Below, piece after piece: positions 1-46,986 of a stretch of 46,986 nt of DNA. The notes beneath the pieces are model-generated. The model saw nothing but the letters and a program-made list of their open reading frames with translations, was not told where the DNA came from and ran no database searches. This stretch comes from Mycobacterium sp. (GTDB lineage: Bacteria > Actinomycetota > Actinomycetes > Mycobacteriales > Mycobacteriaceae): positions 1 to 46,986 of the forward strand of contig RXJD01000033.1 of assembly GCA_003987775.1 (NCBI GenBank). Reading direction: 5' to 3'. Within the stretch, counting starts at the first letter, position 1, and each line of letters starts with the position of its first letter. A program made the translations under genes and the position numbers.

Positions 1-540
1 GCTGCCCGGGGCGGGGGTGTCAGCGGGCTCAGTGGCCTGGGTAGCGTACCGACGTCACTGCTGGGCCAGCTGGGCTCAGGCGGGGCCAGCGGCGGTGCCA
101 GAATACCGGCCAGTCTGGTGGGCCGCTCGGCTGGTGGGGTGTTGCCGCCGGGTGTGGCGTCGGAGAAGGGGTTGCAGCGCGACACGATTTTGGCCGCTCG
201 GGCGGTGTCGGCGGCGTTTCCTGAGATCCGGACTATCGGTGGGGTGCGTCCTGATTCGTTGAAGTGGCATCCGAATGGTCAGGCTATTGATGTGATGATT
301 CCTGATCCGAGTTCACCGCACGGCAAAGCGTTGGGGGATGCGGTGTTACGGTTCGCGCTCGCGCACACCGACCAGTTCAACCTGAATCACGTGATTTGGC
401 ACCAGACGTTATACAACCCGGACGGGTCGTCGCAGCTGATGGAGAACCGCGGGTCTGCGACGCAAAACCACATGGATCACGTCCATATCGCGACCAACGG
501 CGGCGGGCATGCCCGTGGCGACGAGGTGTACCGGCTGTGA
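1..540 (+). CDS. Cell-wall hydrolase-like protein, C-terminal part (5' end outside window)
   Basis: The reading frame is open to the left edge, so only the last 179 residues are visible. The first ~45 are Gly/Ser-rich linker; the rest is a compact domain with HPNGQAIDV and, near the end, MDHVHIA. This His/Asp spacing recalls the LAS/M15 peptidase-like fold and the C-terminal domain that databases call ARB_07466-like, found in actinobacterial peptidoglycan-acting proteins. In a conjugation region it could open the cell wall, as VirB1-type hydrolases do; that role is inferred. Its TGA overlaps the GTG of eccB, implying translational coupling to the ESX locus. An internal GTG at 118 could be mistaken for the start, but the coding frame continues upstream. 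Confidence 0.75.
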   Translation, partial: AARGGGVSGLSGLGSVPTSLLGQLGSGGASGGARIPASLVGRSAGGVLPPGVASEKGLQRDTILAARAVSAAFPEIRTIGGVRPDSLKWHPNGQAIDVMIPDPSSPHGKALGDAVLRFALAHTDQFNLNHVIWHQTLYNPDGSSQLMENRGSATQNHMDHVHIATNGGGHARGDEVYRL

Positions 541-2069
541 GTGAGATAGAGCCTGTGAGCAGGTCTGAGGAGGATCGGCGGCCGGGCCGTGGTCTGGTGC
601 TCTCGACGCGGGTGCAGGTGTCGGGGCACCAGTTCTTTGCCCGCCGCGCGGTGTTGGCGATGACCAGGCGGCGGGTGCGGATGGAGGCCGAGCCGGGGCG
701 GCGCCAGTCGATGGCGCTGCTGGCGGGAGTGACGGCCACGGCGGTGTTGTGTCTGGGCGCGTTGTTCTTGTCGTTCGTGCGGCCAGCGAGCTCGGCGGGC
801 TCGTCTCGGATTTTGGCTGACCAGCATTCCGGCGCCTTGTACGTGCAGGTGGGCGACAAGCTGTATCCGGCGCTGAATCTGGTGTCGGCCCGGCTGATTG
901 CCGGTGAGCCGTCCATTCCGGATCGGGTGCGGCGCAGTGAAATCGACGCACGCCCCCGGGGTCCGTTGGTGGGTATTGCGGGGGCCCCGCAGGAGATGTC
1001 GGCGACGTCCCCGCCGCGGTCGTCGTGGTTGGTGTGCGATGAGATTACGAAGGCGTTGGGCGCTGGAGCTCCCGAGCCGGTGACGGTGACGGTGATCGAC
1101 GGGCGCCCGCAGTTGGGTGAGCGCCGCCGCGTGTTGGGCCCTGATGATGCGCTGGTGCGCCGGTTCGGTGACGACGTGTGGCTGATCCGCGATGGTCGGC
1201 GTTCGCTGATTGATCGGGGCTCACGTGCGGTGTTGCTGGCGTTGGGGTTGGGGGCCGAGGCGTTGTCGTCGGCGCGGCCGATGAGCCGGGCGTTGTTGGA
1301 TGCGATTCCGGTGGGTCCGGTGTTGTCGGTGCCGGTGATCGCCGGTGCGGGGTCACCGGCGGGGTTCGTTGGGGCCCCGGGGCCGGTGGGGACGGTGGTG
1401 TCGACTCCGCAGGTCGGTGGTCAGACGGCGTATTCGGTGGTCCTTGCCGAGGGTGTGCAGCCGGTGTCGGCGTTAGCGGCGCAGGTGTTGCAGAATGCGG
1501 GCCCTGCCGGGGTGGGGACGCCGGTTGTCGCGGGTGCGGTGTTGGCAAAACTGCCCGTCGTCAACGTGCTGGATCTGTCGGCGTTTCCGGCCGCCCCGCC
1601 GCGCGTGGTGGATAGCCAGGTCAATGCATCGGCGTGCTGGCAGTGGGAGAGGGTGTCGGGGGAGTCGATGGCGTCGACGTCGCTGATTGTGGGGCCCACC
1701 ATCCCGGTGGCCGACTCTGATACCGGCAAGGTGGTTGAACTGGTGAGAGCCGGCGGTTCGGCGTTGCAGGCCGACCGGGTGTTTTTCGGTCGCGATTACG
1801 CTAATTACGTTGTTTCCACCGGTAATTCACCGTCATCGTCCACGGCCGAGTCGTTGTGGTGGTTGTCCGATTCCGGGGTGAGGTTCGGTGTGGCTCGCGA
1901 GGATGAGACGTTGAGGGCGTTGGGGTTGTCGAGTCCTCCGCGGCCGGCTCCGTGGTCGGTGTTGCGGCTGTTGGCGGCTGGCCCGATGTTGTCGCGTGCC
2001 GACGCACTGGTGCGGCACAACGCGTTGCCGGTGGACGGTAACCCTGCCCCATTGGAGATCCCCAAGTGA
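537..2069 (+). CDS. eccB: ESX type VII secretion membrane protein EccB
   Basis: A 510-residue protein of typical EccB length. It has a short cytoplasmic N-terminus with an RVQVSGHQFFARR motif common in EccB, one membrane helix near residues 60-81, then a large periplasmic domain containing the DQHSGALYVQ and LYPALNLVSARLI signatures. EccB is a core subunit of the EccBCDE inner-membrane complex. The start is GTG at 537, overlapping the upstream stop; its own stop overlaps the GTG of eccC, so the three genes are read as one coupled unit. Confidence 0.95.
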   Translation: MSEIEPVSRSEEDRRPGRGLVLSTRVQVSGHQFFARRAVLAMTRRRVRMEAEPGRRQSMALLAGVTATAVLCLGALFLSFVRPASSAGSSRILADQHSGALYVQVGDKLYPALNLVSARLIAGEPSIPDRVRRSEIDARPRGPLVGIAGAPQEMSATSPPRSSWLVCDEITKALGAGAPEPVTVTVIDGRPQLGERRRVLGPDDALVRRFGDDVWLIRDGRRSLIDRGSRAVLLALGLGAEALSSARPMSRALLDAIPVGPVLSVPVIAGAGSPAGFVGAPGPVGTVVSTPQVGGQTAYSVVLAEGVQPVSALAAQVLQNAGPAGVGTPVVAGAVLAKLPVVNVLDLSAFPAAPPRVVDSQVNASACWQWERVSGESMASTSLIVGPTIPVADSDTGKVVELVRAGGSALQADRVFFGRDYANYVVSTGNSPSSSTAESLWWLSDSGVRFGVAREDETLRALGLSSPPRPAPWSVLRLLAAGPMLSRADALVRHNALPVDGNPAPLEIPK

Positions 2070-5000
2070 AGGAAGCGTTCGCCCGGTCGAAGCCCGCTGC
2101 TGCGCCGGAACTGAAGCCGGCATCGATCGAGCTTCCCACGCCACTGAAAACGCCTCCGCCGGAGGGTAAGCCGTGGTGGACGGTGGTGCTGGTGATCGGG
2201 TTGATCGGCCTTGTCGGGGCGATGGTGGGGATCAGCTTTGCCAGCGGTGCGCGATCGTTCACCGGGGCGGGGTCGTTCTTCCCGATCCTGATGGTCGGCG
2301 GTCTGCTGGCGATGCTGTTCACCGGCCGTGGCGGTTCGCAGGAGTTGTCGCGCACCAAGTTGGATGCGTTGCGGGCCAGGTTCTTGTTGGTGGTCGACCA
2401 GTTGCGGACCAGCACCGCGGAGATGGCGGACCGCCTGGATGCCAATTACCGGTGGTATCACCCACCGCCTGCGACCCTGGAGGCCAGCCTGGGCAGCGTG
2501 CGGATGTGGGAACGCAAGGCCGACGGCACCGATACCTGGTTCGGCGTGGTGCGGGTGGGCGTGGGTATGACGGATCTGGTGGAGTCCGGGGCGGCGAGAT
2601 TCGCCGAGCCGCAAGACATGCCGACCGATATCGAGCTGGAGCCGGTGACGGGCAAGGTGTTGCAGGAGTTCGTGCGCTATCAGACGGTGGCTTACGGCAC
2701 GCCGGCGTTGGTGTCGTTGATGGTCGAGCCGGGTTATGAGTTGCGGGGGCCGCGGGAGCGGGTGCTGGGGCTGATGCGCTCGGTCATCTGTCAGCTGGCG
2801 TTTTTCCACGGCAGCGATCACATTCGGCTTGTCGTGGTGACATCGGATGCGGCGGAATGGGATTGGGTGAAGTGGCTGCCGCATGCCGCTGACCCGGCTG
2901 TTGAGGACGGCGCCGGGCCGATACGGATGGTGTATGGGTCGGTGGCGGATTTTCTCGCAGCCCAGCAGGAGGCGCTGGCGTTGCGGGGGCGCGGCGAGTT
3001 CCGGGCACGACATGGGGCGATCAAAGAACCGATCGCACCGTTGCCGCAGACGGTCATTGTGTGCGACACCGGCGAGGGTTGGGATCGGTTGGGGGATAGC
3101 GCCGGAATCAGCGGGGTGACGTTCTTCGGTATGCGGGGGAGCGGCGTGGTGCCGGCCTGCGCTGACCCGAAGCGGGTGCTGGATATCTCTGAGGTCGGGA
3201 CAATCACGGCGGTTCCGCGTGACCCGGTGACCTGGGACGCCAAGGAGGCCCACCGCCGGCAGTTTTTCGCCGTCGCCGACCAGATGAGCCGCGATGACGC
3301 CGAAGCCTTCGCCGAACGGATGGCCCGCTGGCGGTTGGCGGAGGCTTACGAGACCCTCGATTTGAGCGGCGCGGACCGGTTCATGGCGCGAGACATCCTG
3401 GCCCATTACGGGATCAACGATGCGGCAAACATCGATTTCGAGGCGCTGTGGGCGAGTCGGCGTGACATCAATTCCGCGCAGCGATTGCGTATTCCGCTGG
3501 GCAACCGAGCCGACAACCGAGAGCTGTTCTTCCTGGACCTCAAGGAGTCGTCGCAGGGGGGCCACGGCCCGCACGGGGTGATGGCGGGAACAACGGGCTC
3601 GGGGAAAACGGAGATGCTGCGCACTGCGCTGGTGTCACTGGTGCTGGGGCATCCTCCGCAGAACCTTCAGTTGATGCTGGCCGACCTCAAGGGCGGCTCG
3701 GGCGTCAAACCGTTCGCCGGCGTTCCGCACGTCGCGCACATCATCACCGACCTCGAGGACGACCAGAGCCTGTTGGACAGGTTTGTCGACGCGATGTGGG
3801 GGGAGATCGCGCGGCGTAAAGCGTTGTGCGACAAGGCCGGCGCCGATGATGCCACGGAGTACAACAAGATGCGCGCGGCCCGGTTGGCCTCGGGGCAGCA
3901 GCCGTTGCCGCCGCTTCCGGTGCTGTTGGTCATCATCGACGAGTTCGCCGAGCTGTTCAAGATGATGGCGGCCGACGTGCAAGACGCCCTGGATCAGATC
4001 TGCCGGCAGGGCCGCTCGTATTGGGTCCATCTGCTGATCGCCAGCCAGGAGATCGACAACCGGGCCGAGAAGCTGCTGGGAAACATGGGGTACCGGCTGG
4101 CGTTGAAAGCGCAGACCCAGGCGGCGGCGACGGCGGTGGGCGTGCCCAACGCGGTCAACCTGAAACAGTCCGGTGACTGCTACTTCCTGCACGGCACGCC
4201 GTCGAACGCGGACGTGACGAAGTTCCGGGGCGAATGGCTGTGGCGGGAGTACCGCAAGCCGGGCATCGAGGACTTCGACGACGACAGTTCTGCGGGAGCT
4301 GGCCCGTCCGTGACCTACGTTGCACCGCAACTCTTTACGACGGATCCGACATCCGTCCCCTCCACCGATGCCGGTGAGGACCGCGCCGGTGCACCCGATT
4401 CGGGTGTGCCGGCATCAGCGCCGCATTCGGAGCCCACCGCGGGTGAGGACGCGGTCAATGCGGCGCTGATGCGGCCCAAGGTCGCGCGCATCATCATCGA
4501 TCAGCTGCGCCACGTCGACTTCGAGCCGTACCGGCTGTGGCAACCTCCCTTGGACGAGCCGTGGAGCGTTGAGAAGCTGGTGAATGCACACCTGGGCCGC
4601 AACTGGCAGGACGACTATGCCGGCACCGCGGACCTGGTGTTCCCGATTGGTGTGGTGGATCGGCCGTTCAAGCATGATCAGCACCCGTTGAGGCTGGATG
4701 TGTCGGGCCCGGGCGCCAACGTTCTGGTTGTCGGCGCGCAGGGTTCGGGTAAGACGACCGCACTGCAGGACTTGATGTGCGCGGCCGCGATGACCCACAC
4801 CCCCGAGCAGGTGCAGTTCTACTGTCTGGCGTTCTCCGGTGCCGCACTGGGCAGTGTGGCGGGTTTGCCACACGTCGGCGGGGTTGCATCGGCGTTGGAT
4901 CGGGATGGCGTGCGCCGCAGCGTGTTCGAACTGACACATCTGCTCAAGCAACGCCAGCGCAGCTTTGACGAACACCGGGTGATGTCGATGGAGGTGTTTC

Positions 5001-6289
5001 GGCGACGCAAGTTCGGCGATGAACCTGGCGACGTTCCCGACGACGGCTACGGCGATGTGTTCCTGGTGATCGACAACTACGCGGGCCTGGCAACCGAGTA
5101 TGAGGTGCTGCTGGACCCGGTCAACAAGCTGATCAAGGAGGGGCCCACCTTCGGGATTCATGTGGTGGTCACGGTGAGCAAGACCAGCGAGTTGCACCCG
5201 GAGGTACGCAACAGCTTCGGGGTGGGGTCGCGGGTCGAACTTCGCCTCGGTGAGACCACCGATGCGGTGCTGGTCAAGCCGCGAATGGCCGACACGGTTC
5301 CGGCGAGCCGTCCGGGCCGGGGCATGATCGCCCAGAACTATGAGCGCCGCGGCGCGGACCCGGTGGGTTTGCACACCTTGATGGCACGCCCGACCACCGA
5401 AGCCGCAACGGGCGACGGGTTCGATTCACGCAGTGTCGTCGAGGCGGTGAGCGCGCAGGCGGCGCGATTCAGTGCGGCGCCTCGGGTGCGCCGCCTGCCC
5501 AAGCGGGTGACGCCGGCGGAGCTGACTGTGCTGGCCGGCGCCGTTTCCAGCGCAGATGAGTCGCTGGTGTGGGCGCTGAGCGAGACCGAGCAGCCGGTGC
5601 ACTTCGAGGGACAGCATCTGCTGATCACGGGGCAGGGCAAGTGCGGGCGCACGTCGGCGTGCGCGGTGATCATGACCGAGCTCGCCCGGGCGTGTGCGCC
5701 GGGCGCTGAGGGGCATGCACCGCACTCCGTTGGCCGTAAGGCGGTGCAGGTGTGGCTGATTGATCCTCGCCGGCAGCTGCACAACGTGCTGGGCCCGTCC
5801 TATGTGCACCGCTTCGCCTCCACGCCGTCGACGATCAAGCAGCGGATGGCGGAGTTGGCCGCGGTCCTGGCCGCGCGGGAGCCCGACGACACCCCACAGG
5901 CGGGCCCGATCGCGCAGAGTACCTGGACGGGTCCGGAGATTTGGCTGGTGATCGACGACGCCCAGCGCCTGCCGCCCGGCTTTGACTCCCCGCTGGAACC
6001 CATCGCGCGATTCGTGGAGTCCGGGGCCGATGTGGGCCTGCGGATCATCTACACCCGCGCGTTCGGCGGGTTCGTCTCGGCGATGGGGGCCGATCCTGTC
6101 CTTCGCAGGCTGCGGGAGTCCAGGGCTCCACTGCTGGTGATGGATTCCGACCCTGATGACGGTTTCATCCAGGCCCGATGGAAGGGGCACCCCATGCCAC
6201 CGGGCCGCGGATTCCTGATGAATACCACCGAATCGGGAATATATGTGCAGGTCGCGGACCCGGAGCTGAGGGAAACGGGGCCATCGTGA
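2066..6289 (+). CDS. eccC: ESX type VII secretion ATPase EccC
   Basis: A single 1,407-residue polypeptide (not split into Ca and Cb as in ESX-1). Two membrane helices lie around residues 34-88, followed by three FtsK/SpoIIIE-type ATPase domains. P-loops: GTTGSGKT at 508-515, GAQGSGKT at 890-897 and a degenerate GQGKCGRT at 1189-1196, where the P-loop lysine is replaced by arginine. A Walker B (LLVIIDEF) lies near 617-625. EccC is the motor and substrate receptor of T7SS. The start is GTG at 2066, overlapping the eccB stop. An unsplit EccC followed by PE/PPE genes resembles ESX-5 and plasmid ESX-P loci. Confidence 0.96.
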   Translation: MKEAFARSKPAAAPELKPASIELPTPLKTPPPEGKPWWTVVLVIGLIGLVGAMVGISFASGARSFTGAGSFFPILMVGGLLAMLFTGRGGSQELSRTKLDALRARFLLVVDQLRTSTAEMADRLDANYRWYHPPPATLEASLGSVRMWERKADGTDTWFGVVRVGVGMTDLVESGAARFAEPQDMPTDIELEPVTGKVLQEFVRYQTVAYGTPALVSLMVEPGYELRGPRERVLGLMRSVICQLAFFHGSDHIRLVVVTSDAAEWDWVKWLPHAADPAVEDGAGPIRMVYGSVADFLAAQQEALALRGRGEFRARHGAIKEPIAPLPQTVIVCDTGEGWDRLGDSAGISGVTFFGMRGSGVVPACADPKRVLDISEVGTITAVPRDPVTWDAKEAHRRQFFAVADQMSRDDAEAFAERMARWRLAEAYETLDLSGADRFMARDILAHYGINDAANIDFEALWASRRDINSAQRLRIPLGNRADNRELFFLDLKESSQGGHGPHGVMAGTTGSGKTEMLRTALVSLVLGHPPQNLQLMLADLKGGSGVKPFAGVPHVAHIITDLEDDQSLLDRFVDAMWGEIARRKALCDKAGADDATEYNKMRAARLASGQQPLPPLPVLLVIIDEFAELFKMMAADVQDALDQICRQGRSYWVHLLIASQEIDNRAEKLLGNMGYRLALKAQTQAAATAVGVPNAVNLKQSGDCYFLHGTPSNADVTKFRGEWLWREYRKPGIEDFDDDSSAGAGPSVTYVAPQLFTTDPTSVPSTDAGEDRAGAPDSGVPASAPHSEPTAGEDAVNAALMRPKVARIIIDQLRHVDFEPYRLWQPPLDEPWSVEKLVNAHLGRNWQDDYAGTADLVFPIGVVDRPFKHDQHPLRLDVSGPGANVLVVGAQGSGKTTALQDLMCAAAMTHTPEQVQFYCLAFSGAALGSVAGLPHVGGVASALDRDGVRRSVFELTHLLKQRQRSFDEHRVMSMEVFRRRKFGDEPGDVPDDGYGDVFLVIDNYAGLATEYEVLLDPVNKLIKEGPTFGIHVVVTVSKTSELHPEVRNSFGVGSRVELRLGETTDAVLVKPRMADTVPASRPGRGMIAQNYERRGADPVGLHTLMARPTTEAATGDGFDSRSVVEAVSAQAARFSAAPRVRRLPKRVTPAELTVLAGAVSSADESLVWALSETEQPVHFEGQHLLITGQGKCGRTSACAVIMTELARACAPGAEGHAPHSVGRKAVQVWLIDPRRQLHNVLGPSYVHRFASTPSTIKQRMAELAAVLAAREPDDTPQAGPIAQSTWTGPEIWLVIDDAQRLPPGFDSPLEPIARFVESGADVGLRIIYTRAFGGFVSAMGADPVLRRLRESRAPLLVMDSDPDDGFIQARWKGHPMPPGRGFLMNTTESGIYVQVADPELRETGPS

Positions 6290-6310
6290 AACCGCGCGCA
6301 TCCGAGTCGG

Positions 6311-6322
6311 TGGCGCTAGACT
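6311..6322 (+). promoter_or_regulatory. Possible -10 region upstream of PE/PPE
   Basis: The 97-bp gap after eccC holds TGGCGCTAGACT; TAGACT matches the mycobacterial TAnnnT -10 pattern and the same hexamer occurs upstream of the esx pair. No convincing -35 is seen. It could give PE-PPE a promoter separate from eccBC. Confidence 0.3.
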
Positions 6323-6386
6323 CCGGCCAAGAACCAATTATCCATTCAGCGATGTTTGCGATGCACTGACGTTTCAGGAGGGGTGT

Positions 6387-6683
6387 ATGTTCGTGACAGC
6401 GTTACCGACGTCGATGGAATCGACGGCGTCGAGCCTGGCCGCAATTGGGAGCACCGTGGCGGCGGGCAATGCCGCGGGTGCCCCGGCCACGCTGGGCGTC
6501 ATACCGCCGGCGGCCGAGCCGGCCTCTGCCCTGCTCGCCGCCGCGTTCGGAACCCATGCCGGGGTGTATCAGGTGACCCAGGCCATCGGAACGATGGTGC
6601 ACGAGATGTTCGTGGCGACGATGGGGGCCAGCGCCGGCAGTTACGCCGCCGCCGAGGCGCTCAACGTCACCGCCATGATTTAG
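6387..6683 (+). CDS. PE-family protein (PE domain only)
   Basis: 98 residues, essentially a bare PE domain without a C-terminal extension. The YxxxD/E secretion signal is present as YAAAE (residues 86-90). A strong Shine-Dalgarno (AGGAGG at 6377-6382) precedes ATG 6387. The gene lies 7 bp before a PPE gene, the usual arrangement for a co-secreted PE-PPE heterodimer bound by EspG. The N-terminus (FVTALPTSMESTAS) is divergent from the chromosomal PE consensus. Confidence 0.9.
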   Translation: MFVTALPTSMESTASSLAAIGSTVAAGNAAGAPATLGVIPPAAEPASALLAAAFGTHAGVYQVTQAIGTMVHEMFVATMGASAGSYAAAEALNVTAMI

Positions 6684-6690
6684 CCTTGCC

Positions 6691-7884
6691 ATGACCGGCT
6701 ACGAGGTGCCACCGGAGATCAACTCGGGACGGATGTATGCCGGCCCGGGCTCGTCGTCTCTGGTCGCCTCGGCCGCCGCGTGGCAGGCGCTGGCAGTGGA
6801 GTTGGGCTCGGCCGGCGCGGCGTTCGGGTCGGTGGTCTCAGCGCTGGCCGCGGGTTCGTGGCTGGGGCCGTCGTCGATTTCGATGGCACTGGCGGCGGCA
6901 CCGTATGTCGTGTGGATGATCGCCACGGCCCAGCAGTGCGAGGAGGCCGCCGCCGCGGCGGGTGCGGCCGCCGCGGCGTTTGAAGGCGCGCGGGCCGGGG
7001 TGGTGCCCCCGCCGGTCATCGAGGCCAACCGCAACACGCTGATGACGCTGATGGCCACAAACTTTCTGGGCGTCAACACTCCAGCCATTGCGGCCACCGA
7101 GGCCGCCTACGACGAAATGTGGGGCCAGGACTCGACAGTCATGTACGGGTTCGCCGCCGATGCGGCGGGAATCACCGGCACGTTGGTGCCGTTTCTGCCA
7201 CCGCTGCCCAACTCCAATCCGATGGGCCTGGCCGCCCAGGCCGCAGTGCTGGGTCAATCGGGCGGTACTGCCGCGGGGCAGCAACCGTTTAACCTCGCCA
7301 GTCAGAGCAGCGGGTTGACCGGTCTGCCGGCCGGTATTGACGCGCAAACGATGCTGACGATGGGGCCCCAGCTGGTCACCATGATACCTTCTGCGCTGCA
7401 AGGACTTTCGTCTCCGCTCAGTAGTGGCCTGGGGTCACCGGCCGGCGGTCTGGGCCAGTTCCAATCCCTGCTGTCCCCCTTCATGGGCATGCTGAACAAT
7501 CCCGGCCTGCTCGGGACGGGCACCGGCGGCGCGGGAGCTGCCGGCGGCCTCACGGGTTCGGGGTTATCCGGGCTCAGCGGGGCCGCCTCGGCCGGTGGCG
7601 GGGTGGAGGCGATCGCGGGGCGCGCGGCGTCACTGGGCGGATTATCGGTGCCGGCGACCTGGACGGCCGGTGGGCCCAGCGAATCGGGCGCGACAGCCGC
7701 CAGGGCTGCGGCGCCCGTGGTCGCGCCACCGGGTGCGGCGACGGGGGCAGCGGTACCCGCCTCAGCCTCGGGTGCGGGCATGTACGGAGGCGCACCGATG
7801 GCAGCCGGGCTGGGTGGACGCGGCAGCGACGGCGCCGGCACACCCCGCTACGGGACCCCGGTGAAAGTGTTCGACCGCCGCTAG
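6691..7884 (+). CDS. PPE-family protein, SVP-type C-terminus
   Basis: 397 residues. The PPE domain begins with VPPEINSGRMYAGPG and has a WxG-type turn (W57-L-G59) in its helical hairpin. The C-terminal half is Gly/Ala/Ser/Pro-rich and contains GGLSVPATW around residues 316-324, matching the GxxSVPxxW motif of the PPE-SVP subfamily. It probably pairs with the PE encoded just upstream and is exported by this ESX system with the help of EspG. Start ATG 6691. Confidence 0.92.
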   Translation: MTGYEVPPEINSGRMYAGPGSSSLVASAAAWQALAVELGSAGAAFGSVVSALAAGSWLGPSSISMALAAAPYVVWMIATAQQCEEAAAAAGAAAAAFEGARAGVVPPPVIEANRNTLMTLMATNFLGVNTPAIAATEAAYDEMWGQDSTVMYGFAADAAGITGTLVPFLPPLPNSNPMGLAAQAAVLGQSGGTAAGQQPFNLASQSSGLTGLPAGIDAQTMLTMGPQLVTMIPSALQGLSSPLSSGLGSPAGGLGQFQSLLSPFMGMLNNPGLLGTGTGGAGAAGGLTGSGLSGLSGAASAGGGVEAIAGRAASLGGLSVPATWTAGGPSESGATAARAAAPVVAPPGAATGAAVPASASGAGMYGGAPMAAGLGGRGSDGAGTPRYGTPVKVFDRR

Positions 7885-7962
7885 TCTCGCTCGGGATTAA
7901 AGGGACCGGAATGGCGTTTCACAGAGTCTCGAACTTTCTTTGAAACTGGCCATCGGCCGCCG

Positions 7963-7992
7963 TTGCCCGACATTGTGCGGGCCCAATAGACT
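7963..7992 (+). promoter_or_regulatory. Probable promoter of the esx pair
   Basis: The 170-bp gap after the PPE gene contains TTGCCC (7963-7968), an 18-bp spacer and TAGACT (7987-7992). It leaves a ~55-nt leader before ATG 8055 with AAGGAG and GAGGAT ribosome-binding sequences. This suggests that the abundant Esx substrates are transcribed independently of eccBC. Confidence 0.5.
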
Positions 7993-8012
7993 TGGCTCAC
8001 AGCAACGGCTGA

Positions 8013-8351
<339 letters not shown>

Positions 8352-8390
8352 CCGCGGACGAGAACCACAACCGTCAGGAGAACGCGAACC

Positions 8391-8681
8391 ATGTCCATCA
8401 ACTACCAGTTCGGTGACGTCGACGCCCACGGTGCCACGATCCGCGCCCAGGCCTGCGCACTCGAGGCCGAGCATCAGGCCATTGTGCGTGACGTGCTGGC
8501 CGCCGGCGATTTCTGGGGCGGCGCAGGCTCGGCGTCCTGCCAGGAGTTCATCACCCAATTGGGACGGAACTTCCAGGTCATTTACGAGCAGGCCAATGCT
8601 CACGGGGCTAAGGTGCAGACCGCCGGTAACAACATGCACAGCACCGACGGTGCGGTCAGTTCTGCATGGTCGTCGGTATAG
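8391..8681 (+). CDS. esxN: WXG100 protein, EsxN-like (Mtb9.9 family)
   Basis: 96 residues with W42-G-G44. From memory it is very close to the ESX-5 EsxN/I/L/O/V proteins (INYQFGDVDAHG, ITQLGRNFQVIYEQANAHG). It carries Cys22 and Cys50, which may differ from the chromosomal versions. AGGAG lies upstream of ATG 8391. It is followed by a strong intrinsic terminator. Confidence 0.95.
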   Translation: MSINYQFGDVDAHGATIRAQACALEAEHQAIVRDVLAAGDFWGGAGSASCQEFITQLGRNFQVIYEQANAHGAKVQTAGNNMHSTDGAVSSAWSSV

Positions 8682-8697
8682 ATCCGGGCGGCCTCGG

Positions 8698-8733
8698 CGC
8701 GGCGGCACCTGTTTGGTGCCGCCGCGTTTCGTT
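8698..8733 (+). terminator. Intrinsic terminator between esxN and espG
   Basis: A perfect 12-bp inverted repeat (8698-8709 with 8715-8726, loop TGTTT) is followed by TTTCGTT. It sits 17 bp after the esxN stop and before espG on the same strand, so it should limit read-through and keep Esx mRNA in excess of the downstream machinery genes. Confidence 0.75.
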
Positions 8734-8754
8734 GAGGAAGGGTGAGTTGGCGCG

Positions 8755-9657
8755 GTGAACGCTACTGCCGGTGACATCACCGTCAACCTCGACGGGTTGT
8801 GGCTGCTCCAGGCGCTGCTGGGGGTGGGTCGGCTTGCTCCGGAGTTGCGCGGCCGGCCCTATGGGGAGCCGCGCTCGATGCAGTGGGTGATGCAGCACCC
8901 GGGTCTGGGTGTGCTCGTCGAGGAGGGCATCTGTGACGAGGGTGCCGTCGTGCGCCCGGACATCGCAGCCCGCATGCGCGTGCTGGGCACCCCTGACGTG
9001 GAGGTCATCGTCCTAGTGGCGCAGGGGCCGATGAGCTGGTCAGCCCCGGTGGCACTGGACGATCCGGCCAGCTGGCGCTCGATCCCGGAGGGGCAACTCA
9101 GGATCGTGCTGGCCCGCCGGGACGGGCGCTGGGCGTCGGCGGTGCGTGCCGGCTCACACGTCACCATCGATGACTGCGCCGTGGTGGATCCGGACTGGTT
9201 AAGCCGGTTGGTGTGTGAGGCGTTGGACTCGGTGCACCGCGCGGCGCCTGCGGCAATCAGCGCGGTGAATGTGCCGTTGGACGGGATCTGCGGTGCGGCA
9301 GCCGAATTGGCCGGGGCCAGTACTGCCGCCAGCCGCCAGGCGGCGCTCAGGTCGGTCGGGTTGGCCGGGGCGGCGCTGGCGCATGTGGCGCAGGCGCTCG
9401 AGGAGCCGGTGGCCGAGGCAGTGCTCTACGGGCGGGCGTACCTCGATGCCACGACGGCACCCGGTGACTCGGTCCTGGACTTGCGCGACACCGACGCGGG
9501 CCGGGTGGCGCTGTACCGGGTGAATCCGCCGCGGGGCAGCCAGCAGCAGTGGATGGCGGTGGGTCCGGCGAATGCGGCGCAAGTGCGTCACGGGGTGGTG
9601 TCGGCTCTGGACAGTGTGCCGGTGAAGTCCTGGGACACCCACGAAAGAATGGGGTGA
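8755..9657 (+). CDS. espG: PE/PPE-specific secretion chaperone EspG
   Basis: 300 residues, the normal EspG length, encoded directly after the esx pair as in ESX-1/2/3/5 loci. Supporting segments are the N-terminal VNLDGLWLLQALLGVGRLAPELRGRP-type strand/helix and the TVDPDWLS-like and GRVALYRV stretches near the end. EspG binds the tip of the PPE partner and keeps PE-PPE dimers soluble in the cytosol. Start GTG 8755; the GAGGAAGGG ribosome site is rather far (about 12 nt). The 153-bp gap after it contains no recognisable gene. Confidence 0.85.
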   Translation: MNATAGDITVNLDGLWLLQALLGVGRLAPELRGRPYGEPRSMQWVMQHPGLGVLVEEGICDEGAVVRPDIAARMRVLGTPDVEVIVLVAQGPMSWSAPVALDDPASWRSIPEGQLRIVLARRDGRWASAVRAGSHVTIDDCAVVDPDWLSRLVCEALDSVHRAAPAAISAVNVPLDGICGAAAELAGASTAASRQAALRSVGLAGAALAHVAQALEEPVAEAVLYGRAYLDATTAPGDSVLDLRDTDAGRVALYRVNPPRGSQQQWMAVGPANAAQVRHGVVSALDSVPVKSWDTHERMG

Positions 9658-9810
9658 AAGGGTACCGCCTCGTGACACAGCCGGCCATGACAGGAAGTGA
9701 TTCCAGCAAACGGATTCGCGGAAAGTATCGGGTGGCCGTGGTATAGCGAGAATTCGCGTCATAAGATTGGCGCAGACGGTCACACTGAACGGACTATGTG
9801 GGGTTACTGA

Positions 9811-11136
9811 ATGACTACCGATAATACAGATTTCATGGCGCGCTACCTGCCCCCTGAGGGCCCGGACCGCGCCAATCCCGCCGGCCCGGCCCCACAGCCG
9901 GGTGAGCCGTCGATGCCGGCCCCTGTCGCGCCGCCGCAGGCCCAGATGGAGACCGCGCGACCGCCTCAGGTGGCGCCGCCGCCCTCGGGGCCGTCATTCG
10001 CGCCGCCGGCCAGCGAACGCACGCCACCGCCCCCGGCGCCTCCCCAGCCCACCGGAGCCGGGGCCGCCGGGGTGGGGCACCTTCCCGGCAGCGGTAACCG
10101 GCCCGAGCCGGCGCCGCCGCTCCCGGCCGGGCACCAGCATGAAGTAGCCGCCGCGGCCCAGCGGTGGGCCCCGCAGGCCGACCCTCATGCCGCGGCATAC
10201 GGCCACCGGCAGATTCAAGTCGGCGAGGTCGTCAAGCAGCGCCGGCGGCCACCCGAAATGGGTTGGCGCAAAGCGGTTTACGCAGCGACGATGCATCAGG
10301 TGAACTTGGGCGCGGGCCCGGCCGAGCGGACATTGCGGGACCAGACGGCACGGATCACGACCAACATCCCGGGCGTCTACCAGATCAGCGCGATTTCCAT
10401 CAAGGGCGGTGTGGGGAAGACGACGTTGGTCGCGGCCGTGGGTAGCACACTGCGCAAGTTCCGCAACGAACCGGTCATCGCCATCGACGCCAATCCGACC
10501 TACGGGGGCTTGGGCCGTTTGGTCTCAGATGGCACCAAGGCGCCGTCCTCCATTCGGGAATTCCTGGGGCACGGCGACTTGACGAGCTACAGCATCGCCC
10601 GGCAATTCTTCGGCCACAACGAGGAAGGGCTCGAGGTCCTGGCCGGCAACCAGAACGTGGCCCATCCGCTGCCCCTGACACCGGAGACGTTCGCCGACAC
10701 CATCGCGCGCACCCAAGGCTTCTATCAGCTGTCACTGGTGGACTGCGGGGCTGAAATCGACCATCCGGTCATCCCGTCGGTGTTGTCGGCGTCCAACGCG
10801 CTGATGATCGTGGGATCGATGAACATCGAAGGGGGCCTGGCGGTCGAAAAGACGCTGGACTGGCTGGCCGCCCGCAACGGGCACGAGCTGTTGAAGCGGT
10901 CGGTGATCGTGCTCAACGACGCCTACCGGTGCGCGAACAAGAAGTTCATCACGCACGTCACACAGACACTGGGTCCGCGGGTGGCGGCGGTGAAGGTCAT
11001 TCCCTTCGACGCGCACCTTCGCGACGCGCAGCCGCTGGACTTCGGTGGGCTGCGACCACGGACGCGCGCTGCGTTGATCGACCTGGCCGCCGAACTGGCC
11101 GACGGATTCCCCACCGCAGGAGCGCTGCACGGGTGA
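9811..11136 (+). CDS. espI: EspI-like protein: Pro-rich N-terminus plus MinD/ParA-type ATPase
   Basis: 441 residues. Residues 1-115 are Pro/Ala-rich and probably disordered; from ~180 there is a MinD/ParA-like ATPase with a deviant Walker A KGGVGKTT (198-205), an AIDANP motif and VDCGAEID. This architecture matches EspI (Rv3876) of ESX-1 and homologues in ESX-2 and plasmid loci. Its stop overlaps the GTG of eccD. EspI is thought to regulate ESX secretion with ATP status; here that is inferred. Confidence 0.8.
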   Translation: MTTDNTDFMARYLPPEGPDRANPAGPAPQPGEPSMPAPVAPPQAQMETARPPQVAPPPSGPSFAPPASERTPPPPAPPQPTGAGAAGVGHLPGSGNRPEPAPPLPAGHQHEVAAAAQRWAPQADPHAAAYGHRQIQVGEVVKQRRRPPEMGWRKAVYAATMHQVNLGAGPAERTLRDQTARITTNIPGVYQISAISIKGGVGKTTLVAAVGSTLRKFRNEPVIAIDANPTYGGLGRLVSDGTKAPSSIREFLGHGDLTSYSIARQFFGHNEEGLEVLAGNQNVAHPLPLTPETFADTIARTQGFYQLSLVDCGAEIDHPVIPSVLSASNALMIVGSMNIEGGLAVEKTLDWLAARNGHELLKRSVIVLNDAYRCANKKFITHVTQTLGPRVAAVKVIPFDAHLRDAQPLDFGGLRPRTRAALIDLAAELADGFPTAGALHG

Positions 11137-12641
11137 GCGCCGAGCAGCACGACGCCGCGGGCACACCGGCGGCGGTGTTACCGCCGCGGGTGCTGGTGGC
11201 AGTGACGGCCGCAACGACCAAAGTCGGTGTGGTTCTGGATGCCTGCGCGCCGGTGTCGGTGCAGATGTCGGCCCTGGTCGAGGTGATCAATGCCCGGCTC
11301 GACGAGCTTGGACAGCCCGCCGTGACCGCCGGGCAGGGCCGGGGCCGGTGGGCGTTGTGCTGGGTGGACGGCACCGCGCTCAAACCATCGCGGTCGCTGG
11401 CCGATCAGGGTGTCCGCGACGGTACACGCCTGTGGCTTCGGTTCGTGCCTGATAGTGAGGCGCGGATCAATGTGGTCGAACATGTGACCTCGGCGGTGGC
11501 CGAGGAGCTCACCAAGCGGTGGCCGGGTCTGACGCCGGCCTGGGCGGGCCGGGTCGGGGCGGCGATGGTGGTCGCCGGCGTGCTGGCCGCCTCGGTGATG
11601 ATGCTGCGGTGGCGTTATGGCCACCCGGGGTGGTGGCCGAGCCTGTTCTGCGGCGCCCTGGCGGTCATGCTGTTCACCGCGGCGGTGATCATCGTGGTGC
11701 GCTCGAGGCGCACCGAACCCCGCCGAATCGGCGACACGCTGCTGCTGGCCGGTGTCGTGCCGGCGGGGGTCGGTGCCGCAGCGGTGGTGCCGGGCCCGGT
11801 CGGGGCCCCGCATGCGGCCCTGGGTGTGGCGACGCTGATCAGCGCGGCGGTGCTGATAGTTCGGTTCACCGGCCGCTATATCGCCCTGGGGACAGCGGTG
11901 GTCGTGGCCGGTGGGGCGGCCGGGCTGGCTGCGCTGGCGCGCATGTTCCTGGTGACCTCGGCGGTGACCCTGTTGACCACTGTGCTGCTGGCGTCAGTGC
12001 TGATGATGCACCTGGCGCCGACCGTGGCGCGGTGGGCGGCGGGGATCCGGTTGCCGGTGTTCCCATCGGCGTCGGGGCGCTGGATTTTTGAAACCCGCCC
12101 AGACCTGCCGTCGGACAAAGTGGTGGCCTCCGGCGGCATCGCCACCTATGACGGGCCGGAGTCGGTGCGTGATGTGGTGGTGTGCACCGACCGGGCCCAC
12201 GCCTATTTGTCGGGGCTGCTGATCGCCACGGCCACCCTGATGGTGGTGTGTTGCGTGGGGTTGTGCGATCCGCACGGGCCGCGGCGATGGCTGCCGCTGC
12301 TGGTGGCGGGATTGGTGGCGGTGGCTGTGTTACTGCGAGGCCGCTCGTTCACTGATCGGTGGCAGGCCACGGTGCTGGCGGCGGCGGCCGTCGCGGTGGT
12401 GATCGGTGTGGCGGGCCGTTACGTGGTGGGGTTGTGGACGGTGGCGGCTTTGGTGGTCGGGGCATCGGTGATGGTTGCCGTGCCGGTCGCGGGACTGGTG
12501 GCCGGGGTGGTGGTGCCGCACCGGTTTTACACCCCGACGTTCCGCAAAGTCGTGGAGTGGATCGAATACCTGTGTCTGGCCGCCGTTTTCCCGTTGGGGT
12601 TCTGGCTCATGGGTGTGCTGGCCGCGATTCGGTACCGGTAG
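11133..12641 (+). CDS. eccD: ESX type VII secretion membrane channel protein EccD
   Basis: 502 residues. The N-terminal ~110 residues form the ubiquitin-like cytosolic domain (VGVVLDACAPVSVQMSALVE...), followed by about eleven hydrophobic helices to the C-terminus, the standard EccD topology. The start is GTG 11133 inside the espI stop (GTGA overlap), rather than upstream in-frame codons that lie inside espI. Confidence 0.93.
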   Translation: MSAEQHDAAGTPAAVLPPRVLVAVTAATTKVGVVLDACAPVSVQMSALVEVINARLDELGQPAVTAGQGRGRWALCWVDGTALKPSRSLADQGVRDGTRLWLRFVPDSEARINVVEHVTSAVAEELTKRWPGLTPAWAGRVGAAMVVAGVLAASVMMLRWRYGHPGWWPSLFCGALAVMLFTAAVIIVVRSRRTEPRRIGDTLLLAGVVPAGVGAAAVVPGPVGAPHAALGVATLISAAVLIVRFTGRYIALGTAVVVAGGAAGLAALARMFLVTSAVTLLTTVLLASVLMMHLAPTVARWAAGIRLPVFPSASGRWIFETRPDLPSDKVVASGGIATYDGPESVRDVVVCTDRAHAYLSGLLIATATLMVVCCVGLCDPHGPRRWLPLLVAGLVAVAVLLRGRSFTDRWQATVLAAAAVAVVIGVAGRYVVGLWTVAALVVGASVMVAVPVAGLVAGVVVPHRFYTPTFRKVVEWIEYLCLAAVFPLGFWLMGVLAAIRYR

Positions 12642-12651
12642 GCGGGCGGTG

Positions 12652-14358
12652 ATGTCGGTGCAGGGTTGCCGCAAGACGGTCGCCGCGGGGCTGAGCGTGG
12701 CGGCTGTGAGTGTCAGTGCGATGTGGGTTGCCGCGCCGACGGCCACGGCGGTGGAGCCGCCGCAGATCGACCTCGCCGCGTTGCCTGCCGATGGCCCGCC
12801 TGGCCCGGATCAGCCGATGCGCCAGGGCGCGTACTGCACGCGGGTGGGGACGCTGCCGGGCACCGACTATCGAGTGCAACCCCACTTCATGGACATGCTG
12901 GAGTTGGCTGAGGCGTGGCGGTTCGGACGCGGCAGCGGAGTGAAGGTGGCGGTCATCGACACCGGGGTCAGTCCGCATCCGCGACTGCCCGATCTCGTCG
13001 GCGGCGGGGACTACGTGGCGGCCGGCGGCGATGGCCTGTCGGACTGCGACGCACACGGCACGGTGGTGGCCTCGCTGATTGCGGGCGCCCCCGCCGACGG
13101 CAAGACCCCGCTACCGGCGCCGCGGCAGACGCGCCGGCCCGACTCGGCACCGACCACCGAGGCCCCACCGCCCCCTCCGCCGCCGCAGACGGTGACGGTG
13201 CAGGTGCCTCCTCCACCGCCGCCGGAGGAGGGACCGGCGCTGTGGCACCGGTCGGCCTCGCCGGTGATCGTCGCGGCCGGGGCTGGCGTGCGACCGCCGG
13301 TCACCGTGCCGGGGGCCGCTGAGGACCCCGCACCGGCAACCAGTGGCGAACAGCCGCCGCCCGGCCCGCCCCCTGCACCCCCGCCGCCTGCGGCGGACGG
13401 ATTCAGCGGCGTGGCCCCGGGTGTGCAGATCATCGCGATCCGGCAGAGTTCGCGGGCGTTCAGCCCCAAGGATGCCTTCGGCGGGGACCAGGACCCGGCG
13501 ACGCGACGCAAAGCCGGCGACATCCGCACGATGGCACGGGCCATCGTTCATGCGGCCAATCTGGGCGCGTCGGTGATCAATATCTCGGAGGTGTCGTGCA
13601 TGAGCGCGACGAACATCATCGACCAGCGTGAACTGGGGGCCGCGATCCGCTATGCCGCCGTGGACCGTAACGCGGTGATCGTGGCGGCCGCGGGCAACAG
13701 CGGGGAGAGCGGCAACAGTGACTGCAAACAGAACCCGGTGTATGACCCGTTGACTCCCAACGATCCTCGGGACTGGGCGGGAGTGACGACGGTGGTTACC
13801 CCGGCATGGTTCTCCGACTATGTGATGACTGTGGGTGCTGTGGATGCCACCGGGGCGCCGCTGGATACCAGCATGGCCGGACCGTGGGTGTCGCTTGCGG
13901 CGCCGGGCACCGATATCGAGGGCGTGTCACCACGCGAGGACGGGTTGATGAATGCCGTTGAAGGCAGGGACAACACGATGGTGGCGCCGGTCGGGACCTC
14001 GTTCTCGGCGGCCATCGTGTCCGGGGTTGCTGCGCTGGTGCGCGCCAAGTATCCCCAGCTGACCGCTCATCAGGTGATCAACCGCATGTTGGCGACGGCG
14101 CGGGCTCCGGGCCGCGGGGTGGACAACCGGGTCGGGCACGGGATCATCGACCCGGTGGCCGCGTTGACCTATGACATTGCACCGGGGGAACCGGTTGGGC
14201 CGCAACGGTTGTCCTCACCATTGGTGCTGGAACCACCGAAGGTGGGCCGCGACATGACGCCGGTGTGGGTCGCCGCAGGCGGCGTCGGGGCGCTGGCGGT
14301 GGTGTGCAGCGCGGTGTTGGGAAGCGCGGCATTGATGCGAAGCAGGGGGCAACGATGA
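12652..14358 (+). CDS. mycP: Mycosin, membrane-anchored subtilisin-like protease MycP
   Basis: 568 residues with an N-terminal signal sequence (hydrophobic stretch ending near TATAVEPP), a peptidase S8 domain and a C-terminal membrane helix (VWVAAGGVGALAVVCSAVLGS). Catalytic triad: D103 (VAVIDTG), H135 (DAHGT), S450 (GTSFSA); the oxyanion-hole Asn lies in AAAGNSG. A long Pro-rich insertion separates His and Ser (roughly residues 150-255), as in other mycosins. MycP stabilises the EccBCDE complex and processes substrates. ATG 12652 is preferred; a GTG lies one codon upstream. Its stop overlaps the ATG of eccE. Confidence 0.95.
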   Translation: MSVQGCRKTVAAGLSVAAVSVSAMWVAAPTATAVEPPQIDLAALPADGPPGPDQPMRQGAYCTRVGTLPGTDYRVQPHFMDMLELAEAWRFGRGSGVKVAVIDTGVSPHPRLPDLVGGGDYVAAGGDGLSDCDAHGTVVASLIAGAPADGKTPLPAPRQTRRPDSAPTTEAPPPPPPPQTVTVQVPPPPPPEEGPALWHRSASPVIVAAGAGVRPPVTVPGAAEDPAPATSGEQPPPGPPPAPPPPAADGFSGVAPGVQIIAIRQSSRAFSPKDAFGGDQDPATRRKAGDIRTMARAIVHAANLGASVINISEVSCMSATNIIDQRELGAAIRYAAVDRNAVIVAAAGNSGESGNSDCKQNPVYDPLTPNDPRDWAGVTTVVTPAWFSDYVMTVGAVDATGAPLDTSMAGPWVSLAAPGTDIEGVSPREDGLMNAVEGRDNTMVAPVGTSFSAAIVSGVAALVRAKYPQLTAHQVINRMLATARAPGRGVDNRVGHGIIDPVAALTYDIAPGEPVGPQRLSSPLVLEPPKVGRDMTPVWVAAGGVGALAVVCSAVLGSAALMRSRGQR

Positions 14359-15950
14359 GGCCGATGCTCGCGCTGGGCGCGGCTCTTGGATGGCCCCGCG
14401 TGGTGGCTTTGTTTGTCGCCGATGTGGCGTTGCTGTGGGCTGGCAGCGCCGTGGCAGGCCGGGCTGGTTGGTGGGTCGCGGCCGTGCTGGCGGCAGCAGT
14501 GAGCGCGTCGGCACTGCTGCGCTGGCGGGGCGCACCGCTGTTGACGTTGGCGTGGCGCACGGTGACGTCTCGGGGCGCTGCGGTCGGCGCACCGGCAGGC
14601 GAGGCCGCCGACTATGACCGCACCTACGGGCAGGGGCCGGTCGGAATCCGCGGTGTGGGGCCGTATTTGGTCGCGGTGGTGGCCGTGGACGGCCAGGCGC
14701 ACAGCCCGTCGGCTCTGGACCACCATCGTGTCGCCTCGTTGGCGAAGTTGCCGGTGGCCGCGGTGGCGCAGGGATTGCGCCAGTTCGATGTCACCCTGGA
14801 CGCGATCGACATTGTCAGTGTCGGAATGCGCCGGGCGTCAGCACGACACCATAACTACGCGGCGGTGTATTCGAGCCTGGTGGGGGATCATCCGGCGGTG
14901 GGGCAGCGCCGGACCTGGCTGGTCGCGCGATTCGACGCCACCGCAAGCGCCCGGGCGATCCTGTGGCGGGAGTCGGTAGCGGCCACGTTGGGGGCCGCGG
15001 CGGAGTGGCTGGCCCAGGAACTCACGAGCCGGCGCTGCCCTGCGCGGGTCCTGACGGCCGAGCAGATACGGGAGGCTGACATGGGGCTGTTGGCCGGGGC
15101 CGATCCGGCAGCGCTTCGCCGCGGGTGGGGTCGGCTGCGTCATCCCGACGGCTATGTGCAGACCTATTGGATGTCGCCCGGCGACATCTGCAGCGACACC
15201 GTGGACCGGCTGTGGACTCCGGATACCGATGCGACGGCGGTCACCGTGCAGCTGCGCCCGGCCCCCGACGGTGCCACGAGAGTGGGGGTGGTGGTGCGCT
15301 ACCACACCGGCGGCCCGCTGCCCGAGCCGCCGTTGAGCGGACTGAACCCGCTGACCGGCCGACATGATGTGGGGTTGGCGGCCGGATCCATCACCGCCAG
15401 AGCACCTTTGGCGGTGCCCTCCCGCGAGCTGAGCGATGACGCCGAGTCGCTGGACGTCGCGATCGGGGCTACCGGCATCATCGTGGGCGGTAACGCGACC
15501 GGGCATCCGCTGTTAGTCGATCTGGGCTCCCCAACGGCGGCCTCGACGGTGACGGTAGCCGGTGAGCTCGCGTTGACGGTCCAGGTTGCGCTTCGCGCGG
15601 CCGCGACCGGCTATCAGGTTCTGGTGCACACCGACAGGCCCCAGCAGTGGAAACAGGTCACCGGGGCCGGGTTGGCGCTGGTGGGGCCCGGCGGGCTGGA
15701 CGAACAGTTGCCGCCGACACGGCGGCGCTGGATGGTCGTCTATGACCAGGTGCCCGGCACAGCCCCGCAGGGGGCGGCCGTGACCGTGCGCACCGTGCCC
15801 GCCGGTACGGCCAGCGGCGCCGACATCCATCTCGAGCAGGAGGGTGCGCGCAGCGCCGTCATCCGAACGTGGGCGTTCCGGTACCGTCTGCGCATTGACC
15901 TGGACTACGAACGCCGTCTGGTCGATGCCCGCCCGCACCGGGCCGCCTGA
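14355..15950 (+). CDS. eccE: ESX type VII secretion protein EccE
   Basis: 531 residues. Two membrane helices lie within the first ~55 residues, then a long soluble domain beginning with a GIRGVGPYLVAVVAVDG-like stretch typical of the EccE family. It sits between mycP and eccA, the conserved position. EccE is a peripheral subunit of the membrane complex. ATG 14355 overlaps the mycP stop (ATGA). Confidence 0.88.
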   Translation: MRPMLALGAALGWPRVVALFVADVALLWAGSAVAGRAGWWVAAVLAAAVSASALLRWRGAPLLTLAWRTVTSRGAAVGAPAGEAADYDRTYGQGPVGIRGVGPYLVAVVAVDGQAHSPSALDHHRVASLAKLPVAAVAQGLRQFDVTLDAIDIVSVGMRRASARHHNYAAVYSSLVGDHPAVGQRRTWLVARFDATASARAILWRESVAATLGAAAEWLAQELTSRRCPARVLTAEQIREADMGLLAGADPAALRRGWGRLRHPDGYVQTYWMSPGDICSDTVDRLWTPDTDATAVTVQLRPAPDGATRVGVVVRYHTGGPLPEPPLSGLNPLTGRHDVGLAAGSITARAPLAVPSRELSDDAESLDVAIGATGIIVGGNATGHPLLVDLGSPTAASTVTVAGELALTVQVALRAAATGYQVLVHTDRPQQWKQVTGAGLALVGPGGLDEQLPPTRRRWMVVYDQVPGTAPQGAAVTVRTVPAGTASGADIHLEQEGARSAVIRTWAFRYRLRIDLDYERRLVDARPHRAA

Positions 15951-15969
15951 AGACCCGGGGGGAGCAGCG

Positions 15970-17808
15970 ATGACAGGCATCGATGCGGAAAGCCCGGCGC
16001 GCAGCGCGTTTCGCCGTGGCCTGTTGGCCTCGGGGATCGGTGTGGGCGGGCTGGTGCCCAGTCATAACGATCGGGTGGCCCGCGACATGTTCGCCACGGT
16101 GACGCGGACCGATCCCGGTGTGTGCGACGGATGGCTGGGCAGGATTCTGACCGGTGAAGACACCCTGGAGGTCCTGGCCGGCGCGTGGGGGGCCGCAGAA
16201 TCCTACGGGTGGGAGATCCGCCGACTCGGGTTGGCGGGCACCGAATTTCGCCCCGCGGTCTTCGATGGGCTGTTTCTGCAACTGCCGATCTTCTCGGTGG
16301 ATTCCCTGCGCGCGGCGTTCGCCACCGTGCTGATCCGCGAGCACAGCTACGGCCAGGCGCACGAGTTGCTCACTGCCGGGGGCACGCCGGCGGATCCACT
16401 GGATGCCGACCTGCATCGCTATGTGTCGGGCCTGCTGCATTTCTGCGCGCACCGCTGGACCGATGTGCTGAGGATGTTTCCCGCGGACAAACGTTGGCAC
16501 CGGCCGGAATACGAGTGCGCAGCCACCGCGATGGCCACCACGGCGCTGGCGTCGCTGGGGGTGTTCGAAGACGCCTTCCGTCGCGGCGAGCACGCCGCAC
16601 GCGATGATCGCGTGCCGCCGGCGACAACGGTGATCCTGTACACGCAGGCGATGTGTCTGCGCCACCTGGACCGCGAGGCCGAGGCCGCGCAGCTCCTGCG
16701 GCGAGTGTATTCGCGGGATCCGAAGTTCCCGCCGGCGCGCCAGGCGATGGACGACCCGACGCGGCGGCTGGTCCTGACCGATCCCGAGACGATCGAGTCG
16801 CGCACCGACCCTTGGGATCCGGCCAGCGCCCCCAGCCCCCGCGACAACGAAGTCGCCCGTGACGCGGAGATGGCCTCTCAGTGTTTGGCGCAGGGCCAGG
16901 CCGAGCTCGACGTGATGCTGGGCATGGACACGGCCAAGCGGGAGATCAAACGGATCCGGTCGACGACGAAGGTGAACCTGGCACGCTCCAAGGTGGGGCT
17001 ACGGGTGCCGGTCACCTCACGCCACACGCTGCTGCTGGGCCCGCCGGGTACCGGGAAGACGTCGGTGGCAAGGGCATTCACCAAGCAGCTGTGCGGTCTG
17101 AAGGTGCTGCGCAAACCGCTGGTGGTGGAGACCAGCCGCGCAAAACTGTTGGGCCGCTACATGGCTGATGCGGAAAAGAACACTGAGGAAATGCTCGAGG
17201 GCGCACTCGGCGGGGCAGTGTTCTTCGACGAAATGCACACGCTGCATGAGACCGGCTACTCCCAAGGTGATCCCTACGGCAACGCGATCATCAACACGTT
17301 GCTGCTGTACATGGAGAATCATCGCGAGGAACTGGTCGTGTTCGGTGCGGGTTACGCCAAGGCCACAGAGAAGATGCTCGCAGTCAATCAGGGTCTGCGG
17401 CGGCGCTTTTCGACCGTGATTGAGTTTCGCAGCTATACCCCGTCTGAGCTGATCGGCTTGACCAAGTTGATGGTCAGCGAGGATGACGATGTCACTACCG
17501 ACGAGGCCGTCGCGGTGTTGCGACCCGAGTTCGAAAAGTTTTACGCCGAGCAAACCATGACGGCTGACGGCGATCTGATCCGGGAGATCGACATGCTGGG
17601 CAATGCCGGGTTCGTCCGCAACGTCGTGGAAAAGGCGCGTGACCACCGCAATGACCGCCTTGATACCGCCGAACTCGACGAGCTGCTCGCCAGCGACGAG
17701 GTCAACATCACCGACGAGCAACTGCAGAGCCTGCGGGAGCTCACCCGCGAAGATTTGGCCGAAGGCTTGCGCGCGGCGGTGTCAGAAAAGCGGGAACGAC
17801 ATGGCTGA
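15970..17808 (+). CDS. eccA: ESX type VII secretion AAA+ ATPase EccA
   Basis: 612 residues. The N-terminal half is helical and TPR-like (residues ~1-290); the C-terminal half is a CbxX/CfqX-type AAA+ domain with Walker A GPPGTGKT (357-364) and Walker B VFFDE (near 417-421), followed by an arginine-rich sensor region (LRRRF). EccA is cytosolic and is thought to recycle EspG-PE-PPE complexes. ATG 15970 has GGAG upstream. It is the last gene of the ESX operon. Confidence 0.95.
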   Translation: MTGIDAESPARSAFRRGLLASGIGVGGLVPSHNDRVARDMFATVTRTDPGVCDGWLGRILTGEDTLEVLAGAWGAAESYGWEIRRLGLAGTEFRPAVFDGLFLQLPIFSVDSLRAAFATVLIREHSYGQAHELLTAGGTPADPLDADLHRYVSGLLHFCAHRWTDVLRMFPADKRWHRPEYECAATAMATTALASLGVFEDAFRRGEHAARDDRVPPATTVILYTQAMCLRHLDREAEAAQLLRRVYSRDPKFPPARQAMDDPTRRLVLTDPETIESRTDPWDPASAPSPRDNEVARDAEMASQCLAQGQAELDVMLGMDTAKREIKRIRSTTKVNLARSKVGLRVPVTSRHTLLLGPPGTGKTSVARAFTKQLCGLKVLRKPLVVETSRAKLLGRYMADAEKNTEEMLEGALGGAVFFDEMHTLHETGYSQGDPYGNAIINTLLLYMENHREELVVFGAGYAKATEKMLAVNQGLRRRFSTVIEFRSYTPSELIGLTKLMVSEDDDVTTDEAVAVLRPEFEKFYAEQTMTADGDLIREIDMLGNAGFVRNVVEKARDHRNDRLDTAELDELLASDEVNITDEQLQSLRELTREDLAEGLRAAVSEKRERHG

Positions 17809-17898
17809 GGGTAGGTAGGAGGGTCGTGTGGGCCCAGCCTGTAGCGCCGGGACCGCTGAAGCCGCGACAACGAGAGGCGGCCCGCGTGCTGCTGGGCT

Positions 17899-17979
17899 AT
17901 GCACAAAGCATCTTGCGCGGCGGTGGCTGTCATTGCCGCGTTGTTGACAGCACCGCCAGCCTGCGGCGACACCGCTTGA
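17899..17979 (+). pseudogene. Possible frameshifted lipoprotein remnant
   Basis: In the gap after eccA a 26-codon frame (MHKASCAAVAVIAALLTAPPACGDTA) resembles a lipoprotein leader with a lipobox-like Cys, then stops. Directly after it, in another frame, a hydrophilic stretch of about 45 codons continues (EPLEDSKRELQRLWLKIRR...). One extra base at the junction would explain a broken gene. No ribosome site is evident and similarity is unproven. Confidence 0.2.
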
Positions 17980-17993
17980 GCCGTTGGAGGACT

Positions 17994-18287
17994 CTAAAAG
18001 GGAACTCCAACGTCTTTGGCTGAAGATTCGGCGCGACGACTCTCTGGCGTCTTCTTCGGAGCGAGAGGATCTCGCTGTGCCTCAACCGCGGACTTGCGCA
18101 CTGCGTCGCCAATAAGGTTGTAGATGTTTCGCACGCGGTCCGTTCTGAGACTGCCGCGCCTGGCCAGTAGCTGTCGTGACACTTTGAGTAAGTCGGCGGC
18201 CTGCAGTTCGGTGGTTCCGCGCGCCCGCCTAGCAGGGGAAAGCCCGATCCGGCCGGGGAACTGACTCGTGGCCCACCAGTCTGCATG
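17994..18287 (-). pseudogene. Possible remnant of an HTH (excisionase/antitoxin-like) gene
   Basis: On the minus strand a frame is open from 18287 to the TAG at 17994 without an ATG; the only good internal start is GTG 18182. The reading TTELQAADLLKVSRQLLARRG looks like the helix-turn-helix of excisionase/MerR-like or antitoxin proteins, followed by a basic tail. The N-terminus appears lost. It overlaps the region of the plus-strand remnant. The rest of 17809-18530 holds no convincing gene. Confidence 0.25.
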
Positions 18288-18530
18288 TTAACCGGCTCAC
18301 AGCCTGGGCTTCATGGGGGCAAAGGCACTCACTACCGTGTGACTCTCGAAATAGAGCGATGGTCAACGGCCACCGACGGAACCACGTTTGGCGTGCTAGT
18401 CCTGGCGGTCAGCATGCCCCTGTTGGCCTCCCGGGCACCAAATCTGTACCGATGCTCCGCCACCAATCCGCTTGACGATGGTGAAGGCGGCGAACGTGCA
18501 ACCACTATCCAGTGGCATAGGTAGACGCTC

Positions 18531-20555
18531 CTAACGTGTGCCGCGTTGCCGACCCTGCACAGGTGGGTGGTCTGAATGTTCGGGGAGATCAAGCGGGGGG
18601 AGGACAGCGGGGCGCGGAACGGGCGGCCCAACTCTTCCACCGCGGCCGCCAGCTGGTCCCTCTGCGACGGCGGCCCCTGTAGTGCCGGGCCGGGGCCTGG
18701 GGCCGCCGCCGAATCCGTTTTCGCGCGAAGGAACTTTGCCTGCGGCCGGCGATTTGGGGGCAGATGGGCGCTGACCGGCTGAGTGTTGCCGCCCATTGCT
18801 GACACGGGATGCGACCGCGGCCACGGCGACGACTTCGGGTGCCACGGCGGCGGCCGCAGCAGCGGCTTCGGGGGCTACGGCAGTTGCGTCGCCGCCGCCG
18901 GCGGCCGTGCTGCCGGACGGCGAGGTCGGCCCGACAGGGCATGGGGTGCGACCGCCGCTGCCCGGTGGGCGCCCGCCAGGCGGGCGGCCGTCGACGGGGT
19001 TGCCGGTAAGGGGTGAATCGTCCTGTCCGTCAACGCTTGTGCCCGCCGGTATGGCGGTTGACATGCCGGGCAGGCGCTGCGCGGTATCACGCACACGGTC
19101 GATGCCGGCTCGGCCGCGGACATAGCCGTAGCTGGCTTCGCGTGCCAGGGCGGTGACGAGGTGGGTGATGTCGTGGCGGGTGTGGTCGCCGAGTTCGCGT
19201 TTGAGCCACCAGAGTCCGCCGATGGCCACAGCGGAGATGAGGGCGATCATGACCAGGCGGGCCAGGGGATGGGTCATGCCGACTTGGTCGGCGTAGCCTC
19301 CGCGTGCGGCCATTTTGAGGACGATCACTGCGGCGATGGAGACGTAGGTGGTGTAGACGAAGACCAGCAGAGCGTGTTTGAAAAACAGCGTCAGGCGCCG
19401 CAGCGCACGCTGTCGTGGCCGGCCGTGGATCATGGCGGGTGCGGCGGCGACGACGGCGAAAAGCGCGTTGATGAAGGCGGCGCAGCAGACCATCACGTAG
19501 CTGTAGGTGACGTAGAAGACGAACAGGGTGAACGCCGCGCCCAGCAGGAGGTAGAACGCGCCGAGGGCGAGGTTGGCTCCGTCGAGCTGCTGGGCGAAGG
19601 CCAGTGCCTGAGGGGCGCCGCAGCTGCCCATTGCGTGGGCGGGGCCGTCTGGTTTACCGCTGAGGATGGCTGTGGTGTAGGCGTTGCCGCAGCTGCCGAT
19701 GTCGTCAACGGGAGTTCCGAAGTTCATCAGCTGCAGGGGCATTCGCAATGTGGCATCGGCGATGAGGCCGGTGAGGTGCTGAAGTTGGGCACTGGCGCCG
19801 CCGCCGGTGACGGGTCCGTTGTTGGCGAATGCTTGGGCGATCTGGAATCCGAGGCCCCGTGCTCGGCCGAGCAGACCGCTCTCGTTGTAGAGCTCGGTAA
19901 GTGGATCTCTGGTGAGAACGAGGCCGAGGATGCCGATGATGAAGGTGGACAACATAATTCCGGAGCCATGGCCTTTGCGGCCGTGCCAGAGAATGTGGTA
20001 GGCGCCTACGGCTAGCCCAGCAAGCATGCAGAGGGGGAATACCCACAGGTCGGTGAGTAGGGCTCGGATGATGTCGAAGAGGGGCCGAAACCAGGTGGCA
20101 AGCCAGTACAGCCAGGTGTTGGACATGGCGAACCGCATCAGCCAGAGGGCCGTGGTGATCATGAAGATGTACAGCGCTGCCTCGAGTTGGAGCAGCTGGA
20201 CGATGCTTTGGTGCGTGAGCCCGGTGGTGACGGCGTTGGCCAGCCAGCGTGTCCAACTGGTGGGGTCCGCGGTCAGTTCGGGTCCGGCTTTGGTGATCGC
20301 TTCGCTGGTGGAGACGACCGAGAGGTAGTAGTTGCCGACCGGTACTGCGTGGCTGTCGGTGACGCCGGTCCAGTTCAGTGCACCGGCCAGGGTGGAGGCC
20401 GCCGCCGCCGGGGCGGCCACGACCGCCCAGGTGGCCAGCAGGTGCGTGGTGAACCACAGTGTGCAGATGCGGCGCAGTCGGGGCCTGGTGGCCAGCTGGT
20501 AGCCGAGCTGCCCCGCTGCACGTTGGGCGAATGTCGTTGGGTGCGTGGGGTTCAT
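18531..20555 (-). CDS. Polytopic T4SS membrane protein, VirB6/TrbL-like
   Basis: 674 residues. An N-terminal signal-like helix (WAVVAAPAAAAS) is followed by a periplasmic stretch, several hydrophobic helices and a VirB6/TrbL-type core, then a disordered Gly/Pro/Ala-rich C-terminal tail of ~180 residues. ATG 20555 overlaps the virB4 stop (ATGA), so the two are coupled. It probably forms part of the inner-membrane mating channel. Assignment rests on topology and operon position more than on sequence motifs. Confidence 0.72.
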   Translation of the reverse strand: MNPTHPTTFAQRAAGQLGYQLATRPRLRRICTLWFTTHLLATWAVVAAPAAAASTLAGALNWTGVTDSHAVPVGNYYLSVVSTSEAITKAGPELTADPTSWTRWLANAVTTGLTHQSIVQLLQLEAALYIFMITTALWLMRFAMSNTWLYWLATWFRPLFDIIRALLTDLWVFPLCMLAGLAVGAYHILWHGRKGHGSGIMLSTFIIGILGLVLTRDPLTELYNESGLLGRARGLGFQIAQAFANNGPVTGGGASAQLQHLTGLIADATLRMPLQLMNFGTPVDDIGSCGNAYTTAILSGKPDGPAHAMGSCGAPQALAFAQQLDGANLALGAFYLLLGAAFTLFVFYVTYSYVMVCCAAFINALFAVVAAAPAMIHGRPRQRALRRLTLFFKHALLVFVYTTYVSIAAVIVLKMAARGGYADQVGMTHPLARLVMIALISAVAIGGLWWLKRELGDHTRHDITHLVTALAREASYGYVRGRAGIDRVRDTAQRLPGMSTAIPAGTSVDGQDDSPLTGNPVDGRPPGGRPPGSGGRTPCPVGPTSPSGSTAAGGGDATAVAPEAAAAAAAVAPEVVAVAAVASRVSNGRQHSAGQRPSAPKSPAAGKVPSRENGFGGGPRPRPGTTGAAVAEGPAGGRGGRVGPPVPRPAVLPPLDLPEHSDHPPVQGRQRGTR

Positions 20556-23530
20556 GCGGCTCGTCCGGGTGTGGTGTCGTAGGCGTCGTGGACGGCTGCG
20601 TCGGGTTCGGCCGCGACCCTGATGGGTGATTTGCGGCGGAATTCGTCGACGAAGAAGCCGTACCCTTTCCGGTCGGCCCGGTCCGGGGTTCCGCAGGTGT
20701 CGGCGTCGTCGAATCCGGTGGGGTCGCGCATCTCGTCGGCGCTGGGTTGGGCGAGGAAGAATTCTTCGATGTCGCCGTAGTCGTCGGCGCGGATGCCGAC
20801 TTTGGCGGCGACTTGGCGTGCGAGGTCTTCGTTTTCGAACGGCATGATGAGTTGTTGGGTGATGAATTGGTCGCCCATGAGCGCCAGGTCGGCGATGGGG
20901 TCTTGGGTGATGATCAACAAACCGGTGTAGTGCTTGCGAGCGCGGCGGCTGATCAGGTGGGCGTCGTCGGCGCCGGCCCGGGAGTTCAGGAGGGCGGCGG
21001 CTTCCTCGATGACGATGAGCCCGAAGCGTTGTTTGTTGGCGAAGAAGGTGACTCGGGCCAGGCGTACCAGCATGCCGTAGATGGCCACGGAGGCGCGTTT
21101 ACGGTCTGAGAGGCGTTCGTAGAGGTGCGGGGTGGTCATCTCCTCGGCGCTGGGCAGGTCGAGACTGCCGGTGAGCCAGACGGTGACGTCGAGAGTGGCG
21201 AGGTCGGGAACGGGCAGTGTGTCGTCGAAGATGGCTCGGGTGAAGTCGTAGGTGGCCCAGGATTTGAGGGCGGCCAGGATGGGGGCGAGGTCGGCGGCGA
21301 GTTGGGCGACCTGCGGTGGCCGGTGGTCGGGTCCGCCGGGGGCTTGGATGGCGGCGATGTAGTTCATCAGCGCGGCGGTGCTGGTGAGGCCGAATCGCTG
21401 GCGGGCTGAGGGTTCAAGCAGGGTGCGCAGCCGCTGCACGCCGGTGGTGCGGGGGTCGATTCCCATCATGGGCACCAGGTAGTCGAGCCAGTATCCGCCG
21501 GCGACGTCGTCGGGGAAGGTGCGAAGCGGATCGCAGCTGTATCGGTTGCCGGCCATGTCGATGACGGCTGCGTTGGTGACGTCGGCTAGCGCGGTTTCCC
21601 ATTCGGTGCCGGGGTCGACGATGAATGCTTGTGCGCCGCGCTGGATTTCGGCGCGGGTGATGCGTTTGGCGGCGTAGGACTTGCCGTACCCGAGGGCTCC
21701 GCTGCACACCAGGCAGGGGTTGCGGTTGCGTCGGGCGGTGCCGGGCAAGTCGAGCAGGACCGCGCTGCGCAGTGCGTTGCTGGTGTTGAAGCCCAACAGG
21801 ATCCCGGTGGTGTTGCCGACCATGGATGAGGTGAAGGGGACGAACCGCGACCATTTCTTGGTGGTGGTGGGCTGGGCGAACTGGTCGACGGCGGTCTTGT
21901 GGTTGGGTGCGCCCGGGTTGAAGGCGGCCCAGAGCCGGGTTTGGGCGCCGCGGTAGTGACGGATCGCGATTTGTCCGGATTGGGTGAGTTCCTCACGGAG
22001 CCGTTTGACGCTGTAGTCGAGGGTTTGCGGGTCGGGAGCCCCGACGGCGATGAGGAATGCGGCTTCAACGGGGCGTTCGTCGATGGTGGCCGACAGTTGG
22101 CGGTTGTATTCGGCGAGCTGGCGGGCGGTGGCGATGAGTTCGGCGTCACCGTTGCGGACGTCGCGGCGCTGGGTGAACTGGTCGTCGATGTTGCCTTTGG
22201 CCCGGTCGTTGCGCACGAATTCCATTTCGCGGCTTCGTGCGACGAGGTTGAGGGCGAAGTCGAAGGTGGCTCCGGTGTCGAGGTCGTCGAGGGCTTGGAG
22301 GAATTCGGAGCCGGGGAAGACGATGCCGGCTTTGGGCATATCCACGACGGGCAGGATCGCCTGGTAGCTGTCGGGGTAGAGGCCGTCGGGGTTGACGATC
22401 CGCAGGGTTTTGCTCCAGGAGGGGATTCGGCGAATCCCGAGGGTCCAGGCCGCCGTGAGCAGTCCGCCGATGCACGCGGCGAGCAGCGCGGGCGCGGGGG
22501 CTCCGGCGGCTGCGGCGAGGACTGCGGCTAACGCCAGTATTGCGGCCAGGGTGCGCAGTGGCAGGGCCCGGCCGGCGCCGTGCTGCTGGTCACCTTCGTC
22601 GAAGTCGGCCGGGGGTAACCAGCCGCCGACGCCAGCGGAGGTGGTGTGGTGGCGTGGCAGCGGGTCGTTGAACACACCGCGCCAGGCGTTGTGCCGCCAG
22701 AACCAGTCGATCATGTCTTCGCTGGCCGGTGTGGGGGTGAATTCTTCGGGCAGGGCGGTGATGATGTCGTGGGCCAGGCGCTGGTAGGCGGCAACGGAGT
22801 TGTCGGAGTCTTTGTCGCGGCCGATAATCCAGTCGCGCAGCCTGGCGGCGTGACCGGCCGGGCTGTGCCCGGCGCGGCCGGCGTCGACGGGTAGTGCCAG
22901 CCAGTAGATGCGGGTGCGGGGTTGTTGGCCGGCGATGACAGGGGCCATCTGGCGGCAGGCCTGGACCCAGTGGTGTTTGTCGCGGTGACCGTGCAGCATG
23001 GCGCCCAGCAGTTGGCGTTGGTTCTGCGGAACGCAGAGGCCGTAAACCCAGGTGCCGGCGGGGATTTCGCGGGCAAGCACTTGGTGGCGGTCAGCGACGC
23101 CGATGCGGCGTTTGGTGGATTGCAGATAGTAGGGCAGTCCGCTGATCAGGTAGTGGGCGTAGACGCCGTGGGCGGTGAAGCTCACGTTGGAGGTGATGCG
23201 GGTCGGTGGGGCGAGCAGGGGGTTGTCGGTGCTGGAGGAGTGCACCGGCCGGAGCACCTGCCACCAGCTGTGCAGCCGGAAGCGCAGGGTGGGTCGTCCG
23301 CGGGGGATCAGGGCCGCTATACCGGCTGCGGCGCCGCTGAGCAGCGCCCCGCAGATCAGGGTGGCGCGGGCATGTCCGGAGTCCAGCGTGAGCACGGTGA
23401 GCACCATGGTCAGGCCGCCGCCTCCGTAGAGGCTGACAGCCACCCAGAGCCGTAGGGGTTTTCGGAAAAGGATGTCGGTGTAGACGGGTGTGTCGTGGAC
23501 ACCTTTGAAGATCTGTGCTGACTCAGCCAT
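20552..23530 (-). CDS. virB4: T4SS ATPase VirB4 with N-terminal PrgI-like membrane domain
   Basis: 992 residues from ATG 23530 (AAAGGGA ribosome site). An upstream in-frame start at 23659 lies in the hairpin-containing gap and is not preferred. Residues ~10-90 hold a PrgI/VirB3-like segment with two helices, a fusion typical of Gram-positive VirB4 systems; another hydrophobic pair occurs near 300-340. The ATPase domain has Walker A GALGYGKS (611-618) and Walker B LIVIEEAA (near 835-843). It energises assembly of the conjugation channel. Confidence 0.88.
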   Translation of the reverse strand: MAESAQIFKGVHDTPVYTDILFRKPLRLWVAVSLYGGGGLTMVLTVLTLDSGHARATLICGALLSGAAAGIAALIPRGRPTLRFRLHSWWQVLRPVHSSSTDNPLLAPPTRITSNVSFTAHGVYAHYLISGLPYYLQSTKRRIGVADRHQVLAREIPAGTWVYGLCVPQNQRQLLGAMLHGHRDKHHWVQACRQMAPVIAGQQPRTRIYWLALPVDAGRAGHSPAGHAARLRDWIIGRDKDSDNSVAAYQRLAHDIITALPEEFTPTPASEDMIDWFWRHNAWRGVFNDPLPRHHTTSAGVGGWLPPADFDEGDQQHGAGRALPLRTLAAILALAAVLAAAAGAPAPALLAACIGGLLTAAWTLGIRRIPSWSKTLRIVNPDGLYPDSYQAILPVVDMPKAGIVFPGSEFLQALDDLDTGATFDFALNLVARSREMEFVRNDRAKGNIDDQFTQRRDVRNGDAELIATARQLAEYNRQLSATIDERPVEAAFLIAVGAPDPQTLDYSVKRLREELTQSGQIAIRHYRGAQTRLWAAFNPGAPNHKTAVDQFAQPTTTKKWSRFVPFTSSMVGNTTGILLGFNTSNALRSAVLLDLPGTARRNRNPCLVCSGALGYGKSYAAKRITRAEIQRGAQAFIVDPGTEWETALADVTNAAVIDMAGNRYSCDPLRTFPDDVAGGYWLDYLVPMMGIDPRTTGVQRLRTLLEPSARQRFGLTSTAALMNYIAAIQAPGGPDHRPPQVAQLAADLAPILAALKSWATYDFTRAIFDDTLPVPDLATLDVTVWLTGSLDLPSAEEMTTPHLYERLSDRKRASVAIYGMLVRLARVTFFANKQRFGLIVIEEAAALLNSRAGADDAHLISRRARKHYTGLLIITQDPIADLALMGDQFITQQLIMPFENEDLARQVAAKVGIRADDYGDIEEFFLAQPSADEMRDPTGFDDADTCGTPDRADRKGYGFFVDEFRRKSPIRVAAEPDAAVHDAYDTTPGRAA

Positions 23531-23567
23531 GTGAATCCCTTTGACAATCCGTGATGTTGGACACGAA

Positions 23568-23591
23568 CGCGGGCCGCCGGGCCGGCCCGCG
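23568..23591 (-). other. Intra-operon hairpin between pilin-like gene and virB4
   Basis: A perfect 9-bp GC-only stem (23568-23576 with 23583-23591, 6-nt loop) lies in the 88-bp gap between the 95-residue membrane protein and virB4. No T-tract follows on the minus strand, so it may be a partial terminator or an mRNA-stabilising end that raises the level of the upstream gene. Confidence 0.45.
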
Positions 23592-23618
23592 CGGGTGGGG
23601 CGTCGCGAGGGGCCGGGG

Positions 23619-23906
23619 TCACATCCCGAATTGCCCGGTGGTGATGCCGGTGCGGTCAACGGTGCGCTTGCTGGAGGTGTAGATGGCGTAGCCGGAACCG
23701 ACGACGACGGCGACGATGACGCTGGTCAGCGCCCAGGCGACGGTTTGGCCGATGCGTCCTCCGAAAAATGCTGCGGCGGCACGTATTCCGCCGGCGAGCA
23801 GGATGAAGATGACGAGGACCGCCACGCCGATCGTGTAGAGGGATCGGCTGCCCGAGACCAGGTCGGCGGCCGCGAGCAGCGTGGGGGTGGATGAGGCGAA
23901 ATACAT
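23619..23906 (-). CDS. Small two-helix membrane protein, VirB2/TcpD-like
   Basis: 95 residues with two hydrophobic helices (around residues 24-46 and 54-74) separated by a short basic/Gly loop (GGRIGQ), the pattern of VirB2-type pilins and of TcpD-like subunits in Gram-positive conjugation systems. It lies directly before virB4. ATG 23906, GAAGGG upstream. Confidence 0.65.
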   Translation of the reverse strand: MYFASSTPTLLAAADLVSGSRSLYTIGVAVLVIFILLAGGIRAAAAFFGGRIGQTVAWALTSVIVAVVVGSGYAIYTSSKRTVDRTGITTGQFGM

Positions 23907-23963
23907 GGGAGTTGCCCTTCGTGTGCGTTGATTTCAGCGTTGGGTCGGGTCCGGTGGCGGTGG

Positions 23964-24887
23964 CTATCGGGGTGCCGCGGGGGTGGGGATGACGGGGGTC
24001 AGTTCGGCGTTGTCGGCCAGAAGCGGTGCGTAGTCCAGCGCGGAGACCGTCCATCGCCCGCCGGTGACGGTGAGCGAGATGGGGTAGTCCAGTTGCCGGG
24101 GTGCGAATTGGCCGGTGACGGCGTTGACGGCGGCCAGCACGTGCAGGGTGGTGCCCTCTGACGGCACGTCGTGGTCGGGTGCGTTGTGGTTGGCGGTCAG
24201 GCGGGTCAGTTGGGCGGATCGATAGTCGGCGGCGGGCAGCAGCCCTGAGTCGGGGGTGACGTAGCGTTCGAGGCCGCCGGCGGCGGTGAGGTAGCTGGTG
24301 AGGAATCCCGCGACGGTGCTGAACGCGGGGGAGGTGGTGGGCAGGGTGGCGGGGTAGGCCAGCGGGGCATCGGCACCGGCCCCCGGGCCGTTGACGCGGG
24401 CGGGCAGGGCGCTGGCGCGTACTCCATAGCTGCTGTAGACCACGGGCAGCCGGTAGTAGGTGGTGTGCGGGGTAGCGGCCTGGTAGGGCCGCTCGGACAC
24501 CGACACGACGACGCTCCATTGCTGGGCTGCGCCGGTGTCGCCGATGAGGGTAACCGCGGATACCGCAGGAGAATTCACGACGACGGCGGGGGTGGTGGGC
24601 AGCCGCAGGGGGTCGCGCAGGGTCCAGCAGTCGTGCAGTGACTGCTGGTCGGATTCGGTGGCGGTGAGCCAGCGTGTGACGCAGTCCTGGGCGTAGGAGC
24701 CGATCAGGGCGGTGCGGTTGACAGCGGTGCGGGCCGGGCCGGCGACGTCGATGGGGCTGTCGAAGAACCAGCCCCAGATGGTGGCGATCGCCACCACGGC
24801 GCAGGAACCGATGCCGGTGATCAGTGCGCCGCGGCGAAGCAGGGTGCTGCTGCGGTCCAGGCGTTTGCGCCAGTTGTTGGTCAGCAT
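23964..24887 (-). CDS. tcpC: TcpC-like conjugation protein
   Basis: 307 residues from ATG 24887 (AAAGGG ribosome site); the frame stays open upstream to 25196 but that part overlaps the preceding gene. There is a short cytosolic N-terminus, one membrane helix (residues ~20-42), then an extracytoplasmic region with two NTF2-like-looking halves, as in TcpC (structural relative of VirB8). It is a known component of Gram-positive and mycobacterial plasmid T4SS. Confidence 0.75.
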   Translation of the reverse strand: MLTNNWRKRLDRSSTLLRRGALITGIGSCAVVAIATIWGWFFDSPIDVAGPARTAVNRTALIGSYAQDCVTRWLTATESDQQSLHDCWTLRDPLRLPTTPAVVVNSPAVSAVTLIGDTGAAQQWSVVVSVSERPYQAATPHTTYYRLPVVYSSYGVRASALPARVNGPGAGADAPLAYPATLPTTSPAFSTVAGFLTSYLTAAGGLERYVTPDSGLLPAADYRSAQLTRLTANHNAPDHDVPSEGTTLHVLAAVNAVTGQFAPRQLDYPISLTVTGGRWTVSALDYAPLLADNAELTPVIPTPAAPR

Positions 24888-24897
24888 GGGGGGCCCT

Positions 24898-26328
24898 TTA
24901 CTGGGGTGGGTGGCCGAAGATTTTGACGGAGGACACCGCGAACGTGTGGTCGGCGGGGTCGGTGCTGGATGGGTCGGCGGGCAGGCCGGGCAGGACGGCG
25001 GTGGTGGTGGGTGCCCGCTCAGCAGGGCCGGGTGTCGGCCCGAGAATGTCGCCGAACAGCCCACCGCCACCCGGGTTCGGGTTAGGGGCTGAGCTGGGCA
25101 CCGGATCAGTGGCGGCGCGGCCGGTCTCCTGGATGAGCACGATGATTCGGGAAGCAAGGACGCCGCGCCCCGGCAATGCCTGGGGAGCGTCACCATGCAC
25201 GCCGTGGGTCTCTTGCGGGATGACTGTGGGTGGGCTGTCGTTGAAGCTCCACTGCACCCGTTTGACTACGAGGTGCTGGAGCCACTGGTCGGCGCCGGAA
25301 GCGTCGGTGCCGACCCAGCCGGGGGTGAGGGAGACGCCGGTGATGACCATGGTGCGTCCGAGGTTGAGCACCAGGTGCTGGCCGACGGTGGCGCCGTGCA
25401 CACACACCCATGCCTGGGTGGGATCGGTGCCGGCAACCGATTGGGCGGCACTGGATCCGGGCAGGCAACCGACGGCGGTGGCGGTGTAGGGGATGGGCGC
25501 GTCTTGACCGCCGGCGCTGGGCCCGGTGCTGGTGGTGGGCGCGGCCACGACGCTGACCTGGGTACTGGGACGGGTCGGGTGGTCTTGGTCGTCGGTATGG
25601 GGGCTATGGCGCATCGCCAGCAGCACCCCGCTGACCACCAGTGTGGTCACCAGGGTCGCCGCAACAAACCCATGAGCGATGGCCTTGTTGTAGCGGGGTG
25701 ACTCGGCGTCGGGTTCCTCGCCCGCCGTGGCGGCGGCAGGATCGGGAGCGACGGCATCGGGAGGTGGGTTGTCCTCGTCGTGTTCACCGGTATCGACGTG
25801 ACCGGCTTGTGTGCCCGGCTCATCCGAGGAGTCAGGTTGAGCGCCGTCAGCAGCGGTCGATGCCCCCTCATGCCCGTCTGCGTGTTGTTCGTGGACCCGG
25901 CCTTGGGCATCGCCGCCCTGTTCACCGGCCTTGGGGCGCGGGTCAGGAAGGTCGGGTCCGTGGAGTTCCCCCGGTTGGGCGTCGCGGCCGTCGGGGTCCC
26001 CCGGCAGAGCGTGGAGGTCGTCGAGCTTCCCCGGCAGCGCGTCGAGTTCGCATGCACCTTCGGGGCCGACGAGTGGAGCGTCCTTGTCGTTGATCCACTC
26101 TTGGGTGTGACACCAGAGCTGCTCGGGGTCGTTGGCGGTGCCGCTCACGGAAAGGTCCGCCGAGATGTCAGGGGCCTGGGATTGTCGCAGCGGCGAACCG
26201 GCGCGCAGGACGTCGCATGCGCGGGAGGTGACGAGCGCGCCACCGCCCGGGGGTGGTGCATCTGGGGGGTACGGCAGAGCGGCTCGCGTCGCCATGCTGG
26301 GCGGCTGCGGGATCGGCGGTTCGGCCAC
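24898..26328 (-). CDS. Single-pass membrane protein with discoidin-like extracytoplasmic domain
   Basis: Up to 476 residues. A long acidic, Asp/Gly/Pro-rich cytosolic N-terminus (~215 residues) is followed by one helix (FVAATLVTTLVVSGVLLAM) and an extracytoplasmic domain with VGQHLVLNLGRTMVITGVSL and VQWSFND, typical of discoidin/F5-8C-like galactose-binding folds, then a Pro-rich tail. Start is ambiguous: GTG 26328 gives the longest frame; GTG 26148 would overlap the stop of the small upstream ORF (GTGA) in the style of other junctions here and gives 416 residues. It probably contributes to mating-pair contact or channel assembly; inferred from position. Confidence 0.68.
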   Translation of the reverse strand: MAEPPIPQPPSMATRAALPYPPDAPPPGGGALVTSRACDVLRAGSPLRQSQAPDISADLSVSGTANDPEQLWCHTQEWINDKDAPLVGPEGACELDALPGKLDDLHALPGDPDGRDAQPGELHGPDLPDPRPKAGEQGGDAQGRVHEQHADGHEGASTAADGAQPDSSDEPGTQAGHVDTGEHDEDNPPPDAVAPDPAAATAGEEPDAESPRYNKAIAHGFVAATLVTTLVVSGVLLAMRHSPHTDDQDHPTRPSTQVSVVAAPTTSTGPSAGGQDAPIPYTATAVGCLPGSSAAQSVAGTDPTQAWVCVHGATVGQHLVLNLGRTMVITGVSLTPGWVGTDASGADQWLQHLVVKRVQWSFNDSPPTVIPQETHGVHGDAPQALPGRGVLASRIIVLIQETGRAATDPVPSSAPNPNPGGGGLFGDILGPTPGPAERAPTTTAVLPGLPADPSSTDPADHTFAVSSVKIFGHPPQ

Positions 26329-26459
26329 GCTCCGGAGATGCGGGCCGCCGCCAGCAACGCAGTGACGGCGGTGCCCCGCGCGACGAACAGTGCGGCTTTC
26401 ACCGCAGTATTCAGGCGTAACATTATGCTGCGCAGGAGCGCCCCGATAATCACCCTCAC
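26145..26459 (-). CDS. Small hydrophobic/basic protein, first gene of the T4SS operon
   Basis: 104 residues from GTG 26459, which has the best ribosome site of the operon (AAGGAGG, 8 nt away). The N-terminal 45 residues are amphipathic to hydrophobic (VRVIIGALLRSIMLRLNTAV...), the rest Arg-rich. Its TGA overlaps a GTG (26148) in the frame of the next gene. The C-terminal half overlaps the longer version of that gene and could be a shadow, so the real protein may be translated only as a leader. Confidence 0.45.
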   Translation of the reverse strand: MRVIIGALLRSIMLRLNTAVKAALFVARGTAVTALLAAARISGAWPNRRSRSRPAWRREPLCRTPQMHHPRAVARSSPPAHATSCAPVRRCDNPRPLTSRRTFP

Positions 26460-26484
26460 GATCCCAACCTCCTTACCTCGGGTC

Positions 26485-26557
26485 AGCTTAAGGGGCGGCA
26501 TAACGAATATTCGACGGGCGTAGCGAAATAACTTGACCGATTGTTACCGTCGTTGGC
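26485..26557. promoter_or_regulatory. Divergent promoter region with palindromic operator candidate
   Basis: An AT-rich gap between the minus-strand T4SS operon and the plus-strand regulator operon. It contains the perfect palindrome CGAATATTCG (26504-26513), TTATGC-like -10 material on the minus strand, and TTGACC (26533-26538) on the plus strand. A natural binding site for the HTH protein encoded at 26558. Confidence 0.45.
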
Positions 26558-26992
26558 GTGGACCCAATACCAACAGACGGTATGAAGCGGTTGTTCTTTT
26601 TCGTGGAGGACCGCCTGGCGCAGCTGCGCTGGACCCGGGACGACCTCGCCTGCGCGGGTGGCCCGGCCCCGTCGACGCTACGTAAAGCCGGTCAGCGTGG
26701 CGGCGGCCTGACTGCGCGAACACTGGCACGCCTGGACTTCGCCCTTGGCTGGCAGGAGGGGTCAGCGCAGCGGGTGCTGCTGGGCCACAGCCCCTCGGTC
26801 CGCATATCTGAGCAGCTCAGCGCATATTCATCGACGATCGATGCGGCGATGCGTGAAGCGGAATGCGAGGGAACGGGGCGCTGCGCGACGGAGTTGAAGA
26901 ACTTCTTGTTGGACGTCGCACAACGACTGGGCGACTTCTACACTGATCCAGTAGAGCCGGTGAGGGACAGCGCTGATGCCGGTTGCTGCTGA
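26558..26992 (+). CDS. XRE-like HTH transcriptional regulator
   Basis: 144 residues from GTG 26558 (136 from ATG 26582). Residues ~15-70 (FVEDRLAQLRWTRDDLACAG...PSTLRKAGQ...LTARTLARLDFALGW) match the helix pattern of mycobacterial XRE-like regulators. The C-terminal half is helical and unrecognised. Divergently placed from the T4SS operon, it probably controls transfer genes and itself. It overlaps the next gene by 17 bp. Confidence 0.7.
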   Translation: MDPIPTDGMKRLFFFVEDRLAQLRWTRDDLACAGGPAPSTLRKAGQRGGGLTARTLARLDFALGWQEGSAQRVLLGHSPSVRISEQLSAYSSTIDAAMREAECEGTGRCATELKNFLLDVAQRLGDFYTDPVEPVRDSADAGCC

Positions 26993-27638
26993 CACGTTCG
27001 ACGAGGTCCGCCGTAAGTGGATCGCCCGTCATCAACACACTTTCATATTTCAGAAAAGGCGCACCGAATTGTTGGCGCGCCGAATACGTGATCGCGACAC
27101 GATCGCGAGCGGCGCGCGCGATGATCCCGCCGATGATGATGTTATTCATCCGTGGTTTATGCGGCCCGTTAAAACGCCTTACGCAATGCTGGACTGGGCT
27201 ATTTTCATGACGGCAGGCGTGTTGGCGCCGGCGGGCTGGGTGCTTGGCAAATCGCTGTCGAAAACGGTGGTTCAGCTAATCCCTGGGGAACTGCGCTCGT
27301 ATCCCATCGCCGCGTTCATGTGGTCGGCGGCCGTCGTTGGATTGCCGCTGCCGGCGTTGGTGATGCTGATCGGGCCCAGCGCATCCCTGGATGAGGCGGT
27401 GGGGATCCCGTGGCTGCTGGCCCAGATTCCCGCTGCCCTCCTCACCGCAGGTATCTACGGCATTTTGGAAGGGTGGCTGGCCGTCGACGGGGCCCGGGAC
27501 TGGTGGCCGATGCGTCCACCGGGCCAGGCCGATGAAGTCGATTTCGGCTTCGAGGCCGACGACCTGACCGGACCCGGGATTTTCCCGACGCGCTACGACC
27601 CACTGGGTGATCCCAGCCCGATCAGAAAGGCACAGTGA
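26976..27638 (+). CDS. Membrane protein preceding the coupling protein
   Basis: 220 residues. A charged N-terminus (~60 residues), then about four hydrophobic helices between residues ~70 and 165, then an acidic tail. It is coupled by a GTGA overlap to the VirD4-like gene, which lacks membrane helices. I infer that it supplies the membrane anchor of a split coupling protein. No family recognised. Confidence 0.7.
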   Translation: MPVAADTFDEVRRKWIARHQHTFIFQKRRTELLARRIRDRDTIASGARDDPADDDVIHPWFMRPVKTPYAMLDWAIFMTAGVLAPAGWVLGKSLSKTVVQLIPGELRSYPIAAFMWSAAVVGLPLPALVMLIGPSASLDEAVGIPWLLAQIPAALLTAGIYGILEGWLAVDGARDWWPMRPPGQADEVDFGFEADDLTGPGIFPTRYDPLGDPSPIRKAQ

Positions 27639-29047
27639 TGGCCCCGCGACCCATCGCCCCGTATTGCGGCTTTGTCCGCGGCGATGACGACCGGCTGGTG
27701 CTGGCCGACGCGCCCGCACACGTGCTGGTCTCAGCCCCCACCGAGACGGGCAAGACGACCGGAGTCCTGGCGCCGGCGGCGGTGCTGTGGGGCGGGCCCG
27801 CGGTGTGCGTGTCATCAAAAGATGACCTGATGTGGCTTGTCGGGCAACGCCGTTGGGGGCCAAAGCAAGTCATCGATCTGCGGCCCGACTATTCACCGTT
27901 GTACCCCGGCGACGTCGAGGCCCGCTCGTTCGATCCGACCGCACTGATCACTACTGCGGATCAAGCTGTGACCGCGGCCAACACGATGATGCAGATGTCG
28001 GCGGTAGGACTGGGATCGGGCGTTGATCAGGTCTCCGATGGGGGGGTGTGGGAGGCCAATACGGAAGCGCCCCTGGCCGCGATGTTGTACGCCGCATCAC
28101 CATGCGGAAACGGCAAAGGGATCGAGTGGGTCCTGCTGGCGGTCGACAACGTCCGCCAGGATGACAACCACCCCGATGCCCCCGGCTGGCATAGCGCCGC
28201 AAGGCGGGTGGCCGACCAGCCGCTGTTTCGGAATGCGCTGCTGCGGACACTGGACATGGATCCCAAGCAGCGCGACAGCATCGCCTTGACCATGCGCAAG
28301 GCCGTGACCCCGTGGATGAGGTTGGGGCTGCGCGGAATAACCGCTCCCACCTTCGACGAGTCGTTCCTGTGTCAGCCGGATGCGACCCTGTACATCTTGA
28401 CCTCCCCGGAAGGCGCCATCGCCGGGGCGGCGGTGACCCTGCTGGAACACCTGGTGCGCAGCTGGCGCGGCAAGACGGCGCGCAAGGAAATGCTGCACCG
28501 CCTACTGATCCTCATCGACGAGGCCGCGAACGTCGCACCCATGCCGGCCCTGCGTCGCCACGTCTCCGAGGGCCGCGGCCTGGGGGTCAATCTGCTGCTG
28601 TCGGTGCAGGCGTCGAGCCAGTTCGACACCGTGTACGGAACCAGCTACGCGCGCGAGCTACGCGACACTTTCCCCGCCGCGCTGATCATGTACGGGGCGG
28701 CGGAGATGGACATGCTGCAACGCGCCGAGCAGTGGTCACGGCAAACCACGCGCCGCCAGGAGACCTTCGATCAGGCCAGCGGTTCTAAGACGTTGTCGTC
28801 GCATCTGAGCAGCAGCCTGGACTACCGGCGACTGCTGCCGTCAAACCAGGGATACGCGCGGCTGCTGCGGCGGGGAACGGCCGGTGTGATTACCGAGCTA
28901 CCGGACTGGGGAACTTTCGTGGAGCGGTACGACGGCGCGGTCAAGAGGCTGCTATGCCAACCGGAGCTTCGGGAGCGCGAGCCGAAAAGCCTGTGGGAAT
29001 GGGTCGCCCAGCGGCATCGCCGCGCAACGGCAGCGATGGGCCGTTGA
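27635..29047 (+). CDS. virD4: T4SS coupling protein, VirD4/TraG-like, without membrane helices
   Basis: 470 residues. Walker A APTETGKT occurs already at residues 34-41, leaving no room for the usual N-terminal transmembrane domain; Walker B LLILIDEAAN lies near 289-298, followed by a TraG-type SVQASSQFDTVYG motif. It would link the relaxase-DNA complex to the channel. Start GTG 27635 overlaps the upstream stop; ATG 27638 is the next codon. Confidence 0.85.
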   Translation: MMAPRPIAPYCGFVRGDDDRLVLADAPAHVLVSAPTETGKTTGVLAPAAVLWGGPAVCVSSKDDLMWLVGQRRWGPKQVIDLRPDYSPLYPGDVEARSFDPTALITTADQAVTAANTMMQMSAVGLGSGVDQVSDGGVWEANTEAPLAAMLYAASPCGNGKGIEWVLLAVDNVRQDDNHPDAPGWHSAARRVADQPLFRNALLRTLDMDPKQRDSIALTMRKAVTPWMRLGLRGITAPTFDESFLCQPDATLYILTSPEGAIAGAAVTLLEHLVRSWRGKTARKEMLHRLLILIDEAANVAPMPALRRHVSEGRGLGVNLLLSVQASSQFDTVYGTSYARELRDTFPAALIMYGAAEMDMLQRAEQWSRQTTRRQETFDQASGSKTLSSHLSSSLDYRRLLPSNQGYARLLRRGTAGVITELPDWGTFVERYDGAVKRLLCQPELREREPKSLWEWVAQRHRRATAAMGR

Positions 29048-29048
29048 C

Positions 29049-29336
29049 ATGGAGGCCGCACAACTTCGCGCCGAGCTGGTGGCGGTCCTGGCCACCGCCG
29101 AGGGGCCACTCACCACGACCGATGCACGGATCGCGGTGGCCAACAAGCTTGGTAGCCAGGACCTTCCGGTGGTGGCCGAGCAGGTCTACCACGCCTTGAT
29201 GGTGCTGCACCGCCGCGGCGTGGTGCGCCGCGTCGATGAACGCTCAAGCCCGCGAGCGCAGTGGGAGCTGGCGGTGCTGTTCGGCGACACAATGCACGGT
29301 GTCCGGCCGCGCCCACCGAAGTCGGCCGAACGGTGA
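29049..29336 (+). CDS. Small winged-helix-like protein
   Basis: 95 residues, ATG 29049, one base after the coupling-protein stop. Three predicted helices and a short wing (QVYHALMVLHRRGVVRRVDERSSP...) resemble a winged HTH DNA-binding domain. Its TGA overlaps the next GTG. It could be an operon regulator or relaxosome accessory protein; no family recognised. Confidence 0.6.
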   Translation: MEAAQLRAELVAVLATAEGPLTTTDARIAVANKLGSQDLPVVAEQVYHALMVLHRRGVVRRVDERSSPRAQWELAVLFGDTMHGVRPRPPKSAER

Positions 29337-30241
29337 GTTGTGTTGCCACCGAACAGATCGCTGCGGGGCTGCGGCGGCGCGGCTTCGATGGGCGCACATT
29401 CGCCGATGGCGACAAGCCAGGGGGCCTGGGCCACCGCGGCGTGGCCGTGCATGGGATCTGCGTCTCGGGCTGGCGATATCCGAACGGCCGGTGGGAATTC
29501 ACCAACCGGCCGCCACGGCTGATTGCGCCTGATGAGCACAACCCTTCCGGACGCTGGATCTGGGACGACATTTTGAGCGGTTGCTGCCAGCCGGCGGCCG
29601 CGGTATCTGATCAGGTCCAGGTGGTTGTGGGGCGGGTCGCAGAGCTGCTTGCTGCGGACCCCAATCATCATCGCTCGCAATGCATTGCGGATTTCTGGGC
29701 CTGGGATGCGATGTGTCGGGACAGCGCGGAGGCACCCGATCGATGGTATCGGGAGTGGTGTGACCATTTGTTTACCGAGTTGCGTCCCGAAGCGGCTCGG
29801 GCGGGCTACACTCCGGACACCGCGCGGTTGGCGGATCACATGTGCAGTCCGCGGGCAGTAGTGCAGCGCGTCGACACGGCAGTGTCTGGGTCACAGGTCT
29901 ACCGCCTCGCACCAGGTGTTCCGTTGGCTCCGGCGCTACTCGATCGGGCGCTTGGCGTTCATCTGCGAACCGACTTTTGCACCTGGGCGCAGATCGGGCA
30001 TACCTCGGATCCGGTCGACTGCCTGCCCTCATCGCCGAGATGGGTCGACACCTGGGCTGGGACAACCAACGGCTCGACGGTGATCACGGGGCCGATTCCA
30101 GCGCCGCACTTCAACGCGTCCAATCCGAACCGCGTCTCGAAGTCGCCCGCAGCGTGGGACCAGACGGGCGCATATTGGTTTCCCCGAACGCTGTCGCGGT
30201 ATCAGCGTCCCATCACGGATGGAGAGCAGAATAGTGACTGA
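29333..30241 (+). CDS. Conserved-looking protein of unknown function
   Basis: 302 residues from GTG 29333, coupled to the preceding gene (GTGA). Trp- and Pro-rich, with CVSGWRYPNGRWEFTNRPP near the N-terminus and no membrane helix or signal peptide. Codon use matches the backbone. In the coupling-protein operon, so probably transfer-related; not recognised. An in-frame upstream start at 29261 lies inside the previous gene. Confidence 0.6.
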   Translation: MSCVATEQIAAGLRRRGFDGRTFADGDKPGGLGHRGVAVHGICVSGWRYPNGRWEFTNRPPRLIAPDEHNPSGRWIWDDILSGCCQPAAAVSDQVQVVVGRVAELLAADPNHHRSQCIADFWAWDAMCRDSAEAPDRWYREWCDHLFTELRPEAARAGYTPDTARLADHMCSPRAVVQRVDTAVSGSQVYRLAPGVPLAPALLDRALGVHLRTDFCTWAQIGHTSDPVDCLPSSPRWVDTWAGTTNGSTVITGPIPAPHFNASNPNRVSKSPAAWDQTGAYWFPRTLSRYQRPITDGEQNSD

Positions 30242-30368
30242 TTCCCGTCGATTCCCTTGGCTCAGTGGACTTATCGTGGCGATCACCATCGCTGTCTGGC
30301 TGGTCTACGAGGTCATCGGTGATGCGATAGCAGTGATCGGCAGCAGCATCGACACCACTGCGGTGTGA
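30234..30368 (+). CDS. 44-residue single-pass membrane protein
   Basis: GTG 30234 overlaps the end of the upstream gene by 8 bp and has GGAG about 9 nt before it. A short basic N-terminus (TDSRRFPWLS) is followed by one strong helix (GLIVAITIAVWLVYEVIG) and a short tail. Size and topology fit a small accessory T4SS membrane peptide; function unknown. Last gene of the operon. Confidence 0.55.
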   Translation: MTDSRRFPWLSGLIVAITIAVWLVYEVIGDAIAVIGSSIDTTAV

Positions 30369-30373
30369 GATGA

Positions 30374-30595
30374 TCGTGGGCAAAAGCGCAACTAGGGTCT
30401 CGCGAGGACCGGACCGACCAACGGGCCTTTGAAGTCACCACCCCGGAATGCACCTTCGAGCTGACCATCACCGAGGAACTCGTCAACCGGGAAATGCCAG
30501 ACGAAGAGGTGCTGACCGTGGCCAAGTACCCGTGGCAGCGGGTCCCCCTGCAGATGCGCAAGGTTGGGTCGGGCCGGCTTGTGTCCAAAACGTGT
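30374..30595 (+). pseudogene. Start-less gene fragment
   Basis: A frame open from the TGA at 30371 has protein-like composition for about 70 codons (…EVTTPECTFELTITEELVNRE…YPWQRVPLQMRKVG) but no start codon, and degenerates after ~30595. Likely the remnant of a gene truncated when the neighbouring cassette (30666-32414) arrived. Family not recognised. Confidence 0.3.
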
Positions 30596-30665
30596 CCACA
30601 GGTGGCGGCGGCCGAGTGGCCGACGCCGCCTGGGCTCGCCACACCGGCTTGCGTGCGTCTGCCGT

Positions 30666-31094
30666 CTATTCCGTGCTACCGCTGTGAATTATCTGCGCCC
30701 GCTTGGCTAGGTCCTCGCGTGCTTTCCTACCTTGCTTCTTCGGTAGATCGTTGTCGACGACTAAGGAGTGCGCGACGTCGCGAGGGTGTGGCTGTTCGGT
30801 TTCAGGGTATGGGTCGAACGCCACGCCGAGGCGGACCTCACGAACATCCTTCACCAGCATTGAGAAGACTCCATTCTTGGGTTCGCGCTTGACATCAGCC
30901 CAGCTGAGTCCGTGTTCAGCGAGAATTCGGTGTCGGTAGCAGGAGATACCGTCGTCATCGAAGCGCACAGCAGCCACGCTGATCGACACCTTTTTCGTTC
31001 CCTGGTCAGTCACTGTCCAGTGTTCGTGAGGGATGCTGGGCGAATATCGGTACAGCACCTCCTCGGGGCCGATCTGAGGATCGTCGGCCTTCAC
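30666..31094 (-). CDS. Third gene of TIGR04255 cassette, unknown function
   Basis: 142 residues from GTG 31094, which overlaps the upstream stop. It starts with EEVLYRYSPSIPHEHW and has RLGVAFDPYPETEQPHPRDVAH in the middle; this 'RxxP...dP...HA' style resembles small hypothetical proteins found beside TIGR04255 genes in other bacteria (memory, not searched). Lower GC than the backbone. Confidence 0.6.
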   Translation of the reverse strand: MKADDPQIGPEEVLYRYSPSIPHEHWTVTDQGTKKVSISVAAVRFDDDGISCYRHRILAEHGLSWADVKREPKNGVFSMLVKDVREVRLGVAFDPYPETEQPHPRDVAHSLVVDNDLPKKQGRKAREDLAKRAQIIHSGSTE

Positions 31095-31633
31095 CGCGGA
31101 ATCAGTTGATGTTGAACTCCTGCACTGATCTTCTCGAGGAAGATGCGCGAATCATCAAGTGCGACTCCTAACAGCCGTTGGCCGTCAGTCGGGCCTTTGC
31201 TGACTGCAAGTTCATGATCAAACGCTTCGCGACCATCGGCCCAGTAACCGCGAAACGCCAGTTCACCATCCTCAAACGCGATCGTGAGCTGGTCACCATC
31301 GACCAGCCAGACGACATTCAGGCCACCGTCGGGGAGCGGCGAAAATTGCGGCGTTGCGAGGCCGTCAGCCTGTGCAATTGCCTTGATCAAGGACACCGCA
31401 AGGTTCGCGACTGCGGTGTGCACCGCGCGGCCGCGGGCGCCGTCCCAACCGCGGGGCAGCCGCGTTAGCTTGGCTAGCTCGCTCTGTGCGTACACGATGA
31501 CTTCCGACCGCGTCGGGTACGAGACCTGCGGTTGTCCGGGCCGGGCGGCCCACCAACGAGTATCCGCATCTTGAATAAACGTCGGCACAGTTCTGGGCGC
31601 CGACGTGATCGGCGACTGTTCAATTACTGGCAT
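31091..31633 (-). CDS. Second gene of TIGR04255 cassette, 'GWDG' protein of unknown function
   Basis: 180 residues from ATG 31633, overlapping the TIGR04255 gene end by 14 bp. It contains LPRGWDGARGRAV, then PQFSPLPDGGLNVVWL and LTIAFEDGELAF, a pattern seen in widespread small hypothetical proteins. No catalytic motif evident. An upstream GTG (31681) lies inside the preceding gene and is less likely. Confidence 0.65.
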   Translation of the reverse strand: MPVIEQSPITSAPRTVPTFIQDADTRWWAARPGQPQVSYPTRSEVIVYAQSELAKLTRLPRGWDGARGRAVHTAVANLAVSLIKAIAQADGLATPQFSPLPDGGLNVVWLVDGDQLTIAFEDGELAFRGYWADGREAFDHELAVSKGPTDGQRLLGVALDDSRIFLEKISAGVQHQLIPR

Positions 31634-32414
31634 CGGTCTTCCCCCATTCGATGTGCATGCCCTCCGTTGTGACGTGATCAAACATCATTACGCCTTCTCT
31701 ATGTGCAACATCAAGGGCGGCGAAAACGTCCACTGAAGAGAGTTCGGCGTCTATCGCGACTATCGAGTTGATCTCAAGTTGCAGCGCATTCTCGTCAGCA
31801 GGGTAACCGAGCGAGATTGTCTGCCGCCCAAACGGTTGGCCGTCCATCTCGCTGAGTTGGCGCTCCATCTGAAGCCTTGTTGCGACATGACCGTCGAGAG
31901 TGAAGGTGGTTGAGAGCGCATCAATCACCCGAGGTACATCAGATGCGCCGGCTACCGGTACCCGATTGAAGAAGGTCACCTCTGCGGCACTTGGCCGAAG
32001 AACGCCAAACCCTGCACCTTCTATGTAACGCTCGAAGTCACTCCAGATCGTCGACAACTCAGCGCGTAACACGTCATAGCGCGGATACGGGTTGTCACCT
32101 TGTTGCTTACGCCAATTGATGAGCAGGCGGTCGTGTTGCACCTGAATGAGTAGTGACTCGTCCTCGGTCAAAACCCACAGCCGAATCGGTGCGACCGAGT
32201 TTCCGAATTGGAACATGAAGTTCGCCGGCCCTAGTGGTGGCAGAGCTACCTGTTCCTGAACTTTTGGGAAACGTTCTCGCCATCTGTCGACCAGGCGGAC
32301 CAACGCCACGGTGTCAAGACCAGGCAACTGCAGAAAGTGGATGCCCACGGCCACCTCGATCACCGGAGGCAGTTTGAACGAGGGGAGAGCTTCTGCAGTG
32401 GCCACGTCCCCCAT
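31620..32414 (-). CDS. TIGR04255 family protein
   Basis: 264 residues. The N-terminal LPPVIEVAVGIHFLQLPGL and central FERYIEGAGFGVLRPSAAEVTFFNRVP match the sporadically distributed TIGR04255 family, whose function is unknown. ATG 32414 follows TAACAT by 6 nt, so the mRNA may be leaderless. The gene leads a three-gene overlapping operon of noticeably lower GC than its surroundings, suggesting recent transfer as cargo. Confidence 0.72.
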   Translation of the reverse strand: MGDVATAEALPSFKLPPVIEVAVGIHFLQLPGLDTVALVRLVDRWRERFPKVQEQVALPPLGPANFMFQFGNSVAPIRLWVLTEDESLLIQVQHDRLLINWRKQQGDNPYPRYDVLRAELSTIWSDFERYIEGAGFGVLRPSAAEVTFFNRVPVAGASDVPRVIDALSTTFTLDGHVATRLQMERQLSEMDGQPFGRQTISLGYPADENALQLEINSIVAIDAELSSVDVFAALDVAHREGVMMFDHVTTEGMHIEWGKTDASN

Positions 32415-32464
32415 TGTGCAATGTTAAGGCAGCTATGGGACCGTTGTGACCAGCGACACTGGCG

Positions 32465-32641
32465 TCAGGGCGTTGCACAGTCGCTCGCCTGATAGGCTCG
32501 CTCTAGTTCATTTGCACGTGTCCGAACACCATCGCCGACCGCAATGAACTCCGTCTCGGGCATCAGCGTCCCACCAAACCGTACGGATCCAGCGAAGTCC
32601 ACGTCTCCCACCGGCCGGTTCTCACCAGCGCCAAACAACAA
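32465..32641 (-). CDS. Possible 58-residue ORF upstream of the TIGR04255 operon
   Basis: In the 518-bp gap 32415-32932 only this frame looks protein-like (RPVGDVDFAGSVRFGGTL...). It has only TTG/CTG starts (32641 or nearby), a stop just upstream and no clear ribosome site; it may be the tail of a lost gene. The rest of the gap (32642-32932) shows nothing recognisable. Confidence 0.2.
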   Translation of the reverse strand: MLFGAGENRPVGDVDFAGSVRFGGTLMPETEFIAVGDGVRTRANELERAYQASDCATP

Positions 32642-32932
32642 CAGATGTCACGGTCTGCGTGCGGTTCGTCCGCGCAAACCGACCTCAAAAACCCGTAGCC
32701 GGTGGCCGCTGGGAAAACAAGGCGGCAACTCGCATGCAAGCGAAGCTGTAGTTCAGCACGGGTGATTTGAACCAGTCAGTGGTACTTCGAATTCGCACTT
32801 CATGATTCCTCTAGGACTTCACGAGGAACGAAAATGTCCGCCCGAGGACACTTACGGCACAGACTTTGGCCGATGATCACCACGGGGGGAGTCCACAGAG
32901 CGGGTCCTTTCTCCCATTGTTGTTGAGCATGT

Positions 32933-35900
32933 TCATCGTTCGATGCCGTGGCTGTTGTCGCGGTCGCGACATTGCTCGCGTCGGGTGATCGCGTCGAGTT
33001 GGGCTGGGGTGGAGTCGACGTCGCGGAGGTGTTCGAGGAGTTCGTTTCGACGAGTGAGTAGTTCGGCGGCTTGGGTGCGCGCGCCGGTGGGGTTATTGGT
33101 TGTGGCGAGGTGGTGTTCGGCGCGGGCGATGGCAGTGCGGGGCTGGGTGGGGGCTGTGGGGGTGCCGATGTGTTGGGTGTGGGGCAGGTTGTCAGCCAGG
33201 ACGTCGAGCAGGGTGTGCGTGGGTTGGCGGTGGTTCTCGGGGGTGGTGATGAGGATGAGTTTGGTGTTGGTCATTGCGGCGGTGTGGGTGAGCCGGCGTA
33301 GTTGGTCGGAGGGGAGTTGGTCGGCGTCATCGACGATGAGCAGGGTTCCGGGTGGGAGTTTCCAGCGGTGGTTTTCGATGTGGGCTTGGGTCTGTTCGGG
33401 GGTGGCGGCGGTGTCGGCGTAGCGGTGGGTGGTGGCGTAGTCGATGGCGGTGGGGCTGGCGGGCAGGGCCAGGATGCGGTGGTTGTGGTGGTGGGCGGTG
33501 GCGGCGAGTGCGCCGAGCAGGCCGGCTTTGTCGGCGCCGGGGTGGATGTGGAGGGGTTGCACGGTGTGGATGCTGCTGGCCAGCGCGGTGACGGTGTGGC
33601 GGTGGGGTTCATCGAGGCCGGCGAGCGCGGTGGCCGGTGGGTGGTAGAGGGCGGCGGGGCTGGCGGCGCTCGCGGCGGCGAGGTAGTCGATCTCGTCGCG
33701 CAGTTGGGGCAGTTCGGCGGCCAGATCGTAAATGTGGGCGGGGTTTTCGGCGAAGGAGCGGGCGGCGATGTTTTCGGCGCGGGCGAGTTGGTTGTCGACG
33801 TCGCGGGCGTGGCGGCGGGCCGCGGTGAGGGCTTGGGTGTCGGCGTGGAGGGCTTTGGCGCGCAAGGTGTGGATGTGGCGGTCGGTGATGATGCCCTCGG
33901 CGCCGCCGGCGGTGCCGAGCAGTGCGCTACGGGCGGTGTCGAGGCGTTGGCGCGCTGTGTCGACTGCGGTGGTGATGCGGGGGGTTTGTTGGGTGATGTC
34001 GTGGTGGTGTTGTTGGTAGCGGTGTGCGGCTGCGGTGTCGCCGTGTTGGTGTGCGGCGGTGATGGCGGCATCGAGCTGGGTGAGCAGTTGGTGGTGCAGT
34101 TCTGCGGTGTCTTCGGCGTGGACCCATAGTTTGTGGGCGTGGGCGAGGGCGTATTGGTGGGGCCGCTGGTGGTGTTGGAGGCGCCGCAGTTCGGCGAGTT
34201 CGTCAGCAGCGGCGCGTTCGGCGGGTCCGCCGCCGCGCAGGATCTCTTCGGCGAGAGCTTGGGCGTGTTGGTGGGCGGCGTGGCGGCGGGCGCGTAGGGC
34301 GGGGATGTCGATGTTGTCGACGCGCTCGGTGGTGGGGGGCCGCTGGGTGGGGAGGTCGTTGACGTCGAGGCCGGCGAGGTCGTCTTCGGCGAAGCCGTAG
34401 GGGTAGTCGTAGGGGTCTGGGGGTGGTTCGTCGAGTGTGTCGGCGGGGTGCGGGACCGCGGGGGTGAACAGGTCGAGTTGTTCGACGGGTTGGGGTGTGT
34501 GGAGGTCTTCTGCGGGGTGGGGGATGTCGGGGTCGATGGTGGCGGCGCGGTGGGTGAGCAACTCGATGCGGTAGGTGAGTAGGCGGGCGTATTCGTCGGG
34601 GCGCAGGGGTGTGGTGGCGGCGATGTCGTGCAGGTGTTCGGTGGCGGCGGCGAGTAGGTCCGCGGGTGCCCAGTCCGAAGCGGTGACGGCGGCGACGAGC
34701 GCGGGCCAGGAGGGGTCGGTGATGACGGCTTCGGCGATTCGGGTGCCTAGTAGGTGGTGGAGCTCGTCGGTCCAGGCGGGCCGCAGTCTGGTGTCGGCGC
34801 GCTCCAAGGAGGGCGGCGCGAGGGTGCCGGCGAGGCGCCACCAGAGGGCGGCGGCGGCCATCTCGTCGGGCAGTGGGCCACCGGCGTTGATGGCGTTGTG
34901 CAGCAGGGTGGGGATGTCAGCGCCGGCGCGTGCGGCGTCGTCGAGGTGGGTGGCTAACCGGGGCCAGAAGGGGTCGCGGGCCAGGTGTGGGTTGGTGCGG
35001 TCGGCGAGTTGGCGCCAGCGGCCGGCGGCGTCTTCGGCGCGGGTGAGGCTGGCGTCCAGGCGGGTGTGGATGAGGTGTTGGACGGCGGCTGAGCGGCTGG
35101 GGTGTTGTTCGGGTCCGGTGATGCGGGTGTCGGCGGTGTCGACGTCGTGGGCGGCGCGGAAGACCGCGATTTCGGCCATGAGTGGGGCCCGGTTGTTCAG
35201 CAGTGGGCGCGCCCAGGTGGGTGCGGTGTCGGGTGTCCAGTGGCGGGCGGTGTCGCGGATCTGGTTGGCGAGGTCGGCGACGAGTTGGGCGCGTTCGGTG
35301 AGGTAGGGGCCCCAGGTGGGGTGGGTGGTGAGTTCGTCGGGAACGGCGGGCAGCCAGCGCAGTGGCCCGACTCGTTCGGCGGCGGTTCCCGGCGGGGTGG
35401 GCAGGCGCCATTCCAGGACTGCGGCGGGGTCGTGCGGGTCGCCCAGGGGTGTGGCTGCGGCCTGGTGCAGGGCGGCGATGGGGTCGTGGCCGTCGACGGC
35501 GAGCAGGGCCAGGTTGCGGCGCAGCACGGGCCAGGCTTGGGCGTCGGTGAGGTCGCCGCGCACGGCGGTGGCGGCGGTGTCGATGCTGGACATGATGGTG
35601 GGTCCGGCGTGTTGTTCGGCGGCTGCGGTGAGTGCGTCGGTGTACATGGCGGCGGCGCGGTGCAGTCGGGTGAAGGGGTCGGCGTCGGCGGCGGCGGCGC
35701 TGTGGGCCGATCGTTGTGCGCCGTCACGGCCAAGGATGGTGGACAGGACGTCGACGGCGGTGGGCGGGTGGGTGGCTTTGGGCGCGAGGATGCGGTGCGG
35801 GTCGGCTTCGGAGGTGGAGCCGTAGAGGTGGTTTGCGGTGCGCCCGCGGGTCAGTGCGACGTAGAGCAGTTGGCGGGAGAGCCGGTCGTTGATGACGGTG

Positions 35901-38761
35901 TGACAGGTGCCTTCGATGTGGCGGCCGCCGGCGGTCATGCCTTGGGCGGCGTTGATGGTGCTGGCGTATCCCAGGGTGGTGTAGGTGCGCGCGTAGCGGG
36001 CGGGCAGGCGCACCGGTGTGGCGTGTCCGCCCAGCGGCACCACGGTCAGCGCGCCGTCGTCGTGGACGGTGCGGATGGTCCAGCGGTGGCCGTTTTTGAC
36101 CCAGCTGCCGTTGCTGTCGGTGACCAGGTAGCGGGCGTTCTTGCGGGTGGCGATGCAGTCGCCGGCCGACGCGGTCAGCCCGTCGGCCAGGGTCACGGTG
36201 GCCGCTGAGGTGCTGTCGTGGGTGCCGGCGAGTCGGTCCAGTCGGGCGCGTTCGTTGAGTTGGGCGACGATCTCGTGGGTGGGGGCCAACAGGATGGAGT
36301 CGCGGCCTGCGGCGCGGTCGGCTGCCCACGCCGCATAGGCCATGTCGGCGGCGGTGTCGTCGGCTCCGACGTGGACGCGGTGGTGGTCGATGTAGAAGCC
36401 GATACCGGCGGGGTCTCCGGCGCGGATGGCCAGGCTGGCGGCGGCTTCGGCGTTGCCGGTTTCGGGGTGGGTGAAGCGCACGACGGTGTTCAGGGTGACC
36501 GCGTTGCGGCGGTCGGCGAGGTCGCGCAGGATGCCGCCGGCGGAGATGGATGCCAGTTGCTGGTCATCCCCGACCAGGCGCACGCTGGCACCGCGTGCCA
36601 GCGCGTGGGAGATGGCGGTGTCCAGGTCGAAGGTGGACGCCATGCCGGCTTCGTCGACGATGAGCAGGGTGTCTGCGCTGATGGTGTCGAACCATTGTCG
36701 GGCGGGGTCGTCGTCGGGGGCGTGCGGTTCGCTGCGGGTGCCGGTGAGCTGGACGAGTTTGGCGATGGTGTCGGTGGCTGCGCCGAGGTCTTCGGCCAAG
36801 ACTTCGGCCGCTCCGGCGGTGGGGGCCAGCCCGATCACGGTGCCGCCGCTGTTGCGCCAGGCCGCCGCCAGGGCGGCCATGGCGGTGGTTTTGCCGCTAC
36901 CCGCTGGGGCCAGTGCGAGCTGCACGCGGGCACCGGAGGTGGCCATGTCCTTGACCAGTGCGGTTTGTCCGTCGTTGAGCGCCAGACCGGTGTTGGCGTG
37001 GGTTTCCAGCAGCGCCAGCCCGATGCTGTCGTCGTCGACGGTGCGGCCGTCGCGCCGCGTGGCGGCGGCCAGGATGCGCCGCTCGGCGGCCATGACGTCG
37101 GTGCTGGTGTAGACGGTGGAGTCATGGCGGGTGTAGACGCTGGCACCGTCGATGCGGCGCAGGACGGCGGGCTCGTTTTTCTCGGTGTCGGCGTGGCTGG
37201 TCAGCGCGATACTGTGCTCGCCCAGGGCGGTGGCCACGATGCGGTTGACCAGTTCGGGACCGCCAGGGTGGTGTTCGTAGCGCAGTTGGCGTTGGGCTTC
37301 GGCGCGGACGTGGTTGACCGTCCACGTGGCGCGGGTTTGGGCGACGTTGTCGATGACCTGGGCGGCTTGGGTGCTGATCCATTGCGTGGTGATCTGGGCC
37401 CGCACCGGCGGGTCGCGGCTGGTGACGTCGGCGATCATGTCGGTCACGGCGCGCTGGCCACCGAGGACGCCGATCGCTTGGCCGCGCCAGGTGTGGCGTT
37501 GCTCGCCTCGTGAGCGCGGTTCGTGTTTGGCTTGCCGGGTTTCCAGGGTTGCCTGCTGGGACAGTGCGAGCATCTCCACGGCGGTCGGTTCGCGGCCGTG
37601 GGCGGTGTGGAATCGTTTGGCCAGCTGCCCGACTCGGTGGTCGATCGCGGTGCTGCGCGAGGAGTACGCATCGAGGAGTTCCTCGGGGATTCCGTCGATT
37701 TCACGCACCGGGCGCTTGCCGCGTGTGGCCGCTCTGGCCGCAAACCGGACGCCCAGTTTGTCGATAAGTAGGGACTCGATGCGGGTGTTGTAGAACTCGG
37801 AGGCGGCCACCGTGGCATGGTGCAGCGGAGTGCCGTCCAGGGCCAGCCAGCGGGGTACTCCGTCAGCGCCGATGACCTGCACCTTGTTGCTGATGACGAG
37901 GTGGGTGTGCAGGTTGGGGTCCCCGGCGCGGGAGTCGCGGTGATCGAATGCCGCTGCGATCAATCCGGTGGTGTTGACCTGGGCGACACCGTGGGCTCCC
38001 ATGCGCGAGAACGCCGCATTGTCTTCCAGGAAGGCCAGGGTTTCGGCGACCGCTTGGTGGTGGCAGTCCTCGAGGGTGCGCGCGATCGGCGCCGGGGCCA
38101 CCGCCCACAACGCTGACACCGATTTGACCGGGGTGAAGGTGAGGTCGTAGCCGGCCACGGCGGTGGTCGCAGCCCGCGACTGGCGGGCGATGAACCCCGA
38201 CAGTTCGCGGTCGTCAGCTGGTGGCCGACTATAGGTTTCAGCGAACAGTTCCTTCCCTACCGCAGTGCGGATGCGGGCGCGGAGCTCCGGGTCCAGGCCG
38301 GCCTTCGGGTCGGCGGCGGCGGCGATGTTGTAGTCGCGGTAGGCCTGCCGCAAACGGGTGCTGAACCGGTTGTCCTTGCTGCTGATCGGGAATGGGCGAC
38401 CCAGCCGTGCCGCCGCCAGCGCGCCCGCCTTACCTACCCCGAGCCCAGTCAGGTGGCGGGTGATCCGATCGGCGTTGGGGTGCAAGCCTTCCCCGAACAA
38501 CGCCTTCATCTGGTCCTCGCTGACCTGTGAGCCGTGCTCGACTCCCCAATACTGGGCGACCAGGGGATCGCAGGCGTCCCGCGAGACCGGCTTGCCCAGC
38601 GCGGCCAGGCCGCGACCCATCCACACACCCGGGGTTTCACCTTTGGCGCTGTAGTAATCGGCCAGGCTCGGCCTGCCCCGATCGGTGGCATCCGAGGCGG
38701 CGACCTGCCGGATCAGGTACATGTACCCGTCTCCGGCGGTCAACTTGTGCAAGCCCATCAC
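32933..38761 (-). CDS. MobF-family conjugative relaxase-helicase (TraA/TrwC-like)
   Basis: 1,942 residues. The N-terminal TrwC-type relaxase has candidate catalytic tyrosines Y36-Y37 (ADYYSAKGETPG), the helix segment YDLTFTPVKSVSALWA (~205-220) and the HUH metal site H274…H285-T-H287 (DPNLHTHLV). A RecD/TraI-type helicase follows, with Walker A APAGSGKTT (618-626) and Walker B LLIVDEAGM. The long His/Ala-rich C-terminal region is coiled coil plus a second P-loop-less ATPase-like stretch (LLIVDDADQ). It nicks oriT, stays on the 5' end and unwinds the plasmid. Start GTG 38761 or ATG 38758. Confidence 0.93.
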   Translation of the reverse strand: MMGLHKLTAGDGYMYLIRQVAASDATDRGRPSLADYYSAKGETPGVWMGRGLAALGKPVSRDACDPLVAQYWGVEHGSQVSEDQMKALFGEGLHPNADRITRHLTGLGVGKAGALAAARLGRPFPISSKDNRFSTRLRQAYRDYNIAAAADPKAGLDPELRARIRTAVGKELFAETYSRPPADDRELSGFIARQSRAATTAVAGYDLTFTPVKSVSALWAVAPAPIARTLEDCHHQAVAETLAFLEDNAAFSRMGAHGVAQVNTTGLIAAAFDHRDSRAGDPNLHTHLVISNKVQVIGADGVPRWLALDGTPLHHATVAASEFYNTRIESLLIDKLGVRFAARAATRGKRPVREIDGIPEELLDAYSSRSTAIDHRVGQLAKRFHTAHGREPTAVEMLALSQQATLETRQAKHEPRSRGEQRHTWRGQAIGVLGGQRAVTDMIADVTSRDPPVRAQITTQWISTQAAQVIDNVAQTRATWTVNHVRAEAQRQLRYEHHPGGPELVNRIVATALGEHSIALTSHADTEKNEPAVLRRIDGASVYTRHDSTVYTSTDVMAAERRILAAATRRDGRTVDDDSIGLALLETHANTGLALNDGQTALVKDMATSGARVQLALAPAGSGKTTAMAALAAAWRNSGGTVIGLAPTAGAAEVLAEDLGAATDTIAKLVQLTGTRSEPHAPDDDPARQWFDTISADTLLIVDEAGMASTFDLDTAISHALARGASVRLVGDDQQLASISAGGILRDLADRRNAVTLNTVVRFTHPETGNAEAAASLAIRAGDPAGIGFYIDHHRVHVGADDTAADMAYAAWAADRAAGRDSILLAPTHEIVAQLNERARLDRLAGTHDSTSAATVTLADGLTASAGDCIATRKNARYLVTDSNGSWVKNGHRWTIRTVHDDGALTVVPLGGHATPVRLPARYARTYTTLGYASTINAAQGMTAGGRHIEGTCHTVINDRLSRQLLYVALTRGRTANHLYGSTSEADPHRILAPKATHPPTAVDVLSTILGRDGAQRSAHSAAAADADPFTRLHRAAAMYTDALTAAAEQHAGPTIMSSIDTAATAVRGDLTDAQAWPVLRRNLALLAVDGHDPIAALHQAAATPLGDPHDPAAVLEWRLPTPPGTAAERVGPLRWLPAVPDELTTHPTWGPYLTERAQLVADLANQIRDTARHWTPDTAPTWARPLLNNRAPLMAEIAVFRAAHDVDTADTRITGPEQHPSRSAAVQHLIHTRLDASLTRAEDAAGRWRQLADRTNPHLARDPFWPRLATHLDDAARAGADIPTLLHNAINAGGPLPDEMAAAALWWRLAGTLAPPSLERADTRLRPAWTDELHHLLGTRIAEAVITDPSWPALVAAVTASDWAPADLLAAATEHLHDIAATTPLRPDEYARLLTYRIELLTHRAATIDPDIPHPAEDLHTPQPVEQLDLFTPAVPHPADTLDEPPPDPYDYPYGFAEDDLAGLDVNDLPTQRPPTTERVDNIDIPALRARRHAAHQHAQALAEEILRGGGPAERAAADELAELRRLQHHQRPHQYALAHAHKLWVHAEDTAELHHQLLTQLDAAITAAHQHGDTAAAHRYQQHHHDITQQTPRITTAVDTARQRLDTARSALLGTAGGAEGIITDRHIHTLRAKALHADTQALTAARRHARDVDNQLARAENIAARSFAENPAHIYDLAAELPQLRDEIDYLAAASAASPAALYHPPATALAGLDEPHRHTVTALASSIHTVQPLHIHPGADKAGLLGALAATAHHHNHRILALPASPTAIDYATTHRYADTAATPEQTQAHIENHRWKLPPGTLLIVDDADQLPSDQLRRLTHTAAMTNTKLILITTPENHRQPTHTLLDVLADNLPHTQHIGTPTAPTQPRTAIARAEHHLATTNNPTGARTQAAELLTRRNELLEHLRDVDSTPAQLDAITRREQCRDRDNSHGIER

Positions 38762-39003
38762 CGCGGCATCACCTCAGCCCGAAAACTATGGGGGGCCTAC
38801 CCCTTAGGCCTGGGCCGTTATAAAACCGTGACCCTGAGTGCAAGAGGTGTGATGTTCGGCCGTAGGGAAAAGTTAGGGCACCCTAAGTGCCGTTCGGGGC
38901 GGCGGTGAGCGATCGGGTGCGAAGCCCGGTGATGGGTGCGGTCGGAAAGATTTTTGGCTTGCGTTGCGGCGCTGGGGGGTTGGTGGGGCTTAGCGTGTGA
39001 TCC
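38762..39003. other. Candidate origin of transfer (oriT)
   Basis: The non-coding gap between the divergent relaxase gene and a small DNA-binding-like gene. It contains two inverted repeats: GGCCTA/TAGGCC (38794-38799, 38805-38810) and TTAGGG/CCCTAA (38873-38878, 38881-38886), with an AT-rich TTATAAAA between them, unusual in this GC-rich region. MobF plasmids usually carry oriT near the relaxase gene. Promoters for both flanking genes should also be here; TAGCGT 7 nt before ATG 39004 suggests a leaderless transcript. Confidence 0.5.
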
Positions 39004-39534
39004 ATGGCGAACACAGTGATCAGCAAGCAGGCCCGCCGCGCCGCGCGCGAGGCCGCCAGCGCCGCCCAGGACGACGTGGTGCGCCGCACCCGGGCCAACG
39101 TCGAGGATCTGGGACGGTATTTCTCGGCCCGCGAGCGCGTCGAGGCCGTCGACGGGTGGCTTGCGGCGCGTCAGCAGGTGTTGCGCGAGGACGCCGAGCG
39201 CCGCCGCGGCGCGCAGCGCGTGGTGTGCGGGCAGGCGCTGGCGGCGATGCGCGATCGGGGGGAGCCCCTGCGTGAGATCGCGCGGATGGCCAAGCTCTCC
39301 GAAAAGCAAGCCCGCGAACTGATTCGGGAAGCCGAGGCTGCCGCGCAGAATGCCACGCCGCCGGCCGCGGACGAGTCGGCAACGGCGGCGCAGCCGCCGG
39401 CCGCTGACGACGCGGCGGCACAACCAGCCGCTGACCCTGCCGGCGGTGCCGTCGAGGCGAACGGGGCGGCGGCAGACGCGATCCGAAGCGGGGCCGCTGT
39501 GAAGGCGCTGGCGCCGTCATCGGCGACGGCCTGA
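39004..39534 (+). CDS. HTH-like small protein next to oriT candidate
   Basis: 176 residues. Charged, helical N-terminal half (Arg/Ala/Glu-rich), then REIARMAKLSEKQARELIREAE, which looks like a helix-turn-helix, then a disordered Ala/Pro/Asp tail. Position beside the oriT candidate suggests a relaxosome accessory protein; inferred. Probably leaderless from a TAGCGT box. Confidence 0.6.
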   Translation: MANTVISKQARRAAREAASAAQDDVVRRTRANVEDLGRYFSARERVEAVDGWLAARQQVLREDAERRRGAQRVVCGQALAAMRDRGEPLREIARMAKLSEKQARELIREAEAAAQNATPPAADESATAAQPPAADDAAAQPAADPAGGAVEANGAAADAIRSGAAVKALAPSSATA

Positions 39535-39619
39535 GAAGGTCCGATGTCGGTGTACGCGGCGAGGATGGGTGCGGGTGCGGCAACCGGGCCGCTCGCAGGC
39601 ATCGAAACGCAGTGGGGTC

Positions 39620-40144
39620 ATGGGACGTTCGCAACCGCTACAACTGGTCGTTGATCCGGTCGCGCATGCCGAGGAGTTGGCGCGCTTTGCCGCCCACGTG
39701 GTGCGCGGCCCCGGAGCGGAGGATTGCGCGATCTGGACCGGCGCGGTGGGAACCGACGGCTACGGCAGGTTCTGGGTCGGGCGCGGGTCGGACCGGATCA
39801 TGGTGCGCCCGAACCGGTATGCGCTGGCGGCCGCATTGGAAGGCGAACCGTTGGCACCGTGGGTGCGCGCTCTGCACGGCTGCGACAACCCGGCGTGTGT
39901 GCGGGTAAGCCTGCCCGGCGAGGTTGGGTTGCTGCACATCGTGGGCGGCAGCCAGCGCGACAACATGGTGATGATGGCGCGGGCGGGCCGGGGCGGCGGG
40001 CGCGTGCCGATCCGGCAGGGCGACAACGGTCTTCGGGCGCGCCGCGAGCGGGCGGTGGCGTTACGCGAAGCGGTGCGCCACGGGTGGGACGGCGAGGCGG
40101 TGGCTGCGGCGTTGCTGGGGTCAGGAGATCCCACGTTGTGGTGA
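39620..40144 (+). CDS. HNH endonuclease-like protein
   Basis: 174 residues from ATG 39620 (GTG 39569 possible). Features: CAIWTGAVGTDGYGRFWVGR, then ALHGCDNPACVRV and SQRDNMVMMARAG, the order seen in phage-type HNH nucleases (C-x-W...GYG...HxCDNPxC...NM). It may be a nickase or homing-type enzyme, or a non-catalytic DNA-binding derivative. Ends 24 bp before a bidirectional terminator. Confidence 0.65.
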   Translation: MGRSQPLQLVVDPVAHAEELARFAAHVVRGPGAEDCAIWTGAVGTDGYGRFWVGRGSDRIMVRPNRYALAAALEGEPLAPWVRALHGCDNPACVRVSLPGEVGLLHIVGGSQRDNMVMMARAGRGGGRVPIRQGDNGLRARRERAVALREAVRHGWDGEAVAAALLGSGDPTLW

Positions 40145-40168
40145 ACCAGCGCTGGACGGTGCATCAAG

Positions 40169-40219
40169 GGGGGTGCCCGACCACAATCCCGTCGGGTGGG
40201 TCCGTGGTCGGGCACCCCC
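40169..40219. terminator. Bidirectional terminator
   Basis: A perfect 16-bp inverted repeat (40169-40184 and 40204-40219; right arm GTGGTCGGGCACCCCC) with a 19-nt loop lies between the convergent genes ending at 40144 (+) and 40232 (-). It closes the left end of the cassette array. Confidence 0.85.
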
Positions 40220-40231
40220 GGGGACCGCACG

Positions 40232-40768
40232 TTACCAGTGCAGGTTCCACCCGGGTCCGGGGTGGCTGAGGCGGTAGTGGAGGCGGTCGCGCGCCCAGGC
40301 CCCGAAGTTCTGCGAATTGGGTGTGGTGCGTTCGGATTCCACGGTCAGCGAAGGCAGCGGTGTGCGCCGCCACCCGGTGTGGTCGGCGACCAGATCGGTG
40401 TGGGCGAGGTATTCGCGCTTGTCGAGGTTGCACAGATAGCCTCTGCCGGTCGACACGGTTGCCTCGCCGAGTGGTCTGTTCGGTGCTACGCCGTCGGCCA
40501 CGAGTCTGTCGAACCGCACGAAATGGCGGTCCTCGACGAGGAAGTACAGCGCGGCCTGGTGCCCGGGATCGGGGTGGGCGTAGTCACCGGCCCAGACCAG
40601 GCGCAGGCCGCCGTCGAGAGCCAGCAGCGTGAGCACCGCAGACATCAGCGGGGCGTCGGCGCGGGTGTGCCCGGCCAGTTTGAGGCCCGAACCGTAGTCG
40701 GCGGGGTCCAGCGCGCAGACGATGTGTCCGGCGGTGTTGAGAAAGGTCGGGGTGAAGTACTCGCCCAT
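40232..40768 (-). CDS. Unknown protein, array cassette 1 (second gene)
   Basis: 178 residues from ATG 40768 with AAAGGAG 8 nt upstream. Soluble, mixed alpha/beta composition; ends GPGWNLHW. No family recognised. It follows the 113-residue gene in the R1-driven operon and ends at the 40169-40219 terminator. As part of a putative leading region it is a candidate early-expressed establishment factor. Confidence 0.75.
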   Translation of the reverse strand: MGEYFTPTFLNTAGHIVCALDPADYGSGLKLAGHTRADAPLMSAVLTLLALDGGLRLVWAGDYAHPDPGHQAALYFLVEDRHFVRFDRLVADGVAPNRPLGEATVSTGRGYLCNLDKREYLAHTDLVADHTGWRRTPLPSLTVESERTTPNSQNFGAWARDRLHYRLSHPGPGWNLHW

Positions 40769-40796
40769 GAGTTCGGCTCCTTTCGGTGTCGGGGGT

Positions 40797-41138
40797 TCAG
40801 CGGACGATGCCGGCGGACAGGGTGGTGGCGGAGATCGGCTTCCATCCGATTGGGGCGACTACCCAAGCGGTTTCGCCGGTAACGACGACGTCGCCCACGG
40901 ACAGGCTGCGGTTCCCGGCCAGGCGGTAGCGCAGCGCCCAGATGTGTTCGGGGTCGTCAATGTTGAGCTGTTCGAAGACCACGTTAAGGGCGGCGTCGAC
41001 GACGGCGGATCCGGTGAGGTGCTCGGGGAGCTCGAGGTCGAAGCTTTCGGCCATGCGCAGTCGGGCGGTGGTCTCGTTGAATCCGAAGAAGCGGGCGTGG
41101 GCGTGGTTGAGGTAGACGGTGGTCCGCAGAGTGGTCAA
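40797..41138 (-). CDS. Unknown protein, array cassette 1 (first gene)
   Basis: 113 residues starting at TTG 41138, chosen because AAAGGA lies 8 nt before it and every other array gene has the same ribosome site; the frame is open to 41192. Sequence LRTTVYLNHAHARFFGFNE… and a C-terminal beta-rich part (GDVVVTGETAWVVAPIGW). Not recognised. Confidence 0.7.
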   Translation of the reverse strand: MTTLRTTVYLNHAHARFFGFNETTARLRMAESFDLELPEHLTGSAVVDAALNVVFEQLNIDDPEHIWALRYRLAGNRSLSVGDVVVTGETAWVVAPIGWKPISATTLSAGIVR

Positions 41139-41183
41139 GGGAAGAGTCCTTTCGTGGAAGGTTGTGTGCCGGCCGGCACGGGG

Positions 41184-41352
41184 TGTGGGCAAGCGGGTGA
41201 GGGTGAGCTGTCAACCCCGAAGAGTCCGGTGGTGGAGCCGGCGGATTTGTCGCCCGCGAGCGCAGCGAGTTGGTAGGGCGGCAAATGTCCTCCGCCGCCG
41301 GCGCCACCGGCGGGCGTGGGTGGACAGCTCGGGCCCCCGCCCGGTTAGCGTG
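41184..41352 (-). promoter_or_regulatory. R1: palindromic promoter element (candidate ssDNA promoter)
   Basis: Copy 1 of a five-copy element. Left arm (minus strand) GGGTTGACAGCTC pairs with right arm GGGTGGACAGCTC (from 41318). On the right arm TGGACA (41321-41326) is followed after 19 nt by TAGCGT (41346-41351), while the left arm has no TAnnnT at that place. The centre (~41225-41312) is a second palindrome. Directs the 41138/40768 genes if folded as single-stranded DNA. Confidence 0.5.
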
Positions 41353-41460
41353 TGCGCCCCGTCGAGCGGCAAATCAAGGTGAGTGGCTACGCAGGTGGCC
41401 GCCGCTGAGGCGGCCCGCCCGCGCGCCGTCAGGCGCGGCGGTGAGGCCGGAAGAAAAGGG

Positions 41461-41501
41461 GGGCCCGGCCAACCCCGGTGTGTGGGGAGCTGGCCGGGCC
41501 C
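41461..41501 (-). terminator. Terminator of DUF932 gene
   Basis: An 11-bp stem (41461-41471 GGGCCCGGCCA with 41491-41501) starts 12 bp after the stop; on the minus strand it is followed by CCCTTTTCTTCC. Same design as the other array terminators. Confidence 0.8.
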
Positions 41502-41513
41502 GGGCGGGTCGGG

Positions 41514-42557
41514 TTAGAGCGTCTGCAGCATCCGGAAGCCTTGGGCTTTGAGCGAACTGGTGCTGGCGGCGCTGGCGATGTTGCGCAGCGCGCGGGCGGT
41601 GGCCGCGTCACTGCTGGTGCGGGCACCTCGGACCGGGACGTGATGATCGAGGTATTCGGTGACGGCGTTGTAGGCCGCCCACCGGGTTCCGGCGATCGGG
41701 GTGAGGGTCGGCGAGAACGTCCACAGCTTCACGATGCCGCCCGCCCGTTCGCGGCGGTGCCGGCGGGTCGCGGTGCTGCTGGCGGCGTCGACCTCGAACA
41801 ACTGGTGAGCGAAGTCGCGGACCTGATCGGTGTCCATCTCGCGGGCATACAGCGCTGCCGCTTCAGCCTCGAACGCCTGGGCGTAGCGCCAGGTCAGTTT
41901 CAGCGCCTTACGGGCCTCCAAGATGGCCGCCCGGGCCCCTCCGGTGTGCCGGATTCCCCAGCTGGCCTTGGCATCCCGCAACGCCGCCGATTGGGTGTTG
42001 GCGCACACGATCCGGATCGGGGTGATGAGGAAGGTGAACTTCGAGGACCCGTCGTGGGAATTCAACGCCGCCAGATAGAGCTCGGTGCGGTCTTGGGTGC
42101 CGTCGCGGCCGTCGAACACGATCGCCTCGGGCAGCTTCATGGTGACGAAGGTTTCCCGCCCGCCGCGCAACGCTCCGGCGGTCTCGAAGTGCGCCCCGCT
42201 TTCGTCGACGAGGGCGTCGAGCAAATCACACGACGCCTCGTTTTGGACGGGCTCGTACTTGCTGCCCACCACGCCGAGGACATCCAGGCGCCCGTTGATG
42301 GGGTTGGTGCGCACGGTGGCGTAGAAATCGGGCACCGCCAGGGGTTCGGGTGCGGTGACGCCGCTTTCGTCGATGACGGGCTCCTGGGGCACCTGCAAGG
42401 CCATCTTGCGGACGTTCCAGCCGGCCAGGTGGGCGGCGTCGAGGGCTTCGCGTGCGGTCATAGTGTGGCCGACGGTTTGGCCCAGCCGGTGCCAGTGGTC
42501 GCTGCGTGAGTTGGCGAAGGATGCGATGCCGCCGGTGATGTCGAGTTCGTGTGCCAT
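41514..42557 (-). CDS. DUF932 / TIGR03299-type phage-plasmid protein
   Basis: 347 residues from ATG 42557 (GAAAGGA ribosome site). The frame is open to 42932 but that part lies in R2. The N-terminus MAHELDITGGIASFANSRSD, the WHRLGQTV motif and the central SHDGSSKFTFLITPIRIVCANT are characteristic of DUF932. Biochemical role unknown; members are common near plasmid transfer origins and in phages. Driven by R2 and closed by the 41461-41501 terminator. Confidence 0.9.
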   Translation of the reverse strand: MAHELDITGGIASFANSRSDHWHRLGQTVGHTMTAREALDAAHLAGWNVRKMALQVPQEPVIDESGVTAPEPLAVPDFYATVRTNPINGRLDVLGVVGSKYEPVQNEASCDLLDALVDESGAHFETAGALRGGRETFVTMKLPEAIVFDGRDGTQDRTELYLAALNSHDGSSKFTFLITPIRIVCANTQSAALRDAKASWGIRHTGGARAAILEARKALKLTWRYAQAFEAEAAALYAREMDTDQVRDFAHQLFEVDAASSTATRRHRRERAGGIVKLWTFSPTLTPIAGTRWAAYNAVTEYLDHHVPVRGARTSSDAATARALRNIASAASTSSLKAQGFRMLQTL

Positions 42558-42603
42558 GAGGGTGTTCCTTTCGGGAAACGGTGTCGTGGTGCGCCGGTCG
42601 GCG

Positions 42604-42804
42604 CAGGGGTGCTTGCAAGCGGGTGGGGGTGGACGGTCAACCCCGAAGAGTCCACGGCGGGTGCTCGCCGGGTTTTCGGCCCGCGCCCGCCCGGCGCGCA
42701 GCGCCACCGGGCGGGCTGGCATAGGGCCGAAAACGGTCACTCGGGACGGCGATGCCCGACCGTGGGCGTGGGTTGAGCGGACGGGCCCCCACCCGGTTAC
42801 CATT
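42604..42804 (-). promoter_or_regulatory. R2: palindromic promoter element (candidate ssDNA promoter)
   Basis: Copy 2. The right arm has TTGAGC (42773-42778), a 19-nt spacer and TACCAT (42798-42803). The left arm, read on the minus strand, starts GGGTTGACCG and shares CCCCCACCCG with the right arm, but shows CTTGCAAGC where the right arm has the -10. The central part differs from R3/R4, yet is again palindromic (TTTTCGGCCC … GGGCCGAAAA). Precedes the DUF932 gene. Confidence 0.5.
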
Positions 42805-42921
42805 CGCGCCCTGCTGACAGGCAAAAAAGTTGAGGGACTACGGATTCCGCGACGCCACGGGCGGCAGCGACAGGGACTTCCTACGGCGGCTGGCCGGGGG
42901 TGGGGCCGGAAGAAAAAGGGG

Positions 42922-42962
42922 GGCCCGGCCAACCCCCGAGTGTGAAGGGTGCTGGCCGGGCC
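42922..42962 (-). terminator. Terminator of the 105-residue gene
   Basis: A 10-bp stem GGCCCGGCCA (42922-42931) with TGGCCGGGCC (42953-42962); on the minus strand followed by CCCCTTTTTCTTCC. Confidence 0.8.
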
Positions 42963-42977
42963 GCGGGTAGATCGGGT

Positions 42978-43295
42978 TCAGGTCAGGCCTGCGGCGACCA
43001 GGGCACGCCGGATGGCGGCCAGGTCGGCGATGGTGTCGTTGAGCATGGCCCAGGTCTGCCAACCGCGCAGGGCGGCGTCGACGTCGGTGTGTGCGACGCG
43101 GGGGCGGGTGAGCGCTTGGGTGCGGCCGTGGTCGGGGCGGCGGGTGTCGTCGATGACGGCAACGAGTTGGCCGGTTCCGTCGAACAGGCGCGGGTCACCG
43201 GGGGATGCCCAGTTGAGTTGGAACCGCAGCTGGCGGGTGATGTTGTCGGCCGGGTCGACGAAGTCGAGGGCCAGTCCGTAGTCGATGTCGGGCAT
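42978..43295 (-). CDS. Unknown small protein, array cassette 3 (second gene)
   Basis: 105 residues from ATG 43295 with AAGGAG 9 nt upstream; the open frame extends to 43571 but overlaps the next gene. MPDIDYGLALDFVDPADN at the N-terminus, beta-rich middle, helical C-terminus. Not recognised. It has no R element of its own: a hairpin separates it from the upstream gene, so it may depend on read-through. Confidence 0.7.
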   Translation of the reverse strand: MPDIDYGLALDFVDPADNITRQLRFQLNWASPGDPRLFDGTGQLVAVIDDTRRPDHGRTQALTRPRVAHTDVDAALRGWQTWAMLNDTIADLAAIRRALVAAGLT

Positions 43296-43330
43296 GAGAG
43301 ATCTCCTTGAAGCGGTTGGGGTATGGGAAA

Positions 43331-43360
43331 CCCGGCCCGCCGAGGGGCTGGCGGGCCGGG
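43331..43360 (-). terminator. Hairpin downstream of the 161-residue gene
   Basis: A perfect 11-bp stem (43331-43341 CCCGGCCCGCC with 43350-43360), 8-nt loop, followed on the minus strand by TTTCCC. Lies in the 89-bp gap before the 105-residue gene; probably a partial terminator. Confidence 0.65.
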
Positions 43361-43384
43361 CTGTGGGGTCGTCGGTGGGTGCTC

Positions 43385-43870
43385 TTAGGCGGCGCGGCGG
43401 CGGTGGTGGTCGACCAGGTGCTCGATCGCGTCGTCGAGGGCGTCGTAGTCGGTCGGGCGGTGGTCGTCGATGGTGGTGGTCCACAGCGGGTCGTCGGCGT
43501 CGTCGAGTTCGTCGCCGGTAGCGGCGGCCAGGCGGTAGGTGTGGCCAGCGGCGGCCGCCGACCAGGCCCACTTGTTCTTGGGCAGGGCGTGGAAGGTGAG
43601 GTCGCCGGCGCGGACTTTGAGGATCCGGGTCACCGGGCGGGTGTGCAGGTCCGGTGTGGTGGCTTCGACGGCGGCGAGCTGGCCGTGGGCGTCGGTGGCC
43701 AGCAGGATCAGGCGGTGCCCACCGGTCGCGGTGCGTTCGTGCACGGTAGTCAGTGCGATGTCACCGTGGTTGTGCGCGGCGATGCGGGTGATTCCGTAGG
43801 CCTGCTCGGCGATGCGGCCCGCGGCCTCGTCGCACAGGTTGAAGGCGTGCTCGAATTCTGAGATCTCCAT
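43385..43870 (-). CDS. Unknown protein, array cassette 3 (first gene)
   Basis: 161 residues from ATG 43870, with GGAGA 9 nt upstream. Acidic and His-rich; the N-terminus EISEFEHAFNLCDEAAGRIAEQAYG is helical, the middle beta-rich, the C-terminus DYDALDDAIEHLVDHH acidic. The acidic character would suit a DNA-mimic or binding role, but no family is recognised. The leader is nearly identical to that of the DUF4192 gene (see R4). Confidence 0.7.
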   Translation of the reverse strand: MEISEFEHAFNLCDEAAGRIAEQAYGITRIAAHNHGDIALTTVHERTATGGHRLILLATDAHGQLAAVEATTPDLHTRPVTRILKVRAGDLTFHALPKNKWAWSAAAAGHTYRLAAATGDELDDADDPLWTTTIDDHRPTDYDALDDAIEHLVDHHRRRAA

Positions 43871-43920
43871 GGTCGTGTTCTCCGTTCGCTCAACGTGATT
43901 GGCTGCGCCGGTCAGCGCTA

Positions 43921-44095
43921 GGGGTGCGGTCAATCGGTCGAGGGTGGGCTGTCAACCCCGAAGAGTCCGGTGGTGGTGCCGGCGGATTTTCGGCCCGCGA
44001 GCGGCAGCGAGCTGGTAGGGCCGGAAATGTCCTCCGCCGCCGGCGCCACCACCGGGCGTGGGTTGACAGGTCGGGCCCCCGGCCGATTAGGCTGC
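43921..44095 (-). promoter_or_regulatory. R3: palindromic promoter element (candidate ssDNA promoter)
   Basis: Best-defined copy. The right arm has GGGTTGACAG, with -35 TTGACA 44063-44068, a 19-nt spacer and TAGGCT 44088-44093. The left arm on the minus strand reads GGGTTGACAG and then CCGATTGACCG. The arms thus pair over the -35 and over CGATT but not over the -10. The inner palindrome spans 43967-44055 (CCGGTGGTG … CACCACCGG). Precedes the 161-residue gene. Confidence 0.55.
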
Positions 44096-44209
44096 GCCCC
44101 CTTGCTGACGGCAAAAAGGTGAGGGGCTGCGGATTACGCGACGCCACGGGCGGCAGCGGCAGGGGTTTCCTCCGGCGGCTGGCCGGGGGTGGGGCCGGAA
44201 GAAAACAGG

Positions 44210-44248
44210 GGACCGGCCAACCCCCGTGCGGTGGGAGTTGGCCGGTCC
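44210..44248 (-). terminator. Terminator of DUF4192 gene
   Basis: A perfect 12-bp stem GGACCGGCCAAC (44210-44221) with 44237-44248; on the minus strand followed by CCTGTTTTCTTCC. Confidence 0.8.
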
Positions 44249-44262
44249 AGGCTTGGTGGTGA

Positions 44263-45231
44263 TCAGTCGGTGTCGGGGGTGCGGGGTTCGGTGGCGGCGA
44301 TGAGCGCTTGGCTGATCTTTTCCGGTGAGAGCCCGGCACGCAGTGCGGCCGAGAGCAGACCGGCCAGGTGCGGCTCGGGTGTGTGGCTGGTGTGGGCTTC
44401 GTCCAACGCGGCGTCGAGGGCGATGCCGGCGCGCACGGTGTCCCCGTTCAGGCACAGGCAGGCTGCTGCCACGGTGAGGGCTTCGGCGCGGGGTGCTCCG
44501 CGCAGTCGGCGGGCGATGTGGGTCCACAGGTCCGCGGCGTATTCGGGGGTGTCGACGGCCAGCCCGATCATCGCGTCGCGCAGGGCGGGGTGTGCGGTGA
44601 TCAGGATGCCCGCGCGGGTAGCCAAGGTTGGATTCGTGATGGGCCCACCGGCCAGGGCGGCGGTGATCTCCTCGACGGTCGCTGCGACGAGGCGGGCGTG
44701 GTCGCCGACTGTGGCGGGCGGCGCGGGGGGCAGTGGACTGAATTCGTCCTCGATGTCGCTGCGGTTGGCGCGGATGGTGTGGCCGCGGTGGACGAGCTGG
44801 GCGGTGAGCACGGCGTCGGTGTAGGGGTAGGTGGGTCCGTACTGGCCGGTGTCGATGTCGAGCCACTGGCCAGCCTCGGTGACGTCGCGGGTGTACAGGC
44901 AGCGCAACACCTCGATGTTGATGGCGCGCAGCGCGTCTCGGGTGGCTTCCAGTAGGTGGTGGGCGTGGGTGTCGTGGGGTTGGTCGCAGACCGCGAGGAT
45001 GATCGCGGCGGCGAAGTTCCCGGCACGCAGGTTGCAGGTGGCGGGTAAGTTGGTGGCTTGCTCGGTGCTGTTGGTGATGTCGAAGCGGGCCGCGCAGCGC
45101 ACCCCAAGACCGGTGGCGGGATGCTGGTGCAGCAGGTAGACCACGATGCTGTTGGTGGGAACGAATCCGAGCAGGCCGGGTGCGGCGGCGACGATGTCGG
45201 CGGTGGTGCGCAGTGCGTTGAAGTTCTCCAT
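44263..45231 (-). CDS. DUF4192 family protein
   Basis: 322 residues from ATG 45231 (GGAGA upstream). The N-terminal LLGFVPTNSIVVYLL and the following GVRCAARFDI are the hallmark of DUF4192, an actinobacterial family of unknown function; the C-terminal ~130 residues are a helical repeat-like domain (RAEALTVAAACLCLNGDTV…). Driven by R4 in the leading-region array. Confidence 0.88.
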   Translation of the reverse strand: MENFNALRTTADIVAAAPGLLGFVPTNSIVVYLLHQHPATGLGVRCAARFDITNSTEQATNLPATCNLRAGNFAAAIILAVCDQPHDTHAHHLLEATRDALRAINIEVLRCLYTRDVTEAGQWLDIDTGQYGPTYPYTDAVLTAQLVHRGHTIRANRSDIEDEFSPLPPAPPATVGDHARLVAATVEEITAALAGGPITNPTLATRAGILITAHPALRDAMIGLAVDTPEYAADLWTHIARRLRGAPRAEALTVAAACLCLNGDTVRAGIALDAALDEAHTSHTPEPHLAGLLSAALRAGLSPEKISQALIAATEPRTPDTD

Positions 45232-45281
45232 GGTGTTCTCCGTTCGGTGAAGGTGATTGGCTGCGCCGGTCAGCGCTAGGG

Positions 45282-45452
45282 GTCGGGTCAATCGGGTGAG
45301 GGTGGGCGGTCAACCCCGAAGAGTCCGGTGGTGGGGCCGGCGGATTTTCGGCCCGCGAGCGCAGCGAGCAGGTGGGGCCGCAAAATGTCCTCCGCCGCCG
45401 GCGCCACCACCGGGCGTGGGTTGACAGGTCGGGCCCCCGGCCGATTAGGCTG
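45282..45452 (-). promoter_or_regulatory. R4: palindromic promoter element (candidate ssDNA promoter)
   Basis: Copy 4, closest to R3. Right arm TTGACA 45421-45426, 19 nt, TAGGCT 45446-45451; left arm on the minus strand GGGTTGACCG, then CCCGATTGACC. R3 and R4 also share the leader segment CTGCGCCGGTCAGCGCTAGG, pointing to duplication of promoter plus 5' UTR. Confidence 0.55.
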
Positions 45453-45565
45453 CGCCCCAAGCTGACGGCAATAGAGTTGAGCGGCTACGGATTACGCAAC
45501 GTCACGGGCGGGCGGCAGCGCAGCCCGGCGGCAGACCTGGCCGGGTTGTTGGCCGGAACAAAAAG

Positions 45566-45608
45566 GGGCCCGGACAACCCCCGGTGTGGTGGGGAGCTGG
45601 CCGGGCCC
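45566..45608 (-). terminator. Terminator of the Cys-rich gene
   Basis: An 11-bp stem with one mismatch (45566-45576 with 45598-45608); on the minus strand followed by CCCTTTTTGTTCC. Begins 4 bp after the stop codon of the gene. Confidence 0.75.
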
Positions 45609-45612
45609 GGTG

Positions 45613-45957
45613 TTAGAACAGGCGCCCGGCGCGGTGTGGGTCGTTGTGGCAGGGGCAGCCGCAGCGCCAGCAGAAACCCGGCAGGGACAGCTTGAGCAGG
45701 ATGCCGCCTTCGTGCGGGCCGCCGAGGCGATGCGCGCACTGATCGTGGCGGCCCTGGTCGCACGTTTTTGTCGGTGCGTTCTCGGGCATTTCGACGATGA
45801 CGGGGGCGCCGTTGATTTCGTCGGGGAAGGTGATCCAGCGGCGCCGGGTGACCAGGCCGAGGTGGCGTTCTTCGCGGAAGGCCACGGTGGCGCGGCGTTT
45901 GAGGCGCTGGATCGGCGCGGCGGTGGTCGCGGCCCATTGTTCCCAGAATTCGCTCAT
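45613..45957 (-). CDS. Small Cys-rich, probably zinc-binding protein
   Basis: 114 residues from ATG 45957 (GAAAGGA ribosome site). Basic N-terminal half; the C-terminal half has C66, C74, C96, C99, C101, C103 plus several His (CDQGRHDQCAH and GFCWRCGCPCHND), consistent with one or two zinc sites. Function unknown. 28 bp downstream of the 113-residue gene and probably co-transcribed with it from R5. Confidence 0.7.
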   Translation of the reverse strand: MSEFWEQWAATTAAPIQRLKRRATVAFREERHLGLVTRRRWITFPDEINGAPVIVEMPENAPTKTCDQGRHDQCAHRLGGPHEGGILLKLSLPGFCWRCGCPCHNDPHRAGRLF

Positions 45958-45985
45958 TCTTCGTCCTTTCGAAGTGCGGCCGGGG

Positions 45986-46327
45986 TCAGGACCGGTCGGT
46001 GATGTGTTGGGTCAGGGCGTAGGCGGCACGGCTGAGCCGGAGGCTTTCGGTGATGAAGGCGGCCACGTCTTCGCCGGTGGTGGCTTCGGTGAACTCGACG
46101 TCGTAGACCTGGTCGCTGAGCAGGGCGCTGACCGCTGTGTGGGCTCCGGTGAGTGCGCTCAGGGCGGTGTTGAGGCTGTTGACGAGTTGGGTGCGGTGGT
46201 GTTCGATTTCCAGATCCCAGTCGGCGTAGAGGTTTTCGGCATCGGCGTCGCTGCCCGCAGCGGGCGGCTGGTGCGGGTCGTGGTCGGTGCTGGTCCACGG
46301 GTCGATGGTGTGCTCGGTGGTGTTCAT
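45986..46327 (-). CDS. Unknown small acidic protein, array cassette 5 (first gene)
   Basis: 113 residues from ATG 46327 (AAAGGA ribosome site). Acidic, disordered first ~40 residues, then two long helices (NSLNTALSALTGAHTAVSAL and EDVAAFITESLRLSRAAYAL), a hairpin-like fold. Not recognised. Confidence 0.7.
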   Translation of the reverse strand: MNTTEHTIDPWTSTDHDPHQPPAAGSDADAENLYADWDLEIEHHRTQLVNSLNTALSALTGAHTAVSALLSDQVYDVEFTEATTGEDVAAFITESLRLSRAAYALTQHITDRS

Positions 46328-46365
46328 GGTCAGGATTCCTTTGCGGTAGTGGTGATCTGCGCCTG

Positions 46366-46560
46366 GTGGCGCGGGCTTCGGGGGACCGGTGGGGTGGCGG
46401 TGTCAACCCCGCAGAGGCCGGCGGATCAGCAGGAGGCGGCCCCGGCCGCCGGTGCCGCACGGGCGCAGCGGGAGCCCGCCCGTCAGGGCGGCGGGAGCGT
46501 AGAACGGGCGAGCCCGCCGGGTGTGGGTTGACAGCGACGGGGTCCTCACCGGTCATACTT
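46366..46560 (-). promoter_or_regulatory. R5: palindromic promoter element (candidate ssDNA promoter)
   Basis: Most diverged copy. Right arm GGGTTGACA (-35 at 46528-46533), then CACCGGT and CATACT (46554-46559); left arm on the minus strand GGGTTGACA, then CACCGGT followed by CCCCCG. Arms pair at -35 and at CACCGGT but not at -10. Precedes the 113/114-residue gene pair. Confidence 0.45.
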
Positions 46561-46649
46561 GCTGCCCGCTGACAGGCAAAAATGTTGAGCGGCTTCGGAT
46601 TCCGACAGCAAACCTCTGGCCGGCTCGCGCCGGCGGGTATTGTGGTCAC

Positions 46650-46790
46650 ATGGTCGAGAACGCGTTGCGACAATTGATGCTCGAGGAGCCGAATCAGGTT
46701 CCGGTGGCACTGGTGACTTGGGTGGTCACCGGCGAGTGGCCAGCGCACCAATCGCGTTGCGACATCGCAGTGTGCGAATTGCCGTATTAG
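46650..46790 (+). CDS. 46-residue protein, probably leaderless
   Basis: ATG 46650 follows TATTGT (46638-46643) by 6 nt, a classic leaderless mycobacterial arrangement. The product MVENALRQLMLEEPNQVP… ends with an AVCELPY tail. The frame is open further upstream (46521) through R5, but that part lacks a ribosome site. Function unknown; it is the first plus-strand gene right of the array. Confidence 0.45.
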   Translation: MVENALRQLMLEEPNQVPVALVTWVVTGEWPAHQSRCDIAVCELPY

Positions 46791-46844
46791 TTTGCGCCGC
46801 GCCTGTGCTCAGGTGGCTATTGGCGGGCGGTACAGGTAGGGCTT

Positions 46845-46872
46845 CCCCGCATCGGGGCACCTCGCTCCGAGG
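46845..46872. other. Two tandem small hairpins
   Basis: CCCCG-CAT-CGGGG (46845-46857) and CCTCG-CTC-CGAGG (46860-46872) lie back to back after the 46-residue gene. They may be a terminator or the start of another regulatory region. Confidence 0.35.
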
Positions 46873-46942
46873 AACTGCACCCGGCATGAACAGCGCCGTA
46901 ATGCCAGGATCTCGCTAGCTACTTCGACCTGAAAAAGGGTTG

Positions 46943-46986
46943 ATGGCGACGGCTTCGTCGGTGGCAGTGACGGCGGGTGCTCGGTG
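46943..46986 (+). CDS. Possible start of a gene running off the window
   Basis: ATG 46943 is preceded by AAAAAGGG; the frame (MATASSVAVTAGAR…) is open to the edge. Too short to assign. Confidence 0.3.
   Translation, partial: MATASSVAVTAGAR

Follow-up and report, generated by a model that had tools for sequence, protein, structure and literature searches.

What is the function of five diverged copies of one hairpin element, R1-R5, each lying immediately 5' of a minus-strand operon on a mycobacterial plasmid? The question is raised by contig RXJD01000033.1 (GCA_003987775.1, Mycobacterium sp.), the 46,986 nt of which, read on the forward strand, constitute the window and provide all coordinates (Table 1). 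The first-pass annotation of this DNA had claimed both the five copies and their placement, and covariance model matches and the gene map bear it out. Their observed sequence, predicted fold, covariation, strand-specific pairing and placement suggest that R1-R5 are probably single-stranded DNA (ssDNA) promoters of the leading region of a MOBF plasmid, a model to which we give a probability of roughly 0.8.

Table 1. Relaxase gene, candidate oriT, hairpin elements and adjoining operons of the window
Feature	Coordinates	Strand	Evidence or motifs
TrwC-type (MOBF) relaxase-helicase	32933..38761	-	Pfam TrwC E 2.5e-83
Candidate oriT core, conserved CGTGACCCTGAGTGCAAGAGGTGTGATG, between TTAGG...CCTAA-type repeats	38815..38860	+	alignment of 8 plasmids
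Two-gene operon, function unknown, adjoining R1	40232..41138 (40797-41138, 40232-40768)	-	ORFs and annotation of 99.7% identical M. paragordonae plasmid; no Pfam match
R1 hairpin element	41161..41374	+	covariance model match 172 bits; -35 TGGACA 41321-41326, -10 TAGCGT 41346-41351 on right arm
Terminator-like hairpin 3' of DUF932 gene	41460..41476	-	
DUF932 gene adjoining R2	41514..42557	-	Pfam PF06067 E 1.8e-60
R2 hairpin element	42586..42826	+	covariance model match 162 bits; -35 TTGAGC 42773-42778, -10 TACCAT 42798-42803
Terminator-like hairpin 3' of R3 operon	42919..42937	-	
Two-gene operon, function unknown, adjoining R3	42978..43870 (43385-43870, 42978-43295)	-	ORFs and annotation; no Pfam match
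R3 hairpin element	43900..44117	+	covariance model match 216 bits; -35 TTGACA 44063-44068, -10 TAGGCT 44088-44093
Terminator-like hairpin 3' of DUF4192 gene	44210..44248	-	
DUF4192 gene adjoining R4	44263..45231	-	Pfam PF13830 E 1.7e-44
R4 hairpin element	45258..45474	+	covariance model match 193 bits; -35 TTGACA 45421-45426, -10 TAGGCT 45446-45451
Terminator-like hairpin 3' of R5 operon	45564..45582	-	
Two-gene operon, function unknown, adjoining R5	45613..46327 (45986-46327, 45613-45957)	-	annotation of homologous plasmid
R5 hairpin element	46354..46581	+	covariance model match 64.5 bits; -35 TTGACA 46528-46533, -10 CATACT 46554-46559

The right-arm motifs claimed for the five elements were recovered from the sequence, with spacers of 19 nt in each of R1-R4 and of 20 nt in R5. 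According to the covariance model search, R1-R5 are the sole copies in this genome. Minus-strand terminator-like hairpins follow four of the five operons (7 such sites in the stretch, both strands included, versus 3.6 expected), and therefore the typical unit comprises an element, one or two genes and a terminator. In the R5 operon, no Pfam match was found for 45613-45957 and no PHROGs match for either gene. These terminator-like hairpins, an outer stem beyond the -10, in which GTCAGC pairs with GCTGAC, and bulged bases are features that go beyond the first-pass annotation. The folds of part of R1 and of four terminator regions reach modest z values only (-1.1 to -2.5).

Several detection methods were set aside. 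A first inverted-repeat scan found nothing, its threshold being above what the arms reach; under laxer scoring, the gaps of the leading region stood out among many chance peaks (shuffles reach 31.2), and nhmmer and a covariance model were therefore used instead. RNAalifold on the separately aligned arms was unusable because of the linker, and a first covariance model, derived from an RNAalifold structure of 20 pairs (14 of them with double changes), was replaced by one based on an averaged single-sequence structure.

The family recurs on other mycobacterial MOBF plasmids (pRAW, pMK12478, pMyong1, pMAH135 and others), at the same place as in the window, and diverged copies are found on plasmids from Gordonia, Rhodococcus and Arthrobacter/Paenarthrobacter. 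In the available part of a later paper, pRAW is among the plasmids for which type IV secretion genes and the relaxase are needed for conjugation. One plasmid stretch can carry up to 13 elements. When stretches are oriented like the window, all 114 right-arm matches lie on the plus strand, and the left neighbour is a minus-strand gene for 92 of 93 elements. The element lies 24-41 nt from the annotated start of this gene in 85/93; among the eight outliers, the annotated start falls within the left arm for five, one lies at 78 nt, one has no listed gene nearby and one is overlapped by a small plus-strand ORF. Furthermore, 75 elements on 19 contigs can be tested against a TrwC relaxase on their own contig, and every one of them lies on the strand that does not carry the relaxase gene. 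This position is that of an Frpo-type ssDNA promoter in a leading region, the transferred strand being deduced. Counting against the ssDNA-promoter reading, of the 24 genomes in which the model has a match, 8 yielded none for TrwC. The gene order (relaxase, two plus-strand genes, minus-strand operons) is not universal: L014 and L025 differ, L012 and L017 are devoid of the two plus-strand genes, and several stretches are devoid of the relaxase. Phages yielded no match to R3.

The array lies to the right of the candidate oriT. Of 26 sequences (the window and L001-L025), 14 carry AAGAGGT[GT]TG[AT] on the plus strand and none on the minus strand. A GGTGT-G match to the nic motif of F also sits on the plus strand, which is no more than suggestive.

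The pairing of the arms over GGGTTGACA and over the block preceding the -10, as previously claimed, is seen in the predicted folds and extends past the -10. The fold of R3 is beyond chance (z -7.6) and that of R5 alone is weak (z -1.7, equalled by 11 of 200 shuffles); over 29 diverse members, the plus-strand z averages -4.7 (range -9.2 to -0.6). The arms covary in homologues, as the first-pass annotation would have it: both sides have changed in 57 of 80 pairs, and the covariation score is 0.267, a value attained by 0/500 shuffles (0.140); when the partners are slid, it does not exceed 0.099. The predicted arrangement, with pairing at the -35 and mismatch at the -10, was likewise recovered, though the mismatch often amounts to just one base, the commonest loops at the -10 being 1x1 or 1x0. 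The probability of being unpaired is 0.08 at the -35, 0.41 at the -10 and 0.73 at the -11 A; opening is greater at the -10 than at the -35 in 72/73 elements, the mean value of the -10 exceeding 0.4 in just 34/73. In R3, the -10 TAGGCT sits in a bubble. The predicted hairpins thus rebuild a -35 and a -10 in the manner of an Frpo-type ssDNA promoter, R5 being weak alone. The 73 elements, which also underlie the counts of arm -10 motifs and of minus-strand TAnnnT given below, remain from an nr list of 76 after removal of L014, whose arms were mis-anchored, L020:15525, which is short, and L024, where the anchor is off.

Non-canonical pairs indicate which strand folds. In mostly Watson-Crick pair columns read on the plus strand, G.T outnumbers A.C by 174 to 28 among 61 members and by 76 to 15 among 29 diverse members. 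In the control, single-column changes toward G.T and A.C are about equal (204:172 in paired columns, 144:138 in unpaired columns and 142:133 in the right flank; 112:129 paired and 66:38 unpaired in the 29-member set). Balanced changes together with an excess of G.T imply that A.C changes are compensated and G.T tolerated, as expected if the plus strand folds. The plus strand is the strand selected to fold, and it is also the one predicted beforehand to be transferred; provided that nic is to the left of the array, it would be the T-strand. Plain fold energy was demoted as a strand test. The plus strand is more stable than the minus strand in 61/61 trimmed sequences, and its stability exceeds what composition gives in 27 of 29 members; composition accounts for -6.8 of the -12.7 kcal/mol strand difference, and raw energy is weak strand evidence because the greater stability of the plus strand extends across the entire leading region of the window (mean -8.1, sd 4.7, 71 windows).

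As claimed, the right arm alone carries a -10: [TC]AnnnT is present in 73/73 right arms and 0/73 left arms (8% in shuffles), with, as a point against the model, a C at -12 in 23/73. Owing to bulged bases, the spacer is shorter on the template side, where it is 17 in 47 of 69 elements and 16-18 in 66 (4/73 are without a usable pair), than on the duplex, where it is mostly 19-20. A conventional sigma-70 scan of 40144-46986 with 16-18 nt spacers gave no site (0.5 in shuffles). On the minus strand, TAnnnT is depleted over the elements (6 observed versus 32 expected); one lies in the R5 region (46501).

Alternatively, the right arm could be an ordinary rightward duplex promoter making a short conserved RNA, with the palindrome as its operator. 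All 73 elements do carry a -35 and [TC]AnnnT on the plus strand, and the sequence right of the stem is conserved, a G[GT]TGAG motif without role in the ssDNA-promoter model being found there in 64/74. However, this is improbable, since the 19-20 nt duplex spacer contrasts with the 17 of the folded template side, pairing continues past the -10 into the would-be transcript, a leftward gene lies at a nearly fixed distance and one strand is selected to fold. The short distance to the first annotated start could also befit a structured leader (attenuator or riboswitch) of a leftward mRNA transcribed from further right. Such a leader would carry the minus-strand sequence, yet G.T is tolerated on the plus strand; no Rfam family matches at gathering score (two matches fall below, E 0.38 and 0.71) and minus-strand TAnnnT is depleted, which makes this explanation very unlikely. 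There is similarly little chance that the elements are single-strand initiation (priming) sites for second-strand synthesis, with gene expression as a by-product. The title of the Frpo paper (Masai and Arai 1997) names both transcription and primer RNA synthesis, but priming would not require an element for every operon, placed almost always at a similar distance from the start codon, nor up to 13 of them in a stretch; a priming role is, moreover, compatible with the ssDNA-promoter reading and not exclusive of it. Finally, a duplex cruciform, a protein-binding palindrome or a mobile repeat without expression function would account for the many intergenic copies of a long inverted repeat but hardly for the fixed orientation, including that relative to the relaxase, the excess of G.T over A.C, cruciforms having no strand preference, or the greater opening of the -10, and is extremely improbable.

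For the ssDNA promoters, we infer the following course of events. The relaxase would nick near 38.82-38.86 kb and the plus strand would enter the recipient led by its 5' end. On this strand, each R region would fold into a long hairpin, whose right arm would be the non-template side, with the -35 paired and the -10 mismatched (mostly open at the -11 A), and whose left arm would be the template, with a spacer of about 17. Transcription would be initiated there by RNA polymerase carrying the main sigma factor and would proceed beyond the base of the stem along the single-stranded 5' flank; the transcript, ending at the terminator, would be the mRNA of the adjoining operon. Synthesis of the second strand would abolish the hairpin and, as the leftward duplex strand is without a -10, the genes would be silent.

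A second hairpin class, of the CTTTCTGGC/GCCAGAAAGG type, precedes parB-like and other distal genes, the R type being found near oriT. We lean slightly towards a broader reading, in which the leading region of actinobacterial MOBF plasmids would be an ssDNA-transcribed regulon with up to 13 promoters per plasmid, belonging to at least two sequence-unrelated classes, that evolved independently of Frpo and whose conserved bulges set the template-side spacer to 17 for the main sigma factor. On this reading, the plasmids would arrive in mycobacteria as ssDNA and be transcribed ahead of their conversion to duplex.

If the ssDNA-promoter reading is true, early single-strand expression in conjugation is a feature of mycobacterial and other actinobacterial plasmids as well as of enterobacterial ones. 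The array points to a row of operons, nearly all of them without a known function, as candidates for establishment or anti-defence genes. The reading also predicts the transferred strand of plasmids for which no mapped nic was found, and yields a bulge-and-mismatch rule that is testable in vitro.

The literature searched contained no published actinobacterial case of an ssDNA promoter. Samuel et al. 2024 (PMC11541004) identified Frpo'/Frpo* candidates from fold and -35/-10 consensus in Salmonella, Serratia and insect-metagenome islands, and extended them by BLAST to 7,751 and 950 further leading-region candidates; "actino" and "mycobact" have no occurrence in its main text. The R elements are likewise recognised by fold and -35/-10 and differ from those candidates in their actinobacterial hosts. 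In the Bacillus pLS20 family, conserved EGeRS1 regions of 400-600 bp with inverted repeats precede each establishment operon; in the sections available (PMC8708921), the authors reject a role as ssDNA promoters, the fold being without a promoter and the nicked strand being the non-template. The R elements resemble EGeRS1 as inverted-repeat regions before operons of a Gram-positive conjugative plasmid but, compared with these passages, their fold contains the promoter and the presumed T-strand is the template, and the EGeRS1 criteria do not describe them.

The closest comparison is with Frpo/ssi of F and ColIb-P9, where, as far as the available text goes (PMC9849209), a leading-region hairpin rebuilds the -35 and the -10 and the operons are templated by the transferred strand. 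On this partial account, the R elements share the leading-region location, the position upstream of operons that would be templated by the T-strand and a hairpin with -35 and -10. Sequence homology to Frpo/ssi was not found with the R3 right arm (44040-44160), for which all 42 records from a distant blastn of PLSDB are actinobacterial. The R elements further differ from Frpo in being GC-rich, with a [TC]AnnnT -10, a 19-20 nt spacer containing bulged bases, as many as 13 copies per stretch and actinobacterial hosts. In F, folding of the sequences upstream of the Frpo1 and Frpo2 operons is better for the T-strand than for the complementary strand. The F leading region carries DUF932, SSB and ParB-like genes and, like it, the mycobacterial arrays carry DUF932 and ParB-like genes, and that of p78K an SSB gene as well.

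The window, 46,986 bases long, is contig 18 in a genome of 7.29 Mb and 114 contigs, and its right end (38500-46986) shows 99.7% identity to part of a 306-kb M. paragordonae plasmid. Rightward of a TrwC-type relaxase-helicase gene, it carries a gap including a conserved block, two plus-strand genes and then minus-strand operons up to its end. As the first-pass annotation had proposed, five hairpin elements (R1-R5) each lie beside one of these operons. Indeed, covariance model matches recover all five at the places assigned to them, the -35 and -10 boxes and the spacers had been read correctly, and folding confirms that two arms pair around a central palindrome; this pairing runs on beyond the -10 and forms an outer stem. 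The fold of R3 is far above shuffles (z -7.6), and for R5 alone it is not clearly above them (z -1.7). A covariance model search of the whole genome finds five copies, all inside the window. Four terminator-like hairpins on the minus strand follow four of the five operons, whose products mostly have no assigned function; DUF932 and DUF4192 proteins were identified in the window, and pMK12478 encodes a DUF3560 protein and a trypsin-like one.

Coordinates of the elements, the relaxase gene and a second class of hairpins (L numbers, stretches of related plasmids)
Feature	Sequence	Position	Strand
R1	window	41161-41374	
R2	window	42586-42826	
R3	window	43900-44117	
R4	window	45258-45474	
R5	window	46354-46581	
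TrwC-type relaxase-helicase	window	32933-38761	minus
Second hairpin class	L004	24858	
Second hairpin class	L011	22214/23686/25397	
Second hairpin class	L012	28698/30169/31887	
Second hairpin class	L017	27238/28729/30447	
Second hairpin class	L001	30298/32292	
Second hairpin class	L005	27342	
Second hairpin class	L007	27534	
Second hairpin class	L010	26223	
Second hairpin class	L018	23682	

A PLSDB megablast with the region returned 30 records, 29 of them mycobacterial; the relatives compared were 18 stretches of these records, 7 further stretches and F. The gene order of the window (minus-strand relaxase gene, two plus-strand genes, minus-strand genes) is repeated in 14 stretches (L001-L008, L010, L013, L016, L018, L022 and L024), and L012 and L017 differ from it by the absence of the two plus-strand genes. 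This order is not universal, since in L014 (Rhodococcus) genes on both strands follow the relaxase gene and L025 (Paenarthrobacter) combines a MOBP relaxase with mixed gene strands; the remaining stretches have no annotated relaxase.

The search of other mycobacterial plasmids suggested by the first-pass annotation found the elements in the same placement beside minus-strand genes. A profile of the right arm, i.e. the plus-strand arm carrying the -35 and -10, matches 114 places in 19 sequences (window and L001-L018), all on the plus strand. In the 13 sequences with gene tables, the left neighbour is a minus-strand gene for 92 of 93 elements and its annotated start is 24-41 nt away for 85 of the 93; in the window, placing the start at ATG 43870 or 45231 removes two distance exceptions. 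Plasmids of Gordonia, Arthrobacter and Paenarthrobacter also carry hairpins that the profile detects, and a Rhodococcus plasmid has a single copy with a poorer fold. A covariance model made from 29 diverse members matches 131 places in 26 sources (these 29 members included), 130 of them on the plus strand; the sole minus-strand match (E 0.02) overlaps a true element. With strict filters, elements were found in 17/148 sampled genomes of the genus, 33/301 of the family and 2/396 of the phylum, the last two belonging to the same genus.

The arms covary in homologues, a check that the first-pass annotation had named. In the 29-member alignment, 57 of 80 pairs are changed on both sides, and the covariation score is 0.267 vs 0.140 for shuffles (0/500 reach the real score) and 0.064-0.099 with partners slid. 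These double changes are a better measure than the share of paired cells, which is biased upward because the structure is an average of single-sequence folds.

The expected promoter geometry is largely recovered in the predicted folds. Over 73 members, the probability of being unpaired is 0.08 for the -35 and 0.06 for the five bases before the -10, and reaches 0.41 for the -10 and 0.73 for its -11 A. The -35 is therefore paired as predicted; the -10 is more open than the -35 in 72/73 members, but its opening is often a single mismatch rather than the predicted bubble, since 1x1 (16) and 1x0 (14) loops are the commonest, and its value exceeds 0.4 in only 34/73. R3 has a larger bubble there. The restriction of the -10 to the right arm holds across these members: [TC]AnnnT at 14-22 nt is found in 73/73 right arms (C at the first place in 23/73) vs 8% of shuffled right arms, and, by the same rule read leftward, in 0/73 left arms. 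The right-arm spacer is mostly 19-20 nt; measured on the left arm, which would serve as template, its length is 17 nt in 47/69 and 16-18 nt in 66/69 members. A promoter working as duplex DNA would have no need of such a template-side spacer of 17. A leftward duplex promoter is unlikely because minus-strand TAnnnT occurs 6 times over the element regions (once in R5) vs 32 expected, which supports the earlier view that this promoter is poor as duplex; plus-strand TAnnnT occurs 58 times vs 43 expected. A motif like AAGGTGAGGGGCTACGGAT is conserved just 3' of the hairpin (at 44113-44133 in the window, and at the corresponding places to the right of the other stems), and G[GT]TGAG is present right of the stem in 64/74 elements; it could be a protein or primase binding site or a rightward RNA start.

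As a G.T mismatch on one strand is an A.C on its complement, the strand obliged to fold should hold more G.T than A.C. In mostly Watson-Crick columns, the plus strand has 174 G.T vs 28 A.C cells (61 members; 76 vs 15 with 29 members), and 42 vs 16 when counted as column states (p 4e-4). Mutation bias does not account for this excess. When each column is scored by itself, changes in the direction of G.T (C>T, A>G) and those in the direction of A.C (G>A, T>C) stand at 204:172 where columns are paired, at 144:138 where they are unpaired and at 142:133 for the right flank; the 29-member set gives 112:129 for paired and 66:38 for unpaired columns. With balanced single-column counts and few A.C cells, changes toward A.C do happen, but together with a partner change. 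Predicted energies agree less clearly: the plus strand is the more stable in 61/61 gap-trimmed sequences, the plus-minus difference is -12.7 kcal/mol vs -6.8 for the elements' own shuffles (27/29 exceed them) and z is lower on plus in 26/29. This argument is weaker than the G.T one, which has a balanced control, because the plus strand is more stable throughout 39001-46986 (mean -8.1, sd 4.7, 71 windows, elements included). In F, the 300-nt windows with the best fold ahead of the operons with reported Frpo1 and Frpo2 give -84.1 vs -74.9 and -82.7 vs -75.4 when picked by the T-strand, and -81.6/-76.8 and -82.7/-75.4 when picked by its complement, the mean strand difference over the whole 20-kb stretch being +1.9 (sd 4.4).

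A second class of hairpins, CTTTCTGGC ... GCCAGAAAGG, is unrelated in sequence to the R type and mostly lies directly upstream of distal minus-strand genes, parB-like ones among them. Its plus strand is more stable in 16/16 places, with composition uncontrolled and several copies near-identical, and 12/16 right arms carry [TC]AnnnT (e.g. CATAAT, CACAAT).

The elements are also linked to conjugation genes. On contigs holding both, they are opposite in strand to the TrwC relaxase gene in 27/27 cases on 9 contigs of the family set (24 of 33 genomes with matches examined) and 48/48 on 10 contigs of the genus set (12 of 17 examined, three of the others being already in the family set), these 75 elements not all being independent because some contigs are probably close to named plasmids. 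The MOBF link does not explain the 8/24 family-set genomes without a TrwC match, nor several others with TrwC on another contig. The elements may not necessarily be tied to MOBF relaxases, since the plasmid of L025, which has one at 14879-15059, is typed as MOBP, MPF_T. To the left of this element, and of the one at 14879-15059 in L021 (Arthrobacter), the annotation shows no minus-strand gene; a ribosome-site-like stretch and an ATG lie there, reading leftward. On a contig of >2 Mb from a sampled genome (G796:C4, ~1.02-1.03 Mb), five elements adjoin a TrwC relaxase gene, which suggests an integrated conjugative element or plasmid.

The conserved block, a candidate oriT in the gap at 38.8 kb, is common to 8 aligned plasmids. 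Its core is found on the plus strand in 14/26 sequences (window and L001-L025), never on the minus strand, and is absent from L012, L014, L017 and L022, all relaxase-bearing. Over GGTGT-G it resembles the F nic motif, which the F record has near position 66160, oriented as expected; this likeness is a candidate lead to nic rather than a map of it. The adjoining plus-strand gene (39620-40144) matches HNH endonuclease families of PHROGs.

Like the mycobacterial arrays, F has a DUF932 gene near oriT (64438-65259), which could be a convergent or a shared early gene; in F it lies between oriT and a hairpin found here (63661-63960). The first-pass annotation knew of no Frpo-like system in mycobacteria, and a literature search, with preprints, most subscription papers and supplements outside its scope, found no ssDNA promoter in Actinobacteria; PMC8708921 considers and rejects a ssDNA-promoter mechanism for Bacillus pLS20. 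The R elements differ from Frpo in sequence and are alike in architecture and marks of selection. They are thus best labelled putative promoters that would work like Frpo, on a plus strand that we infer to be transferred, and what they would add to Frpo is a new phylum and a high copy number.
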